Assembly (NCBI GenBank): GCA_900110395.1
Contig: FODP01000012.1
Location: 186,001 to 250,000 of the forward strand
DNA: 64,000 nucleotides
Source of the DNA: Rhodospirillales bacterium URHD0017
Lineage (GTDB): Bacteria; Pseudomonadota; Alphaproteobacteria; Reyranellales; Reyranellaceae
Direction: 5' to 3'
Both the position numbers and the translations under genes were made by a program. Positions 1 through 64,000 of the stretch are shown piece after piece (positions within the stretch are counted from its first letter, which is position 1; each line of letters opens with the position of its first letter). The notes below the pieces were generated by a model, which saw only the letters and a program-made list of their open reading frames with translations, did no database searches and had not been told where the DNA came from.

Positions 1-1
1 C

Positions 2-331
2 CTCACCTTCACGGCCGACGGCCTGCCGCCGGCGCGCGCCTTCTGGTCGCTCGCCATGTACGAAGTGACGCCCGAAGGCCGCGCCTTCTTCATCGACAAT
101 CCGATCGGCCGCTACTCCATCGGTGATCGCACACCCGGCCTGCAGAAAGCGGCCGACGGCTCGCTCACGCTCTATCTGCAGCGAGAACGTCCTGACGGCG
201 AGCGTGCGACGAATTGGCTGCCCGCGCCCAGCGGGCCGATGCGGCTGGTGCTGCGGGCCTACGAGCCCGAGGAGTCGCTGATCGAGGGCCGCTATCGCGC
301 ACCCGGCGTGCAGCGCAACTCTCCGTCCTGA
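2..331 (+). CDS. DUF1254/DUF1214-type protein, C-terminal part (5' end outside window)
   Basis: The reading frame is open from base 2, so the gene starts upstream of the window. The visible 109 residues match the DUF1214 C-terminal domain: DGLPPARAFWSLAMY near the start, then NPIGRYSIGDRT, then the LYLQRERPDGERATNWLPAP segment, and a closing MRLVLRAY stretch. Proteins of this family usually pair an N-terminal DUF1254 with this domain and are often exported. Their biochemical role is not established. The stop lies 36 bp before the next gene, which could be cotranscribed. The family call is firm; no function is assigned. Confidence 0.8.
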   Translation, partial: LTFTADGLPPARAFWSLAMYEVTPEGRAFFIDNPIGRYSIGDRTPGLQKAADGSLTLYLQRERPDGERATNWLPAPSGPMRLVLRAYEPEESLIEGRYRAPGVQRNSPS

Positions 332-367
332 CCGGCGTTAGGGTTCGAATAACCTTCGGAGACCGAC

Positions 368-1066
368 ATGCCTGAAATCTCTCGCCGCTCCCTGGCTGCG
401 GGTGTCGGCTTGCTGGCCGGCGCCGCGGCCGTGCCGGCGGCGGCGCAACAACTGCTTGCCGTCGCGGGTGCGCCCAAGTTCCGCGCCCAGCCGCTCACCT
501 TCAATCCCGACAAGATCAAGTGGCTGTCGGCCCCGTCGATCGCCGAGCATCACGCGATCTATGGCGAGAGCGTCAGCCGGCTGAACGCCCTCACCGAGCA
601 GCTGGCGCAGATCGATGTCGCCAAGGCTGAGCCCGCCGAGATCGGCGCGCTGAAGCGCGAGCAGCAAGCCGTCTATAATTCCTCGCTGCTGCACGAACTC
701 TATTTCGAGTGCATCGGCGACGCGCCGACAAATCCGTCCGGCGTATTCGCACAGGCGATCAGCCGCGACTTCGTCAGCCACGATCGCTGGAAGGCCGAAT
801 TCGCCGCCATGGGCAAGTCGGCGACCGACGGCAAGGGCATGGTGATCCTGGCCTACACGCCGCGCGACAAGCGGTTGATCAATCACCTCGCCGCCGATCA
901 CGCCACCGGCCCGGTCGGCTGCGTGCCGCTGATCGTGATGGACATGTACGAGCACGCCTACAAGGCCGACTTCGCCGGCGACCCGGGCAAGTATGTCGAC
1001 AACTTCGTGCAGATGGTCCGCTGGGTCACGCCCGAGCGGCTCTATCGCGAGGCGATCAGGGTGTGA
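368..1066 (+). CDS. Exported Fe/Mn superoxide dismutase-like protein with degenerate metal site
   Basis: A 232-residue protein. The start is supported by GGAG ten bases upstream of ATG. The N-terminus (SRRSLAAGVGLL, then an Ala-rich stretch ending AAAQQ) looks like a Tat signal, so export to the periplasm is likely. The body aligns with the ChrC-like Fe-SOD proteins at 37.8-49 kb in this window: LHELYF (H109) and DMYEHAY (D192, H196) keep three of the four SOD metal ligands. The position of the first ligand reads E60-H61-H62 instead of SHYENNY, and the usual GSGW segment is replaced by DGKGM. It may therefore bind metal differently or have lost dismutase activity. The fold call is strong; enzymatic activity is uncertain. 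Confidence 0.85.
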   Translation: MPEISRRSLAAGVGLLAGAAAVPAAAQQLLAVAGAPKFRAQPLTFNPDKIKWLSAPSIAEHHAIYGESVSRLNALTEQLAQIDVAKAEPAEIGALKREQQAVYNSSLLHELYFECIGDAPTNPSGVFAQAISRDFVSHDRWKAEFAAMGKSATDGKGMVILAYTPRDKRLINHLAADHATGPVGCVPLIVMDMYEHAYKADFAGDPGKYVDNFVQMVRWVTPERLYREAIRV

Positions 1067-1067
1067 T

Positions 1068-1168
1068 GCTGGGGGGGGCGCGACAGCGACGGAGTAAACT
1101 CCGTCGTAAGTCGCGCGTCTTCGTCGATGCAAGAGATGATCGCGCCACTGGAGTGGCGCGCCCCCAGC
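1068..1168. repeat. Compound palindromic intergenic element between convergent genes
   Basis: An outer pair (GCTGGGGGGGGCGCG at 1068-1082 against CGCGCCCCCAGC at 1157-1168) encloses two perfect 9-bp hairpins. These are CGACGGAGT/ACTCCGTCG at 1087-1106 and CGCGCCACT/AGTGGCGCG at 1141-1160, each with a 2-nt loop. The element fills the whole gap between two converging stop codons. It looks like a dispersed REP/BIME-type palindrome that can also end transcription from both sides. No other copy was noticed in this window. Confidence 0.7.
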
Positions 1169-1169
1169 G

Positions 1170-1628
1170 CTAGGCCCCAGGCTGCGCCCGCCGCGATTCT
1201 TCCTCGGCCTTGGCTTCGATCGCTTCCATGTCGTCGTCGCTGAGGCCGAAGTGATGGCCGATCTCGTGGATCAGCACGTGGCGGACGATGTGCGGCAGGT
1301 CCTCGCCCGATTCGCACCAGTAGTCCAGGATCGGCCGGCGGTAGAGAAAGATGCGGTCGATGTCGTTGGCGACGTGGCCCGCGCCACGCTCCATCATCGA
1401 CACGCCCTGATAAAGGCCGAGCAGGTCGAACGGCGTGTCGAGGTCCATTTCCTTCTCGACCTCGTCGGACGGGAAGTCGTCGACCTGGATGCGCACGTTG
1501 CCGACATGCTTCCGGAACTCCCCGGGAATCGTCGCCAACGCCTCGGCGGCAATCGCCTCGAAGTCCTCCAAGGTGGGCGCGATGCCAAAGCAGGGCATGC
1601 GCCGCGGATTGGTGAAGACCGGCATCAT
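1170..1628 (-). CDS. Zincin-like metallopeptidase family protein (PF06262/DUF1025 type)
   Basis: A 152-residue protein. The zinc-binding HExxH motif is visible as HEIGHHFGLSDDD near the C-terminus, the hallmark of the minimal metallopeptidase family PF06262. The start is set at the first ATG of MMPVFTNPRR; a longer frame upstream reads low-complexity Pro/Arg and is unlikely to be coding. No signal peptide is seen, so it is probably cytoplasmic. The substrate is unknown. It is convergent with the SOD-like gene and divergent from the ABC operon. Confidence 0.85.
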   Translation of the reverse strand: MMPVFTNPRRMPCFGIAPTLEDFEAIAAEALATIPGEFRKHVGNVRIQVDDFPSDEVEKEMDLDTPFDLLGLYQGVSMMERGAGHVANDIDRIFLYRRPILDYWCESGEDLPHIVRHVLIHEIGHHFGLSDDDMEAIEAKAEEESRRAQPGA

Positions 1629-1761
1629 TCCCCCATATAGGACGCGGGCGCGCCCGCCAAGGGGGAGAGGTGGACGAATCTGTGGCGAGTTGCTGGGCGG
1701 CTGGCGCGGGATTCGCATGGTGTCCTTCCCGACCGATCCGCTCTAAGCTCGTGACCCACCG

Positions 1762-2679
1762 ATGCTGCAGTTCCTCGTTCGTCGTCTGATCGTGGCGATC
1801 CTCGTGGCCGCCACCGTCATGACGCTCGCCTTCATCCTGACGCGCCTGTCGGGTGACCTCGCGATCTCGATCGCGGGTCCCAACGCAACGCAGGCCGATG
1901 TCGAAGCCGTGCGCAAGGCCTACGGGCTCGACCGGCCGCTCACCGTGCAGTTCTTCGACTGGGTGGGGCGTGCCGCGACCGGCGACCTGGGCGAGAGTTA
2001 TTTCTTCAAGACCAAGGTTTCCAAGCTGATCGGCGAGCGCATGCCGATCACCATCACGCTCGGCCTCACTGGGCTGGTGATCGCGCTTGTGGTCTCCCTG
2101 CCGCTCGGCATCCTGGCAGCGGTGCGCGAGAACACCGTGCTCGACCGCGTCGTCCAGATGGTGGCCCTGCTGGGCCAGGCCATGCCTTCGTTCTGGCTTG
2201 GACTGATCCTGATGATCACGCTGGGCCTGCAGCTCGGCTGGCTGCCGATCTCGGGGACCGGCTCGTGGCAGCACTATGTGATGCCGGGCATCGTGCTCGC
2301 CTTCTCGGCCATCCCCGCCATCACCCGGCTGACCCGCGCCGGCATGATCCAGGCCATGGGCTCGGACTACATAAGGACGGCGCGCGCCAAGGGCCTGTCG
2401 CGCGCCTCGATCCTGCTGAAGCACGCCCTGCGCAACGCCGCCATCCCGGTGGTGGCGATCGCCGCCGTGCAGCTCGGCTTCATGCTGGGCGGCTCGATCG
2501 TGATCGAGCAGGTCTTCGCCCTTCACGGCGTGGGCTTCCTCGCCTGGGAATCGATCGGCAAGAACGACTTCCCCGTGGTCCAGGCCGTCGTGCTGGTGCT
2601 GGCGGTCATCTACGTGGCGCTCACCATGCTCGCCGACCTGATGAATGCCGTGCTCGATCCCAGGCTGCGCGGACCATGA
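1762..2679 (+). CDS. ABC transporter permease, DppB/OppB type
   Basis: A 305-residue integral membrane protein with about six hydrophobic segments, opening with MLQFLVRRLIVAILVAATVM as in DppB/GsiC permeases. The BPD_transp_1 EAA region (around DYIRTARAKGLS, then LLKHALRNAAIPV) contacts the ATPase subunits. It is the first gene of a five-gene rightward operon: 10 bp to the second permease, then 4-bp overlaps between the ATPase genes. The family imports peptides, nickel, glutathione and a wide range of other small molecules. The cargo here is unknown, although the coupled hydroxylase hints at an aromatic compound. Confidence 0.93.
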   Translation: MLQFLVRRLIVAILVAATVMTLAFILTRLSGDLAISIAGPNATQADVEAVRKAYGLDRPLTVQFFDWVGRAATGDLGESYFFKTKVSKLIGERMPITITLGLTGLVIALVVSLPLGILAAVRENTVLDRVVQMVALLGQAMPSFWLGLILMITLGLQLGWLPISGTGSWQHYVMPGIVLAFSAIPAITRLTRAGMIQAMGSDYIRTARAKGLSRASILLKHALRNAAIPVVAIAAVQLGFMLGGSIVIEQVFALHGVGFLAWESIGKNDFPVVQAVVLVLAVIYVALTMLADLMNAVLDPRLRGP

Positions 2680-2689
2680 GCCCAGTCAA

Positions 2690-3553
2690 ATGAGCATCGT
2701 GTCCGTCACGGCCGGCCCCAAGCGCGGCTGGAAGAGCGTCAGCACCTGGATCGGCGCGGTCATCGTGGGCATCGCCCTGATCTGCGCCATCGCAGCGCCG
2801 CTGCTGGTGCCGCACGATCCCTTCGCCCAGGACCTCGGCAAGCGCCTGCTGCCGCCGTTCTGGATGGCCGGCACCAACCCCGACTACATCCTGGGCACCG
2901 ACCAGCTCGGCCGCGACTACCTCTCGCGCCTGATCTGGGGCTGCCGCATCTCCATGCTGATCGGCGTCACCGTGACCGTCGTGTCGGCTCTGATCGGCAT
3001 CACCATCGGCGTGCTGGGCGGCTTTCTGGGCGGCCGGGTCGACGACGCCGTGCTGTTCGCCATCACCACGCGGCTCTCCATCCCTGTCGTGCTGGTGGCG
3101 CTGGCGGTTGTGGGCCTGCTCGGCAGCTCGATGACCCTGCTGGTGCTGACCTTGGGCCTGCTGCTGTGGGACCGCTTCGCCGTGGTGGCGCGATCGACCA
3201 CCATGCAAGTGCGCAACCTCGACTTCGTTGCCGCCGCCTGGTGCGCCGGCTGCTCGCGCTTTCGCATCCTCTCGGGCGAGGTGCTGCCCAACATCGCGAG
3301 CCACCTCGTGGTCGTGGCCACCCTCGAGATCGCCCTCGCGATCCTGCTCGAGGCCGCGCTGTCCTTCCTCGGCCTCGGCGTGCCACCGCCGCTGCCGTCG
3401 TGGGGTCTGATGATCGCCGAGGCCAAGGACTACATGTTCTTCTCCCCGTGGGTGATCGTGATCCCGGGCGTGGCGCTGTTCGTGCTGGTGCTGGGCATCA
3501 ACCTTCTGGGCGACGGCCTGCGCGACCTGTTCGGCGCCCGTTCAGATCCATGA
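2690..3553 (+). CDS. ABC transporter permease, DppC/OppC type
   Basis: A 287-residue second permease of the importer. The ATG at 2690 (MSIVSVTAGPKRGW) is preferred because it leaves 10 bp after the DppB stop; an upstream in-frame ATG lies inside the previous gene. It shows the typical N-terminal OppC_N helix, the HDPFAQDLGKRL periplasmic stretch, the GTDQLGRDYLSRLIWG motif and six membrane segments. The EAA loop includes NLDFVAAAWCAGCSRFRILS. The stop overlaps the ATG of the first ATPase, implying translational coupling. Confidence 0.93.
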   Translation: MSIVSVTAGPKRGWKSVSTWIGAVIVGIALICAIAAPLLVPHDPFAQDLGKRLLPPFWMAGTNPDYILGTDQLGRDYLSRLIWGCRISMLIGVTVTVVSALIGITIGVLGGFLGGRVDDAVLFAITTRLSIPVVLVALAVVGLLGSSMTLLVLTLGLLLWDRFAVVARSTTMQVRNLDFVAAAWCAGCSRFRILSGEVLPNIASHLVVVATLEIALAILLEAALSFLGLGVPPPLPSWGLMIAEAKDYMFFSPWVIVIPGVALFVLVLGINLLGDGLRDLFGARSDP

Positions 3554-4521
3554 GGGACCGATCCGTGAGCGCGTTGCTGGAAGTCGATCGGCTCGAAGTG
3601 AATTTCGGCGGCCGTGTCTCGGCAGTGCGCGGCGCCTCGGTCACGGTCGAGCGCGGCGAGACCCATTGCCTGGTGGGCGAATCAGGCTGCGGCAAGTCGG
3701 TGACGGCGCTTGCCGTCATGAACCTTCTGGCCCGCGGCGCCCGCCGCTCGGCCAAACGGCTCGCCTTCGAAGGCCAGGACCTGACCGGCCTCAGCGACGC
3801 CGGCATGGCGCAGTTGCGCGGCAATGCCATGGCCATGATCTTCCAGGAGCCGATGACCAGCCTCAACCCCGCCTATACGGTGGGCTCGCAGATGACCGAG
3901 GTGCTGCGCCGCCACAAGAAGACCAGCCAACGCGCAGCGACCGACCGCGCCGCCGACCTTCTGGCCCGCGTCGGCATCACCGCGCCGGGACTGAGGCTCG
4001 GGCAGTTCCCGCACCAGCTCTCGGGCGGCCTGCGCCAGCGCGTCATGATCGCCATGGCGCTGATGTGCGATCCCAAGCTTCTGATCGCCGACGAGCCGAC
4101 CACGGCGCTCGACGTCACGGTGCAGGCGCAGATCCTGCGCCTGCTGGCCGGCCTGCAGCGCGACCTTGGGCTTGGCATGCTGCTGATCACCCACGATCTC
4201 GGCATCGTGGCCCGCGTCGCCCATCGCGTGTCGGTGATGTATGCCGGCGAAGTGGTCGAGAGCGCACCGACCGCCGAGCTGTTCGCCAATCCCAAGCATC
4301 CCTACACCCAGGGCCTGCTGCGCTGCGTGCCGGTGCCCGGCAAGATCAAACGCGACGAGCCGCTGGGCTCGATCCCCGGCACCGTGCCGCGCATCGGCCC
4401 GGGTTTCGAAGGCTGCGCCTTCCGCGAGCGCTGCGACTTCGCCGACGCGACCTGCATCCATACGATCCCGCGCCATGCCGCGAGCGCGGCCCACGATTTC
4501 CTCTGCCGGTTGCCGGCATGA
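3550..4521 (+). CDS. ABC transporter ATP-binding protein, DppD/OppD type
   Basis: A 323-residue ATPase. It contains Walker A (GESGCGKSVT), the ABC signature (QLSGGLRQR), Walker B (LLIADEPTTALD) and the H-loop (LITHDLGIVA). After the ATPase core it has the oligopeptide-transporter C-terminal extension (oligo_HPY) with its conserved cysteine pattern (GCAFRERCDFAD), the region that may hold an Fe-S centre in DppD homologues. The ATG overlaps the permease stop by 4 bp. A GTG at 3565 is a possible alternative start. It partners the next ATPase as a heterodimer. Confidence 0.93.
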   Translation: MRDRSVSALLEVDRLEVNFGGRVSAVRGASVTVERGETHCLVGESGCGKSVTALAVMNLLARGARRSAKRLAFEGQDLTGLSDAGMAQLRGNAMAMIFQEPMTSLNPAYTVGSQMTEVLRRHKKTSQRAATDRAADLLARVGITAPGLRLGQFPHQLSGGLRQRVMIAMALMCDPKLLIADEPTTALDVTVQAQILRLLAGLQRDLGLGMLLITHDLGIVARVAHRVSVMYAGEVVESAPTAELFANPKHPYTQGLLRCVPVPGKIKRDEPLGSIPGTVPRIGPGFEGCAFRERCDFADATCIHTIPRHAASAAHDFLCRLPA

Positions 4522-5465
4522 ACGCGGCGATCGAAGTCAAATCCGTCCGCAGGACCTTCCGCGTCAAGGGCGGGCTTTTCGGCGCCGACCGTCATGTCGT
4601 CGCGGTCGACGATGTCTCCTTCGCCGTGCCGCCGGGCGGCGTTTTGGGCGTCGTCGGCGAATCGGGCTGTGGCAAGTCCACCCTCGCCCGCATGATCCTG
4701 GGATTGCTGCCGCCAACGGCGGGCGACATCGCGGTCGAGGGCCAGCGCGTCATCGACATGGACCGCCGGGCCCGGGCGCGGCTGATCCAGCCGGTGTTCC
4801 AGGATCCCTTCGCCTCGCTCAATCCGCTCGCCCGCGTGCGCGACATCGTCGCCATGCCGCTCAAGGCGCAGGGCGACATCACCGGCGGCCAGATCGCAAA
4901 GCGCGTCGACGAGATGCTGGCGCGCGTCGGCCTCAGTGCCGAGATGGGCCGCCGGCTGCCGACCGAGCTGTCAGGCGGCCAGCGCCAGCGAGTCGCCATC
5001 GCCCGCGCCCTGGTGCTGCGCCCGCGCATCGTGGTGTGCGACGAGCCGACCAGCGCGCTGGACGTCTCGGTGCAGGCCCAGATCCTGAACCTTCTGGCCG
5101 AGCTGCGCCGCGACTTGGGCCTCACCTACCTCTTCATCAGCCACAACCTCGCCGTCGTCGAGCACGTCGCGAGCGAGGTAGCGGTCATGTATCTCGGCCG
5201 CTTCGTCGAGCGCGCGCCGACCGAGACCCTGTTCCGCACGCCCGAGCATCCCTACACCAAGGCCCTGCTCGCCTCGGTGCTGACGCCCGAGCCCGGACTG
5301 GGCGTGCCCGATGTTGGCCTGGGCGACACCTTGCCCGATCCCGCCAACATCCCACCGGGTTGCCGCTTTCACCCGCGCTGTCCGATCGCCGAGCCGCGCT
5401 GCTCGGTCGAGACGCCTCCCCTCAAGCCGCGCCCTGCCGGAGGTGTCGAATGCCTGCTGGTCTGA
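4518..5465 (+). CDS. ABC transporter ATP-binding protein, DppF/OppF type
   Basis: A 315-residue second ATPase. Walker A is GESGCGKSTL, the signature is ELSGGQRQRV, Walker B is IVVCDEPTSALD and the H-loop is FISHNLAVV. The C-terminus carries the oligo_HPY extension (PPGCRFHPRCPIAEPRC). It overlaps both neighbours (4 bp with the upstream ATPase, 16 bp with the hydroxylase), so all five genes from 1762 to 6580 are probably one transcript. No binding-protein gene lies inside the operon; the nearest is at 10007-11533 on the other strand. Confidence 0.93.
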   Translation: MNAAIEVKSVRRTFRVKGGLFGADRHVVAVDDVSFAVPPGGVLGVVGESGCGKSTLARMILGLLPPTAGDIAVEGQRVIDMDRRARARLIQPVFQDPFASLNPLARVRDIVAMPLKAQGDITGGQIAKRVDEMLARVGLSAEMGRRLPTELSGGQRQRVAIARALVLRPRIVVCDEPTSALDVSVQAQILNLLAELRRDLGLTYLFISHNLAVVEHVASEVAVMYLGRFVERAPTETLFRTPEHPYTKALLASVLTPEPGLGVPDVGLGDTLPDPANIPPGCRFHPRCPIAEPRCSVETPPLKPRPAGGVECLLV

Positions 5466-6580
5466 ACCTCGCCATCATCGGCGCCGGCATGGGCGGTCTC
5501 GCCTCGGCCGCGGCCCTGCGCAAGACCGGCCACACGGTCAGCGTCTACGAGCAGGCGCCGGAATTCGCGCGGCTCGGCGCCGGCATCCAGATCGGCTGCA
5601 ACGCCATGCACGTGCTGCGCGGCCTGGGGCTGGAAGCGCATCTGCGCAGCGAGACCTTCTATCCGCGCTCGTGGAACAACCGCGACTGGCGCACCGGGGA
5701 GGTGCTGTTCGACATGCTGTTCGGACAGCCCGCCGAGGACAAATACGGCGCGCCGTACCTCCTGGCCCATCGCGGCAACCTGCACGCCGCACTGGCCAGC
5801 ATCGTGCCGGCAGAACTGGTCCATCTCGACCACAAGCTGGTCGGGCTCGACCAGACGGCGGCCGGCGCTCGCCTCAGCTTCGCCAACGGACGCACCATCG
5901 CGGCCGACGCCGTGATCGCGGCGGACGGCGTCAACTCGGTGGTGCGCACCCTCCTGTTCGGCGAGGAGGAGCCGCATTTCACCGGCCGCATCGCCTATCG
6001 CACGGTCTACCCCGCCGCGCGGCTCAACGGCTTCGACATGGGCGATTGCACCAAGTGGTGGGGCGAGGATCGCCACATCGTCATGTATCCGGTGAAACCC
6101 GACCGCAGCGAGGTCTACTTCGTCACCAGCCAGCCGGAGCCCGGCTTCAATCTCGAATCGTGGTCGGCCAAGGGCGACGTCGACGTCTTACGCGCGGCGT
6201 TCGAGGGGTTTCATCCCGACGTGCAACGCGTGCTGGCCGCCTGCCCCGACGTGCACAAGCGCCCGCTGGTCGATCGCGATCCGTTGGAGCATTGGGTCGA
6301 GGGCAATATCGCGCTGCTGGGCGATGCCTGCCATCCCATGACGCCGTACATGGCGCAGGGCGCCGCGATGGCGATCGAGGATGCCGCGATCCTGTCGCGC
6401 TGCCTCGAAGGCATCGACCGCGACGGCGTCGCCCCGGCCCTCAGGCGCTACGAACGCAACCGAACGCCCCGGACTGCTCGCATGCAGCTGACCTCACGGG
6501 CCAACGCCTGGGGCAAGAGCGCCACCAACCCTGACTGGGTGTACGGATATAATGCCTGGACGGCCCCGCTTTCCGCTTAG
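5450..6580 (+). CDS. NicC-like FAD-dependent aromatic hydroxylase
   Basis: A 376-residue class A flavoprotein monooxygenase. It has the Rossmann GxGxxG (IIGAGMGGLASAAALRK), the DG motif (VIAADGVNSVVR) and the GD motif (LLGDACHPMTPYMAQGAAMA). It reads very like 6-hydroxynicotinate 3-monooxygenase, including the CTKWWGEDRH segment and a C-terminus ending DWVYGYNAW. Established relatives hydroxylate nicotinate- or salicylate-type rings with NAD(P)H and O2. Overlap with the last ABC gene suggests the importer brings in its substrate or a precursor. The exact substrate is inferred, not shown. Confidence 0.85.
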   Translation: MPAGLNLAIIGAGMGGLASAAALRKTGHTVSVYEQAPEFARLGAGIQIGCNAMHVLRGLGLEAHLRSETFYPRSWNNRDWRTGEVLFDMLFGQPAEDKYGAPYLLAHRGNLHAALASIVPAELVHLDHKLVGLDQTAAGARLSFANGRTIAADAVIAADGVNSVVRTLLFGEEEPHFTGRIAYRTVYPAARLNGFDMGDCTKWWGEDRHIVMYPVKPDRSEVYFVTSQPEPGFNLESWSAKGDVDVLRAAFEGFHPDVQRVLAACPDVHKRPLVDRDPLEHWVEGNIALLGDACHPMTPYMAQGAAMAIEDAAILSRCLEGIDRDGVAPALRRYERNRTPRTARMQLTSRANAWGKSATNPDWVYGYNAWTAPLSA

Positions 6581-6594
6581 CGATGCGGAGAGTT

Positions 6595-6616
6595 GTCAGT
6601 AACAATTGTCACTAAC
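6595..6616. promoter_or_regulatory. Imperfect palindrome / direct repeat upstream of autotransporter
   Basis: GTCAGTAACAATTGTCACTAAC is almost symmetric around ACAATTGT (two mismatched pairs in 22 bp). The same stretch also holds two 11-bp direct repeats, TTGTCAGTAAC at 6593 and TTGTCACTAAC at 6606. It sits in the AT-richer 92-bp gap before the autotransporter, so it is a good operator candidate. The regulator is unknown. Confidence 0.45.
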
Positions 6617-6672
6617 GATTCAATTTCTTTCTGCACCTGTTAGCATGGCCGCAGCTCGGGGGAGCTTCGGCC

Positions 6673-9600
6673 ATGTTTGTAGAGTTGAGTGCGCCGTCGA
6701 CGCGCGGCGCGTGGCGTGAGTCGTTTCGCTCAGTTTCGCTGCTCGCGACCCTCCTTGCCGGCACCTGCCTGACACCGATGGCGGCGCTGGCCCAAAGCAC
6801 CAACAACTGGATCGGTACCACCCCTGTCTATGGCACCATCACCAACTGGCAGACCGGCGCCACGCCGCTTGCGTCCGAGACGGCGGTGTTCAGCACGCTG
6901 GGCACGGCGCGCAGCCTGGCGATCGGCACCGGCACGTCGGTCGGCGGCTGGCAGTTCTCCGCCGGTGCGCCGGCCTACACGTTCTCGGTCCAGAACACGT
7001 ATCAGTTCCTGACCACCGGCATCGTCAATTCGTCGTCGAACGCGCCGGTCGTCACCGTCACCGCGACCGGAGACCTCAACTTCAGCAATTCCACGGGCGC
7101 CGGGAATGCCACGATCCGCAACGCCATCGCAGGCGCCAAGACGACCTTCAAGAACAGCGCGTCGGCCGGCACTGCCAGCCTCGGCAATCTCATCGCCGGC
7201 ACATCGCTGATCTTCCAGGACACGGCCTCGGCAGGAAGCGCCGCCATCACCAACACCAACGGCACGGTGAGCTTCACGGATAGCGCCTCGGCGGGAAGCA
7301 GCAGCATCACCAGCTCGGGGCCCACTGGCCTGGCGTCGTTCTCCGGCAACGCGACGGCCGGCAGCGCCACCATCACCAGCGGCAGCAGCGGCAAGACGTC
7401 GTTCACGGGCTCGAGCACGGGCGGCCAGGCGCGATTGATCGCCAACGTCGGCTCCTTCGTCGACATCTCGGGCCTCACCACCGCCGGCATGACGGCGGGC
7501 TCGATCGAGGGCGCCGGCACCTATCGACTCGGCGGCAAGCAGCTCACGGTCGGGACCAACAACATCACAGGGCTCGTCACCGGCTCGATCGTCGATGGTG
7601 GCGATTCCGGGGGCACGGGAGGGTCGCTGGTGAAGACCGGCACCGGCACGCTGATCCTGTCGGGCAACAGCACCTACACCGGCGGCACGACGATCAGCGG
7701 CGGCACGCTGCAGATCGGCAACACCGGGACGACCGGCTCGCTCACGGGCAACATCGTCAACAACAGCGCGCTCGTCTTCAACAAGACCAACCAGACGATC
7801 GTCAACAACGTGATCTCGGGAACCGGCACGCTGCAGCAGAATGGCCTCAGCCTGCTGGTCCTGACCGGCGCCAACACCTACACCGGCGCCACGACCGTCT
7901 CGCGCGGCGCGCTGCAGATCGGCACGGGCGGCCTCGTCGGCGCGATCTCGGGCGACGTGACCAACAACTCGACCTTCCAGATCATCAGGGCCAACACGTC
8001 CGGCCTCACGTCGATCACCACCAACGCCAACGCCACCTCGCTGTTCTTCAACGACAGCAGCGCCAGCAATGCCGTCCTCACCACCAACTCCGGCGGTTTC
8101 CTGGGCTTCCGCGAGAACTCGACCGGCGGCCAGTCGCAGATGGTCACCAACGCCGGCGGCACCACCGACATTTCCGGCCTGTCGACAAGCGGCATGACCG
8201 CAGGGTCGATCGCCGGCGCCGGCAGCTACAATCTCGGCAGCAAGCAGCTCACGGTCGGCGGCAACAACCTCTCGACCACGGTGAGCGGCGTCATCGCCGA
8301 CGGCGGCCTTTCAGGCGGCACGGGCGCCTCGCTGGTCAAGACCGGCACCGGCACGCTGACGCTAGCGGGCAACAACACCTTCACCGGCGGCGTCACGGTC
8401 AACCAGGGCCTGCTGGTGGTGAACGGCAGCCTGGCGAGCGGCGTGACCTTGAGCGGCGGCAGCCTGGGCGGCAGCGGCTCGGTCGCGGGCCTCACCGCCA
8501 ACAATGCCACCATCGCTCCGGGCAACTCGATCGGCACGCTCACCGTCAGCGGCAACTTCGTGCAGAACGGCGGGACCTACCAGGTCGAGACCAATGCCCA
8601 GGGGCAGAGCGATCGCATCAACGTCACGGGCAGCGCCACCATCAACGGCACCACCGTGCAGGTACTGGCCCAGTCGGGCACCTATGCGCGCCAGACGACC
8701 TACACCATCCTCAATGCGACAGCTGGCCTGTCGGGCACCTATTCCAGCGTCAGCAGCAACTTCGCCTTCCTGACGCCGACGCTCTCCTACGACGCCAACA
8801 ACGTCTACCTGACGTTGTTCCAGAACCAGAGCGCCTTTGCCGCCGGCGCGCAGACAGCCAACCAGTATGCCGTGGGCGCGGTGCTCGACCAGGTGAATGC
8901 CAGCGCCACCGGCGACCTCTACGACGTGCTGAGCGCGCTCAGCGTGCTCAGCACCACGGACGGGCCGGCCGCCCTCAATGCCATCAGCGGCCAGCAATAT
9001 GCTGACTTCGGCACGACCAACCTGCAGGGTGCTTCCCTGTTCATGAACGTCGTCGGACAGCAGATGGCGGCGGCGCGCGGCGGCATGGCCGGCGGTTCGC
9101 GCCAGGCGCTGGCGCAGGCCTGCGAGGTCGAGGCGTGCGAGACGCTGAGCCCGTGGAACGCCTGGGCGAGCGCGCTTGGCGGGCTGGGCGCCGTCGCCGG
9201 CAACGGCAACAGCTCGACGCTCACCTACAATTTCGGCGGCGGCGCTGCTGGCCTCGACTACCGGCTCGATCCCAGCCTTCTGGTCGGCTTCGGCGCGGGC
9301 TACGTCGCGGGCAACCAGTGGGTCGACAGCTTCATGGGCCGCGGCTGGTCCGACACGGTGAGCGTCACCGTCTATGGCAGCTTTGCGCAGCAGGACTTCT
9401 ACGCCGACGCACTGGCGGGCTATGCCTATTCCGGCAATCAGATGCAGCGCCAGATCATGATCCCCGGCCTGCAGCCGCGCACTGCCAACGGCAGTACCGG
9501 CGCCAACCAGTTCTTCGGCCAGTTCGAGAGCGGCTATCGCGTGCCGGTATTCGCAGCCGCGCAGGCGAGCGTCACGCCGTTCGCCCGCCTGCAGGCCGCG

Positions 9601-9999
9601 ACGGTGACCCAGAACGGTTTCAGCGAATGGGGCAGCGCACAGTCGCTCGCCCTCACTGTGGCGCCGCAGACCACCAACTCGCTGCGCTCGACGCTCGGCG
9701 CCACGCTAGCCGGCGCCATCGACCTCGCCGTTCAGCGCAAGCTCGACCTCGCGTTGCGGCTGGGCTGGCTGCACGAGTTCGCCGACGTCAACCGGCCGAT
9801 CACCGCCGCCTTCGCCGGCGCACCGTACAACGCCTTCACGGTGTATGGCGCTTCGCCGCAGCGCGATTCGGCGGCGATCGGCTTTTCAGCGGGCACCCTC
9901 GTCGCCGACGCCGTACAGCTCTATCTGCGCTACGACGGCGAACTGAGCACGGGCGCCAGCAACCACGCCCTGAACGTCGGCGTCCGCGTCTCGTGGTAA
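6673..9999 (+). CDS. Type V autotransporter with PATR-type passenger repeats
   Basis: A 1108-residue secreted protein. An extended signal region ends near TPMAALAQS. The passenger is rich in Gly, Ser, Thr and Asn, with passenger-associated repeats (GTGTLILSGNSTYTGGTT, GTGTLTLAGNNTFTGGVT) expected to form a beta-helix. A block of about 75 residues starting SIEGAGTYRLGGKQLTVG is repeated near residue 510 as SIAGAGSYNLGSKQLTVG. From about residue 840 the sequence becomes an autotransporter beta-barrel (YVAGNQWVDSF, then GYRVPVFAAA) ending in the aromatic residue W required for outer-membrane insertion. It probably acts in adhesion or surface interaction, but no catalytic domain is visible. Confidence 0.9.
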   Translation: MFVELSAPSTRGAWRESFRSVSLLATLLAGTCLTPMAALAQSTNNWIGTTPVYGTITNWQTGATPLASETAVFSTLGTARSLAIGTGTSVGGWQFSAGAPAYTFSVQNTYQFLTTGIVNSSSNAPVVTVTATGDLNFSNSTGAGNATIRNAIAGAKTTFKNSASAGTASLGNLIAGTSLIFQDTASAGSAAITNTNGTVSFTDSASAGSSSITSSGPTGLASFSGNATAGSATITSGSSGKTSFTGSSTGGQARLIANVGSFVDISGLTTAGMTAGSIEGAGTYRLGGKQLTVGTNNITGLVTGSIVDGGDSGGTGGSLVKTGTGTLILSGNSTYTGGTTISGGTLQIGNTGTTGSLTGNIVNNSALVFNKTNQTIVNNVISGTGTLQQNGLSLLVLTGANTYTGATTVSRGALQIGTGGLVGAISGDVTNNSTFQIIRANTSGLTSITTNANATSLFFNDSSASNAVLTTNSGGFLGFRENSTGGQSQMVTNAGGTTDISGLSTSGMTAGSIAGAGSYNLGSKQLTVGGNNLSTTVSGVIADGGLSGGTGASLVKTGTGTLTLAGNNTFTGGVTVNQGLLVVNGSLASGVTLSGGSLGGSGSVAGLTANNATIAPGNSIGTLTVSGNFVQNGGTYQVETNAQGQSDRINVTGSATINGTTVQVLAQSGTYARQTTYTILNATAGLSGTYSSVSSNFAFLTPTLSYDANNVYLTLFQNQSAFAAGAQTANQYAVGAVLDQVNASATGDLYDVLSALSVLSTTDGPAALNAISGQQYADFGTTNLQGASLFMNVVGQQMAAARGGMAGGSRQALAQACEVEACETLSPWNAWASALGGLGAVAGNGNSSTLTYNFGGGAAGLDYRLDPSLLVGFGAGYVAGNQWVDSFMGRGWSDTVSVTVYGSFAQQDFYADALAGYAYSGNQMQRQIMIPGLQPRTANGSTGANQFFGQFESGYRVPVFAAAQASVTPFARLQAATVTQNGFSEWGSAQSLALTVAPQTTNSLRSTLGATLAGAIDLAVQRKLDLALRLGWLHEFADVNRPITAAFAGAPYNAFTVYGASPQRDSAAIGFSAGTLVADAVQLYLRYDGELSTGASNHALNVGVRVSW

Positions 10000-10006
10000 G
10001 CGCCGG

Positions 10007-11533
10007 TCACTGCCACTTCGCCAGATAGAAGCGCGGCAGCTCGTCGGGGAAGGTCTTGAAGTCGAGCTGCTTGGCGAAGGCGTAGGTGTTCACGTAGGTG
10101 AACAGCGGAAGCCAGTAGGCCTTGTCCGTCATCAGCTTGATCGCGGCCGAGTAGGCCTGTTTGCGGACGGCGGGATCGGAGCTGGCGCCACCGTCGGCCA
10201 CGAGCTTCTCGAGCTCGGGATCGCGGCTGTAGTTGTCGTTGCTGCCGGCGCCGTACATGACGGGGAAGATCGCCGATACGTCGTTGATCGAGTAGCTGCC
10301 CCAGCTGCCGTGATAGAGCGGGTTCTCGCCGCGCCACGCCTTCTGGATGGCGGGTGCCACCTGCAGCTGGGTGATCTTGGGACGGATGCCGACGGCCTGC
10401 AGGTAGTTCTGCATCGCCGCCGTCCAGGTGGTCGGCTGCACGTAGGTCACGAGCTCGATCTCGAAGCCGTTGGGAAAGCCCGCCTCGGCGAGCAGCGCCT
10501 TGGCCTTGGCCGGATCGTAGGCGTACTTCACCGCGGCATCGCCGTCGCAGCCGAACTGGGTCGGGAAGCACGGCGCCGGCGGCACGCGGCTGCCGCCCTG
10601 CACCAGCTTGTCGGCCATGTCCTGGCGGTTGATGGCGTGCCAGATCGCCTGGCGCACCTTCTGGTTGGTGAGCGGGTTGCCCGCGACCGAGCGGCCGGCA
10701 GCATCGATCGAGAGATAGCCGACGCGCATGGACTCCTGCCGCACCGCCTGCAGGTAGGGCATCCTGTTCACGTCGTTCGCCTGGTCGGGATTGATGTTCC
10801 AGATCCAGTCGGCGCGCTGGGCCAGGAGCTCGGTCATGGTCGTGGTAAGATCGGGCACGAAGCGCACATGCAGGGTCTTGATCGCGGGCTTGCCCTTGGG
10901 CGAGCCGGCCCAATAGTCGTCGAAGCGCTCGAACACCACTTCCTTGCCTTGCTCGTTCTTGACGATCTTGTAGGGCCCGGCGCCGATCGGCTTCTTGGCG
11001 AACTCCTCGGGCCCGACCTTCTCGCGGTAGGCCTTGGGATGGATCGGCGTCACCATGGCGAGGTATTCCAGCGCCGCCGGCGTCGGCTTCTTCATCTTGA
11101 TGCGCACGGTCCAATCGCCGGTCTTCTCGGCCTTGTCGATCCAGGCGTAGTTCGACGGCGTCGCCACCTTGCTCTCCGGGTTGGCCGCCATGTTGATGGT
11201 GTAGACCACATCGTCGGCCGACAGCGTGCTGCCGTCGTGAAACTTCACGCCCTGCCGGATCGTAAGATCGAGCGAGTTGTCCTCGGCGAAGCGCCAGTCG
11301 GTGGCGAGCGCCGGCTTGATCTCGAAGGTCGCGGGATCGCGATGCACCAGCATGTCCCACGCCTGGTGCGCCAGGATCAGGCCGGTGCGCTGGCTGTTGA
11401 AGTACATGTCGACATTGGGCACGGCATCGACGAAGAGAATACGCAGGGTGTCGGCGCTCTTCTGGGCGAAGGCGGGCGGCGCCAGCGCCATGGCGGCCGC
11501 GGCGATAAAGGCGGTACGTCGGATCAATTTCAC
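10007..11533 (-). CDS. ABC transporter substrate-binding protein, DppA/OppA family (SBP_bac_5)
   Basis: A 508-residue periplasmic binding protein. The start is a GTG at 11533 (reads KLIRRTAFIAAAAM) because AGGAGG lies six bases upstream. The signal peptide ends near APPAFAQ. Family features include RQGVKFHDGSTLSADDVVYT and the IGAGPYKIVKNEQGKEVVFE segment. It ends 8 bp from the convergent autotransporter. It could serve the orphan-looking importer at 1762-5465, since that operon has no binding protein, but it is 4.5 kb away on the opposite strand, so the pairing is only an inference. Confidence 0.9.
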   Translation of the reverse strand: MKLIRRTAFIAAAAMALAPPAFAQKSADTLRILFVDAVPNVDMYFNSQRTGLILAHQAWDMLVHRDPATFEIKPALATDWRFAEDNSLDLTIRQGVKFHDGSTLSADDVVYTINMAANPESKVATPSNYAWIDKAEKTGDWTVRIKMKKPTPAALEYLAMVTPIHPKAYREKVGPEEFAKKPIGAGPYKIVKNEQGKEVVFERFDDYWAGSPKGKPAIKTLHVRFVPDLTTTMTELLAQRADWIWNINPDQANDVNRMPYLQAVRQESMRVGYLSIDAAGRSVAGNPLTNQKVRQAIWHAINRQDMADKLVQGGSRVPPAPCFPTQFGCDGDAAVKYAYDPAKAKALLAEAGFPNGFEIELVTYVQPTTWTAAMQNYLQAVGIRPKITQLQVAPAIQKAWRGENPLYHGSWGSYSINDVSAIFPVMYGAGSNDNYSRDPELEKLVADGGASSDPAVRKQAYSAAIKLMTDKAYWLPLFTYVNTYAFAKQLDFKTFPDELPRFYLAKWQ

Positions 11534-11614
11534 TGAAAGCCTCCTGAAGCTGGTCGGGAGCCTAGGCCCGCCGCCACGAATGAGGCAAGCTTCGCGCCAT
11601 CCCAGGAGGTGCCC

Positions 11615-11902
11615 ATGACCGCCAAGCTCACCGGACCCGCCCGCGCCCAGGCCCTCGCGGCCCTGCCGAAATGGCAGGAGGTCCCGGGTCGCGACGCCAT
11701 CAAGCGCAGCCTGAAGTTCGCCGACTTCAGCCAAGCCTGGGGCTTCATGTGCCGGGTGGCGCTGGCCGCCGAGAAGGCCGACCACCATCCCGAATGGTCA
11801 AACGTCTACAGCAACGTCGAGATCGTGCTGTCGACGCACGATGCCGGTGGCTTGAGCGAGAAGGACGTGGCGGTCGCCAAGTTCATCGACTCCTTGGCCT
11901 GA
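11615..11902 (+). CDS. phhB: 4a-hydroxytetrahydrobiopterin dehydratase (pterin-4a-carbinolamine dehydratase)
   Basis: A 95-residue PCD/DCoH-family protein. ATG at 11615 is chosen over an upstream GTG because AGGAGG stands five bases before it. Characteristic motifs are the [20 protein letters not shown] helix and the active-site segment [19 protein letters not shown], with the conserved paired histidines. The enzyme dehydrates 4a-hydroxytetrahydropterin to recycle the cofactor of aromatic amino acid hydroxylases and can aid other pterin chemistry. It is divergent from the binding-protein gene across an 81-bp gap. Confidence 0.93.
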
Positions 11903-11924
11903 GTCCTTCGGCGCTCCCGGCGAT

Positions 11925-11952
11925 GGCGGATCGTCTGGGGCGGATCGTCTGG
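11925..11952 (+). repeat. Perfect 14-bp tandem duplication
   Basis: GGCGGATCGTCTGG occurs twice back to back in the short gap between two convergent genes. It looks like a recent slippage duplication; no function is suggested. Confidence 0.8.
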
Positions 11953-11960
11953 TAACCGGT

Positions 11961-12551
11961 CTAGTCGGCCGACACGCTGCCGCTGCCGTCGACCGTCAGC
12001 ATCACCGTCGTCTTGCCGCGCAGCGCCGACGCATGCCAGATGCCGTTGGCCCCTCGGCGCAGCACCGTCACGCCCTTGTAGCCGTCCGCCTCGATGGCGG
12101 CGCGGGCAGCCTTTTCGCCGGCCGGATCGGAGGCGGTCTCACCAGGCTTGTCGGCGGACGGGCCGGCCGCCTTGGCCTCGGTCGCCTTGTCCTTATCTTT
12201 GTCTTTGTCCTTGTCTGCGACGGGCGGCAGGTTGACCGGCGGCCGGGGCTTCATCTGATAGGGCACCGGCGCCTGGCGGGTCTCGACGGAAGCCTTCTGG
12301 ACCGTCGCCGGCGGCGGCGCGTCCTTGCGAATGGCAGGGCCGGCGGTGGGGGCGGCAACGGGAGCGGCGGGTGGAGGCGCAGTCACGCTCTTTTCGGCGA
12401 CAATCGTCGTCACGGGGCTCGCTGCCACGGTTGCGGGTTGCGGCTGCGGCCACGAAGAAGCGACACCGTCAGGCGCTGCGGTCAACAGGTTGGCGCTGGC
12501 AACGCCAGCTGCCGTCATCATCAGGGTTGCCACGAGAATGCCGCGTTTCAT
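11961..12551 (-). CDS. Secreted Pro/Ala-rich hypothetical protein
   Basis: A 196-residue protein from the ATG at 12551 (MKRGILVATLMMTAAGVASA, a clear signal peptide). A GTG at 12596 would add 15 residues and is less likely because it buries the signal. The middle is low-complexity Pro/Ala/Val with a five-unit Lys-Asp run (KDKDKDKDK) encoded by near-perfect 6-bp repeats. The C-terminal 50 residues (AAIEADGYKGVTVLRRGANG, then a short beta stretch) resemble the small PepSY-like periplasmic folds. No function is known. Confidence 0.6.
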   Translation of the reverse strand: MKRGILVATLMMTAAGVASANLLTAAPDGVASSWPQPQPATVAASPVTTIVAEKSVTAPPPAAPVAAPTAGPAIRKDAPPPATVQKASVETRQAPVPYQMKPRPPVNLPPVADKDKDKDKDKATEAKAAGPSADKPGETASDPAGEKAARAAIEADGYKGVTVLRRGANGIWHASALRGKTTVMLTVDGSGSVSAD

Positions 12552-12707
12552 CTGTCGCCCCAATTTCTGTTCCCAACGCTCCAAGAACGACGCCACTTCC
12601 CAAGCGTTGCGCGCAGGCGTGGCTTAACCGGGGCAAGCGCGGGACCACTGCGCCGAATCAAACCAATAGTGATCTCGCCGCCACACCGGGTTCCATCGTC
12701 CGTCGGT

Positions 12708-13595
12708 TCAGCAACGGCTGCCGAACACGCAGGCCCAGGCGCGGGTGAACTCCGCGCCCAGCAGGAAGATCTGCGCCGAGTAGAAGATCCAGAGCAGCAG
12801 GACGATCAGCGCGCCGGCCGCGCCGAAGCTCGAGGCGATGTTGCTCTGCCCGATATAGAGCGCGATCAGGTACTTGCCGCCGGCGAACAGCAGGGTGGCG
12901 CAGACGGCGCCGACGATGACGTCGTGCCAGGCGATCGGCGTATCGGGCAGTACCTTGTACATGGCCGCGAACAGGGCCGAAGTCAGCACGATCGACAGGG
13001 CGAAATCGACCACGACCAGGCCGGTTTCCAGGATCGGGAAAATGCCGTGCAGGAACGTCATGAGGGCGGTGAGCGCCGCGCTCACGGCGAGCGAAACCAT
13101 CAGCACGAAGCCGAAGGCGACGACCAGGCCCAGGCTCGCGATCCGGGCGCGCATCAAGCGCGACAGGGTCGAGCGCCGTGACGGGGCCTTCCACACCGCG
13201 TTCAGCGACGACTGCACCTCGCCGAATACGCCGGTCGTGGCGAGCAGGATGGCGACCAGGCCGATCACGGTGGCCCAGACGCCGTGCATGCTGTCGGAGG
13301 CGCTGCGGATCATGGCCTGCATAGCCTCGGCAGGCGCGCGTCCCATCAGCCCGCTGAGCTGGCTGACGATGGCGCCTTGCGCGGCTTCCTGTCCGAAGGT
13401 CAGGCCGGCGACGGCGATCACCACCAGAAGCGTCGGCGCCACCGAGAACAGCGTAAAATAGGCGATCGCGGCGGCGCGGCTCCAGGCATCGTCGGCGATG
13501 AAGCCCTCGCCGGTCAGGCGCAGGAGCAGCCAGATCTTGCCGAGCAGCGTGCGTCCACCCTCGGGCTCCACGGCCGATGGGGCCACCGTCGCCAT
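12708..13595 (-). CDS. YihY/BrkB family inner-membrane protein
   Basis: A 295-residue protein from the ATG at 13595, which has GAGG five bases upstream and leaves 7 bp after the preceding cupin gene; a longer frame overlaps that gene. It shows six hydrophobic segments and family motifs, including SRAAAIAYFTLFSVAP at the first helix and FGAAGALIVLLLWIFYSAQI near the end. The family was once called ribonuclease BN but is a membrane protein of unsettled function. It is probably in an operon with the cupin gene. Confidence 0.88.
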   Translation of the reverse strand: MATVAPSAVEPEGGRTLLGKIWLLLRLTGEGFIADDAWSRAAAIAYFTLFSVAPTLLVVIAVAGLTFGQEAAQGAIVSQLSGLMGRAPAEAMQAMIRSASDSMHGVWATVIGLVAILLATTGVFGEVQSSLNAVWKAPSRRSTLSRLMRARIASLGLVVAFGFVLMVSLAVSAALTALMTFLHGIFPILETGLVVVDFALSIVLTSALFAAMYKVLPDTPIAWHDVIVGAVCATLLFAGGKYLIALYIGQSNIASSFGAAGALIVLLLWIFYSAQIFLLGAEFTRAWACVFGSRC

Positions 13596-13602
13596 GGCCG
13601 CC

Positions 13603-14286
13603 TCATGCGCGCCGGGCGCGGCTACGGCGGGCCGTCCGCGCCTTGGCGCGGCGGCTGCCATTGGCCTGACGCCGGCGCACGGGAGCAGGCTTGCGCCACA
13701 GCTCGATCAGCGGCCCGCCGGCGCCGTAGACCGGATCCTTGCGCGGCAGCTTGACCTTGGCGATCGCGGCAAGTGCCGCGGTGTAGTCGATCTCCTCGGG
13801 CCGCGGCTCGTCGTAGTGGCCGCCGGCGGGATAGGCGCCGACCACCAGGAGATCGTCGCTCGCCGTCACGCGGCGATGGCCGATGCCGGCGGGCAGCACG
13901 GCGACGTCGCCGGCATGCAGGGTGAGGGTGCGGCCGCGGCGCCCGCCGAATTCGATCGTGACCTTGCCGCGGGCGAAGCCCAGCACCTCGTGGGTGGCCG
14001 AATGGAAGTGCAGGAAGTCGTAGATGCCGTCGCGCCACGACTGGCGCCAGCCATGACGAGCGAAGGTCTCCTCGAACACGGCGGCCGGATCGAACGCCTC
14101 GTCGAGCTTGAGCGCGCCGCGATAGACGACCAGCGGCAGGCGGCTGTTGGGGGTTTCGCCGTCGTCGCGGAAACGAAAGAGCTGGGGCATCCGTGGCTGT
14201 GCCAGGCGGTCAAGCGCGCGCCGCCGCGGCCGGCCCAAGCCGGTCAACTTCTCGACGATACGCTTCAGCTCTTCGACGACGGCCAT
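13603..14286 (-). CDS. YjlB-type cupin protein
   Basis: A 227-residue protein from the ATG at 14286 (MAVVEELKRI). The cupin barrel runs from about residue 35 to 165: FRFRDDGETPNSRLPLVVYR, then HFHSATHEVLGFARGKVTI as the metal-ligand strand, then LHAGDVAVLPAGIGHRRV. The last 30 residues are strongly basic (many Arg/Lys), unusual for the family, and may bind nucleic acid or be disordered. Substrate and activity are unknown. It sits just upstream of the YihY gene. Confidence 0.8.
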   Translation of the reverse strand: MAVVEELKRIVEKLTGLGRPRRRALDRLAQPRMPQLFRFRDDGETPNSRLPLVVYRGALKLDEAFDPAAVFEETFARHGWRQSWRDGIYDFLHFHSATHEVLGFARGKVTIEFGGRRGRTLTLHAGDVAVLPAGIGHRRVTASDDLLVVGAYPAGGHYDEPRPEEIDYTAALAAIAKVKLPRKDPVYGAGGPLIELWRKPAPVRRRQANGSRRAKARTARRSRARRA

Positions 14287-14346
14287 GCAGGCACTCCGGG
14301 ACTCGGGCAACGCCGCCGAGGCCGGGAGGCTGCATTCATTTGGCCC

Positions 14347-14856
14347 CTATTTGGCTGCGGGGGGCGGCACGATCTTCATGACGAAGGAGGTCGGGGTCTC
14401 GGTCGGGCCGAACGGACCCGCCACCTTGTTGGCGACCGGCGGCAGGCTGCGCAGATAGGCCACGACCGCATCGACATCCTGCTTGGTGAGGTTGGCGAAG
14501 GCGTGCCACGGCATGATCGGCGCCAGCATGCGGCCATCGGGCCGCTGGCCCTTCTGGATCGCCGCGACGATCTGCGCGTCCGTCCAGTTGCCAAGCCCGG
14601 TCGCCTTGTCGGGCGTCAGGTTGGGACCGTGGAAGACGCCGAGACCAGGGATCTCGAAGCCGACTTCCGACCCGCCGAGGAAGCGGGCCATGTCGGGCTT
14701 GCCGAGGAAGTACCCCGGCGTGTGGCAGTCGTTACAGCCGGCGACGGCGACCAGATATTTACCGCGAGCGATGGCCGCGGGATCAGCCGCATTGGCCGGC
14801 ATGAGAGGCGCCGCCATCGTCAGCGCGGCGACGGCGGCAAGCATGGTCGATTTCAC
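14347..14856 (-). CDS. Periplasmic c-type cytochrome
   Basis: A 169-residue mono-haem cytochrome. The start is GTG at 14856, supported by GGGGGAG seven bases upstream. The signal peptide ends PLMPANA. The haem site is CNDCH, and the probable Met ligand lies in the MLAPIMPWHAFANLT stretch, as in the alcohol/aldehyde dehydrogenase-associated cytochromes. It likely shuttles electrons from a periplasmic dehydrogenase, but no dehydrogenase gene is adjacent. Confidence 0.88.
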   Translation of the reverse strand: MKSTMLAAVAALTMAAPLMPANAADPAAIARGKYLVAVAGCNDCHTPGYFLGKPDMARFLGGSEVGFEIPGLGVFHGPNLTPDKATGLGNWTDAQIVAAIQKGQRPDGRMLAPIMPWHAFANLTKQDVDAVVAYLRSLPPVANKVAGPFGPTETPTSFVMKIVPPPAAK

Positions 14857-14921
14857 GATGAGTCTCCCCCTATAGGCGGCGCAGCATAGAGCGGCATACG
14901 CGTCTCCTGCTAGGGTGGATC

Positions 14922-15377
14922 ATGACCGACCTGGTGATCCGCGGCGCTGTGGCCGATGACGTCCCCGCAATCAGCGGGCTGGTGCAGCATACGGTGCGAA
15001 TATCCAACGGCCGGGATTATCCGCCGCAGGCCATCGAGCTGATCGTGGCCAACTTCGCCCCGGCCAAGGTCGGCCAGCGCCTGGCTGAACGCGACGTGTT
15101 CGTCTGCCAGAAGGATGGCCGCATCGTCGGCACGATTGCGCTTGGCGGCGACAGGCTGCGCTCGCTGTTCGTCGATCCCGAGCTGCAGCAGGCCGGGATC
15201 GGCGCGCGCCTGGTCGCCCATCTGGAGGCGCATGCACGCAAGGTCGGCGTGCGCGAGCTGAAGCTCTCGTCCTCGCTCACCGCGCGCGGCTTCTATGAAC
15301 GGCTGGGATACCGCCTGATCGAGCTCGAGGAGCATGACGGCGTGTCGACGTTCCTCATGACCAAGGCGCTTTCCTAG
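14922..15377 (+). CDS. GNAT family N-acetyltransferase
   Basis: A 151-residue protein. It has a typical acetyl-CoA-binding motif A (LFVDPELQQAGIGARLVAHL, with the Q-x-x-G-I-G core) and the later beta-bulge and helix (LTARGFYERLGYRL). The acceptor substrate cannot be told from sequence. Its stop overlaps the stop of the convergent HWE kinase by 4 bp. Confidence 0.9.
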   Translation: MTDLVIRGAVADDVPAISGLVQHTVRISNGRDYPPQAIELIVANFAPAKVGQRLAERDVFVCQKDGRIVGTIALGGDRLRSLFVDPELQQAGIGARLVAHLEAHARKVGVRELKLSSSLTARGFYERLGYRLIELEEHDGVSTFLMTKALS

Positions 15378-16438
15378 GCGCCGGTGCCTTCGAGGGCGCG
15401 ATGCGCCGGACAGGTGAACCGCCAGACGATGCCACCGGGCGCAAAGTCGAGCGTCGCCGTGCCCTCCAGCGCCTGGGCGATCATGCGCTCGATCACGGTG
15501 CGGCCGAAGCCGGAGCGCTGCGGCTTGGCGACGGCTGGGCCGCCCTCCTCCAGCCAGGCCATGGCGAAGACGTCCTGCCCGGCCTTCTCCTCGATCGACC
15601 ATGCGACCCGGATCGTGCCGTCGCCCGCCAAGGCGCCGTGCTTGACCGCGTTGGTCGCAAGCTCGTGCAGCGCCATGCCGAGCGCCTGACCCGCGGCCGG
15701 CATCAGGCGCAGCAACGGGCCCGTCACCACGACGCGGCGATCGAGATCGACGACGAAGGGCGCGAGTTGCGAGCGGACCAGGGTCGTGAGCTCCACGCCC
15801 TGCCACTTGCCCGAGATCAGCAGGCTGTTGGAGGCCGCCAGTCCGGTGATGCGTTGTGTCAGGCGCCGGGCGAAGGCTTTCGCGTCGGCGCTGTCCGCCG
15901 TCTGGTGGGCCAACGCCTGGACCACGGTCAGAAGATTGTTGGCCCGGTGATTGAGCTCAGCCATCAGGAGGCGGACGTGCTCCTCGGCACGCTTGCGCTC
16001 GGTGACGTCGATGTCGACGCCGCTGTAGCGCACCGGCCGGCCAACATCGTCGCGCACCGTGCGGCCCCGGCCGAAGATCCAGCGCACCTCGCCATCCGAC
16101 GGCCGGATGATGCGGTATTCGACCTCGTACGAATCGGAGCCGCGCGCCAGGGCATCACGGAAGCCCTCGCGCACCCGCGCCGCGTCGTCGGGATGGCGTA
16201 CGGCGCGGACGACATCGTTGGCGATCGGTTCGGCCGAAACCGGCAACCCCATCAGGTGAAAGAAGGTCGGCGTGGCCCGCACCATGTCGGTCGCGAGATC
16301 GGTATCCCAGATGCCGACGCCGGCCGACTGCTCAGCCAGCGCGAGCAGGCTCCGGCTTTCCTTCAAAGCCTCGGCCAGGTCGCCTGTATCGCCCCCCGGG
16401 CGCGCAAAGAACGGCGGATCGGAAGTCGTCTTACCCAT
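15374..16438 (-). CDS. PAS-domain HWE-family sensor histidine kinase
   Basis: A 354-residue soluble kinase with no membrane segment. A PAS/PAC domain occupies about residues 30-155 (the PAC signature is YEVEYRIIRPSDGEVRW). The phospho-acceptor block AELNHRANNLLTVVQALAHQ belongs to the HWE/HisKA_2 class. The catalytic domain has HELATNAVKHGAL and a WLEEGGPAV motif in place of the classical G-boxes. HWE kinases often sense light or redox signals and feed the general stress response. No response regulator gene is adjacent, so it is an orphan. Confidence 0.9.
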   Translation of the reverse strand: MGKTTSDPPFFARPGGDTGDLAEALKESRSLLALAEQSAGVGIWDTDLATDMVRATPTFFHLMGLPVSAEPIANDVVRAVRHPDDAARVREGFRDALARGSDSYEVEYRIIRPSDGEVRWIFGRGRTVRDDVGRPVRYSGVDIDVTERKRAEEHVRLLMAELNHRANNLLTVVQALAHQTADSADAKAFARRLTQRITGLAASNSLLISGKWQGVELTTLVRSQLAPFVVDLDRRVVVTGPLLRLMPAAGQALGMALHELATNAVKHGALAGDGTIRVAWSIEEKAGQDVFAMAWLEEGGPAVAKPQRSGFGRTVIERMIAQALEGTATLDFAPGGIVWRFTCPAHRALEGTGA

Positions 16439-16443
16439 CGCCC

Positions 16444-16493
16444 CTCACGGCACGCAGCCGCCGGCAAACCCTGCCGGTTCGGCGCGCCGTGAG
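16444..16493. terminator. Long hairpin between CBS gene and HWE kinase gene
   Basis: CTCACGGC at 16444-16451 pairs perfectly with GCCGTGAG at 16486-16493, and an inner CCGGCA/TGCCGG pair sits inside. It has no T-tract, so it is either a Rho-assisted end for the CBS transcript or a structured leader of the kinase. Confidence 0.4.
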
Positions 16494-16519
16494 CAAGGGG
16501 CCAGAGCGGAATGCCGGCG

Positions 16520-16975
16520 CTACATGCCGCCGCTGCGCTGGTTGGCGCCCTGGGTGTGCTCGCCGCCCGGCTGGGCGATCTGGCGCAACGCACTGCCGAC
16601 CCGCTGTCCCCGCTCGGCCTTGGCAAGATCGGCCAGCGACAGGATGCCGACCAGCCGCTTGTCGCGGTTGAGCACGGGCAGGCGGCGGACCTGCAGCTCA
16701 CCCATGTTCTGGGCGACATGGGCGCTGTCCTCGTCCTCGAAGCAGTATTTGACGTCCTGGCTCATCACCTCGCTGACCGCGGTCTTGGGGCCCTTGCCTT
16801 CGGCGACGGCGCGCACGGCGATGTCACGATCGGTAATGGTGCCGAGCAGCCGATCGTCGTGGCCGACCGGCAGTAGGCCGGCATCGATCGCCAGCATCAT
16901 GCGGGCGACATCCTCGATGGTGTGGTCGGGACGGGCCATGCAGACATCGCGGGTCATGATCTCGCTTACCTTCAT
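16520..16975 (-). CDS. Tandem CBS-domain protein
   Basis: A 151-residue protein with a Shine-Dalgarno AGGAG seven bases before ATG. It has two CBS motifs: MKVSEIMTRDVCMARPDHTI with LLGTITDRDIAVRAVA, and VSEVMSQDVKYCFEDE with LVGILSLADLAKAE. CBS pairs bind adenine nucleotides and usually regulate a partner. This stand-alone type is common near stress genes. The last 20 residues are a Gly/Gln-rich tail. Confidence 0.9.
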   Translation of the reverse strand: MKVSEIMTRDVCMARPDHTIEDVARMMLAIDAGLLPVGHDDRLLGTITDRDIAVRAVAEGKGPKTAVSEVMSQDVKYCFEDEDSAHVAQNMGELQVRRLPVLNRDKRLVGILSLADLAKAERGQRVGSALRQIAQPGGEHTQGANQRSGGM

Positions 16976-17001
16976 GACATTCTCCTGGGTTGGGGGTTGG
17001 C

Positions 17002-17139
17002 TCAGAGCTCGAGCGGATAGGTCTCCCCTTCCTCGATGGGCAGCGGCGTGTTCTCGTAGGCAAACTCCCGCACGCGATCGCCGATGCCGCGGCCCACAAT
17101 CTGGCGGCGGACCATGCGTCGGCGCGGATCGGTGGCCAT
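17002..17139 (-). CDS. Possible 45-residue protein, unknown
   Basis: A short open frame in the gap between the CBS gene and the next small gene. The protein starts MATDPRRRMVRRQIVGRGIG (very basic) and ends LPIEEGETYPLEL (acidic), a charge layout that looks selected rather than random. No strong ribosome site is seen. It could be a real small protein of this lineage or chance; comparison with relatives would decide. Confidence 0.4.
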   Translation of the reverse strand: MATDPRRRMVRRQIVGRGIGDRVREFAYENTPLPIEEGETYPLEL

Positions 17140-17185
17140 GACCGCCAAACGACCCGCACCGACGCGCGTTGCTGGAACTTGTGAC

Positions 17186-17422
17186 CTATTTCGGACGGCT
17201 CGGGTTCTTCTCCCACATCTTGGGATCGCCGGAGCGGCCCTTGGCCTCCGCCGCCTTCAGTTCGGCGGCTTCCTTGGAATCGAGCGCGCGCCTTGCCTCC
17301 TTCGCGGCCTCGTCGACCTTGCCCTTCTTCACGAACTTGGCGGTGGCCTCATTGTAGGCTTTGGTGCCGCTGTAGCTGCCCTCGCCTTCGATGGGCCCGT
17401 CCTTCTTCGACTTGTCGTCCAT
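17186..17422 (-). CDS. Small hydrophilic conserved protein
   Basis: A 78-residue protein with AAGGAG seven bases before the ATG. It is highly charged, begins MDDKSKKDGPIEGEGSYSGT and continues with Lys/Ala/Glu-rich helix-forming sequence (KVDEAAKEARRALDSKEAAE). Similar short proteins with a GEGSY motif are common in proteobacteria, often near stress genes. Function unknown. Confidence 0.75.
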   Translation of the reverse strand: MDDKSKKDGPIEGEGSYSGTKAYNEATAKFVKKGKVDEAAKEARRALDSKEAAELKAAEAKGRSGDPKMWEKNPSRPK

Positions 17423-17473
17423 GACAACGCTCCTTGGCTTTTCAGCCGAGGAAACGCAGGCAGCGGAGCAAGG

Positions 17474-18418
17474 TTACGGGCGCAAAAGCCCGGTTTCCGT
17501 GAAATACCGTGCAACCCCCGGATGGAGGCGATCGGCCGGCGCCGCAGCCACGGTGTTCTCCGCCGTGGTGTCGACGAGCTGCTGGGGTGCGCCACCCTGC
17601 CGCTCCAGTTCGTGCAGCGCCTTGGCCAGGCGATAGGCCACGGCGTCGTCGAGGCCGGGACGCGCCAGCACGAAGCTCCACGAGCCGACCGACGGAATGG
17701 GCTCGCTCTGGCCGGGGAAGCTGCCGGCCGCCTGCGTCACGCCCTTCAGGAAGGAATGCTTGGCGAGGATGCGCTTGATCTCGCCGGCGTCGGGCGCCAC
17801 GAAGCGCGCGCCCCTCTCGCTTTTCGCCACCGTCGTGAATCCCGGCCAGCCGGCACCGCCGCCCCACAGGGCCGCGACCCGGCCGTCGAGCACCATCGCC
17901 GGCCCGTCGCCCGCGCGCTCGAGGTAAACCGGCTGGAAATCCTTGGCGGCATCGAGGCCGAGCCCGTCCATGGCAGAGCGGCCGAGAATCACCAGGCCCG
18001 ACCCTTGTGCGCCCCAGGCGATCGGCTTGCCCTTGAGGTCGGCGATCGTACGGTAGGGAGAATCGGCCCGCACCACGAACACGCCGGCGGTGGGATACAT
18101 CGCCGTGATGATCTTCAGGTTCGCCGGCGGCCGGCCGATACCCGCCAGCGATTCATGGACGACCTCGCCCTGTACCAAGGCGATGTCGAGCGTGCCGGCT
18201 TCGAGCCGCGGCACGTTCTCGGTGCTGCCCTTGGTGTTGACGGCCTCGATCTCGAGCCCTGGATCGATGCGGCGCACACCGTCGACGAAGGCCGCGCCAT
18301 AGACCGGGAAGCCGCCGCCCGGTGTCGCGGTGCCGAGGGCGATCTTCACGGGCTGGGCTTTCGCTGGCAGCGCCGCGAGCGCGGCGGCGCCGAGAAGGAA
18401 ATGTCTGCGATGGGGCAT
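17474..18418 (-). CDS. TAXI-family TRAP transporter solute-binding protein (orphan)
   Basis: A 314-residue exported protein. The N-terminus HRRHFLLGAAALAALPAKAQ is a Tat-like signal. It has TAXI-family layout: LGTATPGGGFPVYGAAF at the first strand, NTKGSTENVPRLEAGTLDIA, and GVFVVRADSPYRTIADLKGK. No TRAP membrane subunit lies nearby. It begins only 6 bp after the DmeF gene ends, so it may be cotranscribed with a metal exporter; the ligand is unknown. Confidence 0.85.
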   Translation of the reverse strand: MPHRRHFLLGAAALAALPAKAQPVKIALGTATPGGGFPVYGAAFVDGVRRIDPGLEIEAVNTKGSTENVPRLEAGTLDIALVQGEVVHESLAGIGRPPANLKIITAMYPTAGVFVVRADSPYRTIADLKGKPIAWGAQGSGLVILGRSAMDGLGLDAAKDFQPVYLERAGDGPAMVLDGRVAALWGGGAGWPGFTTVAKSERGARFVAPDAGEIKRILAKHSFLKGVTQAAGSFPGQSEPIPSVGSWSFVLARPGLDDAVAYRLAKALHELERQGGAPQQLVDTTAENTVAAAPADRLHPGVARYFTETGLLRP

Positions 18419-18424
18419 GGCATG

Positions 18425-19384
18425 TCAGTGGCTGTGGTTGCAGCGGTGGACTTCGACCGTGACGTGACTGAGCCGCGCAAGGTCGGCCAGGCGCATCTTA
18501 TAGTCGTCGATCGGCAGCGGCGCATCCGACACCAGCGAGACGATGGCGGCGTGATGACCAGGACCGACGCGCCAGACGTGCAGGTCGGCGATGCGGTCGT
18601 CGTCCTGTTCGAGGCGGGCGCGGATCGCCGTTGCCAGCTCGCCATCGGGGGCAGCGTCGAGCAGCACGGCGCCGGCGTCGCGGATCAGGCGCCACGACCA
18701 ATGAGCAATCACCAACGCGCCCAAAAGGCCGATCGCGGGATCGAGCCAGGTCCAGCCATAGCCCCAGGCCATCAGCAGGCCGACGATCGCCAGCACCGAC
18801 GTCAGCGCATCGGCCATGACATGGAAGAAAGCAGCCCGCAGATTGTGGTCGTGGGCGTGATGGTGGCCGCCATGATCGTGATCATGGCCGTGATCCTGCC
18901 CGTGGTCGGGATCGTGGCCCTGATCGTGCCCGGCGCCGAGGATCCAGGCGCTCAGCAAGTTGACGACGAGGCCGGCCGCGGCGATTGCGGTCGCTTCGGC
19001 ATAGTGGATGGCGACGGGCTGGAAGACCCGCACCGCCGACTCGTAGGCGATCAACAAGGCGATCAGCGCCAGCAGGACGGCGCTGGCGAAGCCCGCGAGA
19101 TCGCCGAGCTTGCCGGTGCCGAAGGCGAAGCGCGGGTCGCGCGCATGTCGCCGGGCGAAGCGATAGGCGAAGGCGGCGATGGTGAGCGCGCCGGCATGGG
19201 TCGACATGTGCCAGCCGTCGGCCAGCAGCGCCATCGAGCCGAACAGCGTGCCGCCGGCGATCTCGACCACCATCATGGTGGCCGTCAGTCCGACCACGAA
19301 CCAGGTCCGCCGTTCATTGCGGTCGTGCGCGGCGCCCAGGAAGACGTGGTCGTGGCGCCAGTCGGCGAGCGTGTGGCTGTGCAT
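18425..19384 (-). CDS. dmeF: DmeF-like cation diffusion facilitator (Co/Ni efflux)
   Basis: A 319-residue CDF antiporter. The N-terminus HSHTLADWRHDHVFLGAAHD and the MALLADGWHMSTHAGALTIA segment are diagnostic of DmeF. Six membrane helices carry the HxxxD-type metal sites (second one FFHVMADALTSVLA). A cytoplasmic loop near residues 150-185 is packed with His and Asp. The C-terminal domain holds the usual metal-sensing fold. Known members export Co(II) and Ni(II) and are controlled by the CsoR/RcnR-type repressor DmeR. No dmeR gene is next to it here. Confidence 0.92.
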   Translation of the reverse strand: MHSHTLADWRHDHVFLGAAHDRNERRTWFVVGLTATMMVVEIAGGTLFGSMALLADGWHMSTHAGALTIAAFAYRFARRHARDPRFAFGTGKLGDLAGFASAVLLALIALLIAYESAVRVFQPVAIHYAEATAIAAAGLVVNLLSAWILGAGHDQGHDPDHGQDHGHDHDHGGHHHAHDHNLRAAFFHVMADALTSVLAIVGLLMAWGYGWTWLDPAIGLLGALVIAHWSWRLIRDAGAVLLDAAPDGELATAIRARLEQDDDRIADLHVWRVGPGHHAAIVSLVSDAPLPIDDYKMRLADLARLSHVTVEVHRCNHSH

Positions 19385-19417
19385 GAGAGCCTACTCCTGC
19401 GGACAGGGTTCGATAAT

Positions 19418-19430
19418 ATAACCCCAGTAA
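19418..19430 (-). promoter_or_regulatory. Candidate RcnR/DmeR-type operator upstream of dmeF
   Basis: On the minus strand the dmeF leader reads TTACTGGGGTTATA, a G-tract flanked by TACT/TTA-like arms. This resembles the TACT-G-tract-AGTA sites of RcnR-family nickel/cobalt repressors. The right arm is poor, so this is only a candidate. Confidence 0.25.
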
Positions 19431-19577
19431 TCTACCCTTGCAAGACCATGACTGAAGTTTTTATCGGGTCCGATTATTGCGTGCCATGCGGGGCATAAAT
19501 TCGTCGATAGCCACAAAATATGGTGTGCTAATCGGCCCTCGCGTCCAGATGCGGTGACTCCCGATGGGCTTTCTGCG

Positions 19578-19829
19578 TCACTTCTCGAGATAGGGCTCGA
19601 CCTTGCCGGTGAGCTTGATGGTCAGCGGATTGCCCTTGCGATCGACCGTCTTGCCGACGGCGACGCGGATCCAGCCCTCGCTCACGCAATACTCCTCGAC
19701 GTTGGTCTTCTCCTGGCCGTCGAACTTTATGCCGACGCCGCGCGTCAGCAGCGCCTCGTCGTAGTAGGGGCTCTTGGGGTTGGTCGAAAGGCGGTCGGGC
19801 AGTTGGGGCGATGATGATGTGTCGGTCAT
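19578..19829 (-). CDS. DUF3297 family protein
   Basis: An 83-residue protein matching DUF3297 end to end: LPDRLSTNPKSPYYDEALL, then GVGIKFDGQEKTNVEEYCVS, then GWIRVAVGKTVDRKGNPLTI. It is a short cytoplasmic protein of unknown function, widespread in proteobacteria. Confidence 0.92.
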   Translation of the reverse strand: MTDTSSSPQLPDRLSTNPKSPYYDEALLTRGVGIKFDGQEKTNVEEYCVSEGWIRVAVGKTVDRKGNPLTIKLTGKVEPYLEK

Positions 19830-19895
19830 GTGCGCAGTATACCAGCGCCCGGTGTCAGGTCACCGTAAGGGGGCGAGAGCAACCTTGGCCGATCG

Positions 19896-20297
19896 ATGCT
19901 GCAACGCTCCCACAGTGTCATCGCGGGCCTGCTCGTGGCCCTGGCGGTCGGTGCTTGCACCGAAAGTCCCTATCGCGCGTCGAACCTGCAGGAGGTCAGG
20001 GGCGACGGCCTGTCGGTCGTGATCACTCATGCCAGGAACGAGGCGGAGGCACGCCCGCTGGCCGAAGACTATTGCAAGACACACGGCGGAGCTGCCCGCT
20101 ACATGGGCATGAAGCAGTACCGGGCCCGGCGGGAGACCTCGAAGGTTGCGGCGTTCGAGTGCTACGACCGCTTGAGCACCGGCAGAACGATCATACCGGC
20201 GACGACAGAGGCCGACAGCATCGCACGTAACCATGCCGCGATCTCTTGCCCATCGCTGCCCCCGTACGCGGTACCTGTGAACGGCAGTTGCCGCTGA
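19896..20297 (+). CDS. Hypothetical lipoprotein
   Basis: A 133-residue protein with a lipoprotein signal (IAGLLVALAVGAC, lipidated Cys near residue 21). The mature part has several cysteines and no recognised domain. It is divergent from the DUF3297 gene and 94 bp upstream of the cyclase gene. Confidence 0.55.
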   Translation: MLQRSHSVIAGLLVALAVGACTESPYRASNLQEVRGDGLSVVITHARNEAEARPLAEDYCKTHGGAARYMGMKQYRARRETSKVAAFECYDRLSTGRTIIPATTEADSIARNHAAISCPSLPPYAVPVNGSCR

Positions 20298-20391
20298 CAT
20301 GCGTAGCGGTCCCTTGGCCAGGAGCTGCAACTCGGCAGTGGCGCACCGGCACATGGCCGGATAGGTTTTCGAGTCATTCCCATTGGTGGCA

Positions 20392-22173
20392 ATGACACAG
20401 GAACGGCTTGAGCGGCGCCTGACGGCGATCCTGGCGGCTGACGTGGTCGGCTATTCCCGGCTAATGGGCATGGACGAGGAAGGCACGCTCGCTGCTTTGA
20501 AGAAAGTCCGGCGCGAGGTCGCTGACCTAAAGATCGCCGAGCACCGCGGTCGCATCGTGCAAACGGGTGGCGACAGCCTGCTAGCTGAATTCTACAGCGT
20601 GGTCGATGCGGTGCGCTGCGCCGTCGAGATGCAGCGTGAGATGGCTGGGCGCAATGCCGACATGGCGAAAGAGCGGCGCATCGAATTTCGTATCGGCATC
20701 AATCTCGGCGACATCATCGTCGACCAGAACGATATCTTCGGCGATGGTGTCAACCTCGCAGCGCGCCTGGAAACATTGGCTGAACCGGGCGGAATCTGCG
20801 TCAGTCGAGTTGTGCGTGACCAAGTGCGGGACAAGATCGGCGTCTCGTTCGGGGACATGGGCGAACAACGCGTCAAGAACATCGCACGGCCTGTGCGCAC
20901 CTACCGCGTCCTCCTCGCGGCAGAGGCACGTGCCAGTTCACCGCCGACCCAGACCGTGGCGCCGCGACCGCTGGCGGACCGGCCCGCCATCGCCGTTCTG
21001 CCGTTCAACAACGTAACCGGCGATGCCGAGCAGGGATATTTCGTCGACGGCATCACCGAGGACATCATCACGGCACTGTCGAAATGGCGATGGTTTCTGG
21101 TCATCGCCCGCAATTCCACATTCGCCTACCATGGGAAGTCCGTCGATCTGAAGCAGGTCCGCGGGGATCTGGGTGTTCGCTACGTTCTCGAGGGTAGCGT
21201 GCGCAAGGCGGGCCGGCGTGTGCGCATCACGTGTCAGCTCTTCGACACGGCGGACGGGACCAATCTCTGGGCCGAGCGCTACGACCGCGATTTGACCGAT
21301 ATTTTCGACGTGCAGGACGAGATCACCTCGCGGGTTGTTGCCGCCATAGAGCCCGCTCTGTCGCGCGCCGAAAGCCGGCGTGGAGCGACCAAGTCACCCG
21401 AGCATATGAGCGCGTGGGACTATTGCCAGCGCGGCTTCTGGCACCTCAACAAGCTGACCGGAACTGATGGGGCCGCAGCTTATGGCTTGTTCAAGACGGC
21501 GATAGCGCTGGACCCCGATCTCGCTGAGGCTCATCTCGGGCTGGCTCGCGCGCTGATCGCGCAATGGGACTACGGTTCGGTCGAGGATTTCGCGCCGCCG
21601 GTGGGCGAAGCGCGGCAATCCGGCCTCCGGGCGGCCGAGCTCGACGGCGAGAACCCTTATGCCCAATATGTGCTGGCCCAGACGAGCCATTGGGCTGGCG
21701 ATGTCCAGACGGCAATTGCCTATGCAAGTCGCGCGGTCGAGCTGAATGTCAACTTCGCGCTCGGCCACTTCTATCTGGGCGTGGTGCTGAGTCTCGATGG
21801 CCGCCACGAGGAAGCACTTCAAGCCCTCGATATGGGATTGCGTCTCAGCCCTCGCGATCCCCGAATGTCCACTTGGCTCGCGAACAAAGCGCGAGCGCTC
21901 TATCATCTGCAACGTTACACCGAAGCGATCGAGGCAGCGACGGCGGCGCGGCGCATCCGGCCGCACGCCTACGGCCTGCTCGTCCTGGCTGCGAGCTGTG
22001 CCCAACTTGAACGCAATGAAGAAGCCGCAAAAGTACTGGCCGAGATTCGTACCTTGCCCGGTGGCAGCGCCCAGATCGCCCGTTGGTACCTGGACCGCTA
22101 CAACGACCCCACGGCGCGTGCACATATGACTGAGGGGCTGCGCAAGGCGGGCATCCTCGACGATGAAGGCTAG
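20392..22173 (+). CDS. Class III adenylate/guanylate cyclase-like protein with TolB-like and TPR domains
   Basis: A 593-residue protein; the ATG at 20392 is preferred over upstream TTG/GTG codons. The cyclase homology domain covers about residues 10-170, with both metal aspartates (D17 in AILAADVVGYSRL and D61 in TGGDSLLAEF) and the FGDGVNLAARLE strand. The residue that is Lys in ATP cyclases of this type is Q57, so the substrate is uncertain. Residues ~195-330 form the TolB-like domain usual in these proteins (IAVLPFNNVTGDAEQGYFVD). The rest is TPR repeats (ALDPDLAEAHLGLARALI; ALGHFYLGVVLSLDGRHEEA). It is probably cytoplasmic. Confidence 0.88.
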   Translation: MTQERLERRLTAILAADVVGYSRLMGMDEEGTLAALKKVRREVADLKIAEHRGRIVQTGGDSLLAEFYSVVDAVRCAVEMQREMAGRNADMAKERRIEFRIGINLGDIIVDQNDIFGDGVNLAARLETLAEPGGICVSRVVRDQVRDKIGVSFGDMGEQRVKNIARPVRTYRVLLAAEARASSPPTQTVAPRPLADRPAIAVLPFNNVTGDAEQGYFVDGITEDIITALSKWRWFLVIARNSTFAYHGKSVDLKQVRGDLGVRYVLEGSVRKAGRRVRITCQLFDTADGTNLWAERYDRDLTDIFDVQDEITSRVVAAIEPALSRAESRRGATKSPEHMSAWDYCQRGFWHLNKLTGTDGAAAYGLFKTAIALDPDLAEAHLGLARALIAQWDYGSVEDFAPPVGEARQSGLRAAELDGENPYAQYVLAQTSHWAGDVQTAIAYASRAVELNVNFALGHFYLGVVLSLDGRHEEALQALDMGLRLSPRDPRMSTWLANKARALYHLQRYTEAIEAATAARRIRPHAYGLLVLAASCAQLERNEEAAKVLAEIRTLPGGSAQIARWYLDRYNDPTARAHMTEGLRKAGILDDEG

Positions 22174-22217
22174 CGCGGTAGTCCTGCAACTCCCTGCGAC
22201 ATCAGGTGCCCCTCGAC

Positions 22218-23093
22218 TCAGATGACCGCATCGTCCAGTAGCTCGAGCTGATGAAGAATCGCGTCGGTATAGGTGGTGCCCTCGACGGCGTAGTACAGCC
22301 GATACTGAACCAGCGATGCATTCGGCTTCGGCGAGACGGAGCCTGGCGTGGCCGTCGAGCCCTTGTAGATCTCTCCTTGGAACCGGAACAGGTCGCCAAA
22401 GCCGCTGGCGGAGCCGTTCCAGGACAGAGCAAATGTTCCCGCCTGGATGCGCGCGGCATCACGATCGAACACATGGACGTCGAGCCAGACGTCCTTGGCA
22501 AAGGCAATATTCTTCACCCACGCCTGGACATAGAGCGAGGTGCGAAGGTCCTTGCCTACTCGAGGGCCCCTCGGCGGCGCCGGAAACACGTTCTTCTTGA
22601 CGGCCGTCTGGCCGATGACGTTGACCAAGTCCGCATTTGCAACGGTGGCCTCCCGGTATCGGACCGGATCCTGGGGAATGATCGGATTGGGGCCTTCGAC
22701 ATCGAACCAATAGTTCTGGCCGAAGCGACTATCCCAGGCGTCACAGCGGCCGCCGACTTCGGCGAAGTTGTGAAACCAGACCTCGATCTGCGTGGCATCG
22801 CTTGGAACAGTGACTTCCAGTGCCTTCGGCGAGTGGCCGGTCACCACGCCGGACGTCCTGATCGGTTCCAGCAAGGTGCCGCGTACGACGTCGCCACGGG
22901 GATGAAATTTGACCACCCCCTCGATCTCCCACACGTCGGTGCCGCGCCAGTTCCTGCGGCAACCGGTCAATCGCGTGGGGTCGAACGCAATCGACAGGTT
23001 GCGTCCCCTGACGATGGGACCATCCCGGGATTCAAGCCACTCCGGCAAGAATCGCAGGGCCGTTTGTACAGTCGACGTTGAACCAGTCGCCAT
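22218..23093 (-). CDS. DUF6209 family protein
   Basis: A 291-residue protein from the ATG at 23093, which has GGAG eight bases upstream; a TTG further up is less likely. It shows DUF6209 features: YDP-like AFDPTRLTGCR, ATQIEVWFHNFAEVGGRCDA and AWDSRFGQNYWFDVEGPNP. The second half has VQAWVKNIAFAKDVWLDVHV and LVQYRLYYAVEGTTYTDAIL. The fold recalls CBM21-like carbohydrate-binding proteins, so sugar binding is possible. It follows the GMC-DUF1080 gene after 132 bp on the same strand. No signal peptide is seen. Confidence 0.75.
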   Translation of the reverse strand: MATGSTSTVQTALRFLPEWLESRDGPIVRGRNLSIAFDPTRLTGCRRNWRGTDVWEIEGVVKFHPRGDVVRGTLLEPIRTSGVVTGHSPKALEVTVPSDATQIEVWFHNFAEVGGRCDAWDSRFGQNYWFDVEGPNPIIPQDPVRYREATVANADLVNVIGQTAVKKNVFPAPPRGPRVGKDLRTSLYVQAWVKNIAFAKDVWLDVHVFDRDAARIQAGTFALSWNGSASGFGDLFRFQGEIYKGSTATPGSVSPKPNASLVQYRLYYAVEGTTYTDAILHQLELLDDAVI

Positions 23094-23225
23094 ATCGCAA
23101 CTCCGTTCCGTTGCGGAGGCATCCGGAAGCGCGATTCCCAATGCCTTCCCTGGTAACTGCGTTCGCCTGCCGCAGCGTCACGTCCCTTTCGCTTCTGTGC
23201 GGGCGGGACGCGAGCGGTCGGTGAC

Positions 23226-25928
23226 CTACGTCTTGATGCGGATGTGCCGCCACGCGACAGCGTTGCCGGCATAGGCCTGCACCCCGATGAAGCCCGGCGA
23301 GCGGCCGCGTTCGGCGTCGGTGTTGCGGAAGAACGTCGTCTGGCGGCGTTCGCCGGTCTGGGTGTTGGTCAGCAAGACCGTGTAGTCGTCGCCCTGCACC
23401 CCGATCTCGTACTCGAACCAGATGCCGGGAATGAGCGGCGGCCCGGGCGAGTAGGTCTGCACTGCGGGCTCGTTGCGGTTCTCATGCCAGATGCGATCGC
23501 CCGCCTGGATCTTGTAGATGGCGCCGGTGCGGTTCTTGTAGAGGCCGTTGGGCTCCGGCTGGATGCCGTAGAAGTCCTTGCCTGAATCGCCGATGGCGTT
23601 GTCGTCGATCTGGACCTCGAAGCCCGAGATCACCGGCCGCCACGCCGGATTGCCCGGATCGAAGGCAGGCTCGCTGCCGAGCCGCGCCTGCAGCGGCGGC
23701 GTAAGGTCGAAGGTCGGGCGCGGGAAGCGCAGGAACACGCCGCTGTTGTGCCGCGTGCCATCGAAGATCTTGAACTGCAGGCGCAGCGTGAAGTCGGCGA
23801 AGGTCTCGGTAGCGTAGTAGAACAGCCGCAGACCACCATCGCCATAGCTCAGGATCTCGCCGTCGACGTGCAGCATGCCGCCGCCGGTGGGACCGCTGAG
23901 ACGCCACTTCGAGAATGTCGCCGCTGTGCCGTCGAACAGCGGGCGGAATCCGGCTTCGGACTGCGGGCTGACGACGGCGTCGGGTCCCGGCAGCACGCCG
24001 GCATTCAGCAGATCGCCGGTGCGGCGTGCCAGCCCCACGCCGCTCAGCATGGGGTTGGGCGAGCCCGCAGACGGAAAGAGCGCGGGTCCGGCGACGTAGC
24101 AGTTGGTGGTGTCGTGGATGCGGCCGAAATCGTTGGTCACGGCGTCGGCGACGTTGGCCCCCATGCGCATGGTGCCGGCGTCATGATGCGTGGTGCCGAG
24201 ATCGTCGCGCCGGTTCTTGAACGCGGCAAGCACGGACAGACGTGCGGCAGGCGTGCCGGCCGGCACGGGGATCACCGTGTTGCCCGCGAGGATCTCGAAC
24301 GGTTCGGCGCCGGCGAAGATGAGGGCGATCTTGTCGGAAACCGCATCCATGTCGTTCCAGGTCGCGCGGTCGACGTTGGTCTCGGCGCTGCCGGGGAATT
24401 GCTGCGGGGTCGCCTTGGCATTGCCCAGGGAGACGACCGCTTTCGGCCGGTCGAAGTCGGTATCGACCGTCGACAGGTCGATGAAACTGTCGGTATTGCG
24501 CGGCGACATTTCGCCGATGCCGCGGATGGTGATGACGACGGTGTCGTCGGTCGCGCGGCGCAGGGCATCGATGTGCTCCAGCGTCGGCACTTTCTTGAAC
24601 AGCTCGGCTTCCGAATCGGCGCCGAGCTTGCTCAGGCCCGACGCGGTGATCTGGAAATGGAACGTCTTGTTGTTCGCCGCCTTGCCCTTCACCAGCAGTG
24701 CCGAGACCTGCAGGCTGGGGATCACCGTCGGCGGCAGGTTGGCGACGATCGCCGCCTTCGGGATACGGATCGTGAGGTTCGACCTCAGATGGGCGATCAG
24801 GTTCTTGCCCATGCGGTCGGCGGCGCGGCCCGCCAGCGATTGCTGGAAGGTCGTGCGCGCCACCCGCGTGGTCTCGACCGTCCCCAGCGCCAGGACGACG
24901 GCGCTCTGTGCGCCATTGCGCGGCGGCGCCAGCATGACGTCGACTGAGCCGCCGTTCTGCCAGACGCGCACGCCGGTCACGCGCACCCAGTTGTCGGGCT
25001 GGGTCTCGGTGATGAGGTCCTGCACGTGGCAGTTCGGCACGACCATGATGCGTTTGCGCGCATCGGCCGCCGCTCCCACGCCATCGGCCTCCGAGCTGGC
25101 CAGCCGCGTCGCACGCATCAGGCCCGGCACGGCACTGAACTTGTTGGTGGGAAAGAAGCCCGGCAGCGTAGTCGACTGGACGGCAAGCGGCGCCTCCAGC
25201 TTGAAGAGCTCCTTGAGCTTGGCGAGCGGCGTGGTGTCGCTGGCGGGCAGGCCGAGCCAGTCACGCAGGAGCTTGGCGTCGAGCGGCGGCTCGCCGGGAT
25301 CGGGATAGCGCACGGCCGGATGGTCGAGCAGGTCGCTGAAGGCGAAGCCGGTCTCGTTCCCCGCCACGTTCAAGCCGTCATCGAGCTGCTTGCGCAGCGC
25401 AGTATGAAGCGGGCCGTAGATGAAGTCGTTGGTCTCCTTCACGCCGATCTGGCGGCTGGCCTCGGCAAAATAGCGCGCCTGCATCTCAGCTCGCGCCGCG
25501 GCCGGCCACTCGACCAGTTCCACGTCGAGCGGCTCGGGCGACCAGCCGCCCCAGGTGAGCGACCGCCCGCCGATGGCGAACAAAAGGCCGGCATAGTTGA
25601 GCGCCGGATGATTGACCCACGGCACGCGCATGTCGGGCGCGCCGCTGGCCGGGGCCACGAACGGCATGTTCTGGACATGCTCGGGCAGCACGAACGGGCC
25701 CGCCTCGAGCACCAGGATGCGCCGGCTGCGCGTCGTGTCGGCAATGAACAAATGCTCGGCGACCACGGAGCCGAAGGTGCCGCCACCCACCACGATGGCA
25801 TCGAAGTCGCGGGTGCGGCCCCCGACGACCTGTCCCGCGCTGTCTTTCGCCTCCTGCAAGGTGTTGCAGACGAAGCGCCCCATGTTGTCCAGAGAGAAGG
25901 TCGTTGATTCAGCAGCCAATGGCGCCAT
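23226..25928 (-). CDS. GMC oxidoreductase fused to a DUF1080 (3-keto-disaccharide hydrolase-like) domain
   Basis: A 900-residue two-enzyme fusion. Residues 40-640 are a GMC flavoprotein: FAD site AIVVGGGTFGSVVAEHL (44-60), C-terminal active-site elements THHDAGTMRMG (near 578) and GSPNPMLSGVG (near 622) as in pyranose oxidases. Residues ~660-900 are a DUF1080 jelly-roll: FRPLFDGTA, HNSGVFLRFPRP, GFEVQIDDNA, GIWFEYEIGVQ and a closing AWRHIRIKT. GMC enzymes of this class can oxidise a sugar at C2/C3, and DUF1080 enzymes cleave 3-keto-glycosides. The fusion suggests coupled oxidation and glycosidic cleavage (inference). No signal peptide is evident. Confidence 0.88.
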   Translation of the reverse strand: MAPLAAESTTFSLDNMGRFVCNTLQEAKDSAGQVVGGRTRDFDAIVVGGGTFGSVVAEHLFIADTTRSRRILVLEAGPFVLPEHVQNMPFVAPASGAPDMRVPWVNHPALNYAGLLFAIGGRSLTWGGWSPEPLDVELVEWPAAARAEMQARYFAEASRQIGVKETNDFIYGPLHTALRKQLDDGLNVAGNETGFAFSDLLDHPAVRYPDPGEPPLDAKLLRDWLGLPASDTTPLAKLKELFKLEAPLAVQSTTLPGFFPTNKFSAVPGLMRATRLASSEADGVGAAADARKRIMVVPNCHVQDLITETQPDNWVRVTGVRVWQNGGSVDVMLAPPRNGAQSAVVLALGTVETTRVARTTFQQSLAGRAADRMGKNLIAHLRSNLTIRIPKAAIVANLPPTVIPSLQVSALLVKGKAANNKTFHFQITASGLSKLGADSEAELFKKVPTLEHIDALRRATDDTVVITIRGIGEMSPRNTDSFIDLSTVDTDFDRPKAVVSLGNAKATPQQFPGSAETNVDRATWNDMDAVSDKIALIFAGAEPFEILAGNTVIPVPAGTPAARLSVLAAFKNRRDDLGTTHHDAGTMRMGANVADAVTNDFGRIHDTTNCYVAGPALFPSAGSPNPMLSGVGLARRTGDLLNAGVLPGPDAVVSPQSEAGFRPLFDGTAATFSKWRLSGPTGGGMLHVDGEILSYGDGGLRLFYYATETFADFTLRLQFKIFDGTRHNSGVFLRFPRPTFDLTPPLQARLGSEPAFDPGNPAWRPVISGFEVQIDDNAIGDSGKDFYGIQPEPNGLYKNRTGAIYKIQAGDRIWHENRNEPAVQTYSPGPPLIPGIWFEYEIGVQGDDYTVLLTNTQTGERRQTTFFRNTDAERGRSPGFIGVQAYAGNAVAWRHIRIKT

Positions 25929-26055
25929 GACGTGTCTCCCTCATGTGTGGTGTGGTCGGTGGTCTGTCTCCGTGGCAACCGCCAGGACCAGGCGACACGA
26001 CTGGTCGCGGGTCTGGCATCGTGCGGTCGGCATAGCAGCGCCGTGTGACATTTAC

Positions 26056-26071
26056 TGTGGCGAATGCCACA
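26056..26071. promoter_or_regulatory. Small perfect inverted repeat upstream of the GMC gene
   Basis: TGTGGCGAATGCCACA is a 6-bp perfect stem with a 4-nt loop, in the 275-bp gap between the GMC gene start and the end of the DUF6197 gene. It may be an operator for the GMC/DUF6209 unit or a terminator stem. Confidence 0.3.
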
Positions 26072-26203
26072 CCGGCGGCGAGACCACTCTAGCGGGGGAC
26101 ATCGACGCAAGCCAGATGCGCGCGCTGGTCACGCAAAGACCAGCGCGGCAGGGCATCGTAGGCTGCATGGAGCGTCCCGAGGACGGACGCCCCGGACGGA
26201 GTG

Positions 26204-26518
26204 TTAGGCCGGCGTCATCGAGCGTTCGATCGCCCGGTCATAGACTTCCAGGACCTCGTCCTTGGTCCGCTGGACGTCGTCATTGAACTGGGCGACCGAG
26301 GAATGGCGATAGCCGAGGCCATTGATGGCCTGCAGCAACAATCCGTCGGCCTTGCTGAACAATGCATAGTCCTCAATGGTGAACGATCCGATCATGCAGA
26401 CCGAACCGCGCTGCCGCATGGCGTGCTGGCACCAGCCCTGTTCGATCTGCTGCTTGCTCGCCTTCAACATCTGGGTAAGGGGGGACGCCGAAACATAGTG
26501 GCTGCCATCGAATGGCAT
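26204..26518 (-). CDS. DUF6197-like small protein
   Basis: A 104-residue protein from the ATG at 26518, with AAAGGA seven bases upstream. Key segments are KASKQQIEQGWCQHAMRQRG, VCMIGSFTIEDYALFSKADG and FNDDVQRTKDEVLEVYDRAI, the layout of the DUF6197 family (paired Cys around the WC and VC motifs). Function unknown; it stands alone between larger units. Confidence 0.7.
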   Translation of the reverse strand: MPFDGSHYVSASPLTQMLKASKQQIEQGWCQHAMRQRGSVCMIGSFTIEDYALFSKADGLLLQAINGLGYRHSSVAQFNDDVQRTKDEVLEVYDRAIERSMTPA

Positions 26519-26841
26519 AGTCGGTTCCTTTCGGTAGGCTTGGCCAGCTAACGTCTGCGGCCGGCCTCCGTTCCTACCAACTAATGGTGGGGATAGGTTA
26601 TAAAACATGCCGTGGGTGGGGGCCTCTTCAGGATGCCACCGATCACCAGTCGAAGTCCGGTAGCAGAAAGAGATAGCTTGAGATCATCGGGCCAAGGCTC
26701 AGGCAAGGCTTCGCAGCACCGAGGTGAGGTTCGCGGCCGCCGGCCGTTCGTGCACAGGTCGCCGCGGCCGGCTCCGACGCCGTCCGCCGCACGCGCTGCG
26801 CTTTCCGGCTAGTCGGCAGAAATCGTCGTCAGCCGACAACC
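26519..26841. other. Intergenic region, no gene seen
   Basis: About 320 bp between the DUF6197 gene and the TCS1 control region. Open frames here have poor coding character (Arg/Ser/Pro-rich, no ribosome sites). A weak hairpin (GTCGGC at 26812 against GCCGAC at 26832) lies just before the TCS1 box. Nothing else was recognised. Confidence 0.6.
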
Positions 26842-26857
26842 TAAAACTGCCTTAAAC
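26842..26857 (+). promoter_or_regulatory. TCS1 box A (TAAAACTGCCTTAAAC)
   Basis: One of four copies of a 15-bp motif in this region. It contains two TnAAAC half-sites ten bases apart, the spacing expected for an OmpR-family regulator dimer. It lies 60 bp upstream of the GTG of the response regulator gene and just before a TATGCT stretch, so autoregulation of TCS1 is likely. Confidence 0.6.
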
Positions 26858-26916
26858 TCGCTATGCTTGCCGTAGATGGACAAGCGGCATCTCGGCAGCG
26901 CCGCAAGGTGGCGAAC

Positions 26917-27594
26917 GTGCGGCTCTTGATCATAGAGGATGAAACTCGCATCGCCGAGGTCCTGCGCTCGGCGTTGTCGCGGTCCGGCTTCGCGGTCGAT
27001 GGGGTTCGCCTGTGCGGCGATGCGCGCGCTGCCCTGTCCGTCAATCCCTACGATGCCGTCATCCTCGATCTGGGACTACCCGACGGCGATGGGCTGACGC
27101 TTCTGAAGGAGATGCGGGCACACGGCAATGCCGTTCCCGTCCTTGTATTGACTGCGCGCGACGCCGTGGAAGATCGCGTCGGCGGACTCGACACGGGCGC
27201 CGATGACTACCTGGTCAAGCCGTTTGCCATGAGTGAGGTCATCGCCCGCATCAAGGCGCTCCTGCGTCGGCCGGAAGGCGCACTCGGCGCCACGCTGAGG
27301 AGCGGCAACATCGCCTTCGATACGATCGGGCGCGACGTGCGCATCGGCGAGGCGGTGCTGGTCCTGCCCCGACGCGAGAGCGCCATCCTCGAGCATCTGA
27401 TGCGGCGGGCCGGCCGGGTCGTCCCCAAAGCCGTGTTAGAGGACAAGCTCTACGGCATCGACGACGAACTCGGTTCGAACGCCATCCCCGTCCATGTCCA
27501 TCATCTGCGGCGCAAGCTGATGGATAGAGGTGCCACCGTCGAGATCCACACGGTCCGCGGCGTCGGTTACCTGCTGGTCGACGGCCACGCATGA
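26917..27594 (+). CDS. OmpR-family response regulator (TCS1)
   Basis: A 225-residue regulator. The GTG at 26917 (reads RLLIIEDETRIAEVL) is preferred, with AAGG eight bases upstream and correct domain length; an ATG at 26863 would add a basic tail with no homologue. The receiver domain has the acidic pair in IIEDE, phospho-acceptor D51 (ILDLGLPDGDG), Thr in VLVLTARDA and Lys in YLVKPFAMS. The C-terminal winged helix is complete (HVHHLRRKLMDRG, then HTVRGVGYLL). It is closest in style to QseB/PmrA/TctD. Its stop overlaps the kinase ATG. Confidence 0.92.
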   Translation: MRLLIIEDETRIAEVLRSALSRSGFAVDGVRLCGDARAALSVNPYDAVILDLGLPDGDGLTLLKEMRAHGNAVPVLVLTARDAVEDRVGGLDTGADDYLVKPFAMSEVIARIKALLRRPEGALGATLRSGNIAFDTIGRDVRIGEAVLVLPRRESAILEHLMRRAGRVVPKAVLEDKLYGIDDELGSNAIPVHVHHLRRKLMDRGATVEIHTVRGVGYLLVDGHA

Positions 27595-28994
27595 CCGCGC
27601 CTCGCCTGCATTCGCTGCAGCTTCGCTTGGCGGTGCGGCTGGCGGCGCTTTTCATCGCAGGGTCGGCCGTCATCGTCGGCTTTGTCGTCTGGCGCGCCTA
27701 TGACACGGCCGGCACGCTGGCCGACCGCGAACTCAGCCTGCGCGCCGCCGATCTCGCCCAATATGTCGCGCGCGGTCCGGATGGGACGGCGCAACTGGCG
27801 CTGCCTCCGGCCCTGCGCGAAGCCTATGGCGCAGCGCCGGATGCCGACATTTTCGCCATCCGCGGTCAGGACGGGCGCCTCATCGCCGCCTCGTCCGAGG
27901 CCTTCAGCTCCGTGGTCGAGCGCTGGCCGGCGACGACCGAGCACGCGAGCTATTTCCACCTTCCGGGAATTGCCGGCCGGGCGCAGGATTACTACGGGCT
28001 TGGCGTCAGTATCGACAGCGCCGCTGGTCCGCTGTCGATCTGGGTGGCCCGTGCCGCGGGCGCCTCGGCGCTGGTCCACTCGATGATCGAGGAATTCGTC
28101 TTCGACATTGCCTGGGTCATTCCGCTGTTCATGCTGATGGCGCTCGCCATCGCGATCCTGGCGATCCGCGGTACGCTGAGGCCGATCCGGGACGTGTCGG
28201 AGATCGCCGCCTCGATCGGGCCAAGCACGACATCGGTCCGGCTTCCCCAGGCTGGGCTGCCGAGCGAGATCACGCCGCTGGTCTCGGCAGTGAATCGCGC
28301 CCTCGGCCGCCTCGAGCAAGGCTTCACTGTGCAGCGCCAATTCACCGCCAACGCCGCGCATGAGCTGCGCACGCCGCTCGCGATTGTCACGGGTGCGCTG
28401 GAGAACCTGGACCCGAGCCCCGAAGTCGAGAAACTCAAGACCGACGTCGCCCGCATGAACCGCCTGGTCGCGCAGCTTCTGAGCGTCGCCCGACTGGACG
28501 CCATCGCGCTCGATGTCTCGGGCACCGTCAATCTGAACCAGGTCGCGAGTGAAACCGTCGCAAACCTAGCGCCTTGGGCGCTGGCGCAGGGGCGGACAAT
28601 AGCCTTCCTCGGCGACGATCGACCCGTCGTGGTCGGCGGCAACGCCTATGCCGTCGCCGATGCGCTCCGCAACCTGGTCGAAAACGCGGTCGTCCATGCG
28701 CCGCCGCGCACCGAGATTGCGGTCACCACACGCGCCGACGGCCGTATCGACGTCAGCGACCACGGCCCGGGCGTGCCGGCCGAAGACCGCGAGCGGATCT
28801 TCGAGCGCTTCTGGCGAGGCAAGGCGACGCCTTCGAACGGCGCCGGGCTGGGTCTCGCCATCGTGGTGGAGATCATGAAGGCCCACGGCGGCAAGGTGTG
28901 GGTAGATGCCGCTTCGGATGGCGGCGCTGTCTTCACACTCGCCTTTCAGCCGGCACTGGCCCCCGCTCCGCGGCACTCGATAAAACTGCGTTAA
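27591..28994 (+). CDS. QseC/PmrB-like sensor histidine kinase (TCS1)
   Basis: A 467-residue membrane kinase. TM1 is about residues 13-36, a periplasmic sensor of about 120 residues follows, and TM2 lies at about 165-185 (IPLFMLMALAIAILAI). The H-box is NAAHELRTPLAIVTGALENL with phospho-acceptor H257. The ATPase domain has N-box LVENAVVHAPP and G-boxes DHGPGVPAEDRERIF and GAGLGLAIVVEIM. The ATGA overlap with the regulator shows coupled translation. Neighbouring PepSY, rhodanese and copper-protein genes suggest a periplasmic metal or redox signal (inference). Confidence 0.92.
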   Translation: MTAPRLHSLQLRLAVRLAALFIAGSAVIVGFVVWRAYDTAGTLADRELSLRAADLAQYVARGPDGTAQLALPPALREAYGAAPDADIFAIRGQDGRLIAASSEAFSSVVERWPATTEHASYFHLPGIAGRAQDYYGLGVSIDSAAGPLSIWVARAAGASALVHSMIEEFVFDIAWVIPLFMLMALAIAILAIRGTLRPIRDVSEIAASIGPSTTSVRLPQAGLPSEITPLVSAVNRALGRLEQGFTVQRQFTANAAHELRTPLAIVTGALENLDPSPEVEKLKTDVARMNRLVAQLLSVARLDAIALDVSGTVNLNQVASETVANLAPWALAQGRTIAFLGDDRPVVVGGNAYAVADALRNLVENAVVHAPPRTEIAVTTRADGRIDVSDHGPGVPAEDRERIFERFWRGKATPSNGAGLGLAIVVEIMKAHGGKVWVDAASDGGAVFTLAFQPALAPAPRHSIKLR

Positions 28995-28996
28995 AG
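28981..28996 (+). promoter_or_regulatory. TCS1 box B (TAAAACTGCGTTAAAG), overlapping the kinase stop codon
   Basis: Its first 15 bases are identical to those of box C. The TAA in the middle is also the kinase stop codon, so the site lies across the gene end. It is 60 bp upstream of the rhodanese ATG and points towards it, the same distance as box A to its gene. Confidence 0.6.
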
Positions 28997-29055
28997 GCGC
29001 CGCTTCACCATGGGCACCGACGTACGAGCCCACAATGGTAAAGGGGGATTGCAGG

Positions 29056-29850
29056 ATGAGGCGGAATCGAATTCGTTTGGTCATCGGTATGATGTTGGCG
29101 GGTGCGCTGGCCGCGCCGGCGCAAGCGCAACAGCCATCGGCACAAGGGCCTGCCGCGCCGAGCATCTATCACGGGGTGATCAGCAATTTCGGCAGCGGCC
29201 GTGAGCTCAGCACTGGAGAGCTCCAACAGGTGCTGATGGACTCAACCGCGATCGTCCTCGATGCCAGGCCCTATGAAGAATATGCCGTGAGCCACATCCC
29301 TGGCGCTCGATCGATCCGGGGAAAGCCGGGCACGACGCCGGCGCTATACGTCGCCGATGCCAGCGAGGTCGTGGAAAGCCTGCCGGACCGGAACCAGGCG
29401 CTGGTCCTCTATTGCAATGGGCTCTATTGCGGCCGTAGCGAACGATTTGCCGAGGAGCTGATGAGCTTGGGGTATCGAAACGTCACCAGGTACCAACTGG
29501 GCGCTCCGGGCTGGCGCGCGCTTGGTGGCGTCATGCAAATGGAAAAGCCGGCATTGCTCCGGTTGCTCGGGCAGGACAAGACGTCGGTCCTGATCGACGG
29601 CAGAGCGCGGGCCGACAGCAAGCCGCGCCTCAAAAACGCGGTATGGATACCGCTGCGTGAGGCCTCCAAGGCGAAGGACGACGGGCGGTTGCCCATGACC
29701 GATCACAACACGCGCATCTTTGTGGTCGCCGGCAACGGCCACGAGGCGCGCAACGTGGCCGATGCCATCGTGCGTGACGCCTTTCACAACGTCACTTTCT
29801 TCGACGGCACGATCGCCGACCTGCCGGAGCTGCTGGACGAGGAGTCCTGA
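29056..29850 (+). CDS. Periplasmic tandem rhodanese-domain protein
   Basis: A 264-residue protein from the ATG at 29056 (MRRNRIRLVIGMMLAGALAA); an ATG 21 bases upstream lacks a ribosome site. The signal peptide ends PAQAQQ. The first rhodanese domain has the substrate Asp in IVLDARPYEEYAVSHIPGA and the loop VLYCNGLYCGRSER with catalytic C120. The second domain (VLIDGRARADSKPRLKNAVW) has VAGNGHEAR where the Cys loop should be, so it is inactive. It may carry sulfane sulfur or reduce oxidised protein thiols in the periplasm. Predicted TCS1 target. Confidence 0.88.
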   Translation: MRRNRIRLVIGMMLAGALAAPAQAQQPSAQGPAAPSIYHGVISNFGSGRELSTGELQQVLMDSTAIVLDARPYEEYAVSHIPGARSIRGKPGTTPALYVADASEVVESLPDRNQALVLYCNGLYCGRSERFAEELMSLGYRNVTRYQLGAPGWRALGGVMQMEKPALLRLLGQDKTSVLIDGRARADSKPRLKNAVWIPLREASKAKDDGRLPMTDHNTRIFVVAGNGHEARNVADAIVRDAFHNVTFFDGTIADLPELLDEES

Positions 29851-29877
29851 CGTTGATGAAGAGGCCGGGCCCGCCGA

Positions 29878-30924
29878 TCACTTTGTCGGCGGCACCGGAC
29901 CCGGCGGCAGAACCGGCGCCGTGGCGAAGTCCGGCGGCAGCGGCCCCGTCAGACTTGCCAAGAACGATACGATATCGCCGACGTCCTTGTCCTCGAGCCT
30001 GACGCCGAGCTGAACGCGCGCCATCACCTTCACTGCCTCCGGCAGCGTCGCCACCGAGCCGTCGTGGAAATACGGCGGGGTCATCGCCACGTTCCGCAGG
30101 CTCGCTACCCTGAACATGTAGAGATCCGCGTCGTCGTTGGTGACGTCGGCCCGTCCCTTGTCGATCGGGTCACTCTGGGTGGCCTTCCAATAGTCCTCCA
30201 TCACGCCGAATTTCTGATACATCCCGCCGCCGACGCCGGGGCCGCTGTGGCAGGCGACGCAGCCGACTTCGATGAATTTCGCCAACCCCGCCCGCTCGCC
30301 GGCCGAGAGCGCGTCGACATTGCCTTTGAGATAGTCGTCGAACCGCGATGGCGTCACCAGGGTCCGCTCGAAGGCACCGATCGCAAGCGCCATGTTCCTG
30401 CGGCTGACCGGCTCCGGATCGGCGGGAAAGGCCGACTTGAACAGGGGAGCGTAGCCCGGGAAGCTGTTGACGCGCGCCAACAGCGCCGTTTCGTCGGGCT
30501 GCCCGGATGTAATGGGCAACAGCAGAGACTGGACCACCTGGTCCTCGGCGTCGACCCGGTCCCCGCGCCAGTGGATCACGAACTGCAATGCCGCATTCAA
30601 CACCGACGGCGCGTGACGCGGATGCGGGCGGCTCTTCACGCCAATCGAGCGGGGTCTGCCATCCGTGCCGTAGAGCGCCGGTTGATGACAGGTGACGCAG
30701 CCGACATTTCCATCGATCGAAAAACGTGGATCGAAAAACAGCAACCGCCCCAAGGCCACGCGCTCCGTGGTGACGGGGACCTGTGGCGTCGCCATGTCCT
30801 TGGGCAAGGGTTGGAACAGCGCCTGCGCCTGATTCAGGAGTTCTTTGTCATCCGTCTGGGCGATCGCCGGCAAGCCGGCGAGCAGCATGACCATGCCGGC
30901 CAGGGTGATGCGTATGGTGATCAT
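29878..30924 (-). CDS. Di-haem cytochrome c peroxidase family protein
   Basis: A 348-residue periplasmic protein. The ATG at 30924 is chosen because AAGG lies nine bases upstream, too close to the GTG at 30930. The signal peptide ends GLPAIAQ. Two haem sites are visible, CVTCH (76-80) and CVACH (near 224). The family segments RHAPSVLNAALQFVIHWRGD and FRVASLRNVAMTPPYFHDGS are present. Members reduce H2O2 to water (CcpA) or catalyse MauG-like oxidations. It lies 32 bp after the pseudoazurin gene in the same orientation, and pseudoazurin is a known electron donor to bacterial cytochrome c peroxidase. Confidence 0.92.
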   Translation of the reverse strand: MITIRITLAGMVMLLAGLPAIAQTDDKELLNQAQALFQPLPKDMATPQVPVTTERVALGRLLFFDPRFSIDGNVGCVTCHQPALYGTDGRPRSIGVKSRPHPRHAPSVLNAALQFVIHWRGDRVDAEDQVVQSLLLPITSGQPDETALLARVNSFPGYAPLFKSAFPADPEPVSRRNMALAIGAFERTLVTPSRFDDYLKGNVDALSAGERAGLAKFIEVGCVACHSGPGVGGGMYQKFGVMEDYWKATQSDPIDKGRADVTNDDADLYMFRVASLRNVAMTPPYFHDGSVATLPEAVKVMARVQLGVRLEDKDVGDIVSFLASLTGPLPPDFATAPVLPPGPVPPTK

Positions 30925-30956
30925 GGACACCGCCTTCGCCTATGCTGTGGTGACAT

Positions 30957-31409
30957 CTACTTCAAGGAGGCAAGGAGACTCTCGAGCTTGCTCCTGGCCT
31001 TGCCTGTGAGTGTGCCTGGATCGATCCTGTCGGGGTTGGCAGGTCTTCCGACGACAATGACCGCCACCATTCCCATCGCAGCATGCGGCCGGCAGGCGAC
31101 CACATAGATGCCGGGCACGGTGAAGCTGATCTTCACGTCCTGGTTCATCCTGCCCTCGAAGGGCCGAGCGCCCTCGGGAATCATGCCGGGCACGGAGTGA
31201 ACTTCGTGACCCTTGTCGACCGCAACGAAGCTGATCGAATCGCCAGGCTCGATGCGCACCAGTTCGGGCGAGAAGACGAAGACGGCGCCGCTCGGGCCTC
31301 GATTGAGCGCCGTCACCTCGATCTCCCCGGCGAGCGCATCGGGCGATGGGCCCGATGCGAACCCCAAAGCGAGAAGCAGTGGTAAGATGGATACGCCCGT
31401 CGTTTTCAT
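30957..31409 (-). CDS. Pseudoazurin-like cupredoxin
   Basis: A 150-residue blue-copper protein. The start is placed at the ATG at 31409; another ATG 12 bases upstream is possible. A signal peptide is evident. The type 1 copper ligands are all present: H68 (DKGHEVHSVPGMIPEGA) and C106, H109 and M114 (YVVACRPHAAMGMVAVIVVG), matching pseudoazurin. The last 30 residues also follow the family helix. It probably delivers electrons to the peroxidase encoded just downstream. Its promoter carries the TCS2-type direct repeat. Confidence 0.9.
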   Translation of the reverse strand: MKTTGVSILPLLLALGFASGPSPDALAGEIEVTALNRGPSGAVFVFSPELVRIEPGDSISFVAVDKGHEVHSVPGMIPEGARPFEGRMNQDVKISFTVPGIYVVACRPHAAMGMVAVIVVGRPANPDRIDPGTLTGKARSKLESLLASLK

Positions 31410-31473
31410 GTCTGGTGTCATCCCTGGCGTCGTGCCGATCCTGCCAGCGGATTGTGAGAACGCGACGAGCGCT

Positions 31474-31494
31474 CGATGAGAAAGCGATGAGAAA
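31474..31494 (-). promoter_or_regulatory. TCS2-type direct repeat in the pseudoazurin promoter
   Basis: Two perfect CGATGAGAAA repeats separated by one base (11-bp period) on the plus strand, followed by CTTGCTT. The repeat is centred about 75 bp upstream of the pseudoazurin ATG, a typical activator position. The surrounding 71 bp (31431-31501) align without gaps to 50511-50581 in front of a jelly-roll gene and the TCS2 regulator. Confidence 0.7.
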
Positions 31495-31525
31495 CTTGCT
31501 TGCCGGGACGCCGCGCGACTTACGG

Positions 31526-31819
31526 CTAGTCGTCGTCGTCACCGTCATTGTCGGCGAGGCGTCCGGTCTGCGCGTCAACCAGGACCTTGCCGGTCTTGCC
31601 GTCCTTCGATCCCAGGGCCTCGAAGAAGCGGCCCTGGCGGATGATCTGGACGTTCGCGTAGCCGTCCGATTGCAGCTTCTCCCGGACCTCGGCTTCGGTC
31701 ACGGGTTGGTCACCGGCGATGAACACTGCGCCTCTCGGCTGAGCCGTCGCGATCAGGACGCCGGTCGTTGCAACGAGCATGGTGCCCCCGAGCAGGGCCG
31801 CAGTAAGTCGACGCTTCAT
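31526..31819 (-). CDS. Small exported PepSY-like protein
   Basis: A 97-residue protein with GGAGG six bases before the ATG. The signal peptide is about 27 residues (LLGGTMLVATTGVLIATAQ). The mature part is one PepSY-like unit (TEAEVREKLQSDGYANVQI, then GKTGKVLVDAQTGRLADN) and ends in a run of Asp (DNDGDDDD). Such proteins are commonly controlled by neighbouring two-component systems and may act as periplasmic metal or protease modulators. Predicted TCS1 target by box D. Confidence 0.82.
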   Translation of the reverse strand: MKRRLTAALLGGTMLVATTGVLIATAQPRGAVFIAGDQPVTEAEVREKLQSDGYANVQIIRQGRFFEALGSKDGKTGKVLVDAQTGRLADNDGDDDD

Positions 31820-31865
31820 GAGTTCCTCCCGTGAACGTAACGACTGCGTCAGGGAACATCCGGGA

Positions 31866-31881
31866 TTTAACGCAGCGTTAA
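31866..31881 (-). promoter_or_regulatory. TCS1 box D, upstream of the PepSY-like gene
   Basis: On the minus strand it reads TTAACGCTGCGTTAAA, sharing CTGCGTTAAA with boxes B and C. It is 47 bp upstream of the ATG and points towards the gene like the other three boxes. The left arm is varied so that the site is also a palindrome (TTAACG-CAG-CGTTAA on the plus strand). Confidence 0.55.
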
Positions 31882-32011
31882 GTCCGTGAAGTCCACGCCG
31901 CGGCGCTCCGGCATAGCGCCGTCATAGGAAATTCGGGGCGAGGTCCCGATCACACTATTCACGATACCAATGGATAGTTGTGGGTGCGTCTGGACGGCCT
32001 ATGTCCCGCTT

Positions 32012-32248
32012 ATGCGTACCCTTCTTTTAACTGCCATCCTTCTTGCGGCCAGTATTGGTGGGCACGGCTTCATCGGCATGCCACCGGGCTCCATCGGCAA
32101 TGGCGCTCGAATGCCACAAACAATGTCACCGGGCGCATTGCCGCCCCCGCCCATGATTTCCGCACCGTCGGAGCGGATGCCTGCGTCCGACGGCGCACGC
32201 TATCCCGACACCGAGACCTTCACCCACGACAACGCCCCGGAGCGGTAG
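32012..32248 (+). CDS. Possible small secreted Pro/Met-rich protein
   Basis: A 78-residue frame starting MRTLLLTAILLAASIGGHGF, a plausible signal peptide. The rest is Pro, Met and Gly-rich (PPGSIGNGARMPQTM, GALPPPPMISAP), a composition seen in some metal-binding periplasmic peptides. There is no clear ribosome site, and an ATG at 31970 would add 14 residues. It may be a real gene or a chance frame. Confidence 0.35.
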   Translation: MRTLLLTAILLAASIGGHGFIGMPPGSIGNGARMPQTMSPGALPPPPMISAPSERMPASDGARYPDTETFTHDNAPER

Positions 32249-32263
32249 CACCGCGGCCCTTGG

Positions 32264-32279
32264 TAAAACTGCGTTAAAC
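32264..32279 (+). promoter_or_regulatory. TCS1 box C (TAAAACTGCGTTAAAC)
   Basis: The first 15 bases are identical to box B 3.3 kb away. It lies 42 bp upstream of the ATG of the PepSY/DUF1259/propeller operon and points towards it. Confidence 0.6.
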
Positions 32280-32320
32280 GGCACGGTCAAGGGTGCGACC
32301 TCTCATCGGAGGTGAACGTC

Positions 32321-32833
32321 ATGCGACAGAATCGGATTCTCAGCATCGCCGCCGCGGCGGCCCAGCTTCTGGTTGGCTCGCCCTCTTGGGCCGAGGAGGA
32401 GATGAACCCGGCCGCCATGGCCAAGGCGCTGCAGCAAGCAACGCTTCCCCTTGAGAAGGCGACCAAGGTCAGCGAGCGCGAAGGCAAGCCTATTTCGGCC
32501 AAGTACGAAATCGAAAACGGCGCCCTGCAATTGTCGATCTACACGATGAAGGGCGACCGTTTCAGCGAACTCATCGTCGACCACAACTCAGGCGCTGTGG
32601 CGAAGGACCAGTGGATCACAGAGGGCGACGATCTGAAGGCAGCGCAGGCGCAGTCAGCCGCCATGGCCAAGGCGAAGACGACACTCGATGTCGCCACCGA
32701 GAACGCCGTCAAGGCCAACCCCGGCTATCGCGCCGTCAGCATCGTGCCGAAGCTGGAAGGCGGTCGTCCAACCGCCCTCGTCATCCTGATGAAGGGCGAG
32801 GACGTCAAGAAAGCAAACGAGAAGCTCGATTGA
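32321..32833 (+). CDS. Exported PepSY-domain protein
   Basis: A 170-residue protein. The ATG at 32321 has GGAGG eight bases upstream and is preferred over a GTG nine bases earlier. A signal peptide ends PSWAEE. The first PepSY-like unit covers about residues 30-100 (ISAKYEIENGALQLSIYTMK, then FSELIVDHNSGAVAKDQWIT). A helical region and a second beta stretch (YRAVSIVPKLEGGRPTALVI) follow. It is the first gene of a three-gene operon (gaps of 11 and 39 bp) behind box C. Confidence 0.82.
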   Translation: MRQNRILSIAAAAAQLLVGSPSWAEEEMNPAAMAKALQQATLPLEKATKVSEREGKPISAKYEIENGALQLSIYTMKGDRFSELIVDHNSGAVAKDQWITEGDDLKAAQAQSAAMAKAKTTLDVATENAVKANPGYRAVSIVPKLEGGRPTALVILMKGEDVKKANEKLD

Positions 32834-32844
32834 GGAGGATCACC

Positions 32845-33744
32845 ATGCATCCGATCGCTCGTCTTGCCATACCCGTGGTTGCCGCCGTTGCGCTGACCAC
32901 GCCAGCCTTCGCCGCCGAACCGGACTGGAACCACGTCGCCGAGGCCTTGGGCAAATCCGGCGCCGTGCAGGCAGGCGGCGTCTATCGCGTGGGCTTCCCG
33001 CGCACCGACCTCAAAGTATCGCTCGATGGCGTTGCGCTGCGGACCGGCTTTGCCTTCGGCGGCTGGGTCGCCTTCCAGCCGATGGACGCGCAGGCCATGG
33101 TCATGGGCGACCTCGTGCTGACACAGGACGAGGTGAGCCCGGTCATGCGCAAGCTCGAAGAGGGCGGCATCGAGATCACCGCGTTGCACAATCACCTGCT
33201 GCGCGCCGAGCCCATGACGCTCTACATGCACATCGAGGGCCATGGCGATCCGGTCAAGCTGGCGGGCGCGATCCACGCCGGCCTCGCGCTCAGCAAGACG
33301 CCTTTCGCACCACCGCCAGGGACATCAACGCCCGCCAATATCGACATGATCGGCATCGACCGCATCATGGGTTACTTCGGGCAGGACAACGGTGGCATCT
33401 ATCAGTTCGGCGTTCCTCGCGCCCAGCCGGTCACCGATCAGGGCATGGCTCTGCCCGGTGCCATGGGCGCGGCGATCGCCGTTAATTTCCAACCCACGGG
33501 CTTCGACACGGCAGCCATCACCGGTGACTTCGTTCTGCTCGCGAGCGAGGTCAATCCGGTGATCAAGGCCATGCAGGCCAACGGCATCGAGGTCACCGCC
33601 CTGCACAGCCATATGCTCGACGAACAGCCGCGATTGTTCTTCCTGCACTTCTGGGCCAATGACGACGCGCGCAAGCTCGCCACGGGGTTACGCGCCGCCC
33701 TCGACAAGGTGGACGTCAGGAAGGACGCCGCCAGCGCGCGTTAG
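32845..33744 (+). CDS. DUF1259 (LppY/LpqO-type) exported protein
   Basis: A 299-residue protein with GAGGAGG before the ATG and a signal peptide ending TTPAFAAEP. It consists of two homologous halves. Each has a GDFVL/GDLVL strand, an EVxPVM/I helix, and an HNH-like or HSH-like motif (ITALHNHLL; VTALHSHML) that looks like a metal site. Each half closes with a strand such as MTLYMHIEGHG or RLFFLHFWAND. DUF1259 proteins are periplasmic or lipidated and of unknown role; they often occur beside two-component systems and PepSY genes. Confidence 0.88.
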   Translation: MHPIARLAIPVVAAVALTTPAFAAEPDWNHVAEALGKSGAVQAGGVYRVGFPRTDLKVSLDGVALRTGFAFGGWVAFQPMDAQAMVMGDLVLTQDEVSPVMRKLEEGGIEITALHNHLLRAEPMTLYMHIEGHGDPVKLAGAIHAGLALSKTPFAPPPGTSTPANIDMIGIDRIMGYFGQDNGGIYQFGVPRAQPVTDQGMALPGAMGAAIAVNFQPTGFDTAAITGDFVLLASEVNPVIKAMQANGIEVTALHSHMLDEQPRLFFLHFWANDDARKLATGLRAALDKVDVRKDAASAR

Positions 33745-33783
33745 CCTTCCCTGGACACCGGACCGATTGTCGGGGAGACGCCC

Positions 33784-34773
33784 ATGAAGCGCATGATGAC
33801 CGTTGCGGCCTTGATCGGCATGGCGCTCGCAACGCCGAGCCGGGCGGCGGACCCCTCGCCGCTGGTCCTCGAAGCGAAGATCCCGCTCGGCACGGTGAGC
33901 GGCCGCATCGATCACTTGGCCTTCGACCCGGATCGGCAACTCCTGTTCGTCGCCGAGCTTGGCAATGACAGCGTGGCTGTGGTCGACCTGAAAGAGCGCA
34001 ACGTCGTGCACCGCATTCCGGGGCTGAGCCAGCCGCAGGGGGTCGCCTACCATGCCGCCAGCGGGACGCTCTATGTCGCCAACGCAGGCGATGGATCGTT
34101 GCGCCTGTTCCAGGCATCCGATTTCGCGCCGCTCGGCCGTATCGAGCTTGGTGCGGATGCCGACAATGTCCGCATCGATCCGTGGCGCAACCGCGTCATC
34201 GTCGGCTACGGCAGGGGTGGGCTAGCCGTGATCGACCCGGCGAGCTGGCGCAAGGTCGCCGACATGCCGCTGGACGGCCATCCCGAGAGCTTCCAGTTCG
34301 ACGAGACGGGCGCGCGGATCTTCGTCAACGTCCCCGATGCTCCCCGGATCGTGGCCCTCGACGCCGTTTCGGGCCGGCAAGTCACGATCCTGGAGAGCGC
34401 AGGAGCGGGCGCCAACTTTGCAATGGCCGTCGATGCCGACGCCCATCGCGTGATCAGCGCCTTCCGCAATCCTGCCCGGCTCGTGGCCTTTGCGACCGGG
34501 ATCGGCACTCGGGAGGCGAGCCTCGAGACGTGCCGCGATGCCGATGATGTATTCGTCGATGCACGGCGCCGTCGCCTGTACGTAAGCTGCGGCGAAGGCG
34601 TGATCGACGTCGTTGCCCAGGCGAGCGGCGGATACGAGCGGATCGCCCGCATCCCGACCGTACCCGGCGCACGCACCTCGCTCTTCGTGCCCGCGACCGA
34701 CCGGCTTTATCTCGCTGTGCGGGCGACCGCTTCGGAGCCGGCGGCGATCTGGGTGTTGCGGCCGCAACCATGA
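33784..34773 (+). CDS. Exported YncE-like beta-propeller protein
   Basis: A 329-residue protein with a signal peptide (ALIGMALATPSRAADP). It shows repeated propeller blades with the pattern hydrophobic-FDP-x(3)-hydrophobic-FVAE (HLAFDPDRQLLFVAELGNDS; VAYHAASGTLYVANAGDGS; VRIDPWRNRVIVGYGRGG). Relatives are periplasmic six- or seven-bladed propellers of unclear role, some linked to metal homeostasis. It is the last gene of the box C operon and is convergent (3-bp gap) with the DMT transporter. Confidence 0.82.
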   Translation: MKRMMTVAALIGMALATPSRAADPSPLVLEAKIPLGTVSGRIDHLAFDPDRQLLFVAELGNDSVAVVDLKERNVVHRIPGLSQPQGVAYHAASGTLYVANAGDGSLRLFQASDFAPLGRIELGADADNVRIDPWRNRVIVGYGRGGLAVIDPASWRKVADMPLDGHPESFQFDETGARIFVNVPDAPRIVALDAVSGRQVTILESAGAGANFAMAVDADAHRVISAFRNPARLVAFATGIGTREASLETCRDADDVFVDARRRRLYVSCGEGVIDVVAQASGGYERIARIPTVPGARTSLFVPATDRLYLAVRATASEPAAIWVLRPQP

Positions 34774-34776
34774 TCG

Positions 34777-35832
34777 TCAATGGCGATGGCGATGGTGTTC
34801 GTCCGGCGTGTGGTGATGGGCATGTTCGAGCGGCGCGTGCCGATGCTGATGGGCGTGCGGTTCGCCGACGGGCTCGGACGGTCCGTGATCGTGCCGATGG
34901 TGCTCGTCGTGCGTGTGCGCATGCTCATGCTCCATGGGGTCATGTACGTGGACGTGTTCATGATGCTCAGTGATGTGGAGCCAGACACCCACGGCCATGA
35001 GCGCTGCGGCGACGAGGAGCTGAGCGGTCACCGGCTCGCCGAGCGCGAGCACGGCGGCTGCGGCCCCAAAGAACGGCGCCGTCGAGAAGTAGGCGCCCGT
35101 CCGCGCTGCCCCGAGATGGCGCAGCGCCAGCACGAAGAGCGCCAGGCTGGCGCCGTAGCCCACCATGCCGACAAGTCCGGCCAAGGCGATCGGGCCGGGC
35201 CCCGGCAGGGCACCTCCCATCCATAACCCCAACGCAATGTTGCAGGGACCGGCGATAAGCCCCTTCAGCTCGACGATCTGCAGGGGATCGGCAAGCGAGA
35301 CCTTGCGCGTGAGATTGTTGTCGAGTCCCCAGGCGACGCAGGCGCTGACGATCGCGAGCGGCCCGATCAGGCTCGAGAGCGTCGGCTGTTCCGACCACGA
35401 CAGGGCCGCCGCACCTGCAACCAGGCACGCCATGCCAAGAGCGATCCGCCGGTCGAAATTCTCATGGAAGATGAACCAGGCCATGAGCGCTGTTGCCACC
35501 CCTTCCAAGGTCAGCATCAACGAGGCCGTGCCCGCCTCTGTGCGTGTGAGGCCAAGCATCAGCAGAAGCGGCCCGACGACGCCGCCGGCAATGATCGCTC
35601 CCGCGAGCCAAGGCAAATCCACGGGGCGCAGGGCGGCTTCCCGCGCGCCATGGGCGGTAGGCAACGAGCGTACCGAGCGACGGAAGACGGCGGCCCCGAG
35701 GCCCGCCCCGCAATAGAGCAGGCCAGCCAGAACCGCGGGATCGGTCAGGCCAACAAGCACCTTTGCGGCAGGCGTCGACACGCCGAACAACAGGGCGGAC
35801 AGCAGGGCGTAGATGACGGGTCTTGCGCTCAT
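34777..35832 (-). CDS. EamA/DMT-family transporter with a histidine-rich C-terminal tail
   Basis: A 351-residue membrane protein with ten hydrophobic segments in two EamA repeats (first MSARPVIYALLSALLFGVST; second near GPLAIVSACVAWGLDNNLTR). After the last helix (about residue 285) comes a tail of about 66 residues holding 26 histidines plus many Asp and Glu, expected to bind Ni, Co, Zn or Cu. DMT members export small metabolites, and some with His tails export metals or metal complexes. It lies 36 bp downstream of the MFS gene and may end the chrB operon. Confidence 0.88.
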   Translation of the reverse strand: MSARPVIYALLSALLFGVSTPAAKVLVGLTDPAVLAGLLYCGAGLGAAVFRRSVRSLPTAHGAREAALRPVDLPWLAGAIIAGGVVGPLLLMLGLTRTEAGTASLMLTLEGVATALMAWFIFHENFDRRIALGMACLVAGAAALSWSEQPTLSSLIGPLAIVSACVAWGLDNNLTRKVSLADPLQIVELKGLIAGPCNIALGLWMGGALPGPGPIALAGLVGMVGYGASLALFVLALRHLGAARTGAYFSTAPFFGAAAAVLALGEPVTAQLLVAAALMAVGVWLHITEHHEHVHVHDPMEHEHAHTHDEHHRHDHGPSEPVGEPHAHQHRHAPLEHAHHHTPDEHHRHRH

Positions 35833-35868
35833 CGGCGGTCTCTGTCGCGAACCCTCGGCGATGTTACC

Positions 35869-37113
35869 CTAGTCAGCCCGCGATTTTGCTTCGCGTTGGC
35901 CATCCTCCTCGGGCGGCCGGATGTGACGAAACATTGCCAGCAAAGCCAGATCGTAGCCGATCTTCAGCAAGCCGCCGATCAGAAGCGGCCAGGCGAAAGT
36001 CGATATCGTGATCAGATAGCCGGCGATCACCGGGCTCACCGCCGATGCGAGGCTACGGGGAACCGACGTAAGGCTTGCCGCCGCAGGGCGTTCGGCTGGC
36101 GTGACGACCGCCATCACATAGGACGTTCGTGTCGGAACATCCATTTGCGAGAGCAGGCTGCGCACCAGGAGCAATCCGATCACGACGACGAGACTATCGA
36201 CGAATGGGATGGCGATCAGGCACAGGCTCGACGGCAAGTGGGTGAAGACCATCGTGTTGACGAGGCCGAAGCGGCGGGCAATCGGAACGGCCGCCAGGTA
36301 GGACACCGCGGAGAACAGGCCGGACCAGAAGAAGATCGTCGCCGCCGTTGCGACCGGCAGGTCAAACGCCTGCAGCAGCCACAGCGCCAGGATCGTCTGG
36401 ACGAGGAAGCCGCCGCCGAACGAATCCACGCTGAACAGCGCCATCATTCGATAGACGATGGCGCGCGATGGCCCGAGCGGCGGGTCCGCCGTTCGCGGCA
36501 TGCCTCGTGGGACGTCGGAAAGCCCGCGATACAGCAGCCCCGCGGCGATGCCGATGGCCGCGTAGACCACGAACATGGCCTGCACCGCTTCGACGAACGT
36601 GATGCCGAGCCACGCGGCGGCGCGCTCCGGCACCGCCGCCAGCAACGTTCCGAAGGCGCCCATCAGCGCACCGGCAAGGCTGTAGCGGGCAAAAAGATCG
36701 GTGCGATCCTTGTCGGCGACGGATCGCGTCAGCAGGGACTGTTCCATCGGCAGGAACACGCTGACATCGCCCGACGACGGATTGAGCGTCCCGACGAACG
36801 CAATCAGCAGCAGCGGCCAGAACGCCTGCACGGAGGCGAAGCCCAGACCTGTCAGGATCATGAGCGCCGAGGCCGCCAGCAACGCCCGGCGATGACCCAG
36901 CCGGGTGATCGTCATGCCGGTCAGCAGCGTCAGGCCGGCCGATCCGAGCAACGTCGCCGTCGTCAGGACTCCGACCGCGAACGGGCTATTGCCGAGCGCC
37001 AGGAGGTAGGCCGGCAACAGGATGCTGACATAGCCATCGCCGACCGCGCGCAGGCCCTTGGCCCAGACCAGGCGCTTGGCGTCGGCTGTGGCGCTTTTAG
37101 GAAACAACTTCAT
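35869..37113 (-). CDS. MFS transporter
   Basis: A 414-residue protein from the ATG at 37113 (MKLFPKSATADAKRLVWAKG); an ATG at 37155 would add 14 residues and start 6 bp after the jelly-roll stop. Twelve hydrophobic segments are seen. The MFS loop motif between helices 2 and 3 reads TRLGHRRALLAASALM. No substrate-specific motif was recognised. It belongs to the leftward chrB-chrA-SOD-jelly-roll unit, so export of a toxic anion or metabolite is possible. Confidence 0.85.
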   Translation of the reverse strand: MKLFPKSATADAKRLVWAKGLRAVGDGYVSILLPAYLLALGNSPFAVGVLTTATLLGSAGLTLLTGMTITRLGHRRALLAASALMILTGLGFASVQAFWPLLLIAFVGTLNPSSGDVSVFLPMEQSLLTRSVADKDRTDLFARYSLAGALMGAFGTLLAAVPERAAAWLGITFVEAVQAMFVVYAAIGIAAGLLYRGLSDVPRGMPRTADPPLGPSRAIVYRMMALFSVDSFGGGFLVQTILALWLLQAFDLPVATAATIFFWSGLFSAVSYLAAVPIARRFGLVNTMVFTHLPSSLCLIAIPFVDSLVVVIGLLLVRSLLSQMDVPTRTSYVMAVVTPAERPAAASLTSVPRSLASAVSPVIAGYLITISTFAWPLLIGGLLKIGYDLALLAMFRHIRPPEEDGQREAKSRAD

Positions 37114-37160
37114 GTCGAGTGCCAGCGCCGCAAATCGCCCGGCGCCCCCGTGCATGCTTG

Positions 37161-37796
37161 CTACAGCGCGGACTGGTAGGTGAAATCGTCGAACGCCGTG
37201 ACGCTGTCCGCCTTGGTCCACACGCCGACCGCACCCGGCCCGCCGATGTGGCTGTCGTCCAGTTCGATGTAGGCCTTGCCATCCAGGAGAACGCGGATGT
37301 GCGTGCCCTTGAACTCGACGCGCAGCGTGTGCCAGGCGTTGCCCGGCACGGGCGCGTCGACATACTTGATGGTCCGGCGGCCGCCGCGCTCGGTGTAGTA
37401 GAGCGAGACGTTGTTCTCGAGCGCATTGGCCCGCGCGACGTAGTAGTTGTCGCCGTCCTTCCAACGCCATACCACGCCGCCCGCCTGGTCTTCGCGACCG
37501 GTCAACGGCTTGAACTTCACTTCGACGACGCCGTCGGCCAGCGCGGTGCCCTGCTTCACGCACCAGGGAAAGGCGCCTTTGCCGGATTGTTTCAGTACGT
37601 TGGGTGCGCTGGGAGCACCCGCATCGGCCTCGACCGCCCAGCGCGGCGCACCGCCGCCGGTGCTGCCGCACACCCAGCCGGCCGGCAGGGCGCCTGCCGG
37701 ATCGCGATCAAAGCCGACGGTCTCCGCCTGGGCGGCGGTGGCGAGTGCCGCCATCGCCGCGCCCGCAACGATCTTTGCCATGGTCGCTCCCATCAT
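37161..37796 (-). CDS. Secreted jelly-roll protein 1 (DUF1080/LamG-like)
   Basis: A 211-residue exported protein; the ATG at 37796 overlaps the SOD stop by 4 bp. The signal peptide ends ATAAQAE. The mature domain is a concanavalin A-like jelly-roll, with EVKFKPLTGREDQAGGVVWR, NYYVARANALENNVSLYYTE, WHTLRVEFKGTHIRVLLDGK and AVGVWTKADSVTAFDDFTY. It shares these blocks with the genes at 47483 and 49827. DUF1080 relatives act on 3-keto-sugars, but the active site is not obvious here. Its role beside SOD and chromate genes is unknown. Confidence 0.82.
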   Translation of the reverse strand: MMGATMAKIVAGAAMAALATAAQAETVGFDRDPAGALPAGWVCGSTGGGAPRWAVEADAGAPSAPNVLKQSGKGAFPWCVKQGTALADGVVEVKFKPLTGREDQAGGVVWRWKDGDNYYVARANALENNVSLYYTERGGRRTIKYVDAPVPGNAWHTLRVEFKGTHIRVLLDGKAYIELDDSHIGGPGAVGVWTKADSVTAFDDFTYQSAL

Positions 37797-38488
37797 GTTT
37801 CCCTGGAATAGCGCTCGAACAGCGACTGGGCATTGCTCCAGCGGATGCCCTGCATGAAGCTGTCGACGTAGGCTGCGGCGCGCGCGCCGTAGTCCATGTG
37901 GTAGGCGTGCTCGTACATGTCGAGCGCGAGGATCGGTCGGCCATTTGCCAACGTCATGGTATGGTCGGCCGCCCAGGTGTTGATCAGCCGCTTGTCGCGT
38001 GGCGAATAGCTCAGCAGCACCCAGCCCGAGCCGCCGCCCAGCGCCTTGCCGGTGGCCGAGAACTCGGCCTTCCAGCGGGCGAGCGATCCAAAGTCGCGGT
38101 TGATCGCATCGGCCAGCGCACCCGTCGGGTCGCCCTCGCCGGCGAGGCTGTCGAAGTAGAGTTCGTGGATGATCATGGAGTTGGCGGCGATCAGCTCCTC
38201 GCGCTTCAGCCCGTTGACCACAAAGACCGGCGCGTTCGCCATGTCGAGGCTCGCGAGCTGAGCGGAAATGGCGTTGAGCCGCTTCACCGCGCCCGAGTAG
38301 TTGTTCTCGTAGTGGCTGACCAGCAGCTTCTCCGACAGGCCTTTGATCTTGGCCGGATCGAACGGCAGCTTCTTGATGGCGTATTCCGTCTTGGGCGCGC
38401 CCTGGGCGAGCGCGTCGGCGGCGGTGGCGGCGAGGGCGACGCCAGCAGCAATGGCGATGAAATCACGGCGGTTCTGCGCGATGGTCAT
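37793..38488 (-). CDS. Exported Fe-SOD-like protein (ChrC-like)
   Basis: A 231-residue protein from the ATG at 38488, with AAGGAG six bases upstream. The N-terminus NRRDFIAIAAGVALAATAAD is a Tat signal. All four SOD metal ligands are present: H59 (SHYENNY), H108 (IIHELYF), D190 and H194 (LDMYEHAYHMDYG). The second-sphere Gln/His position is H176 (AADHT), and the gateway Tyr of classical SOD is replaced by Ala. Such proteins occur as ChrC in chromate operons. It follows chrA by 60 bp and precedes the jelly-roll gene with overlap. Confidence 0.88.
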   Translation of the reverse strand: MTIAQNRRDFIAIAAGVALAATAADALAQGAPKTEYAIKKLPFDPAKIKGLSEKLLVSHYENNYSGAVKRLNAISAQLASLDMANAPVFVVNGLKREELIAANSMIIHELYFDSLAGEGDPTGALADAINRDFGSLARWKAEFSATGKALGGGSGWVLLSYSPRDKRLINTWAADHTMTLANGRPILALDMYEHAYHMDYGARAAAYVDSFMQGIRWSNAQSLFERYSRET

Positions 38489-38548
38489 GGAAGTCTCCTT
38501 GGGTTGGAAACGCGTGTCGTCAGTCCTCCCCGTCATTCAGATTTGTCG

Positions 38549-39949
38549 TCAGGCCGCGCCCATGGCGAGGTAGTAGGCCATGCCGGTCAACGCACTCGCG
38601 AGCAGCACGGGAATCATGCCGAGCTTGAAGCGGAAGATCGCCACCGCCGCGGCAACGGCCAGCACCGCCGACGGAATGTCGAGCGAGGACAGGATCGGCG
38701 CGCTGAAGCTCGCGCCGAATACTGTCACTGGCACGAGTTTGGCGAACAGCACATGGAGCGCGAACCAGACCGCGAGGTTCAGGATGACGCCGACCACCGC
38801 GGCGGTGATGGCGCCGAGCGCCGCGCCCAGCGCCTTGTTGGCGCGCAATGCCTCGACGAACGGCGCGCCGAAGAAGATCCAGAGGAAGCAGGGCACGAAC
38901 GTCACCCAGGTGGTGAGCAGCCCGCCCAGCGTCGCCGCCAGCAGCGGCGGCAGCCCGCCGGGCTCGCGCCAGGCCGCGAGGAAGCCCACGAACTGCGTCA
39001 CCATGATCAAGGGACCCGGTGTGGTCTCGGCCATGCCCAGACCATCCAGCATCTCGCCCGCCGTCACCCAGTGGTAGTTGTCGACGGCCTGCTGGGCGAC
39101 GTAGGCCAGCACGGCATAGGCGCCGCCGAACGTCACGATCGCCATCTTGCTGAAGAAGATCGCGATCTGGGTGAAGACGTTGTCGCCGCCCAGGCCGACG
39201 TAGAGGACCGCGAGCGGCACCAGCCAGAGGGCGAGGAACACCGCGGCGACCGACAGAGACCAGCGCAGGTTCGGCCGGGCGTGTTGGGGTGTCTCCTCGC
39301 CCAGCAGGGAATCGCGGTCGGCGACCTGGCGGTCACCGACCTTGCCGTGGCCACCGGCGCTCAGGAAAGGCTGCAGCCCGGCACGGCCCGCCACGTAGCC
39401 GATGGCGCCGGCGCCGAAGACGATGATGGGGAACGGCACGTCGTAGAAGAAGATCGCGACGAACGACACCGCGGCCAGGGCCACCATGACGTTGTTCTTG
39501 AGCGCGCGCTTGCCGACGCGCAGCACGGCCTCGATGACGATCACCAGGACGGCGGCCTTCAGCCCGAAGAACAGGCCCTCGATCGCCGGGACCTTGCCGA
39601 ACAGCACGTAGATCCAGGAAAGCGCCATGATGGCGAGCAGGCCCGGCAATACGAACAGCGTCCCGGCAAACAGGCCGCCCTTGGTCTTGTGCATCAGCCA
39701 GCCGATGTAGATCGCGAGCTGCTGCGCCTCGGGGCCCGGCAACAGCGTGCAGTAGTTCAGGGCCTGCAAGAAGCGGTTCTCGCCGATCCACTTCTTCTCC
39801 TCGACGATGATGCGATGCATCACCGCGATCTGGCCGGCCGGGCCGCCGAACGACAGCGCCGCCACGCGCGCCCAGACTTTCATGGCATCGCCGAACGGGA
39901 CGCCGTGCGCCGGGACGTCGTGAGGCTGTGTTGCTGTCATGTCACTCAT
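38549..39949 (-). CDS. chrA: Chromate transporter ChrA (long-chain type)
   Basis: A 466-residue membrane protein with two homologous halves. The N-terminal half opens VWARVAALSFGGPAGQIAVM and contains the LLPGPEAQQLAIYIGWLMHK motif. The C-terminal half contains FSKMAIVTFGGAYAVLAYVA and GLGMAETTPGPLIMVTQFVG. These FGG and PGP motifs define the CHR family. ChrA expels chromate from the cytoplasm. The ATG (AGGA eight bases upstream) overlaps the chrB stop by 4 bp. Confidence 0.95.
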   Translation of the reverse strand: MSDMTATQPHDVPAHGVPFGDAMKVWARVAALSFGGPAGQIAVMHRIIVEEKKWIGENRFLQALNYCTLLPGPEAQQLAIYIGWLMHKTKGGLFAGTLFVLPGLLAIMALSWIYVLFGKVPAIEGLFFGLKAAVLVIVIEAVLRVGKRALKNNVMVALAAVSFVAIFFYDVPFPIIVFGAGAIGYVAGRAGLQPFLSAGGHGKVGDRQVADRDSLLGEETPQHARPNLRWSLSVAAVFLALWLVPLAVLYVGLGGDNVFTQIAIFFSKMAIVTFGGAYAVLAYVAQQAVDNYHWVTAGEMLDGLGMAETTPGPLIMVTQFVGFLAAWREPGGLPPLLAATLGGLLTTWVTFVPCFLWIFFGAPFVEALRANKALGAALGAITAAVVGVILNLAVWFALHVLFAKLVPVTVFGASFSAPILSSLDIPSAVLAVAAAVAIFRFKLGMIPVLLASALTGMAYYLAMGAA

Positions 39950-40935
39950 TGTGTCGTCCTGAAGTATTCGTATAGGTCGTCGAGCACGGCGGCGCCGCGC
40001 GCCAGGCGGTCCTCGTCGTCGCGATGTGCCGCGGCGATGCCTGACATCACGGTCCGGATGCCCGCCGTCTCCTCACGGGCGTACTTGCCGTCCTTGAGGT
40101 CGATGTCGTGGATGATCTCGCCGATCGCGGCCAGCGCCGGATCGTCGATGCCGGCGCGCAGCAGCAGCACCTCGAAGGTGCAGCGGTCGCCCTCATGGGT
40201 GTACTCGCCCTCGAACATGTCGAAGCGCACCTCGCCCGCACGCGGCACGTAGCTGCGGCCGGGCACAAACTTGAAGCGCGCCGACGAATCGATGAAGCGG
40301 CGGATCAGCCACGCCGAGGCGATGCGATCGATCTGCACATGCTCGCGCGTGACCCAGATCTTGGCGCCCATGCCGGGCGGCGCCGTTCCTGCCTGTCCAG
40401 TGGGCTGTCCTGCGGTCATGGTTTCACTCCCTTGGCTCAGCCGGTGCTCGAGACCCGCGATCCGCTGCTCGGCGGCCTCTCGTCCGTCCGCTTCGAAAAA
40501 ATCGATGGCTGCGACCTCACTCAATTGCTTGCGCAGCCGTCCCGTCTGGTTGGCGATGTCGCCGAGCTCCGAGTCGGAAGCATCGCCGGCGAGGCGCGCC
40601 GCGAGGCCATCCGCCTCCTTGGTGAGGCCCGCGTAGTCCTCGTTGCGCGTCGCCACGAACATGCGCCGCAGCTCGCTATCGTCCAGGCCCTCGACCAGCT
40701 CGGCCTCGCAGACCAGCGCCTCGCCGCCCAGCTCGACGATCTCCCGGGCGAGCCAGGCGAAGTCCTCCTGCGTCTCCTCGTTAAAAGGCAGCGCATAGAC
40801 AGCGTTCTTCACGATCACCGCCCCCAGCGCCTGGAGCCGCCGCCATACCTTGACCCGGGCATAGGCCGGCTTGGCCGGCAGCTGGTGAATCAGCAGCAGC
40901 CACGGCGCCTTGGTGACGATTTCGCCAGCGTTCAT
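39946..40935 (-). CDS. chrB: Chromate-sensing regulator/resistance protein ChrB
   Basis: A 329-residue protein. Residues 1-180 form the ChrB N-terminal domain (APWLLLIHQLPAKPAYARVK, then NAVYALPFNEETQEDFAWLA) and are helical and charged. Residues ~190-329 are the ChrB C-terminal domain (KIWVTREHVQIDRIASAWLI, then FDMFEGEYTHEGDRCTFEVL). In characterised systems ChrB represses or activates the chr operon in response to chromate. It is the first gene of the leftward operon, and its start faces the SOD-rhodanese operon across 116 bp, so it probably controls both. Confidence 0.93.
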   Translation of the reverse strand: MNAGEIVTKAPWLLLIHQLPAKPAYARVKVWRRLQALGAVIVKNAVYALPFNEETQEDFAWLAREIVELGGEALVCEAELVEGLDDSELRRMFVATRNEDYAGLTKEADGLAARLAGDASDSELGDIANQTGRLRKQLSEVAAIDFFEADGREAAEQRIAGLEHRLSQGSETMTAGQPTGQAGTAPPGMGAKIWVTREHVQIDRIASAWLIRRFIDSSARFKFVPGRSYVPRAGEVRFDMFEGEYTHEGDRCTFEVLLLRAGIDDPALAAIGEIIHDIDLKDGKYAREETAGIRTVMSGIAAAHRDDEDRLARGAAVLDDLYEYFRTTQ

Positions 40936-40988
40936 GCTTCACCTGTACCACACGTCAAATCTATTTTGCAACACATGTATCTTTTTTC

Positions 40989-41017
40989 TTGCGCAATGCC
41001 GGTGACAAGCCTATATG
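40989..41017 (+). promoter_or_regulatory. Candidate sigma-70-type promoter for the rightward island operon
   Basis: TTGCGC at 40989-40994 and TATATG at 41012-41017 are separated by exactly 17 bases, 35 bp upstream of the first rightward ATG. The gap 40936-41051 is much AT-richer than its surroundings and holds loosely symmetric arms (TACCACACGTCAAAT and ATTTTGCAACACATGTA) that could be a ChrB site; their symmetry is poor. Confidence 0.45.
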
Positions 41018-41051
41018 GCCGATGAAACGACTGTATCACGGAGAAGTTGCC

Positions 41052-41996
41052 ATGACCTTCAAAGCCAAGCCGATCGCCTTCAAGCCGGGCCGCCTGAACG
41101 GGTTGAGCGTGCGCCTGATCGCCAGCCACTACGAGAACAACTACGGCGGCGCGGTCCGCCGGCTGAACGCCATCAAGGCCGACCTCGCCAAGCTGCAGGT
41201 CGCCGCGGCGCCCGGCTTCATCGTGAACGGGCTGAAGCGCGAGGAGCTGATCGCGACCAACTCCATGCTGCTGCACGAGCTCTACTTCGACGGGCTGGGC
41301 GGCGGCGGCGGCCTGCCCGACGGCGCGCTGGCTGAGGCGATCGCCCGCGACTTCGGCTCGGTCGAGCGCTGGCGCGAGGAATTCATGGCGATGGGCCGCG
41401 CGCTGGGCGGCGGCTCGGGCTGGGTGGTGCTGACGCGCTCGCCGCGCGACGGCACGCTCACCAACGTCTGGCAGGCCGATCACACGCACGGCCTCGCCGG
41501 CGGCACGCCGATCCTGGCGCTCGACATGTACGAGCACTCCTATCATCTCGACTTCGGCGCCAATGTCGGGGCGTACATCGACGCCTTCATGGCGAACCTG
41601 CACTGGGCCCGGATCGCCGAGCGCTTCGCGGGTTCGGCAAGCCCGTGGCGCAGCGAGGAGATGATCTCACCCGACGCGGCCCGGCAACGACTGGAAAGCG
41701 AACCCGACCTGGTGGTGATCGACGCGCGGCTCGACGCCGACGCGACCATGATCCCGCTCGGCTTCCGCGGCGCGCGCCGTGCCCCGCCCGACAAGGTCGA
41801 GGCGATCGCGGCCGCGCTGCCCAAGGGCAGCAAGGCCCTCGTGTACTGCGCCTGGGGCTTCGAGATCGGCAGCGACGCCGCGGCCAAGCTGCGCGAACGG
41901 GGTATCGACGCTGTCGCGGTCGCCGGCGGCCTCGGCAGCTGGCGCGCCGACGGCCATCCCACCGAACCCCTCAAGGAAGAAGGAGACAAGGCATGA
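41052..41996 (+). CDS. Fe-SOD-like/rhodanese fusion protein 1
   Basis: A 314-residue cytoplasmic protein with GGAG eight bases before the ATG. Residues 1-195 are an Fe-SOD domain with all metal ligands: H26 (SHYENNY), H75 (LLHELYF), D158 and H162 (LDMYEHSYHLDFG); H144 is at the Gln/His position. Residues ~205-305 are a rhodanese domain with the Asp of VVIDARLDAD and catalytic C266 in VYCAWGFEIG. In chromate operons ChrC (SOD) and ChrE (rhodanese) are normally separate proteins, so this looks like a ChrC-ChrE fusion. It is the first gene of the ten-gene rightward operon. Confidence 0.9.
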   Translation: MTFKAKPIAFKPGRLNGLSVRLIASHYENNYGGAVRRLNAIKADLAKLQVAAAPGFIVNGLKREELIATNSMLLHELYFDGLGGGGGLPDGALAEAIARDFGSVERWREEFMAMGRALGGGSGWVVLTRSPRDGTLTNVWQADHTHGLAGGTPILALDMYEHSYHLDFGANVGAYIDAFMANLHWARIAERFAGSASPWRSEEMISPDAARQRLESEPDLVVIDARLDADATMIPLGFRGARRAPPDKVEAIAAALPKGSKALVYCAWGFEIGSDAAAKLRERGIDAVAVAGGLGSWRADGHPTEPLKEEGDKA

Positions 41997-42448
41997 AGTG
42001 GGTAACCCGTGAGCGGCCGAAGATCGACCGCATTGCCTGCCCGTGGCTGATCCAGCGCTTCGTCGAGAAGCAGCCGGAGTTCCTCTACGTGCCGGCCAAC
42101 GAGGTGCTGGCGACGGCCGAGAAGACCGGCGCCATCCCCTACGACATCCCGGGCGTGAAGTTCAGCCATGTCGGCGAGAAGTGCAGCTTCGATGCCTTCA
42201 TCGCCGAGTACAAGCTCGACGCGCCGGGGCTCGACAAGCTGGCCGACATCGTGCGCGGCGCCGACACCTCGCGGCTCGATCTCACGCCGCAGAGCCACGG
42301 CCTGTTCGCGATCTCGCTCGGCCTCAGCCACGTCTACCAGGACGACCACGAGATGCTGAAGCACGGCATGGTGATGTACGACGCGCTCTACTCGTGGTGC
42401 CGCCACCTGGTCGGCGAGACGCACAACTGGCCACCCAAGATGGAGTGA
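41993..42448 (+). CDS. Stand-alone ChrB C-terminal domain protein
   Basis: A 151-residue protein whose ATG overlaps the fusion gene stop by 4 bp. It is homologous to the second half of chrB only: KWVTRERPKIDRIACPWLIQ, then FSHVGEKCSFDAFIAEYKLD, then LDLTPQSHGLFAISLGLSHV. The DNA-binding-type N-terminal half is absent. Conserved Cys and His residues (IACPW, KCSF) suggest metal or oxyanion sensing, or an enzymatic role in resistance. The partner is probably the SOD-rhodanese protein it is coupled to. Confidence 0.88.
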   Translation: MKWVTRERPKIDRIACPWLIQRFVEKQPEFLYVPANEVLATAEKTGAIPYDIPGVKFSHVGEKCSFDAFIAEYKLDAPGLDKLADIVRGADTSRLDLTPQSHGLFAISLGLSHVYQDDHEMLKHGMVMYDALYSWCRHLVGETHNWPPKME

Positions 42449-42451
42449 ACG

Positions 42452-43837
42452 ATGACTGCCGCTACGCTTGCCTCACCGGCGGCGGCGCGCACGCGCCTGC
42501 TGCTGGAAGGGCCGATCATCTCTACCCTGCTCCGGCTCGCGCCGGCCAACCTGGTGGTGAACGTCGTCCTGATCGCCGTCACCGCCAGCGTCGATGCGTA
42601 TTTCGTCGGCCAGCTCGGGCTCGAGGCGCTGGCCGGCCTGTCGCTGGTCTTCCCGCCGATGATGCTGATGCAGCAGATGGCCAACGCCAGCATGGGCGGC
42701 GCCATGGCCGCCGCGGTCGGCAAGGCGATCGGCGCCGGCAAGCGCGACGAGGCTGCCGCCCTGGTGGTGCACGCCCTGGTGATTGCCTGTGTGGCGGGCG
42801 CGCTGTTCACCACGCTTTTCGTCGGGGTGGGGCCCATCCTCTATGGCTGGCTGGGCGGACGCGGCGCCGTGCTCGCGGCGGCACTCGACTACGGCAACGT
42901 GATCTTCGCCGGCGCCGTGGTCTACTGGCTGCTCGGCGCGCTCACCAGCGTGGTCCGCGCCACCGGCCAGGTGTCGCTGCTCGCCTGGGTCTATCTCGGC
43001 GCCGAAGCCCTGCACATCGTGCTGGTGCCCATCCTGGTGTTCGGCGCGGGTCCGATCCCGGCCCTCGGCGCTACCGGCGCGGGCATCGCCACCGTCACCT
43101 CCTTCGCCACGTCGAGCGCGGTGCTCGCGGGCTGGCTCGCCTCCGGCCGCACCAGCGTGACGCTGTCGCTGCGCGGCGTGCGGCTGCAGCCTGCGATGTT
43201 CGGCGAGATCCTGAGGGTCGGCGTGCCGATGTCGGCCCTGCCGCTGTTCAACAACCTCGCGCTGGCGACCCTCACCGCCTATGCCGGTCTGCTCGGCACG
43301 GCGTCGTTGGCGGGGTTCGGTATCGGCGTGCGGCTGGAATACCTGCTCTATCCGATCAACTTCGGCCTGGGCGCCGGGGTGCTGGCGATGGTCAGCACCA
43401 ACCTCGGCGCGCGTCAGTTCGAGCGCGCCGGCCGCATCGCCTGGATCGGCACCGGCCTGTCGGTCGGCGTGATGTGGCTGATCGGCGTGCTCGCGATCAC
43501 CGCACCCGGCCTGTGGAGCGGACTGTTCACCGACGATCCCGAGATCCGCCGAGCCACGGCGATCTATCTCGGCGTGGTCGGCATGGCCTACGTCTTCGTC
43601 GCCCCCAACACGCTGATGTCGGCCTTCCAGTCGACCCGCCAGCCGCAGTTCCCGCTGCTCGCCGCCCTGGCGCGGCTCATCGTGGTCTTGATCGGCGGCT
43701 GGATCGCCACGCAAGCGTTCGACACCGGACTGGTCGGCCTCGGCATCGTCACCTTCGCCGGCCTGGTCGCGATGGGCAGCGTGCTGTCCCTCGCCTTCCT
43801 GCTCTACGCCAACCTCGGACCGCGGGAGGCCACATGA
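42452..43837 (+). CDS. MATE-family efflux transporter
   Basis: A 461-residue membrane protein with twelve hydrophobic segments, GGAG six bases before the ATG. MATE features include VNVVLIAVTASVDAYFVGQL in helix 1-2, SLVFPPMMLMQQMANASMGG, and the second-half equivalent LLGTASLAGFGIGVRLEYLL. Such transporters export cationic drugs and metabolites in exchange for Na+ or H+. It is the third gene of the rightward operon, with 4-bp overlap to the next. Confidence 0.92.
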   Translation: MTAATLASPAAARTRLLLEGPIISTLLRLAPANLVVNVVLIAVTASVDAYFVGQLGLEALAGLSLVFPPMMLMQQMANASMGGAMAAAVGKAIGAGKRDEAAALVVHALVIACVAGALFTTLFVGVGPILYGWLGGRGAVLAAALDYGNVIFAGAVVYWLLGALTSVVRATGQVSLLAWVYLGAEALHIVLVPILVFGAGPIPALGATGAGIATVTSFATSSAVLAGWLASGRTSVTLSLRGVRLQPAMFGEILRVGVPMSALPLFNNLALATLTAYAGLLGTASLAGFGIGVRLEYLLYPINFGLGAGVLAMVSTNLGARQFERAGRIAWIGTGLSVGVMWLIGVLAITAPGLWSGLFTDDPEIRRATAIYLGVVGMAYVFVAPNTLMSAFQSTRQPQFPLLAALARLIVVLIGGWIATQAFDTGLVGLGIVTFAGLVAMGSVLSLAFLLYANLGPREAT

Positions 43838-44766
43838 CCCAGCCCCTGACGCTCATGGGCCACGTGCTCCTGCCCGCCCACGCCGGCGGCGGCGGCTTCG
43901 ACCATGCCGCCGTCCACGCCGCCACCGGCCACGTCTACGTCGCCCACACCGCCAACGACGCCGTCGACGTGCTCGATCCCGCCGCGCGCAAGCACCTCTT
44001 CTCCGTGCCGGATCTGAAGGCGGTGGCCGGCGCGCTGGTGAGCGACGAGAGCCAGCTCGTCTTCACCTCCAACCGCGGCGAGAACACCATCGGCGTGTTC
44101 GCGCCCGGCGCCGATCCGAAGGTGAGCAAGATCGCGGTCGGCTTGCGGCCCAACGGCCTCGCGTGGGACGCGCGCCGACGGCTGGTGCTGGCGGCCAATG
44201 TCGGCGATCCGGCGGTGCCGCACTCCTACACGCTGTCGATGGTCGATCTCGACGGCGGCACCATGCGCCATTCAATCGAGGTGTCGGGTCGCACGCGCTG
44301 GACCGTGTTCGATCCGGAGGCCCAGGTCTTCTACGTCAACGTCATGCAGCCCTCGCAGATCGTCGTGATCGACGCCCGCTCGCCCGATCGCGTCGCCCGC
44401 ACCATTGCCATCCCGGCCGCCGGCGCTCACGGCCTCGACTTCGATCCCGCGACGCGGCGGCTCTTCTGCGCCTGCGACGCCGGCGTCCTCGTCACCCTCG
44501 ATGCCGGCACGGGCAAGGTGCTGAACGAAGGCAAGCTCTCGGGCGTGCCGGACGTCGTCTGGTTCAACGCCAAGCGCCGCCAGCTCTACGTCGCGGTCGG
44601 CGACCCCGGCGTGGTCGACGTGTTCGACACCACGACGATGAAGAGCCTCGGCACCGTCACCACCGAGAAAGGCGCGCACACCACCGCCTTTCCACCGGCC
44701 GGCGACTCCCTCATCGCCTTCCTGCCGAAGAGCCATCGCGCTGCGCTCTACCGGGTGGAGACCTGA
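43834..44766 (+). CDS. YncE-like beta-propeller protein (cytoplasmic)
   Basis: A 310-residue propeller with no signal peptide, unlike its counterpart at 33784. Repeated blades are visible: FDHAAVHAATGHVYVAHTAN, ALVSDESQLVFTSNRGENT, LDFDPATRRLFCACDAGVL and VWFNAKRRQLYVAVGDPGVV. The sequence is short for seven blades. Its start overlaps the MATE stop by 4 bp and it lies 1 bp before the GST gene. Propellers of this type are frequent near oxidant and metal resistance genes, but the role is unknown. Confidence 0.8.
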   Translation: MTQPLTLMGHVLLPAHAGGGGFDHAAVHAATGHVYVAHTANDAVDVLDPAARKHLFSVPDLKAVAGALVSDESQLVFTSNRGENTIGVFAPGADPKVSKIAVGLRPNGLAWDARRRLVLAANVGDPAVPHSYTLSMVDLDGGTMRHSIEVSGRTRWTVFDPEAQVFYVNVMQPSQIVVIDARSPDRVARTIAIPAAGAHGLDFDPATRRLFCACDAGVLVTLDAGTGKVLNEGKLSGVPDVVWFNAKRRQLYVAVGDPGVVDVFDTTTMKSLGTVTTEKGAHTTAFPPAGDSLIAFLPKSHRAALYRVET

Positions 44767-44767
44767 C

Positions 44768-45466
44768 ATGGCCGACGTCACCCTCTACGGCTTTCCCGTC
44801 AGCACCTCTGTCAACGTCGTGCGCCTGGCGCTGACCCACAAGAGCGTGCCCTTCCGGTTCCACGATCTCGAGGACGAGATGGGCGGCCCGGGCCATCTCG
44901 CCCTGCATCCCTTCGGGCGCGTGCCGATCCTCGACCATGCCGGCTTCAGGCTCTACGAGACGGCGGCAATCGCGCTCTATGTCGACGAGGCCTTCACCGG
45001 CCCGGCGCTGCAGCCGACGACGGCCAAGGCGCGGACGCGCATGCATCAATGGATCAGCTCGCTCAGCGGCTACTACTACCCCAGCATCGCCTTCCATCTC
45101 GGCCACGAGCGGCTGATCTATCCGCCGCTCGGCATCGCAGCGGACGAGAAGGTGGTGGAGGTGGCGCTGCCCAGGATCGTGACGGGCCTCGACGTCATGG
45201 AGCGCGAGCTGGGCCAGGACCACAGCTTCCTGGTCGACAATCGGCCGACCCTCGCCGATTTCTTCATGCTGCCGACGCTCACGACGCTCGGCTTCGCGCG
45301 CGAGGGACAGGAGATGCTGGCCAGCAAGCCCGCCATTGCGGCCTGGCGCCAGCGCATGGACAGCCTGCCCAGCGTCATCGCCGTGCGCGCCATGGTGATG
45401 CCGCATGTCGGCAAACCGCTCGAGCATGCGCACGCCTGGGTCGACAGCCATCGTCCGCCGTACTGA
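44768..45466 (+). CDS. Glutathione S-transferase family protein
   Basis: A 232-residue GST. The thioredoxin-like N-terminal domain is clear (VTLYGFPVSTSVNVVRLALT; HPFGRVPILDHAGFRLYETA with the conserved ExxAI turn). The helical C-terminal domain contains NRPTLADFFMLPTLTTL. The catalytic residue is probably Ser/Thr at STSVN. Class phi/theta-like. It may conjugate glutathione to chromium or other electrophiles in this operon (inference). Confidence 0.92.
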   Translation: MADVTLYGFPVSTSVNVVRLALTHKSVPFRFHDLEDEMGGPGHLALHPFGRVPILDHAGFRLYETAAIALYVDEAFTGPALQPTTAKARTRMHQWISSLSGYYYPSIAFHLGHERLIYPPLGIAADEKVVEVALPRIVTGLDVMERELGQDHSFLVDNRPTLADFFMLPTLTTLGFAREGQEMLASKPAIAAWRQRMDSLPSVIAVRAMVMPHVGKPLEHAHAWVDSHRPPY

Positions 45467-45468
45467 TC

Positions 45469-46446
45469 ATGTTGCTGCTGTCACGCGCCGACGTCGCGCG
45501 CCTCATGGACTTCACCGACTACGTCGATGCCGTCGAAGCGGGCTTCCTGGCCGCAGCGACCGGCAAGGCGCTCGCCCCGCCCGCCGCGGCCTTCCACGTG
45601 CCGGATGGCTCCTACCACGCCAAGGCCGCGGCGCTGCTGGCGGGCGATCCGCCAGTGATGGCAATCAAGCTCAACGGCAACTATCCGGGCAATCCAGCCG
45701 CCAACGGCCTGCCCACGGTACAAGGCGTGATCTACCTCGCCGATGCGACCAACGGCCGGCCGCTGGCGCTGATGGATTCGATCGAGATCACCATCAATCG
45801 CACCGGTGCGGCCACGACGATCGCCGCCCGCCACCTTGCGCGCCGGGACTCCCGTGTCGCCACGATCTGCGGCGCGGGCGTGCAGGGCCGCATCCAGGCG
45901 AGAGCGATCGCCGCGGCGGTCAAGCTCGACACGATCCACATCTGGGACATCAGGGCCGACGCCGCCGAAAAACTGGCGCGCGACCTCGGTGGCGAGCTCG
46001 CGGTCAGCGTGCTGCCGAGCGCCGATCTCGCGGTGACGCGCCAGAGCGACATCGTCGTCACCGCGACGTCTTCCAAGACGGCCTTCCTGACACCCGAGCT
46101 GGTACGGCCCGGCACCTTCATCGCCGCAGTCGGCGCCGACAATTCCGACAAGTCGGAGATCGCGCCCGCGCTCTATGCCAGGTCGCAGGCCGTCGTCGAT
46201 TCGCTCGAGCAGTGCGTCGAGATCGGCGACCTGCACCATGCCCTGAAGGCGAAGGCGGTCACGACGGCGCAGGTCCACGCCACATTGGCCGAGCTGGTGG
46301 CGGGCCGGAAGCCCGGGCGCAGCGACGACGAGGCGATCACGCTGTTCGATTCGAGCGGCCTTGGCCTGCAGGACGTCGCCTCCGCCGCCGCCATCTATCG
46401 ACGCGCGCTGCAACGCGGCGTCGGCCACCATTTGCCGCTCAACTGA
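45469..46446 (+). CDS. Ornithine cyclodeaminase/mu-crystallin family protein
   Basis: A 325-residue NAD(P)-binding protein. It has the family's N-terminal segment (KAAALLAGDPPVMAIKLNGN, with the substrate Lys), LALMDSIEITINRTGAATTI, the Rossmann motif TICGAGVQGRIQARAIAA, and FIAAVGADNSDKSEIAPAL. Members include ornithine cyclodeaminases, alanine dehydrogenases and ketimine reductases; the substrate cannot be told. It lies 2 bp after the GST gene. Confidence 0.9.
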   Translation: MLLLSRADVARLMDFTDYVDAVEAGFLAAATGKALAPPAAAFHVPDGSYHAKAAALLAGDPPVMAIKLNGNYPGNPAANGLPTVQGVIYLADATNGRPLALMDSIEITINRTGAATTIAARHLARRDSRVATICGAGVQGRIQARAIAAAVKLDTIHIWDIRADAAEKLARDLGGELAVSVLPSADLAVTRQSDIVVTATSSKTAFLTPELVRPGTFIAAVGADNSDKSEIAPALYARSQAVVDSLEQCVEIGDLHHALKAKAVTTAQVHATLAELVAGRKPGRSDDEAITLFDSSGLGLQDVASAAAIYRRALQRGVGHHLPLN

Positions 46447-46468
46447 GTCTCCCAGAAAGGATCCCGCC

Positions 46469-47470
46469 GTGCCCTATGAGATCGCCCCGATCGGCGTACG
46501 CGCATCTCTGCTCAGTGGACTCTCCGAACAGATGGTGGTCGGCCACTACGAAAACCACTACGGCAAGGCCGTGCGCGCGCTGAACGACGTCGGCCGCGAG
46601 CTTGCCGCATTCGACGCGGCTGCGCCACCGAATCGGCTGGGCCGGCTCAAGCAGGAGGAGCTCTCGCTGCTGGGCTCGGTCACGCTGCACGAGCTCTACT
46701 TCGCCAACCTGGGCGGCTACCGCCGCGCCGGGCCCAACTCCGGCCTCGGGCGCCCCGACTGGCGCGAAGTGCCCGACGACTTCACCCAAGAGATCACGGC
46801 AGGCTTCGCCGACACCGACACTTGGCGTCGCGAATTCACTGCCATGGCGCAGTCGCTGGCGAGCGGCTCGGGATGGGTGGTCCTCACCTGGTCGCGCCGG
46901 CACAAGCGGTTCTTGAACCAGATCGCGACGGATCACACACAGGCCGCTGTCGACTCAGCGCCCGTGCTGGTTCTCGACATGTACGAGCACGCCTACCAGA
47001 TGGACTTCGGTGCGAACGCCACCGCCTACATCGATACGTTCTTCCGCAATATCAACTGGGAGGTCGTGCTGAAGCGGATCAAGGCGGTGCGGGAGAACCA
47101 GCCGTTGCCGAAAGAAGATCCGTCGTGGACGACCAACGTGCCCTCGCTCTCGGTCGAGGAGCTGGCGGCGCAGATCGCCGACGGCACCGGCGTGCAGGTC
47201 ATCGACGCCCGGCAGCGCAACCACATGTCGCTGCACCCCGATCTGATGGCGGGCGCGACCTGGCGCGACCCAGATCGCATCGAGGAGTGGATCGGCGAGC
47301 TGGCGCCGAACAAGCCGGTGGCCGTGTACTGCGCCTGGGGCTTCGACGTCGGGCGCAACGTCACGAAGACCCTGATGGAGCGGGGCATCGACGCTCGCTT
47401 CGTCCGCGGTGGCATCTCCGCGTGGTACGCCGCCGGCGGCGCCCGGGCACTCAAGCCGACCGCAGGATAA
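46469..47470 (+). CDS. Fe-SOD-like/rhodanese fusion protein 2
   Basis: A 333-residue cytoplasmic protein. The start is GTG at 46469, with AAAGGA seven bases upstream. SOD ligands: H26 (GHYENHY), H74 (TLHELYF), D170 and H174 (LDMYEHAYQMDFG); H156 is at the Gln/His position. Residues 227-325 are rhodanese with VIDARQRNH and catalytic C288 (VYCAWGFDVGRN). Compared with fusion 1 it has an extra ~12-residue loop near 86-102 (AGPNSGLGRPDWREVP). It is the seventh gene of the operon, followed by a jelly-roll gene after 12 bp. Confidence 0.9.
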   Translation: MPYEIAPIGVRASLLSGLSEQMVVGHYENHYGKAVRALNDVGRELAAFDAAAPPNRLGRLKQEELSLLGSVTLHELYFANLGGYRRAGPNSGLGRPDWREVPDDFTQEITAGFADTDTWRREFTAMAQSLASGSGWVVLTWSRRHKRFLNQIATDHTQAAVDSAPVLVLDMYEHAYQMDFGANATAYIDTFFRNINWEVVLKRIKAVRENQPLPKEDPSWTTNVPSLSVEELAAQIADGTGVQVIDARQRNHMSLHPDLMAGATWRDPDRIEEWIGELAPNKPVAVYCAWGFDVGRNVTKTLMERGIDARFVRGGISAWYAAGGARALKPTAG

Positions 47471-47482
47471 CTGGGGCCTGTC

Positions 47483-48133
47483 ATGACCCAGCGACGCGAT
47501 ATCCTGATCCTTGGCGGCGCCACCCTGATCGCCGGCACGGCAAGCGCCGATGATGCCCGCCGCATGGACTTCGAGAGCACCCCGGTGGGCGCCCTGCCCG
47601 CCGGCGTGACGACGGCGCTCACCGGCTCGGGCGGTCCGGTGAAATGGGCGATCGTCGAGGATGCCAGCGCGCCCGCCGGGCCCAAGGTGATAGCGCAGAC
47701 CAGCGCCGACCGCACCGACTACCGCTTCCCCCTGGCGATCTTCGCCGAGCCCTCGGCGGCGGATGTCAGCGTCACGGTCAAGTTCAAGGCGGTGGCGGGC
47801 GAGGTCGACCGCGCGGGCGGCATCGCCGTGCGCCTGGCCGACAAGGACAACTACTACGTCGTGCGCGCCAACGCGCTGGAAGACAATGTCCGGCTCTACA
47901 AGGTCGTTGCCGGCAAGCGCATCCAGTTTGGCGGCGCCGACACCAAGGTCGCGTCCGGCACCTGGCACCAGCTCGGCCTCGAGGCGCGCGGCAACCGCCT
48001 GGAAGTGTTCTTCAACGGCAAGAGCCTGTTCAGCGCGAGCGACGGCAGCTTCACCGCGCCCGGCCACGTGGCGCTGTGGACCAAGGCCGACAGCGTCACC
48101 CGCTTCGACGATCTCACGATCAAGCTGCTTTAG
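47483..48133 (+). CDS. Secreted jelly-roll protein 2 (DUF1080/LamG-like)
   Basis: A 216-residue exported protein. The N-terminus TQRRDILILGGATLIAGTAS is Tat-like, suggesting it folds before export. The jelly-roll blocks are VKFKAVAGEVDRAGGIAVRL, NYYVVRANALEDNVRLY, WHQLGLEARGNRLEVFFNGK and HVALWTKADSVTRFDDLTI. It is sandwiched between two SOD-rhodanese fusion genes (gaps of 12 and 9 bp). Ligand or catalytic role unknown. Confidence 0.82.
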   Translation: MTQRRDILILGGATLIAGTASADDARRMDFESTPVGALPAGVTTALTGSGGPVKWAIVEDASAPAGPKVIAQTSADRTDYRFPLAIFAEPSAADVSVTVKFKAVAGEVDRAGGIAVRLADKDNYYVVRANALEDNVRLYKVVAGKRIQFGGADTKVASGTWHQLGLEARGNRLEVFFNGKSLFSASDGSFTAPGHVALWTKADSVTRFDDLTIKLL

Positions 48134-48142
48134 GAGACCCTC

Positions 48143-49099
48143 ATGCAGTACCACATTGCTCCCTTGTTCTGCCGGCCGTGGACCCTGAACGGCATCACGC
48201 CGCGGCTGATCGAAAGCCACTACGAGACCAACTACGGCGATGCGCTGCGCCGCCTCAACGCGGTGACCGCCGAACTGGAGACCCTCGATCCGGCAACAAC
48301 TCCGGCCGAGGCGATCAACCGCCTGAAGCGCGACGAGGCGGCGGCGCTCAATTCGACGCTGCTGCACGAGCTCTACTTCGCAAGCATCGGCGGCGACGGA
48401 CGGGCGGTGCCGGAGACGATGGCTACCGCATTCGCCCGCGACTTCGGCTCGGTCGACCGTTGGCGGCGCGAATTCATGGCGCTCGCCCGTGCCCTGGCCG
48501 GCGGCTCGGGCTGGGTGGTCCTCGCCTGGGTGCCACGCGATGGGCGGTTGACCAACCAGAGCGGTGCCGACCACGGCCAGAACCTCGCGGGTGGCATCCC
48601 GCTGCTGGCGATCGACATGTACGAACATGCCTATCATCTCGATTTCGGCAGCAACGCCGAGGCCTATATCGCGGCGTTCATGCGCAACATCGACTGGAAG
48701 GCGGTGCAGGATCGCTACGAGGACGCGGTCAAGGCCGCTCCTCCGCGCGCGCTCGAGCAGAAGGAGTTCGGCGACGTGCCGGCGGTCAGCGTCGAGGAGC
48801 TGAAGGCGATGATCGATGCCGGCACGCCGGTGCAGATCATCGATGCCCGCCCGCGGCACTACACCACGCGGGCCCATGACATCATGGAACACGCGGCGTG
48901 GCGCGATCCTGAAAGGGTCGACGAATGGATCGGCGAACTCTCCAAGGAGAAGCCGGTCGTCACCTTCTGTGTCTACGGCTTCCATATCGGCTGCCAGACC
49001 GCCGGCAAGCTGCGCAACGCGGGCTTCGACGCCCGCTACATGGCGGGCGGGCACTACGCCTGGAAGGCGGCCGGCGGCAAGGTCCGGCTGTTCGAATAG
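48143..49099 (+). CDS. Fe-SOD-like/rhodanese fusion protein 3
   Basis: A 318-residue cytoplasmic protein. SOD ligands: H26 (SHYETNY), H75 (LLHELYF), D158 and H162 (IDMYEHAYHLDFG); H144 is at the Gln/His position. The rhodanese domain spans about 212-312 with IIDARPRHY and catalytic C276 in TFCVYGFHIGCQ. That loop differs from the CAWGF loop of the other two copies and adds a second Cys (C284), so sulfur chemistry or specificity may differ. It lies 9 bp after jelly-roll protein 2. Confidence 0.9.
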   Translation: MQYHIAPLFCRPWTLNGITPRLIESHYETNYGDALRRLNAVTAELETLDPATTPAEAINRLKRDEAAALNSTLLHELYFASIGGDGRAVPETMATAFARDFGSVDRWRREFMALARALAGGSGWVVLAWVPRDGRLTNQSGADHGQNLAGGIPLLAIDMYEHAYHLDFGSNAEAYIAAFMRNIDWKAVQDRYEDAVKAAPPRALEQKEFGDVPAVSVEELKAMIDAGTPVQIIDARPRHYTTRAHDIMEHAAWRDPERVDEWIGELSKEKPVVTFCVYGFHIGCQTAGKLRNAGFDARYMAGGHYAWKAAGGKVRLFE

Positions 49100-49102
49100 C
49101 CG

Positions 49103-49849
49103 ATGCCGCTCGATCTCGCGCTGTTCGTCGCCGCGACCTTCCTCGGCGCGTTCGTGGCCGGCGTGGCCGGCTTTGCCTTCGGGCTGGTCGCGGCGGCGAT
49201 CTGGCTGCATGTGCTCACGCCCTTGCAGAGCGCCACGCTGATCGTGGTCTTTGGCCTGATCGTGCAGGGTTATGCCGTGTGGAAGCTGCGGCGTGCGCTC
49301 GACTGGCGGCGCCTGCTACCCTTGGTGATCGGCGGGCAGATCGGCATTCCGCTCGGCGTCGAACTGCTGCGCTGGCTGCCGGCATCGACCATGCGCGTGG
49401 CCATTGGCGTCGTGCTCATGGCCTTCAGCCTCAACGCCCTGCTCCGCCCCAAGCTGCCGCCCATGGTCAAGGCGGGCCCGATGGCCGACGGCGGCGCTGG
49501 CGTCGCGAGCGGCGTGGTCGGCGGCGCCACCGGCCTCGCGGGCATCGTGCCAACCATCTGGTCGGGCCTCCGCGGCTGGAGCAAGGATGAGCAGCGCGCG
49601 GTGTTCCAGCCGGTCGGCGTGACGATCTTCATCGGCTGCGCACTTTGGCTTGGCGGCACCGGCTCATTCGACCGCGATACGCTTCGGCTGTTCCTGATCG
49701 GCCTGCCGGCCCTGCTGATCGGCAACTGGGCCGGCCTGAAGGTCTACGGCCATCTCGATGAAGCCACCTTCCGCAGGGTCGTGCTGATCCTGCTGCTGGT
49801 GTCCGGCGTCGCCCTGGCCCTCCCCGCTATGGCAGCGCTTCGATCGTGA
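49103..49849 (+). CDS. Sulfite exporter TauE/SafE family membrane protein
   Basis: A 248-residue membrane protein with about eight hydrophobic segments. TauE/SafE features: TFLGAFVAGVAGFAFGLVAA at the first repeat and SGVVGGATGLAGIVPTIWSG at the second, each with the GxxxGxxG core. Members move sulfite, sulfoacetate or other sulfur anions. A sulfite exporter is a sensible partner for rhodaneses, which release sulfite when thiosulfate is the donor. It is the last gene of the rightward operon and overlaps the end of the convergent jelly-roll gene by 23 bp. Confidence 0.88.
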   Translation: MPLDLALFVAATFLGAFVAGVAGFAFGLVAAAIWLHVLTPLQSATLIVVFGLIVQGYAVWKLRRALDWRRLLPLVIGGQIGIPLGVELLRWLPASTMRVAIGVVLMAFSLNALLRPKLPPMVKAGPMADGGAGVASGVVGGATGLAGIVPTIWSGLRGWSKDEQRAVFQPVGVTIFIGCALWLGGTGSFDRDTLRLFLIGLPALLIGNWAGLKVYGHLDEATFRRVVLILLLVSGVALALPAMAALRS

Positions 49850-50492
49850 GATCGACGAACTCGGTCAGGCTGTCGGCCTTGGTCCACAGCGCGACCCGCC
49901 CGGGCTCGGTGATGCGCCGGTCGGTCGCCTCGAACAGCAGCTCGTTGTCGAAGTACACGGTGAAGCGATCGCCGACTGCGCGCAGGCGCAGCGCATGCCA
50001 CTGAGTGGACGCGACCTTGATGCCCTTGCCGGCGAACTGCCGGCGGTCACCGTCGATCACGGCATAGAGCCGGACATTGTCCTCCAGCGCATTGGCGCGC
50101 ACGACGTAGTAGTTGCGCGGGTCCTTGAGGCGAATGGCGATGCCGCCCGCCTGGTCGACCTTGCCCATGACCGGCCGCAAGCGGACGCTGACATCGACAT
50201 TGCCCAAGGCGGCGAACGCCGCGCCCTCGACGATGCAGAGCGGGAAGCGATAGTCGGTGGCGTCGCGGCTCTCTTCCGCGACGCCAAGTGCCAGCTGATT
50301 GTCGGCATCGGTCTCGACATTGCGCCACTTCGGCGGGCTGCCGCCGCCGGTCAGGGCGGGCCGGCAGCCGTCGGGTTCTGCTCCGACGGGATTCCAGACG
50401 GAAACGAGCTCGACGGCGTCGGCTGCCAGGACGACGCCCAGCGACAGCGCCGACAGCATCATTGCAAGGCCGATCGTGATCAATCGCAACAT
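49827..50492 (-). CDS. Secreted jelly-roll protein 3 (DUF1080/LamG-like)
   Basis: A 221-residue exported protein from the ATG at 50492 (AGGAGG five bases upstream; signal MLRLITIGLAMMLSALSLGV). The blocks VSVRLRPVMGKVDQAGGIAI, NYYVVRANALEDNVRLY, WHALRLRAVGDRFTVYFDNE and RVALWTKADSLTEFVDLTI match the other two copies; the last two blocks are closest to copy 2. It is divergent from the TCS2 regulator gene, and its promoter shares the direct-repeat region of the pseudoazurin promoter. Confidence 0.82.
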   Translation of the reverse strand: MLRLITIGLAMMLSALSLGVVLAADAVELVSVWNPVGAEPDGCRPALTGGGSPPKWRNVETDADNQLALGVAEESRDATDYRFPLCIVEGAAFAALGNVDVSVRLRPVMGKVDQAGGIAIRLKDPRNYYVVRANALEDNVRLYAVIDGDRRQFAGKGIKVASTQWHALRLRAVGDRFTVYFDNELLFEATDRRITEPGRVALWTKADSLTEFVDLTIEALP

Positions 50493-50553
50493 GTCACCCT
50501 CCTGTGATGTCGCGCCGATCATAGCGATCGATTCTGAAGCGCCGGCGAGGGCT

Positions 50554-50574
50554 CGATGAGAAAACGATGAGAAG
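50554..50574. promoter_or_regulatory. TCS2 direct repeat between jelly-roll 3 and the TCS2 regulator
   Basis: CGATGAGAAA and CGATGAGAAG with an 11-bp period. It is centred about 72 bp upstream of the jelly-roll ATG and 70 bp upstream of the regulator ATG, so it can control both. Reading towards the jelly-roll gene a TATGAT -10-like element follows about 30 bp downstream. Confidence 0.7.
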
Positions 50575-50633
50575 CTTGCTTTTCCGCCGATCGAGGACAT
50601 TACTGGACTGCACCATCATCGAGAGGTGATCGC

Positions 50634-51317
50634 ATGCGGCTGCTGGTCGTCGAGGACGAAGGCGGCATCGCGAGCGCGCTTCGCCAGGGCCTGAGCGAAT
50701 CGGGCTACGCCGTCGACCTGGCGCGCGATGGCGAACAGGGCCGCGACTATGCGCTGGCGGCAACCTACGACGTGATCGTGCTCGATATCCTGCTGCCCCG
50801 ACTCGACGGACTGTCGTTGCTGCGTGAATTGCGCGGACGCGGCACGATTACCCCAATCCTGCTGCTGACGGCGCGGGATTCTGTCGACGATCGCGTCGCC
50901 GGTCTCGACGCCGGCGCCGACGACTACCTCGTGAAGCCCTTCTCCTTCTCCGAATTGCTGGCTCGCATCCGGGCGTTGCTGCGCCGGCCTGCCTTGCGCG
51001 CCGGAGACCGGCTGATCACGGGCGACATCATCATGGATTTCGGTGCGCGCACGGTGACGCGCGACGCCCAGCCGGTCACGCTGACGCCGCGCGAGTACGC
51101 CGTGCTGGAATATCTCCTGCGCCATCCCGGACAGGCATTGAGCCGGGCGCAGATCGCCGAAGGGGTGTGGAGCTGGGAGTTCCACGGCGAGAGCAACATC
51201 GTCGACGTCTATGTCGGCTATCTGCGGCGCAAGCTCGATGGCGAGGGCGCGCCGTCCTTCATCGAGACCCTGCGCGGCTATGGCTACAGGCTGCGCAACG
51301 AGGTGCGCGGTGCATAG
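50634..51317 (+). CDS. OmpR-family response regulator (TCS2)
   Basis: A 227-residue regulator with GAGAGG before the ATG. The receiver has VVEDEGG, phospho-acceptor D51 (VLDILLPRLDGLS), the Thr of LLLTARDS and the Lys of DYLVKPFSFS. The winged-helix domain is complete (VDVYVGYLRRKLDGEGAPSF, then LRGYGYRLRNEV). It is like CusR/QseB regulators that bind 11-bp-period direct repeats. Predicted targets are itself, jelly-roll 3 and pseudoazurin. Confidence 0.92.
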   Translation: MRLLVVEDEGGIASALRQGLSESGYAVDLARDGEQGRDYALAATYDVIVLDILLPRLDGLSLLRELRGRGTITPILLLTARDSVDDRVAGLDAGADDYLVKPFSFSELLARIRALLRRPALRAGDRLITGDIIMDFGARTVTRDAQPVTLTPREYAVLEYLLRHPGQALSRAQIAEGVWSWEFHGESNIVDVYVGYLRRKLDGEGAPSFIETLRGYGYRLRNEVRGA

Positions 51318-52710
51318 GCGAAGGGTTGGCGTGCGCACGGCGCTCACCGCGTGGTACCTGCTGGTGCTGAGCCTGGTGATCGCAGCCTTCTCCGCCGCGC
51401 TCTACTGGGACCAGGAGCAGACCCTGTCGGCCCAGGTCGACCGTTCGCTCGCGGGCGCGTCTGGCCAGGTCCTGGCGTTGATCGACAAGCATGTCGATCC
51501 CATCACGTTCGTCGAAGGCGACGCCTACCGGCATGCCACGGGCCATCTGGCGCAAGCGGGCTATGCCGTCCTGGTGTTCGACCCCAAGCGCCGCTTGCTG
51601 ACGCGGTTCGGACGCGCCCTCGATCTGCCAGCGGACATCGGTACGGTGGACCTCGCTACCATCGATGCCAGGGTCGACGGCGTCGAGGAGCCGTGGCGCG
51701 TCTCCTGGCAGCCCGTCGTGCGGCATGACGGCGTGACCGTCGGCTATCTTGCGGTTGGCCAGTCGGTCGAGGCCATCGAGCAGGCGTTGCACGGCCTTCT
51801 GCTCACGCTGGCATGGGCGGCGCCGGCGGCGCTCGCCCTGGCCGGCCTGGCGGGCTACGGCTTGGCGCGGCTGGCGATGCGGCCGGTCGATCGCATGACG
51901 CAGTTCGTCCGCTCGCTGGGCGCCAGCGATTTGCAGAAGCGCCTGAACGATCACGGCCCCGACGATGAGCTTGGTCGGCTGGCCACGACACTGGACGAGA
52001 TGCTGGCGCGGCTGGAGGCGTCGTTCGCTCGCGAGCGCCGGTTCGTCGCCGATGCCGCGCATGAGCTGCGCACGCCGCTCGCCGCGCTCAAGAGTCGCCT
52101 GGATGTGGTCCGCCAGCGCGAGCGCGACGCCGAGGCCTATCGGGCCGCCATCGACACCATAGAGCCCGAGGTCGAGCGGCTGATCCGCCTGGTACGCGAT
52201 CTCCTGCTGCTGGCGCGCCTGGAGACCGGCAGCGCCCCCTGGGAAGAGACGCCGGTCGATCTGTCACAGCTCTGCGAGCGCATCGTCGAGCAGATGGAAC
52301 CGCTTGCCCGGGAGCGCGGGCTCTCGATCACCCGCGATGTCGAGCCCGGCCTGCTGGTAAACGGCAGCTTCGATCACCTGCTGCGGGCGCTGATCAATCT
52401 TCTCGACAACGCGATCAAGTACGCCCAATCGCCGGGGCGCATCCTGGTCGAAGGACGCCAGGCAGATGGCATCATCCGCCTCCGCGTGGCCAACGACGGC
52501 CAGGCCCTGGATGCCACGGTCATCGCGCGGGTCGGCGAGCGCTTCTTACGCAGCGCCGCCGATCGGTCACGCGAAACCGGCGGCGTTGGTCTTGGCCTCG
52601 CCATCGCCGCCGAGATCGCGCGCCATCACCGGGGGTCCTTGTCGCTGGCACGCAAGGAAGGGGGCGGCGCGGTCGCGACATTGAACCTTCACGCCGGGAC
52701 CGTTCGTTAG
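51310..52710 (+). CDS. Sensor histidine kinase (TCS2)
   Basis: A 466-residue membrane kinase. The GTG at 51310 (reads HRRRVGVRTALTAWYLLVLS) has GAGG six bases upstream and overlaps the regulator end by 8 bp. TM1 lies at about residues 11-33, a periplasmic domain of about 120 residues follows, and TM2 is near 160-182 (LLLTLAWAAPAALALAGLAG). HAMP precedes the H-box DAAHELRTPLAALKSRLDVV (H251). ATPase motifs: N-box LINLLDNAIKYAQ, G-box GGVGLGLAIAAEIA. The signal is unknown; oxidant or metal stress fits the neighbours. Confidence 0.92.
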   Translation: MHRRRVGVRTALTAWYLLVLSLVIAAFSAALYWDQEQTLSAQVDRSLAGASGQVLALIDKHVDPITFVEGDAYRHATGHLAQAGYAVLVFDPKRRLLTRFGRALDLPADIGTVDLATIDARVDGVEEPWRVSWQPVVRHDGVTVGYLAVGQSVEAIEQALHGLLLTLAWAAPAALALAGLAGYGLARLAMRPVDRMTQFVRSLGASDLQKRLNDHGPDDELGRLATTLDEMLARLEASFARERRFVADAAHELRTPLAALKSRLDVVRQRERDAEAYRAAIDTIEPEVERLIRLVRDLLLLARLETGSAPWEETPVDLSQLCERIVEQMEPLARERGLSITRDVEPGLLVNGSFDHLLRALINLLDNAIKYAQSPGRILVEGRQADGIIRLRVANDGQALDATVIARVGERFLRSAADRSRETGGVGLGLAIAAEIARHHRGSLSLARKEGGGAVATLNLHAGTVR

Positions 52711-52772
52711 ATTAATTGCATTGCCAACGCGGACACCTCGCGGCTAGGTTGGCGGCGCAATTTGGGGGAGCC

Positions 52773-53393
52773 ATGAACCTGGCCCGTATTTTCTGTCTCG
52801 TGATCCTGTGCGTCGCCACGGCGATGGCCTGCAGTAGCGGGCCACCCAGGGTGAATTCGCAGGCCGCCTTGAAGCGCGCCTATTGGGGCCTGCCGCAGGA
52901 TGGGCTGGGCGCCGACGTCACCGGCAAGGTCACCTGCCCCAACGGCTTCCCCTGCGATGCCTTCGCGAGCTCAGCCAGCTACGGCGATCCCCAGCCCGAC
53001 ATGAACAAGCGGCTGACGCTGATCTGGACCTGCCAGCCGCAGCGCCAGGTGCTGTCGGAGGTCGTGATCACCGGCCTCAAGGTGCGCATGGATTGCATCG
53101 CCGGCCCGCCGCTCGTGCCGCGCACCATCTCCATTCTGGAAGCAAGCTGGGGCTCGGGCGCTTCCGGCGCGACCGTCGACGTCACCCAGCAGGTGCGCGA
53201 TATCTGCGGCGAGGATTCGACTCGTTGCCAGGTGCCGGCGATGGCCTACATCTTCGGCATGCCCGATCGCAACAATCCGAAGATGCTGCGCATCCGCTTC
53301 ACCTGCAACGGCCAGACCACGCCGGGCCAGCAGTCGATGGAGAACGGCGTCGCCGACCTGCGCTGCGAGCGCAACGCCGACCTGGGTTACTGA
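52773..53393 (+). CDS. Hypothetical lipoprotein
   Basis: A 206-residue protein from the ATG at 52773 (GGGGGAG just upstream). The lipoprotein signal MNLARIFCLVILCVATAMAC has the lipidated Cys at the end. The mature part has several Cys pairs (KVTCPNGFPCDAFA, IRFTCNGQTTPGQQ, ADLRCERNADLGY) and looks like two repeats of a small disulfide-stabilised domain. No family recognised. Confidence 0.6.
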   Translation: MNLARIFCLVILCVATAMACSSGPPRVNSQAALKRAYWGLPQDGLGADVTGKVTCPNGFPCDAFASSASYGDPQPDMNKRLTLIWTCQPQRQVLSEVVITGLKVRMDCIAGPPLVPRTISILEASWGSGASGATVDVTQQVRDICGEDSTRCQVPAMAYIFGMPDRNNPKMLRIRFTCNGQTTPGQQSMENGVADLRCERNADLGY

Positions 53394-53396
53394 GTC

Positions 53397-53765
53397 CTAC
53401 TGCGGCAGCGCCGGTGCGCCGGGCGGCGCTGCCGAGCGACGGCAATCGCCGGTCATGATGCCGCCCAGGCCGCCGGTGGTCGACGACACGGTGAGCGCCC
53501 CGTCATTCCTGTTGTAGGTGACGTTGAACTGCGGGAAGCGGGTGCGCAGCGACTGAAAGTTGATGCTGGTGCTGGTGCCCTCGACCAGGCTGTAGCCATC
53601 GAACATCGCGGCGGTGCCGCGCAAGTCGTCGAACACCATGACGAAGCTCTGCGGCTTGCCGCTGGTGTCGTTGAACTTGCAGGCAAGCCAGCGCGGCTCG
53701 GCCAGCGCCGGGTGCGACAGTAACGCTAGCAGCACCCCCGCTGCCACGATCCGCGCCAGCGTCAC
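53397..53765 (-). CDS. Small exported hypothetical protein
   Basis: A 122-residue protein. The GTG at 53765 (TLARIVAAGVLLALLSHPAL) starts 4 bp after the SDR stop and gives a clean signal peptide ending HPALAEP; an ATG at 53798 would overlap the SDR gene. The mature part has WLACKFNDTSGKPQSFVMVF and ends with TGDCRR, giving a likely disulfide. No family recognised. Confidence 0.6.
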   Translation of the reverse strand: MTLARIVAAGVLLALLSHPALAEPRWLACKFNDTSGKPQSFVMVFDDLRGTAAMFDGYSLVEGTSTSINFQSLRTRFPQFNVTYNRNDGALTVSSTTGGLGGIMTGDCRRSAAPPGAPALPQ

Positions 53766-53769
53766 GGTG

Positions 53770-54531
53770 CTATCTCGGCGCCATGCGGATGGCGCCATCC
53801 AGGCGGATGGTCTCGCCGTTCAGCATGTGGTTCTCGACGATGCTCATGGCGAGCTGGGCGTATTCCTTGGGATCGCCCAGCCGCGGCGGGAACGGCACCT
53901 GCGCGCCCAGGCTCTTCTGCGCCTCGGCCGACAGGCCCATCATCATCGGCGTCAGGAACAGGCCGGGCGCGATGGTGCAGACGCGGATGCCCACGCCCGA
54001 GAGATCGCGCGCGATCGGCAAGGTCATGCCGACCACGCCGCCCTTGGAGGCCGAGTAGGCCGCCTGGCCGATCTGGCCGTCGAACGCCGCTACCGAGGCG
54101 GTGTTGATGATGACACCGCGCTCGCCGTCGTCCATCGGCTCGGCCTGGCTCATCGCCCATGAGGCCAGCCGGATGACGTTGAAGGTGCCGATCAGGTTGA
54201 CCTGGATCACCTGGGAGAACATCGCGAGGTCGTGCGGGCCCGACTTGGAGATGGTGCGGGCGGCGCGGCCGATGCCGGCGCAGTTCACCACCACGCGCGG
54301 GGCGCCGAGCTTCTCGACCACGGTCTTGACCGAGGCCTCGGTGTTGGCCGCGTCGGAAACGTTGGTCTTCACGTAAAGGCCGCCGATCTCCTTGGCCTTG
54401 GCGGCGCCGAGCTCGTCCTGAAGATCGAAGATCGCGACCTTGGCGCCGGCCGCGGCCAGCGCCGAGGCGGTGGCGCCGCCCAAACCCGATGCGCCGCCGG
54501 TGACGATGGCAGCCTGCCCCTTGACGTTCAT
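53770..54531 (-). CDS. SDR-family oxidoreductase (HSD17B10/3-hydroxyacyl-CoA dehydrogenase type)
   Basis: A 253-residue short-chain dehydrogenase. The cofactor motif is [20 protein letters not shown] with Asp after the second strand (IFDLQDE), predicting NAD. It also has the NCAGIG motif, catalytic Ser in [13 protein letters not shown], and Tyr/Lys in AAYSASKGG. The overall sequence and the [17 protein letters not shown] segment match type 10 17-beta-hydroxysteroid dehydrogenase/3-hydroxyacyl-CoA dehydrogenases, which act in fatty-acid or branched-chain oxidation. Confidence 0.92.
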
Positions 54532-54613
54532 TTATGCTCCTTGGTGTCCGGGCGACTTTTTAGGGGGCTGCGGCCCCCTTGCCAAGACGGCCGCGACTGC
54601 CAACCTTTCAGGC

Positions 54614-54940
54614 ATGAGCACGACCGAGGTTGAGGTCCGCCGGGGCTTCTGGCAGAAGGCCCGCCAGACCCTCGGCAAAGTCCCGTTCACCGAGGACGCC
54701 GTGGCGGCCTTCTACTGCGCCACCGATTCGGCGACCCCGTTGCCGATCCGCGCCACGCTGTTCGGCGCGCTCGCCTATTTCATCATGCCGTTCGACGCCA
54801 TTCCCGACATCCTGCTGGGGCTGGGCTACACCGACGACGCCGCGATCATGATCGCAGCCTTCACCGCAGCCCGCGTGCACATCACCGAGGCGCATCGCGC
54901 CAAGGCGCGCGAGTGGCTCCTCAAGACCCAGGCTTCTTGA
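54614..54940 (+). CDS. YkvA/DUF1232 family membrane protein
   Basis: A 108-residue protein. The DUF1232 core is LFGALAYFIMPFDAIPDILL, with GYTDDAAIMIAAFTAARVHI following, giving two hydrophobic segments. Function unknown. The end overlaps the convergent EamA transporter by 20 bp. Confidence 0.88.
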   Translation: MSTTEVEVRRGFWQKARQTLGKVPFTEDAVAAFYCATDSATPLPIRATLFGALAYFIMPFDAIPDILLGLGYTDDAAIMIAAFTAARVHITEAHRAKAREWLLKTQAS

Positions 54941-55862
54941 TCTCCGGCAGATTGGCGAGCGCGGCGCGCCTGCGCTCGCGCGCGAGCTGGGCCTCGCGAT
55001 GGGCGATATAGAGCGCCGAGGCGATGACGATGGCGGCGCCGACATAGGTCCAGATCACCGGCATCTCGCCCCAGATCAGCCAGCCCACGAACACCGCAAA
55101 GGGCAGGCGCAGATATTCGAACGGCGCCACCGCCGACATCTCGCCGGCCTTGAAGGCCTGCACCCAGAAGTACTGGCCGATCGTGGCGAACAAGGCGATG
55201 CCGACCGCCAGCACCCAGCCCGTGAGGTCGGGCCAGCGCCACACCCAGATCGCCGGCGGCGCCAGCAGCAGCGTCGAGAAGAGCGCGAACTGGGTCAGTA
55301 TCATCAGCGGCGTCTCGGAATCCGACAGCCGCTTCACCAGCAGGATCGACAGCGCCACCGTGGCGGCGTTGGCGAGCGCTACCAGGGCGCCGAGCTGCAG
55401 GCTGCCCTGGCCCGGCTGGACCATCACCAGGACACCCACGAAGCCCACGATGGTGGCGCTCCAGCGCCGCCAGCGCACCTTTTCGCCCGCGATCAGCGCC
55501 GCCACCACGACCGAGAACAGCGGCTGGGAGAAGGCGATCGCCGTGGCGTCGGCCAGCGGCAGCATCGAGACGGCATAGAAGCCCAGCACCATCGAGGTGG
55601 TGCCCATTGCGGTGCGCCAGAAATGGCCGGCGAGACGCTTGGAGTGCCACGGCTTGACCCGGCCGGCGGCGATCAGGGGCAGCAGCAGGATCACTGAGAT
55701 GACGGCGCGGAAGAAGGCGGTCTGCACGCTCTCGATCTGCGTCGACAGCAGGCGGATCATCGCGCTGGTGGCGGTGAAGATGAAGCCGCCGGCGACCAGC
55801 CACAGCGCGCCCTGCACGTTGGCCGGCAGGCGTCGCAGCCAGTCGTGCAGCTGCCTATGCAC
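54921..55862 (-). CDS. EamA/DMT-family transporter
   Basis: A 313-residue protein with ten hydrophobic segments. The start is GTG at 55862 with GAGG five bases upstream. Two EamA repeats are seen (NVQGALWLVAGGFIFTATSA in the first, LVKRLSDSETPLMILTQFAL in the second). It belongs to the drug/metabolite superfamily; the substrate is unknown. It lies 12 bp downstream of an acyl-CoA synthetase remnant. Confidence 0.9.
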   Translation of the reverse strand: MHRQLHDWLRRLPANVQGALWLVAGGFIFTATSAMIRLLSTQIESVQTAFFRAVISVILLLPLIAAGRVKPWHSKRLAGHFWRTAMGTTSMVLGFYAVSMLPLADATAIAFSQPLFSVVVAALIAGEKVRWRRWSATIVGFVGVLVMVQPGQGSLQLGALVALANAATVALSILLVKRLSDSETPLMILTQFALFSTLLLAPPAIWVWRWPDLTGWVLAVGIALFATIGQYFWVQAFKAGEMSAVAPFEYLRLPFAVFVGWLIWGEMPVIWTYVGAAIVIASALYIAHREAQLARERRRAALANLPEIKKPGS

Positions 55863-55874
55863 CCGCCTCTGCCC

Positions 55875-56569
55875 TTAGATCTTGCGCTCGCGGCCCGCCC
55901 AGTAGGGCTCCCGCAACGTCTTCTTCAGCACCTTGCCGACCGGGCTGCGCGGCAGGGCGGCGATGAAGTCGACCGATTTGGGCGCCTTCACGCCGCCGAG
56001 CTTGTCCTTGGCGAGATGAATCAGCTCGTCCGCCGTGGCGTTGGCGCCGGGCTTCAGCTCGACGACCGCCTTGACCGCCTCACCCCACTTCCCGTCGGGC
56101 ACGCCGATCACCGCGCAGTCCTGCACCGCGGGATGGCTCCACAGCACCTGCTCGACCTCGCTGGGGAAGACATTGAAGCCGCCGTAGATGATCATGTCCT
56201 TCTTGCGATCGACGATGTAGACGAAGCCGTCCTCGTCGATAACGCCGATATCGCCGGTATGGTGCCAGCCGAACGTCGAGGCCTCGCGCGTCGCCGCCTC
56301 GTTGTTGTAGTAGCCCGCCATCACCAGGCCGCCGCGCAGCACGATCTCGCCACGCTCGCCGCGCGCCAGGATGCGGCCCTCGTCGTCCATGACCTCGAGC
56401 CGCATCAAGGGTGAGGCCCGCGCTTCAGGCCCGCCGCCAGCAGGCCGTTGGCGACGCGATGGGTCTGCGCACGCACGTCCCTGTAGGTCCAGCCGCGGAC
56501 GCCGTCATGCAGGCAATAGCGATCAGGAAAGAGATCGGCGCCGCGATCGAAGTAGTCAATCAGGCGCAT
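55875..56569 (-). pseudogene. Acyl-CoA synthetase (AMP-binding) remnant with a large internal deletion
   Basis: The N-terminal ~50 residues are readable from the ATG at 56569: MRLIDYFDRGADLFPDRYCL, then GVRGWTYRDVRAQTHRVANG, ending in a stop near 56407. The next frame begins at about 56408 with the C-terminal ~175 residues of an AMP-binding enzyme (GWHHTGDIGVIDEDGFVYIV, DRKKDMIIYGGFNVFPSEVE, LPRSPVGKVLKKTLREPYW). The roughly 280-residue middle, including the ATP-binding P-loop, is missing and the halves are out of frame. The gene cannot make an active enzyme. Confidence 0.85.
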
Positions 56570-56982
56570 CAGGCCGCTTCTCGCTTGCGCGGCCGCCCAC
56601 CCAGCTTACCATTGGCACGTGCCGCCGCTGCCTTCGCGGCGCTGCGGGCGCTCCCGCCGCGTTGGCCCAATTGCGCGGCCATCCATCGACGCGAACCGAA
56701 CTGACCGGTCAACAAGCCGGGCAGGTAGATGTCGGCATCGATCCTCGGGAAGTGGATGCCAAAGCCGGAGGGTGTGATCTCGATCTCCTGCAGATCGCGC
56801 GGCTTGGCATCCTCCAAGCCTTCGATCATCTGCGGACCGAATACGACCTGAAGGCCGCTGTTCAGCTCGACCACGACGCGCTGCTGACGCCGATCGTAGC
56901 GCGCGCTGACGGCATAAGGTTCATCGGTCCGTCGGCGCTCGCCTCGCATTCGCGCGCGCTCGAATTCATCACGCTTTGCCAT
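56569..56982 (-). CDS. DUF2442 domain protein
   Basis: A 137-residue protein from the ATG at 56982 (MAKRDEFERARMRGERRR). The DUF2442 core is YDRRQQRVVVELNSGLQVVF, then DLQEIEITPSGFGIHFPRID and ADIYLPGLLTGQFGSRRWM. A basic Ala-rich tail follows (ARANGKLGGRPRKREAA), possibly nucleic acid-binding. It is the usual partner of DUF4160, encoded just upstream with a 14-bp overlap; the pair is suspected to be toxin-antitoxin-like. Its stop overlaps the ATG of the synthetase remnant by one base. Confidence 0.85.
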   Translation of the reverse strand: MAKRDEFERARMRGERRRTDEPYAVSARYDRRQQRVVVELNSGLQVVFGPQMIEGLEDAKPRDLQEIEITPSGFGIHFPRIDADIYLPGLLTGQFGSRRWMAAQLGQRGGSARSAAKAAAARANGKLGGRPRKREAA

Positions 56983-57216
56983 GGATGGCCTCCCAAGCGG
57001 TACAAAGAGCGGATAGCTCGCCAGCGACAATCTCACGGATGCGCCCGACATCGGCGCGAGACAAGCCGCAGACCTCACGCAAGGCCGGCGGTCCTTTTGG
57101 CAATTCAGATCGAACACCGCCTCGCCTCCACGGCCGACGACATGAACGTGCGCCGGCCGGTGATCGGCGAAATAGATGACGATCCTCAGGCCAGCGACAC
57201 GCAACACAGTCGGCAT
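56969..57216 (-). pseudogene. DUF4160 domain protein, frameshifted
   Basis: The first 39 residues read well from the ATG at 57216: MPTVLRVAGLRIVIYFADHR, PAHVHVVGRGGEAVFDLNC. The rest of the domain continues only in the next frame as PKGPPALREVCGLSRADVGR, then IREIVAGELSALCTAWEAIH, ending at 56969. Inserting one C near 57106 (AATTGC-CCAAAAGGA) would restore an intact DUF4160 protein of about 82 residues. It is either a true frameshift or a sequencing error. Confidence 0.75.
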
Positions 57217-57229
57217 CGCTCAACAGCTT

Positions 57230-57249
57230 AAACCCAAACGGTTGGGTTT
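57230..57249. terminator. Perfect 8-bp hairpin between GNAT and DUF4160 genes
   Basis: AAACCCAA-ACGG-TTGGGTTT is a perfect stem in the 43-bp gap. It is moderately stable and may be an operator of the DUF4160/DUF2442 unit, whose start is 14 bp away, rather than a terminator. Confidence 0.4.
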
Positions 57250-57259
57250 CCAAGACCTC

Positions 57260-57787
57260 TCATGCCGGCGGCGTAGTGGATCCCACACCGAGCTCGCGCT
57301 GCATGAGCACGCTGTCGAGCCAGCGGCCGAATTTGAAGCCGATGTTCTTCAGATTGCCCACCATCTCGAAACCACACGAAGCGTGGAGCCGGATCGAGGG
57401 CGTCTGCGCCGAATCGCCGATCACCGCCACCATCTGGCGCTTGCCGAGAGCCGTGCACTGCTCGATCAGCACCGGCAGCAGCGCCTTGCCGACGCCCTGG
57501 CCGACGGCGTCCTTGTCGATGTAGATCGAATCCTCGACCGAGAATTTATAGGCCGGCCGTGGCCGCCAGTTGCCGGCGTAGGCATAGCCCAGGACGCGGC
57601 CCTCGCGCTCGGCCACGAGGTGCGGCAGGCCGATGTCGAGCACGGCGGCGCGGCGGCGCTTCATCTCGCCAAGGTCGGGCGGATCGACCTCGAAGGAGGC
57701 CGTGCCGTACAGCACATGATGGGCGTAGATCTCGGCGCAACGCGCCACATCGGCCTCGGTCGAGGCCCGCACGATCAGCTTGCTCAC
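57260..57787 (-). CDS. GNAT acetyltransferase, phosphinothricin/methionine sulfoximine type
   Basis: A 175-residue protein of the Pat/MddA class. Features are AEIYAHHVLYGTASFEVDPP near the N-terminus, GYAYAGNWRPRPAYKFSVED, and the acetyl-CoA loop GQGVGKALLPVLIEQCTALG. It also has the end SIRLHASCGFEMVGNLKNIG. Members acetylate phosphinothricin, methionine sulfoximine or methionine sulfone. Confidence 0.9.
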   Translation of the reverse strand: MSKLIVRASTEADVARCAEIYAHHVLYGTASFEVDPPDLGEMKRRRAAVLDIGLPHLVAEREGRVLGYAYAGNWRPRPAYKFSVEDSIYIDKDAVGQGVGKALLPVLIEQCTALGKRQMVAVIGDSAQTPSIRLHASCGFEMVGNLKNIGFKFGRWLDSVLMQRELGVGSTTPPA

Positions 57788-57841
57788 GTCAGCCTTGTCC
57801 CCACACGCTCTTCATGCGGGGTTATAGCGCGAAGTCGGGCC

Positions 57842-58444
57842 TCAGCGGCCACTTTCGTTCTTGAACAGCGAATCAGCCAGCTGCAGGCCGGTCTGCATCT
57901 CCGACAGCGAGACGGTGACGCGGTTGCCGCGGTTGTCGATGATGGTCCAGCCGCGCAGGAGCAGCGGGTTCTCACCAAGACGGACGATCACCTTGCCGTC
58001 CTGCGGCTTGCGCGCCTGGACCATGGTCGCTTCCAGCATGCCGTTGACCCGCTCGAGCTTCTCGACCTGCAGGTCGCCCGACAGCACCAGCGGGTCCTTG
58101 ACCAGGAAGGAGGCCGCGGTCCAGCCGATCGGCCACTGGCCGAAATCGCGCGTGGCGTTGTCCCACATCGTCACCTGGTAGCCGTCGGCCACGATCTTGA
58201 GCTGCGAGGGCGCGTCGTACTCGAAGCGCATGCGGCCGGGGCGGCGCACATAGAGCGTGCCCTGCACCACCGAACCGTTGGGATTGCTCTGAACGAAGCG
58301 CGCCTTCAGGGACTTGATCCCGTTGAAATACTGCTCGATCTGCGGGACGCCGATACTGCCCTGCTGGGCGCTGGCCGGCAGGGCAGCGAGCAGGACCAGG
58401 ACGGCGGCGGACAGGACGGAGAGGAAGGTGCGCATGCCGGCCAT
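57842..58444 (-). CDS. lolA: Outer-membrane lipoprotein carrier LolA-like protein
   Basis: A 200-residue periplasmic protein. The ATG at 58444 is used; an ATG nine bases later (58435) is an equally good start, since AAGGA stands 3 or 12 bases before them. The signal peptide ends LPASAQQ. LolA features are QYFNGIKSLKARFVQSNPNG, GTLYVRRPGRMRFEYDAPSQ, VADGYQVTMWDNATRDFGQW and the C-terminal GWTIIDNRGNRVTVSLSEMQ. It carries lipoproteins from the inner to the outer membrane. Confidence 0.9.
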   Translation of the reverse strand: MAGMRTFLSVLSAAVLVLLAALPASAQQGSIGVPQIEQYFNGIKSLKARFVQSNPNGSVVQGTLYVRRPGRMRFEYDAPSQLKIVADGYQVTMWDNATRDFGQWPIGWTAASFLVKDPLVLSGDLQVEKLERVNGMLEATMVQARKPQDGKVIVRLGENPLLLRGWTIIDNRGNRVTVSLSEMQTGLQLADSLFKNESGR

Positions 58445-58527
58445 ATGTCCTTCGAATACGGCGGAATCAAGCTTCCGTCGAGGTAAACGCTTGTTTACCA
58501 TACGGCAAAGCGGTGGAGGAACCTTTC

Positions 58528-59655
58528 ATGCATGTCGGAATGGCGGCCGTCTTCCAGAACACCGGCCGCGCGCTCAGCGACCATCAAATCTATCTCAACG
58601 AGCTCGCGCTGGCCGACATGGCCGAGCCGTTGGGCTTCGAGTCGATCTGGTCGGTCGAGCACCATTTCACCGACTACACGATGTGCCCCGACGTGGTGCA
58701 GTTCCTGTCCTACATGGCCGGCCGCACGCGCCACGTGAAGCTCGGCTCCATGGTGGTGGTGCTGCCCTGGCACGATCCCATGCGCGTGGCCGAGCAGATC
58801 TCCATGCTCGACCACCTCTCCGGCGGCCGCATGATCCTTGGACTCGGCCGCGGCGCGGGCAAGGTCGAGTTCGACGGCTTCCGGCTCGACATGGGCGACA
58901 GCCGCGAGCTGTTCGTCGAATACGGCGAGGCGCTGCTGAAGGGCCTGGAAAGCGGCGTCATGGAATATGACGGCAAGCATTACCGCCAGCCGCCGACCGC
59001 GCTCCGTCCGGCGCCGTTCAAGAGCTTCCGCGGCCGCACCTATGCCGCGGCAGTGAGCCCCGAGAGCGCGCGCATTATGGCCAAGCTCGGCGTCGGGCTG
59101 CTGATCATCCCACAGAAGCCGTGGCGCGAGGTCGAGAAGGAACTGGCCGAATACAACGCGCTCTATCGCGAGATCAACGGCACGGCCGCACCGCAACCGA
59201 TCTCGGCCGGCTGGATCTTCATCGATCCCAGCGCCGAGCGGGCGCGCGAGATGGCCATGAAGTACATCGGCGGCTACTACCGCACGGTACTCGACCATTA
59301 CCAGTTCGCCGGCGCACACATGAAGAACCAGCGCGGCTATGAGTACTACGCCAAGATGAACGAGAAGCTCGCCGTCTACGGCGACCAGAAGGCGATCGAG
59401 TTCTTTGCCGACCTGCAGGTCTATGGCACGCCCGAGCAGGTCCACGACAAGATCATGACCATCCACAAGCAGACCAACAATTCGGGCTTCGTCGGCGTGT
59501 TCTCCTACGCCGGCATGCCGCACGAGGAGGCTGCGCGCAACATGCGCCTGTTCGCGCAAAGCGTGATGCCGGAGCTGAAGAAGTTCGATGCCGGCGGCGC
59601 CATCGACCGGTCGCAGCCCCTGCCCGACCTGCGCTACGCCGTGGCCGCAGAGTGA
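58528..59655 (+). CDS. LLM-class flavin-dependent oxidoreductase
   Basis: A 375-residue bacterial luciferase-like protein. The ATG at 58528 has GGAGGA seven bases upstream; a GTG at 58513 is in the ribosome site itself. The TIM-barrel motifs are FESIWSVEHHFTDYTMCPDV, LGSMVVVLPWHDPMRVAEQI and HLSGGRMILGLGRGAGKVEF. The family uses reduced FMN or F420 for monooxygenation. No flavin reductase gene is adjacent, so the substrate is open. Confidence 0.92.
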   Translation: MHVGMAAVFQNTGRALSDHQIYLNELALADMAEPLGFESIWSVEHHFTDYTMCPDVVQFLSYMAGRTRHVKLGSMVVVLPWHDPMRVAEQISMLDHLSGGRMILGLGRGAGKVEFDGFRLDMGDSRELFVEYGEALLKGLESGVMEYDGKHYRQPPTALRPAPFKSFRGRTYAAAVSPESARIMAKLGVGLLIIPQKPWREVEKELAEYNALYREINGTAAPQPISAGWIFIDPSAERAREMAMKYIGGYYRTVLDHYQFAGAHMKNQRGYEYYAKMNEKLAVYGDQKAIEFFADLQVYGTPEQVHDKIMTIHKQTNNSGFVGVFSYAGMPHEEAARNMRLFAQSVMPELKKFDAGGAIDRSQPLPDLRYAVAAE

Positions 59656-59748
59656 TTCGCGGCCTGCCGCTCGACCAGCTCAACGGGTGCGAGGACAGCC
59701 CGGGCTGACGCTTTCCTTCACGGGTCACCTTGGATAGGTTGGCCCGTT

Positions 59749-60717
59749 GTGAGCCAACAAGAAGAAGACACGGTCGGTGTCGTCGTGCCGATGCGCAACG
59801 CCGAACGCACGATCGCGGCCACGCTCGACAGCATCGGCCGGCAGACCCACGCCAAGCTCGACATCGTCGTCGTCGACGACGAGTCGACCGACGGATCGGT
59901 CGCCATCGTCGACCACAAGATCCGCCAGGATCGCCGCGTGCGGCTGGTCCGGCAGAACAACGCCGGCGTGGCGGCGGCGCGCAACACCGGAGCGGCGGCG
60001 ACCGCGGCGGCCTATCTCGCCTTCGTCGACGCCGACGATCTGTGGGCGCCGACCAAGATCGAGTTCCAGCTCGACGCGCTCAGCCGGGGCGGCCCCTCGG
60101 TCGGCCTCGCCTATTGCTGGTTCGCCAGCATCGACCAGCACGATCGCGTAGTGTCGTTCGGCCCGCAGCCGCTGGTCGAGGGCGACGCGATGAAGAGCCT
60201 GTGCGCCGCCAACTGGATCGGCAATGGCTCCTCGCTGCTGATGCGCCGCGCCGCCTTCGAGAAGGCCGGCGGCTACGATCCGACGCTGCGGGCACGCCAG
60301 GCACAGGGCGCAGAGGATCTCCTGATGTGCTTCCGCGTCGCCGAGCATGCGGGCTTCGCCGTCGTGCCGCGCTATCTCGTGGGCTATCGCGCGACGCCGG
60401 GCAACATGTCGAGCGATTCGCTGCAGATGTTCCGCTCGACCGAGCTGGTGCTCGACGAATACCGGCGGAAGTACCCCGAGCATGCCGGCGACATCGCCCA
60501 GCATCTGCAGGCCTCGCGCCACTGGTTCGCCTATCGTGCCGCAGCGACGCGGCGGCGACACGATGCCCGCATCCTGCTGGCCGAGGCGCTGCAGCAGCAT
60601 CCGCTGGCCTCAACCTGGCACTTCTCGGGCCTCGCGCTCAGCATCGCCCGCGGCCGCCTGCAGCGGCGCGTCGGCCGGCGCGACCCGTTTCCGCTTTATG
60701 GCGAGGTCGTCTGGTGA
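59749..60717 (+). CDS. Family 2 glycosyltransferase
   Basis: A 322-residue GT-A enzyme. The start is GTG at 59749 (SQQEEDTVGVVVPMRNAERT). The nucleotide-binding region is DIVVVDDESTDGSVAIVDHK, and the metal-binding motif is YLAFVDADDLW near residue 94. The acceptor region contains GNGSSLLMRRAAFEKAGGYD. It is the first gene of a surface-glycan cluster that runs off the right edge. Confidence 0.92.
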   Translation: MSQQEEDTVGVVVPMRNAERTIAATLDSIGRQTHAKLDIVVVDDESTDGSVAIVDHKIRQDRRVRLVRQNNAGVAAARNTGAAATAAAYLAFVDADDLWAPTKIEFQLDALSRGGPSVGLAYCWFASIDQHDRVVSFGPQPLVEGDAMKSLCAANWIGNGSSLLMRRAAFEKAGGYDPTLRARQAQGAEDLLMCFRVAEHAGFAVVPRYLVGYRATPGNMSSDSLQMFRSTELVLDEYRRKYPEHAGDIAQHLQASRHWFAYRAAATRRRHDARILLAEALQQHPLASTWHFSGLALSIARGRLQRRVGRRDPFPLYGEVVW

Positions 60718-60814
60718 CAACTATTTGCAGCGCAGCGCCTGGGCGAGCCGCTGGCCAGTCGACAGGCCCTTGTCGCCGGTGCTAGTCGAGCAGCAGGACC
60801 ATGCGAGGACCGGC

Positions 60815-61714
60815 GTGACCGGCGCACCTGCCAGCAAGCTGACGCGGCTCAGCGTCGAATACGGCCTGACGGAACATTGCAACATCAGCTGCCATGCCTG
60901 TGCGCATGCCTCGCCGCTGCTGGCCAAGAAATTCGCCAGCCTCACGGACTTCCGTCGCGACTTCGAGGCGTTGGCCGAGGTGTTCCATTCGCGCGAGCTC
61001 AGGATCGTCGGCGGCGAGCCGCTGCTGCATCCCGAGCTGCTCGACTTCCTGCGTGAAGGCCGACGCATCGGCATCGCCGACGCGATCGTGGTCTTCACCA
61101 ACGGCGTGCTGCTGCATCGCATGCCCGACGATTTCTGGCGGCTGATCGACAAGCTGCATGTCAGCGTCTATCCCGGCGTCAGGCGACGTCTCGATGACGA
61201 GGACTGCGAGAAGCTTTGCCGGACGCATGACGTCGCGCTGCGCTTCGAACGGTTCCGCACCTTCGACCAGACGCTGATCAGCAAGCGCATCGACGACGCG
61301 AGGCTGGTCAAGGCGATCTACCGCGCCTGCCATACCGCCACGGAGTGCCACACCGTCCACGGCGGACGGTTCTACAAATGCCCGATGGCGTCGCTCATGT
61401 CGTCGTGGCTGGCCTTGCACCGGATCGACTTCGCAAGCCCGGCGAGCGACGGCGTGGCGCTGCACGACAATCCCTTCCTGCAGCGCGACCTCGAGCGCTA
61501 CCTCGGGGACGCGGCCCCGCTTGCCGCCTGTTCGTACTGCCTGGGCTCGTCCGGCCAGGCCGTGACCCATCGCCAGCTCGACAACGCCGGCTGCGCGGCC
61601 TGGCTCGAGGAAGATGGCCAGGCCCTGATCGACGACGTTGCCCGCCGGCTCCTGCCGCCGCGTGGCCTGCGCTCGACCCTGCGCGGAGTAAAGGAACTGC
61701 TGAAAGGGCGATGA
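60815..61714 (+). CDS. Radical SAM protein in glycan cluster
   Basis: A 299-residue enzyme. The GTG at 60815 has GAGG six bases upstream; reading further back enters the 3' end of the GT2 gene. The iron-sulfur motif is EHCNISCHACAHA, CX3CX2C with C22, C26 and C29. The SAM-binding GGEP motif is LRIVGGEPLLHPELLDFL. C-terminal cysteines (ACHTATECHTV, YKCPMAS, ACSYCLGSSG) suggest an auxiliary cluster as in SPASM/twitch enzymes. It lies between two glycosyltransferases, with ATGA overlap to the second, so a sugar or glycan-linked peptide substrate is possible. Confidence 0.88.
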   Translation: MTGAPASKLTRLSVEYGLTEHCNISCHACAHASPLLAKKFASLTDFRRDFEALAEVFHSRELRIVGGEPLLHPELLDFLREGRRIGIADAIVVFTNGVLLHRMPDDFWRLIDKLHVSVYPGVRRRLDDEDCEKLCRTHDVALRFERFRTFDQTLISKRIDDARLVKAIYRACHTATECHTVHGGRFYKCPMASLMSSWLALHRIDFASPASDGVALHDNPFLQRDLERYLGDAAPLAACSYCLGSSGQAVTHRQLDNAGCAAWLEEDGQALIDDVARRLLPPRGLRSTLRGVKELLKGR

Positions 61715-64000
61715 CGCTTTCGGTCGTCATTCCGGCGCACAATGCGGCCGACACGCTGGCTGCCACGCTCGACAGCCTGCTGGCGCAGACGCGCGGCGAT
61801 TGGCAGGCGATCATCGTCGACGATGGCTCGCGCGACGCGACACGGCAGATCGCCCAAGGCTACATCGCGCGCGACAAGCGCTTCTCGCTGCTGGTCAACG
61901 ATGGCGCTCCCCTGGGCGTCTCGGCGGCGCGCAACCGCGGCATCGGGGCGACGGAAGGCCGCTGGCTACTGTTCCTCGACGCCGACGACACCATTGCCGC
62001 CACCTTCGTCGACCGGATGATCGGCAAGCTCGAGGCCAATCCCCGGGCAAGGGTCGCCTATTGCGGCTCGATCCGGATCACCGCGTCGGGGCGGCAGCGG
62101 CCGCCATGGTTCTCGACCGCGGTCGCGCGCGCGCCCTTCGAGACCCTGGCGCGGTCCTTTCCTCTCGTCGTCCATGGCGCTGTGCTCGATCGCGCGCTGG
62201 TGGTCGAGCAACGCGGCTTCGATGTCAGCCTGCGTACCGCCGAGGACATGGACTTCTTCCAGCGCATCGCCCGCACCGGCACGGCCTTCCTGGCCGTGCC
62301 CGAGCCGCTTGCGCTCTACCATATGCGCCGCGGCTCGCTGTCGACCGATGTCCGCGCCATGTTGGCCGACGGCACCGGCGTCATCGAGCGCGCATTCGCC
62401 GTCGATCCGCGCGTCGTGCACCCGTCCGAACGCCACGCCGCCGGCGCCGATCCAGTGGCGGGATCGAAGGAGATGGCGCAAGGCGTGAACGCGCTCTGGT
62501 GCGCGGCCGTCGACGTCGGCCAGGGCGGCGACGGAAGCCGCCTGCTGATGGCCCTGCCCGACCGCCGCGGCGATCTCGCCGAGCTCTGCCGGCAGACCAT
62601 CGTCGAGGGCCTGGTGTTCGGCGCCCAGCGCCTGCCCGACGAGCTGCCGCACGACGATCCAGCCTTCGTCGGCCGCGTCGGCGCGCTGCTGCACGAGGTT
62701 GAGCGCGTCGCCGGCCGACGCGGCCTGGCCGAACAGCTGCGCTTTGCCCTGGAGCCCGAGATTTTCAGCCCGCACCGCCTGACCGACCGGCTGGTCGTGG
62801 ACGGTACGCTGCTAGTCCGCCAGGACGTTGCCCGTCTCGCCCCGATTGCCGCCGAGGCCGGCGCCGACCGGATGCGTGTGGAGTTTCGCAGCGGCGCGCG
62901 CATCGTCGGCCATGGCGAGGCGCCGGCGCTGGGCGGCTTCTCAGCGGGCGACGTGATGCGCCTTGCGCTCGATTCGGTGGGCCTGGCCGAATTGCTGAAG
63001 GCCGGCGGACTGGTGCACCGGCCGGCCTTCTGGCTGCACGCAGCGGCGGCGGCGGCCCGCCTGGGTCTTGGCGTTGCGACGGCCAAGCTCGGGCGGCGTG
63101 CGGTCCCCGTGCGCAGTCTGCGCGCGCTCGCCAAGGCCGCCTTCACCGACGCGGCGTTGGCGGCGACCGGCGGCGCAGGCTCCGGCGAGCGCGCCATGGC
63201 CTCGTTGATCGCCGATGGACGCGCGATGGCCGAGCGAACCGTCCCGGCAGCTGCGGAAAGGCCCGCCGAGCCGACGCCGGCGATCGGCGACGATCGCCGC
63301 GCCTACTGGGAAGGGATCTATCGCACCGAGGATCCGTGGGCCTACGGCTCGGCCTACGAGCAGCTGAAGTATCGCCGCACGCTCGACCTGCTACCGCACG
63401 AGCCGATCGGCAAGGCGATGGAGCTCGCCTGCTCGGAGGGCCGGTTCACGGAGCTGCTGGCGCCGCGCGTCGGCCACCTGATCGCCGCCGACATTTCCGA
63501 GACCGCCCTGCAGCGCGCGCGTCAGCGTTGTTACGCGTACGGTAACGTCGACTGGCGTCGCCTCGACCTGTTCGATGACGCGCTGCCGGACGGCCTCGAC
63601 CTGATCGTCTGCTCGGAGGTGCTGTACGACCTCGCCGACCGCGCGGCACTCGCCGGCGTCGCCAAGCGGCTCGCGGCAGCCCTGGCGCCGGGCGGCCATC
63701 TTCTGTCGGCGCACGCTTTCGTCCTGAAGGACGAGCCGGGCCACACCGGCTACGACTGGGACGCCGCCTTCGGCGCCAAGGTAATCGCCGAGACCTTGTC
63801 GACGACGCCCGGCCTCGCCCTCGAACGCTCCTTGCAGAACGAGCTCTATCGCGTCGACCTGTTCCGCCGCCTCGAAGCCCATGAGCAGGCATCCGCAGCG
63901 CATATCGAGCAAACCGATCTCGGCCCGCCACCGGAGCCCGACTTCGCACGCCATGTCGTCTGGGGCGGCGCCGTGGTTCAGCGTGCCGATGTCACGCGCC
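61711..64000 (+). CDS. Multidomain glycosyltransferase-methyltransferase (3' end outside window)
   Basis: Open from the ATG at 61711 to the window edge (over 760 residues). Residues 1-230 are a GT2 domain: LSVVIPAHNAADTLAATLDS, IIVDDGS, and metal motif LFLDADDT at 88-95. Residues ~525-730 are a NodS-type SAM methyltransferase: RRAYWEGIYRTEDPWAYGSA, YEQLKYRRTLDLLPHEPIGK, MELACSEGRFTELLA and LIVCSEVLYDLADR. Relatives continue with a polysaccharide deacetylase domain after this point, so the whole protein may be trifunctional, which cannot be seen here. It probably modifies a surface polysaccharide. Confidence 0.9.
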   Translation, partial: MTLSVVIPAHNAADTLAATLDSLLAQTRGDWQAIIVDDGSRDATRQIAQGYIARDKRFSLLVNDGAPLGVSAARNRGIGATEGRWLLFLDADDTIAATFVDRMIGKLEANPRARVAYCGSIRITASGRQRPPWFSTAVARAPFETLARSFPLVVHGAVLDRALVVEQRGFDVSLRTAEDMDFFQRIARTGTAFLAVPEPLALYHMRRGSLSTDVRAMLADGTGVIERAFAVDPRVVHPSERHAAGADPVAGSKEMAQGVNALWCAAVDVGQGGDGSRLLMALPDRRGDLAELCRQTIVEGLVFGAQRLPDELPHDDPAFVGRVGALLHEVERVAGRRGLAEQLRFALEPEIFSPHRLTDRLVVDGTLLVRQDVARLAPIAAEAGADRMRVEFRSGARIVGHGEAPALGGFSAGDVMRLALDSVGLAELLKAGGLVHRPAFWLHAAAAAARLGLGVATAKLGRRAVPVRSLRALAKAAFTDAALAATGGAGSGERAMASLIADGRAMAERTVPAAAERPAEPTPAIGDDRRAYWEGIYRTEDPWAYGSAYEQLKYRRTLDLLPHEPIGKAMELACSEGRFTELLAPRVGHLIAADISETALQRARQRCYAYGNVDWRRLDLFDDALPDGLDLIVCSEVLYDLADRAALAGVAKRLAAALAPGGHLLSAHAFVLKDEPGHTGYDWDAAFGAKVIAETLSTTPGLALERSLQNELYRVDLFRRLEAHEQASAAHIEQTDLGPPPEPDFARHVVWGGAVVQRADVTR

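Follow-up and report, generated by a model that had tools for sequence, protein, structure and literature searches.

Four copies of a 15-bp box, TAAAACTGCSTTAAA, very probably form one regulon together with the response regulator encoded at position 26917 and the local genes that the boxes precede. They are located in a window (the whole 64-kb stretch of DNA that was analysed) of a genome that is placed by inference in the genus Reyranella. From sequence comparisons we strongly infer that the regulator binds to the boxes. The box-controlled genes seem to be accessory genes of chromate resistance standing beside an island of chrA, chrB and superoxide dismutase genes, and chromate is, on balance, a likely but unproven signal. 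The boxes, the two-component genes and the target genes are the following:

26842..26856, plus strand: box 1, one mismatch, at the promoter of the regulator-kinase operon (putative autoregulation)
26917..27594, plus strand: response regulator of the OmpR family, PmrA/QseB-like (Pfam, NCBIfam, tree), with recognition helix SNAIPVHVHHLRRKL
27591..28994, plus strand: sensor histidine kinase with 2CSK_N, HAMP (just under cut-off), HisKA and HATPase_c domains
28981..28995, plus strand: box 2, no mismatches, at the promoter of the rhodanese gene
29059..29850, plus strand: exported protein with two rhodanese domains (domain search)
29878..30930, minus strand: di-haem cytochrome c peroxidase/MauG (domain search)
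30957..31421, minus strand: cupredoxin (domain search)
31526..31819, minus strand: small exported PepSY_2-like protein (Pfam E 0.03, below cut-off)
31866..31880, minus strand: box 3, two mismatches, at the promoter of the small PepSY-like gene
32264..32278, plus strand: box 4, no mismatches, at the promoter of the PepSY/DUF1259/propeller operon
32321..32833, plus strand: 170-aa exported protein (PepSY in Pfam with E 0.069, below cut-off; its model shows two PepSY-like halves)
32845..33744, plus strand: DUF1259 (LppY/LpqO) protein, ChrL-type (PF07485, E 5.3e-89)
33784..34773, plus strand: beta-propeller protein (domain search), called ChrK-like solely on its fold class and context

A preliminary description of this DNA had placed boxes at 26842, 28981, 31866 (minus strand) and 32264; all four were found there and, as had also been claimed, every box points at a gene. 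The gap to the start codon is 60 bp for the regulator (GTG at 26917), 63 bp for the rhodanese (ATG at 29059; an in-frame ATG, at 29035, would leave 39 bp), 46 bp for the small gene (ATG at 31819) and 42 bp for the 170-aa gene (ATG at 32321). The 3' end of the kinase gene extends into box 2, which contains the TAA stop codon of that gene. A scan for TTAA-N7-TTAA with one mismatch recovers the same four boxes and gives a half-site period of 11 bp, instead of the ten bases initially proposed.

With up to three mismatches, the window contains four sites where 0.11 would be expected; no shuffle out of 100 attained four. In the whole genome (8,179,139 bases, 62 contigs), no sites other than the four boxes come within two mismatches; the reversed motif, used as a control, gave two sites. 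At three mismatches there are 18 sites genome-wide versus 43 in the reversed control, and therefore the 14 sites outside the cluster look like background. A genome-wide regulon was also considered, and it was rejected since the three-mismatch sites show no excess over this control. The preliminary description had named copies scattered at random over the genome as evidence against a local regulon; the copies are confined to this cluster.

The regulator is composed of a receiver and a winged-helix effector domain and is adjoined by a HisKA/HATPase kinase, so that the pair is a two-component system of the OmpR/PhoB family. A hydropathy scan of the kinase indicates two transmembrane segments and a periplasmic loop of about 139 aa. 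In comparisons with NCBIfam models, the regulator scores 226.1 bits for PmrA, under the 330-bit cut-off, and 219.5 bits for QseB, under the curated cut-off of 345 bits; the solved structures that best match its sequence are those of BasR (=PmrA). The ten box-associated regulators form one clade in the tree (99/98), and the recognition helix PVHVHH is present in all ten versus none of 20 other homologous regulators. The HxH residues are also found in one of these 20 controls (L153).

Related genomes support the view that the box accompanies this particular regulator rather than other regulators or the target genes by themselves. Five of the 65 Reyranella genomes contain an ortholog of the regulator (E<=1e-93). 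Among the 61 genus genomes scanned for the box, the same five have two or more box sites near each other, and 18 of the remaining 56 have isolated sites only. The four other regulator-bearing genomes (L033, which is R. soli, and L034, L035 and L036) carry boxes at orthologous promoters, boxes 3 and 4 being conserved in all of them. A box faces the regulator in most orthologous loci; that of L035 has four mismatches and was added by eye, and at L216 no box within three mismatches faces the regulator. The rhodanese gene and its own box (within three mismatches) are both present in two of the five genomes, one of them R. soli, and both absent in the other three (L034-L036). With regard to box 2, L034 retains a decayed box-like sequence (read by eye).

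In the Caulobacteraceae, all six regulator orthologs found (five through the regulator, one through DUF1259) have boxes nearby, and three of the four genome-wide box matches of an uncultured Phenylobacterium genome are at the regulator locus. One locus, L215, nearly equals L214 and was left out of the tree and of the table of 28 boxes. Among the best 80 of 176 DUF1259 loci, all 12 boxes with up to three mismatches belong to the four loci that bear the regulator, and the 76 loci devoid of it have no box within three mismatches. No box was found at 20 loci of less similar regulators (52-64% identity), which are 20 of 24 matches, G107, G335, G238 and G332 having been left out. The isolated boxes of L037-L042, situated in other genomes or on a second contig of G012, are counted as background because no homolog of the cluster genes accompanies them. 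Phylogenetic footprinting and the confinement of the copies to the cluster thus speak for the local TCS1 regulon that had been suggested from this DNA alone.

With respect to the targets, the name PepSY-like, given earlier to both small exported proteins, stands as a weak call, their Pfam matches (13.9 bits for the 170-aa protein and 14.8 for the small one) being below the cut-off of about 24. The AlphaFold2 model of the 170-aa protein (mean pLDDT 86.1) consists of two similar alpha/beta halves, and its only PDB match with E<=0.001 is 4exr (TM 0.40-0.44). The MauG and cupredoxin genes may be co-transcribed from box 3; they were not found in the L033-L036 stretches.

The chromate-resistance context, absent from the preliminary description, is provided by a second group of genes in the window:

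37793..38536, minus strand: exported Fe/Mn superoxide dismutase, ChrC-type; no box
38549..39949, minus strand: chromate transporter ChrA (TIGR00937, 210.2 bits versus a cut-off of 171.7; PF02417); no box
39946..40935, minus strand: ChrB regulator, ChrB_N and ChrB_C (PF20229 and PF09828); no box
40989..41996, plus strand: fusion of a superoxide dismutase and a ChrE-like rhodanese, the rhodanese part below the ChrE cut-off
41993..42448, plus strand: stand-alone ChrB_C protein (domain search)

The presence of the ChrA transporter and ChrB marks this locus as a predicted chr determinant, and the DUF1259 protein, being linked to chr genes, qualifies as ChrL-type. Relatives of the latter are near chr genes in 72 of the best 80 cases (176 found). 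Core chr genes are also near six of the ten clade loci versus none of the 20 control loci. The four clade loci without a core chr gene in the stretch examined are L033, L071 (5 kb), L212 and L216 (14 kb each). In R. soli (L033, outside the six) core chr genes appear further along, the regulator's own contig carrying a ChrB pair at a distance of about 8-10 kb. Since the window's chrA, chrB and superoxide dismutase genes lack a box, the regulon does not extend to the core chromate genes here. Moreover, ChrB_C is present in 58 of the 65 genus genomes and the regulator in five, indicating that the regulator is dispensable for a chr locus. According to the accessible part of a study of Arthrobacter, chrL and chrK are of importance for a high resistance to chromate, and Cr(VI) induces chrL strongly (PMC2751784).

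It is possible, although we would defend it only tentatively, that the boxes and the regulator have been read correctly and that the signal is a trivalent or other metal, copper, or oxidative envelope stress instead of chromate. RND and CDF/CsoR-like metal genes adjoin some Caulobacteraceae loci (by eye), so that another metal or oxidative stress may be sensed, and the gene behind box 3 is followed by those of the cupredoxin and the MauG peroxidase. Caulobacter has a system, UzcRS, that is responsive to U, Zn and Cu according to the available text (PMC8963506). In addition, the kinase loop is about 25 aa long in four Caulobacteraceae kinases (hydropathy) versus about 139 aa here, and therefore the sensed signal may be indirect. 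However, the targets and their neighbours belong to chromate determinants, and the authors of the Arthrobacter study describe the chr genes, in the part accessible, as scarcely or not at all induced by lead, arsenate or H2O2; their table still gives 12.5 for chrL with H2O2 and 5.3 for chrB-Cterm with arsenate (PMC2751784).

For 11 of 28 boxes, a -10-like hexamer, xAxxxT, follows at a distance of 10 bp (next-best offset: 3), and none of 5000 permutations equalled this, a figure that is optimistic because orthologous promoters are not independent. The hexamer accompanies 9 of 17 Reyranella boxes and 2 of 11 Caulobacteraceae boxes, and two of the four in the window. This placement suggests that the box covers the -35 region, with a -10-like element following it at 10 bp in a good share of the promoters, so that the regulator is most likely an activator. 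No promoter was found at the boxes in a generic scan for sigma-70. The position of the box at the -35 place, at a fixed distance from the hexamer in these 11 cases, could also be that of an extended promoter element for an alternative sigma factor, not of an activator site. This is very unlikely, because a direct repeat of 11-bp period, covarying with one regulator clade and with the recognition helix of that clade, bears the hallmark of an OmpR-family site, and no sigma factor was recognised by eye among the ORFs listed beside the regulator.

Hardly credible, too, is that ChrB of the neighbouring chr operon binds the boxes, the two-component genes being merely targets. ChrB regulates chr promoters in Ochrobactrum tritici (PMC3817168, accessible part) and its gene is 13 kb away in the window. 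However, ChrB matches are present in 65 of the DUF1259 loci (best 80 of 176), yet boxes only in the four that bear the regulator, and clustered boxes are restricted to the five genus genomes with the regulator, not to the 58 with ChrB_C. The ChrB site proposed in the same text is an imperfect inverted repeat and not a direct repeat (PMC3817168). ChrB was therefore rejected as the box-binding protein: the box tracks the response regulator. The possibility of chance, or of a short repeat element without a regulator, is negligible, for although boxes 2 and 4 have the same sequence and resemble each other over another stretch upstream (31 nt, 87%), the expected number of window sites is the very low one given above, the box is conserved across two alphaproteobacterial families while its flanks differ, and the rhodanese gene and its box come and go together in five genomes.

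In the preferred reading, a local regulon under the adjoining two-component system, the kinase would phosphorylate the regulator at 26917, which would bind the boxes as a head-to-tail dimer on two (C)TTAAA-type half-sites 11 bp apart and, the site overlapping -35, would activate transcription as PmrA and PhoB do. The predicted targets are the regulator-kinase operon itself, the periplasmic rhodanese, the small PepSY-like protein (to which the cupredoxin and MauG peroxidase encoded behind it may be added), and the operon of the PepSY-like protein, the ChrL-type DUF1259 protein and the propeller. No other site in the genome stands out, and the regulon would be an optional, envelope-directed layer added to the chr locus, its likely input being chromate or chromate-caused damage. 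A wider proposal, on which our opinion is evenly balanced, is that a dedicated PmrA-type two-component system with a private 15-bp operator joined chromate determinants in two alphaproteobacterial families. It would add an extracytoplasmic input beside ChrB and switch on an envelope module (rhodanese, PepSY-like, ChrL and ChrK-like propeller proteins) whose encounter with chromate, or with the products of its reduction, takes place outside the cytoplasm. It is unsettled what ChrL, ChrK-like and PepSY-like proteins do in chromate resistance, and their grouping in a compact regulon under one envelope sensor suggests that they act together. The system also offers a regulator and an operator that covary, recognition helix with box, and the box promoter is a candidate part for chromate biosensing.

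The targets of PmrA are lipid A genes, whereas those of the box are chromate-type accessory genes. The likeness to a PmrA-type regulator, already pointed out in the preliminary description, holds with the 11-bp spacing. PmrA/PmrB (BasR/BasS) of Enterobacteria also has an OmpR-family regulator, and the PmrA box, (C/T)TTAA(G/T)-N5-(C/T)TTAA(G/T), is a direct repeat of 11-bp period, as given in the accessible part of the source (PMC3973317). For instance, the natural PmrA site CTTAAT-N5-CCTAAG resembles CTTAAA-N5-CCTAAA, found at the regulator promoters of L071, L212 and L213. His193 and His195 of Klebsiella pneumoniae PmrA, proposed in that text to set base specificity (PMC3973317), are kept as HVH in the box regulator. 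In contrast to PmrA, the half-site of the box is TAAA-type and ends in A, not G/T, and its conserved spacer CTGCS differs from the PmrA box. The suggestion of a QseB-like site had to be abandoned: the regulator is close in sequence to that of QseB/QseC (score given above), but the box is by eye unlike the QseB consensus in the available part of the publication (PMC10729948).

UzcRS of Caulobacter crescentus, compared here through its DNA site, is likewise an alphaproteobacterial, metal-responsive two-component system. Its site, CATTAC-N6-TTAA, is reported in the accessible text for 44 of 57 binding regions genome-wide (PMC8963506) and has a period of 10 bp (counted here), unlike the 11 bp and four local sites of the box. 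The chrBACF-cep-chrL genes of Cupriavidus and chrJKL of Arthrobacter FB24 share with the present locus ChrA, ChrB, a superoxide dismutase (ChrC), a ChrE-like rhodanese, a cep-like ConA-like exported protein, ChrL (DUF1259) and a ChrK-like propeller, but the available portions of the literature on these determinants describe no dedicated two-component system with its own box. SO2426 of Shewanella oneidensis is also an OmpR-family regulator, the loss of which raises chromate sensitivity; according to the accessible text it differs in being a CpxR-like orphan without an adjoining kinase, iron acquisition being central among the affected genes (PMC2535785).

Exact box matches in viral contigs occur once per contig among the matches listed, a pattern uninformative on a phage or mobile origin. 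In a sample of the phylum (398 genomes, E<=1e-88), regulator orthologs were found only in the window's own genome and in one genome of the same class, in which the ortholog has coordinates identical to G490. A motif general to Alphaproteobacteria was rejected: at least 110 of 385 genomes of the class contain a site with up to one mismatch, and control counts are similar by eye. Two adjacent box sites were seen in G451 in this class-wide scan.

Four copies of a 15-bp motif (the box) had been placed in the window by the preliminary description, and a motif scan confirms them at exactly those positions. They face the genes of a two-component system and of three further transcription units, as follows:

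26842, plus strand: box facing the regulator gene
26917 to 27594, plus strand: regulator, OmpR-family, PmrA/QseB-like
27591 to 28994, plus strand: adjacent sensor histidine kinase
28981, plus strand: box facing the exported rhodanese gene
31866, minus strand: box facing a small PepSY_2-like gene
32264, plus strand: box facing the operon for a 170-aa PepSY-like protein, a DUF1259 (LppY/LpqO family) protein and a propeller

In the 8.18 Mb genome, a search allowing up to two mismatches returns these same four sites and none elsewhere. At up to three mismatches there are 18 sites, versus 43 with the reversed motif, so no site outside the cluster stands out.

The consensus core of 28 boxes from 10 genomes is TAA..CTGCS.TAAA. 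Its half-sites repeat every 11 bp and not every ten, as had been proposed. The reported PmrA consensus, (C/T)TTAA(G/T)-N5-(C/T)TTAA(G/T), has the same 11-bp repeat (PMC10729948). An xAxxxT hexamer begins 10 bp after the box at 11 of the 28 sites (9/17 in Reyranella and 2/11 in Caulobacteraceae), other offsets giving at most 3. None of 5000 shuffles reached 11, a figure that is optimistic because orthologous promoters are not independent. Of the four window promoters, those of the rhodanese and PepSY genes conform to this arrangement, and those of the regulator and the small gene do not. A box lying over the -35 region with a -10 at such a distance is the layout of a PhoB/PmrA-type activator. 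The likeness between the rhodanese and PepSY promoters (28965-28995 and 32248-32278) reaches 16 bp upstream of the box, covering 31 nt at 87%, and perhaps stems from a duplicated promoter.

With respect to conservation, stretches of four other Reyranella genomes (R. soli, G032, G005 and G046) carry boxes at three orthologous promoters, namely those in front of the regulator, the small gene and the PepSY/DUF1259 operon; in G005 the regulator box is four mismatches off the motif. R. soli possesses all four boxes; the rhodanese gene and its box are both missing from the other three, and in G032 a decayed box can be read by eye 3' of the kinase gene. In the four relatives the small gene and the operon are divergent, with boxes 34-35 bp apart from start to start, whereas in the window these boxes are 398 bp apart. 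The approximately 360 additional bp (31881-32263) contain a small Pro-rich exported ORF, whose best match outside its own genome has an E value of only 0.57. Regulator orthologs (E<=1e-93) occur in 5 of 65 genus genomes, and at least two box sites close together are found in five of the 61 genomes scanned, which are the same five; 18 of the remaining 56 have isolated box sites only. All that is left of the boxed PepSY gene in G005 is a short remnant matching the C-terminal 26 residues only (L035:10140-10217), its promoter box being retained. The propeller gene of G032 is broken across two frames by a frameshift or an assembly error (L034:11502-12487). An EamA transporter with a long His-rich tail (34777-35832) adjoins the regulon; in G046 it is also divergent from the regulator.

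The box appears together with one clade of regulators. It is absent, within three mismatches, from 20 loci of homologs with 52-64% identity (stretches of 9.6-17 kb; 20 fetched of 24 matches, two being paralogs from the window's own genome), as are the scanned TTAA-N7-TTAA variants. The 80 DUF1259 loci kept of 176 found contain 12 boxes, all of them in the four that encode the regulator, and the remaining 76 have none; matches to the reversed motif are spread over 12 of the 80. The ten box regulators form a single clade (support 99/98), and all ten share the recognition helix SNA[IV]PVHVHHLRRKL. PVHVHH occurs in none of the 20 control regulators, and an HxH pair in only one (L153). In Klebsiella pneumoniae PmrA, base specificity is likely determined by His193 and His195 (PMC3973317). 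In an alignment to BasR (PmrA), the HVH of the window regulator falls on HIH. The regulator and its proposed operator form a pair that is new within the PmrA-like group.

A second lineage is found in Caulobacteraceae. An uncultured Phenylobacterium contig (L071), reached via DUF1259, encodes a regulator 65% identical to that of the window. Boxes stand ahead of both the regulator and DUF1259 genes there, as well as ahead of a third, whose lipoprotein-like product aligns in part with the 170-aa protein, at 26% identity. Genome-wide, three of the four sites with up to two mismatches fall at this locus. Counting Phenylobacterium, orthologs (E<=1e-85) are present in 6 of 299 Caulobacteraceae genomes. 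All six loci contain boxes, and in five (the exception being L216) a box within three mismatches faces the regulator. Boxes also lie ahead of a superoxide dismutase (SOD) gene at L213 and of an ArsC-like/SOD/propeller set at L214 and L215 (SOD and propeller by tblastn, the remaining gene names by eye).

The regulon is linked to chromate resistance (chr) genes. An island at 37.8-49.1 kb of the window encodes ChrA (210 bits; cut-off 171.7), ChrB, a lone ChrB_C, an exported SOD and three different Fe/Mn superoxide dismutase-ChrE-like rhodanese fusions:

40989 to 41996: first fusion
46460 to 47470: second fusion
48143 to 49099: third fusion

In the Cupriavidus operon, chrC and chrE are listed as separate genes (PMC11647585). 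Two relatives, G032 and G005, have the ChrA-ChrB-SOD set immediately next to the regulator operon. Chr core genes lie near 6 of the 10 clade loci versus none of the 20 control loci; those without are R. soli (where they lie farther down its contig), L071 (a stretch of just 5 kb), L212 and L216. A chr core gene is present in 72 of the 80 DUF1259 loci (54/55 among those of at least 12 kb). Chromate resistance of Arthrobacter FB24 is noticeably lower without ChrL, an LppY/LpqO member, or without the WD40-type ChrK, and its chrL is induced 37-95-fold at 0.005-0.1 mM Cr(VI) (PMC2751784). In Cupriavidus, chrL is the last gene of the chrBACF-cep operon (PMC7060636). The window propeller is called ChrK-like solely by fold class and context. 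Since ChrB_C is found in 58 of 65 genus genomes, mostly without the regulator, the two-component system is an optional layer on the chr locus. Another two-component system (50634-52710), whose regulator is a long distant tree branch, lies on the far side of the island; the window scan found no box near it.

Regulator, kinase, boxes, their co-inheritance and the chr linkage are established at the level of sequence. The phosphorylated regulator would bind the boxes and activate its own operon and three others, and the input, more tentatively, would be chromate or the envelope damage that it causes. By hydropathy, the periplasmic loop of the kinase has about 139 residues in the window versus about 25 in four Caulobacteraceae kinases (L212, L213, L215 and L216), so direct ligand binding there is not a general trait of the clade. 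A role as auxiliary sensors or in metal binding is conceivable for the PepSY-like proteins; uranyl is bound by the tandem PepSY protein UipA (PMC8963506). The 170-aa protein, whose fold match is weak, has a confident predicted model with two similar halves.

Among the literature matches listed, which mostly exclude subscription papers, no precedent was found for a two-component system dedicated to a chromate determinant. The nearest report, on Shewanella SO2426, differs in describing an orphan CpxR-like regulator linked to iron genes (PMC2535785). Another alphaproteobacterial genome carries two neighbouring one-mismatch box-like sites, 21 bp apart (G451:C1:2563237-2563272).
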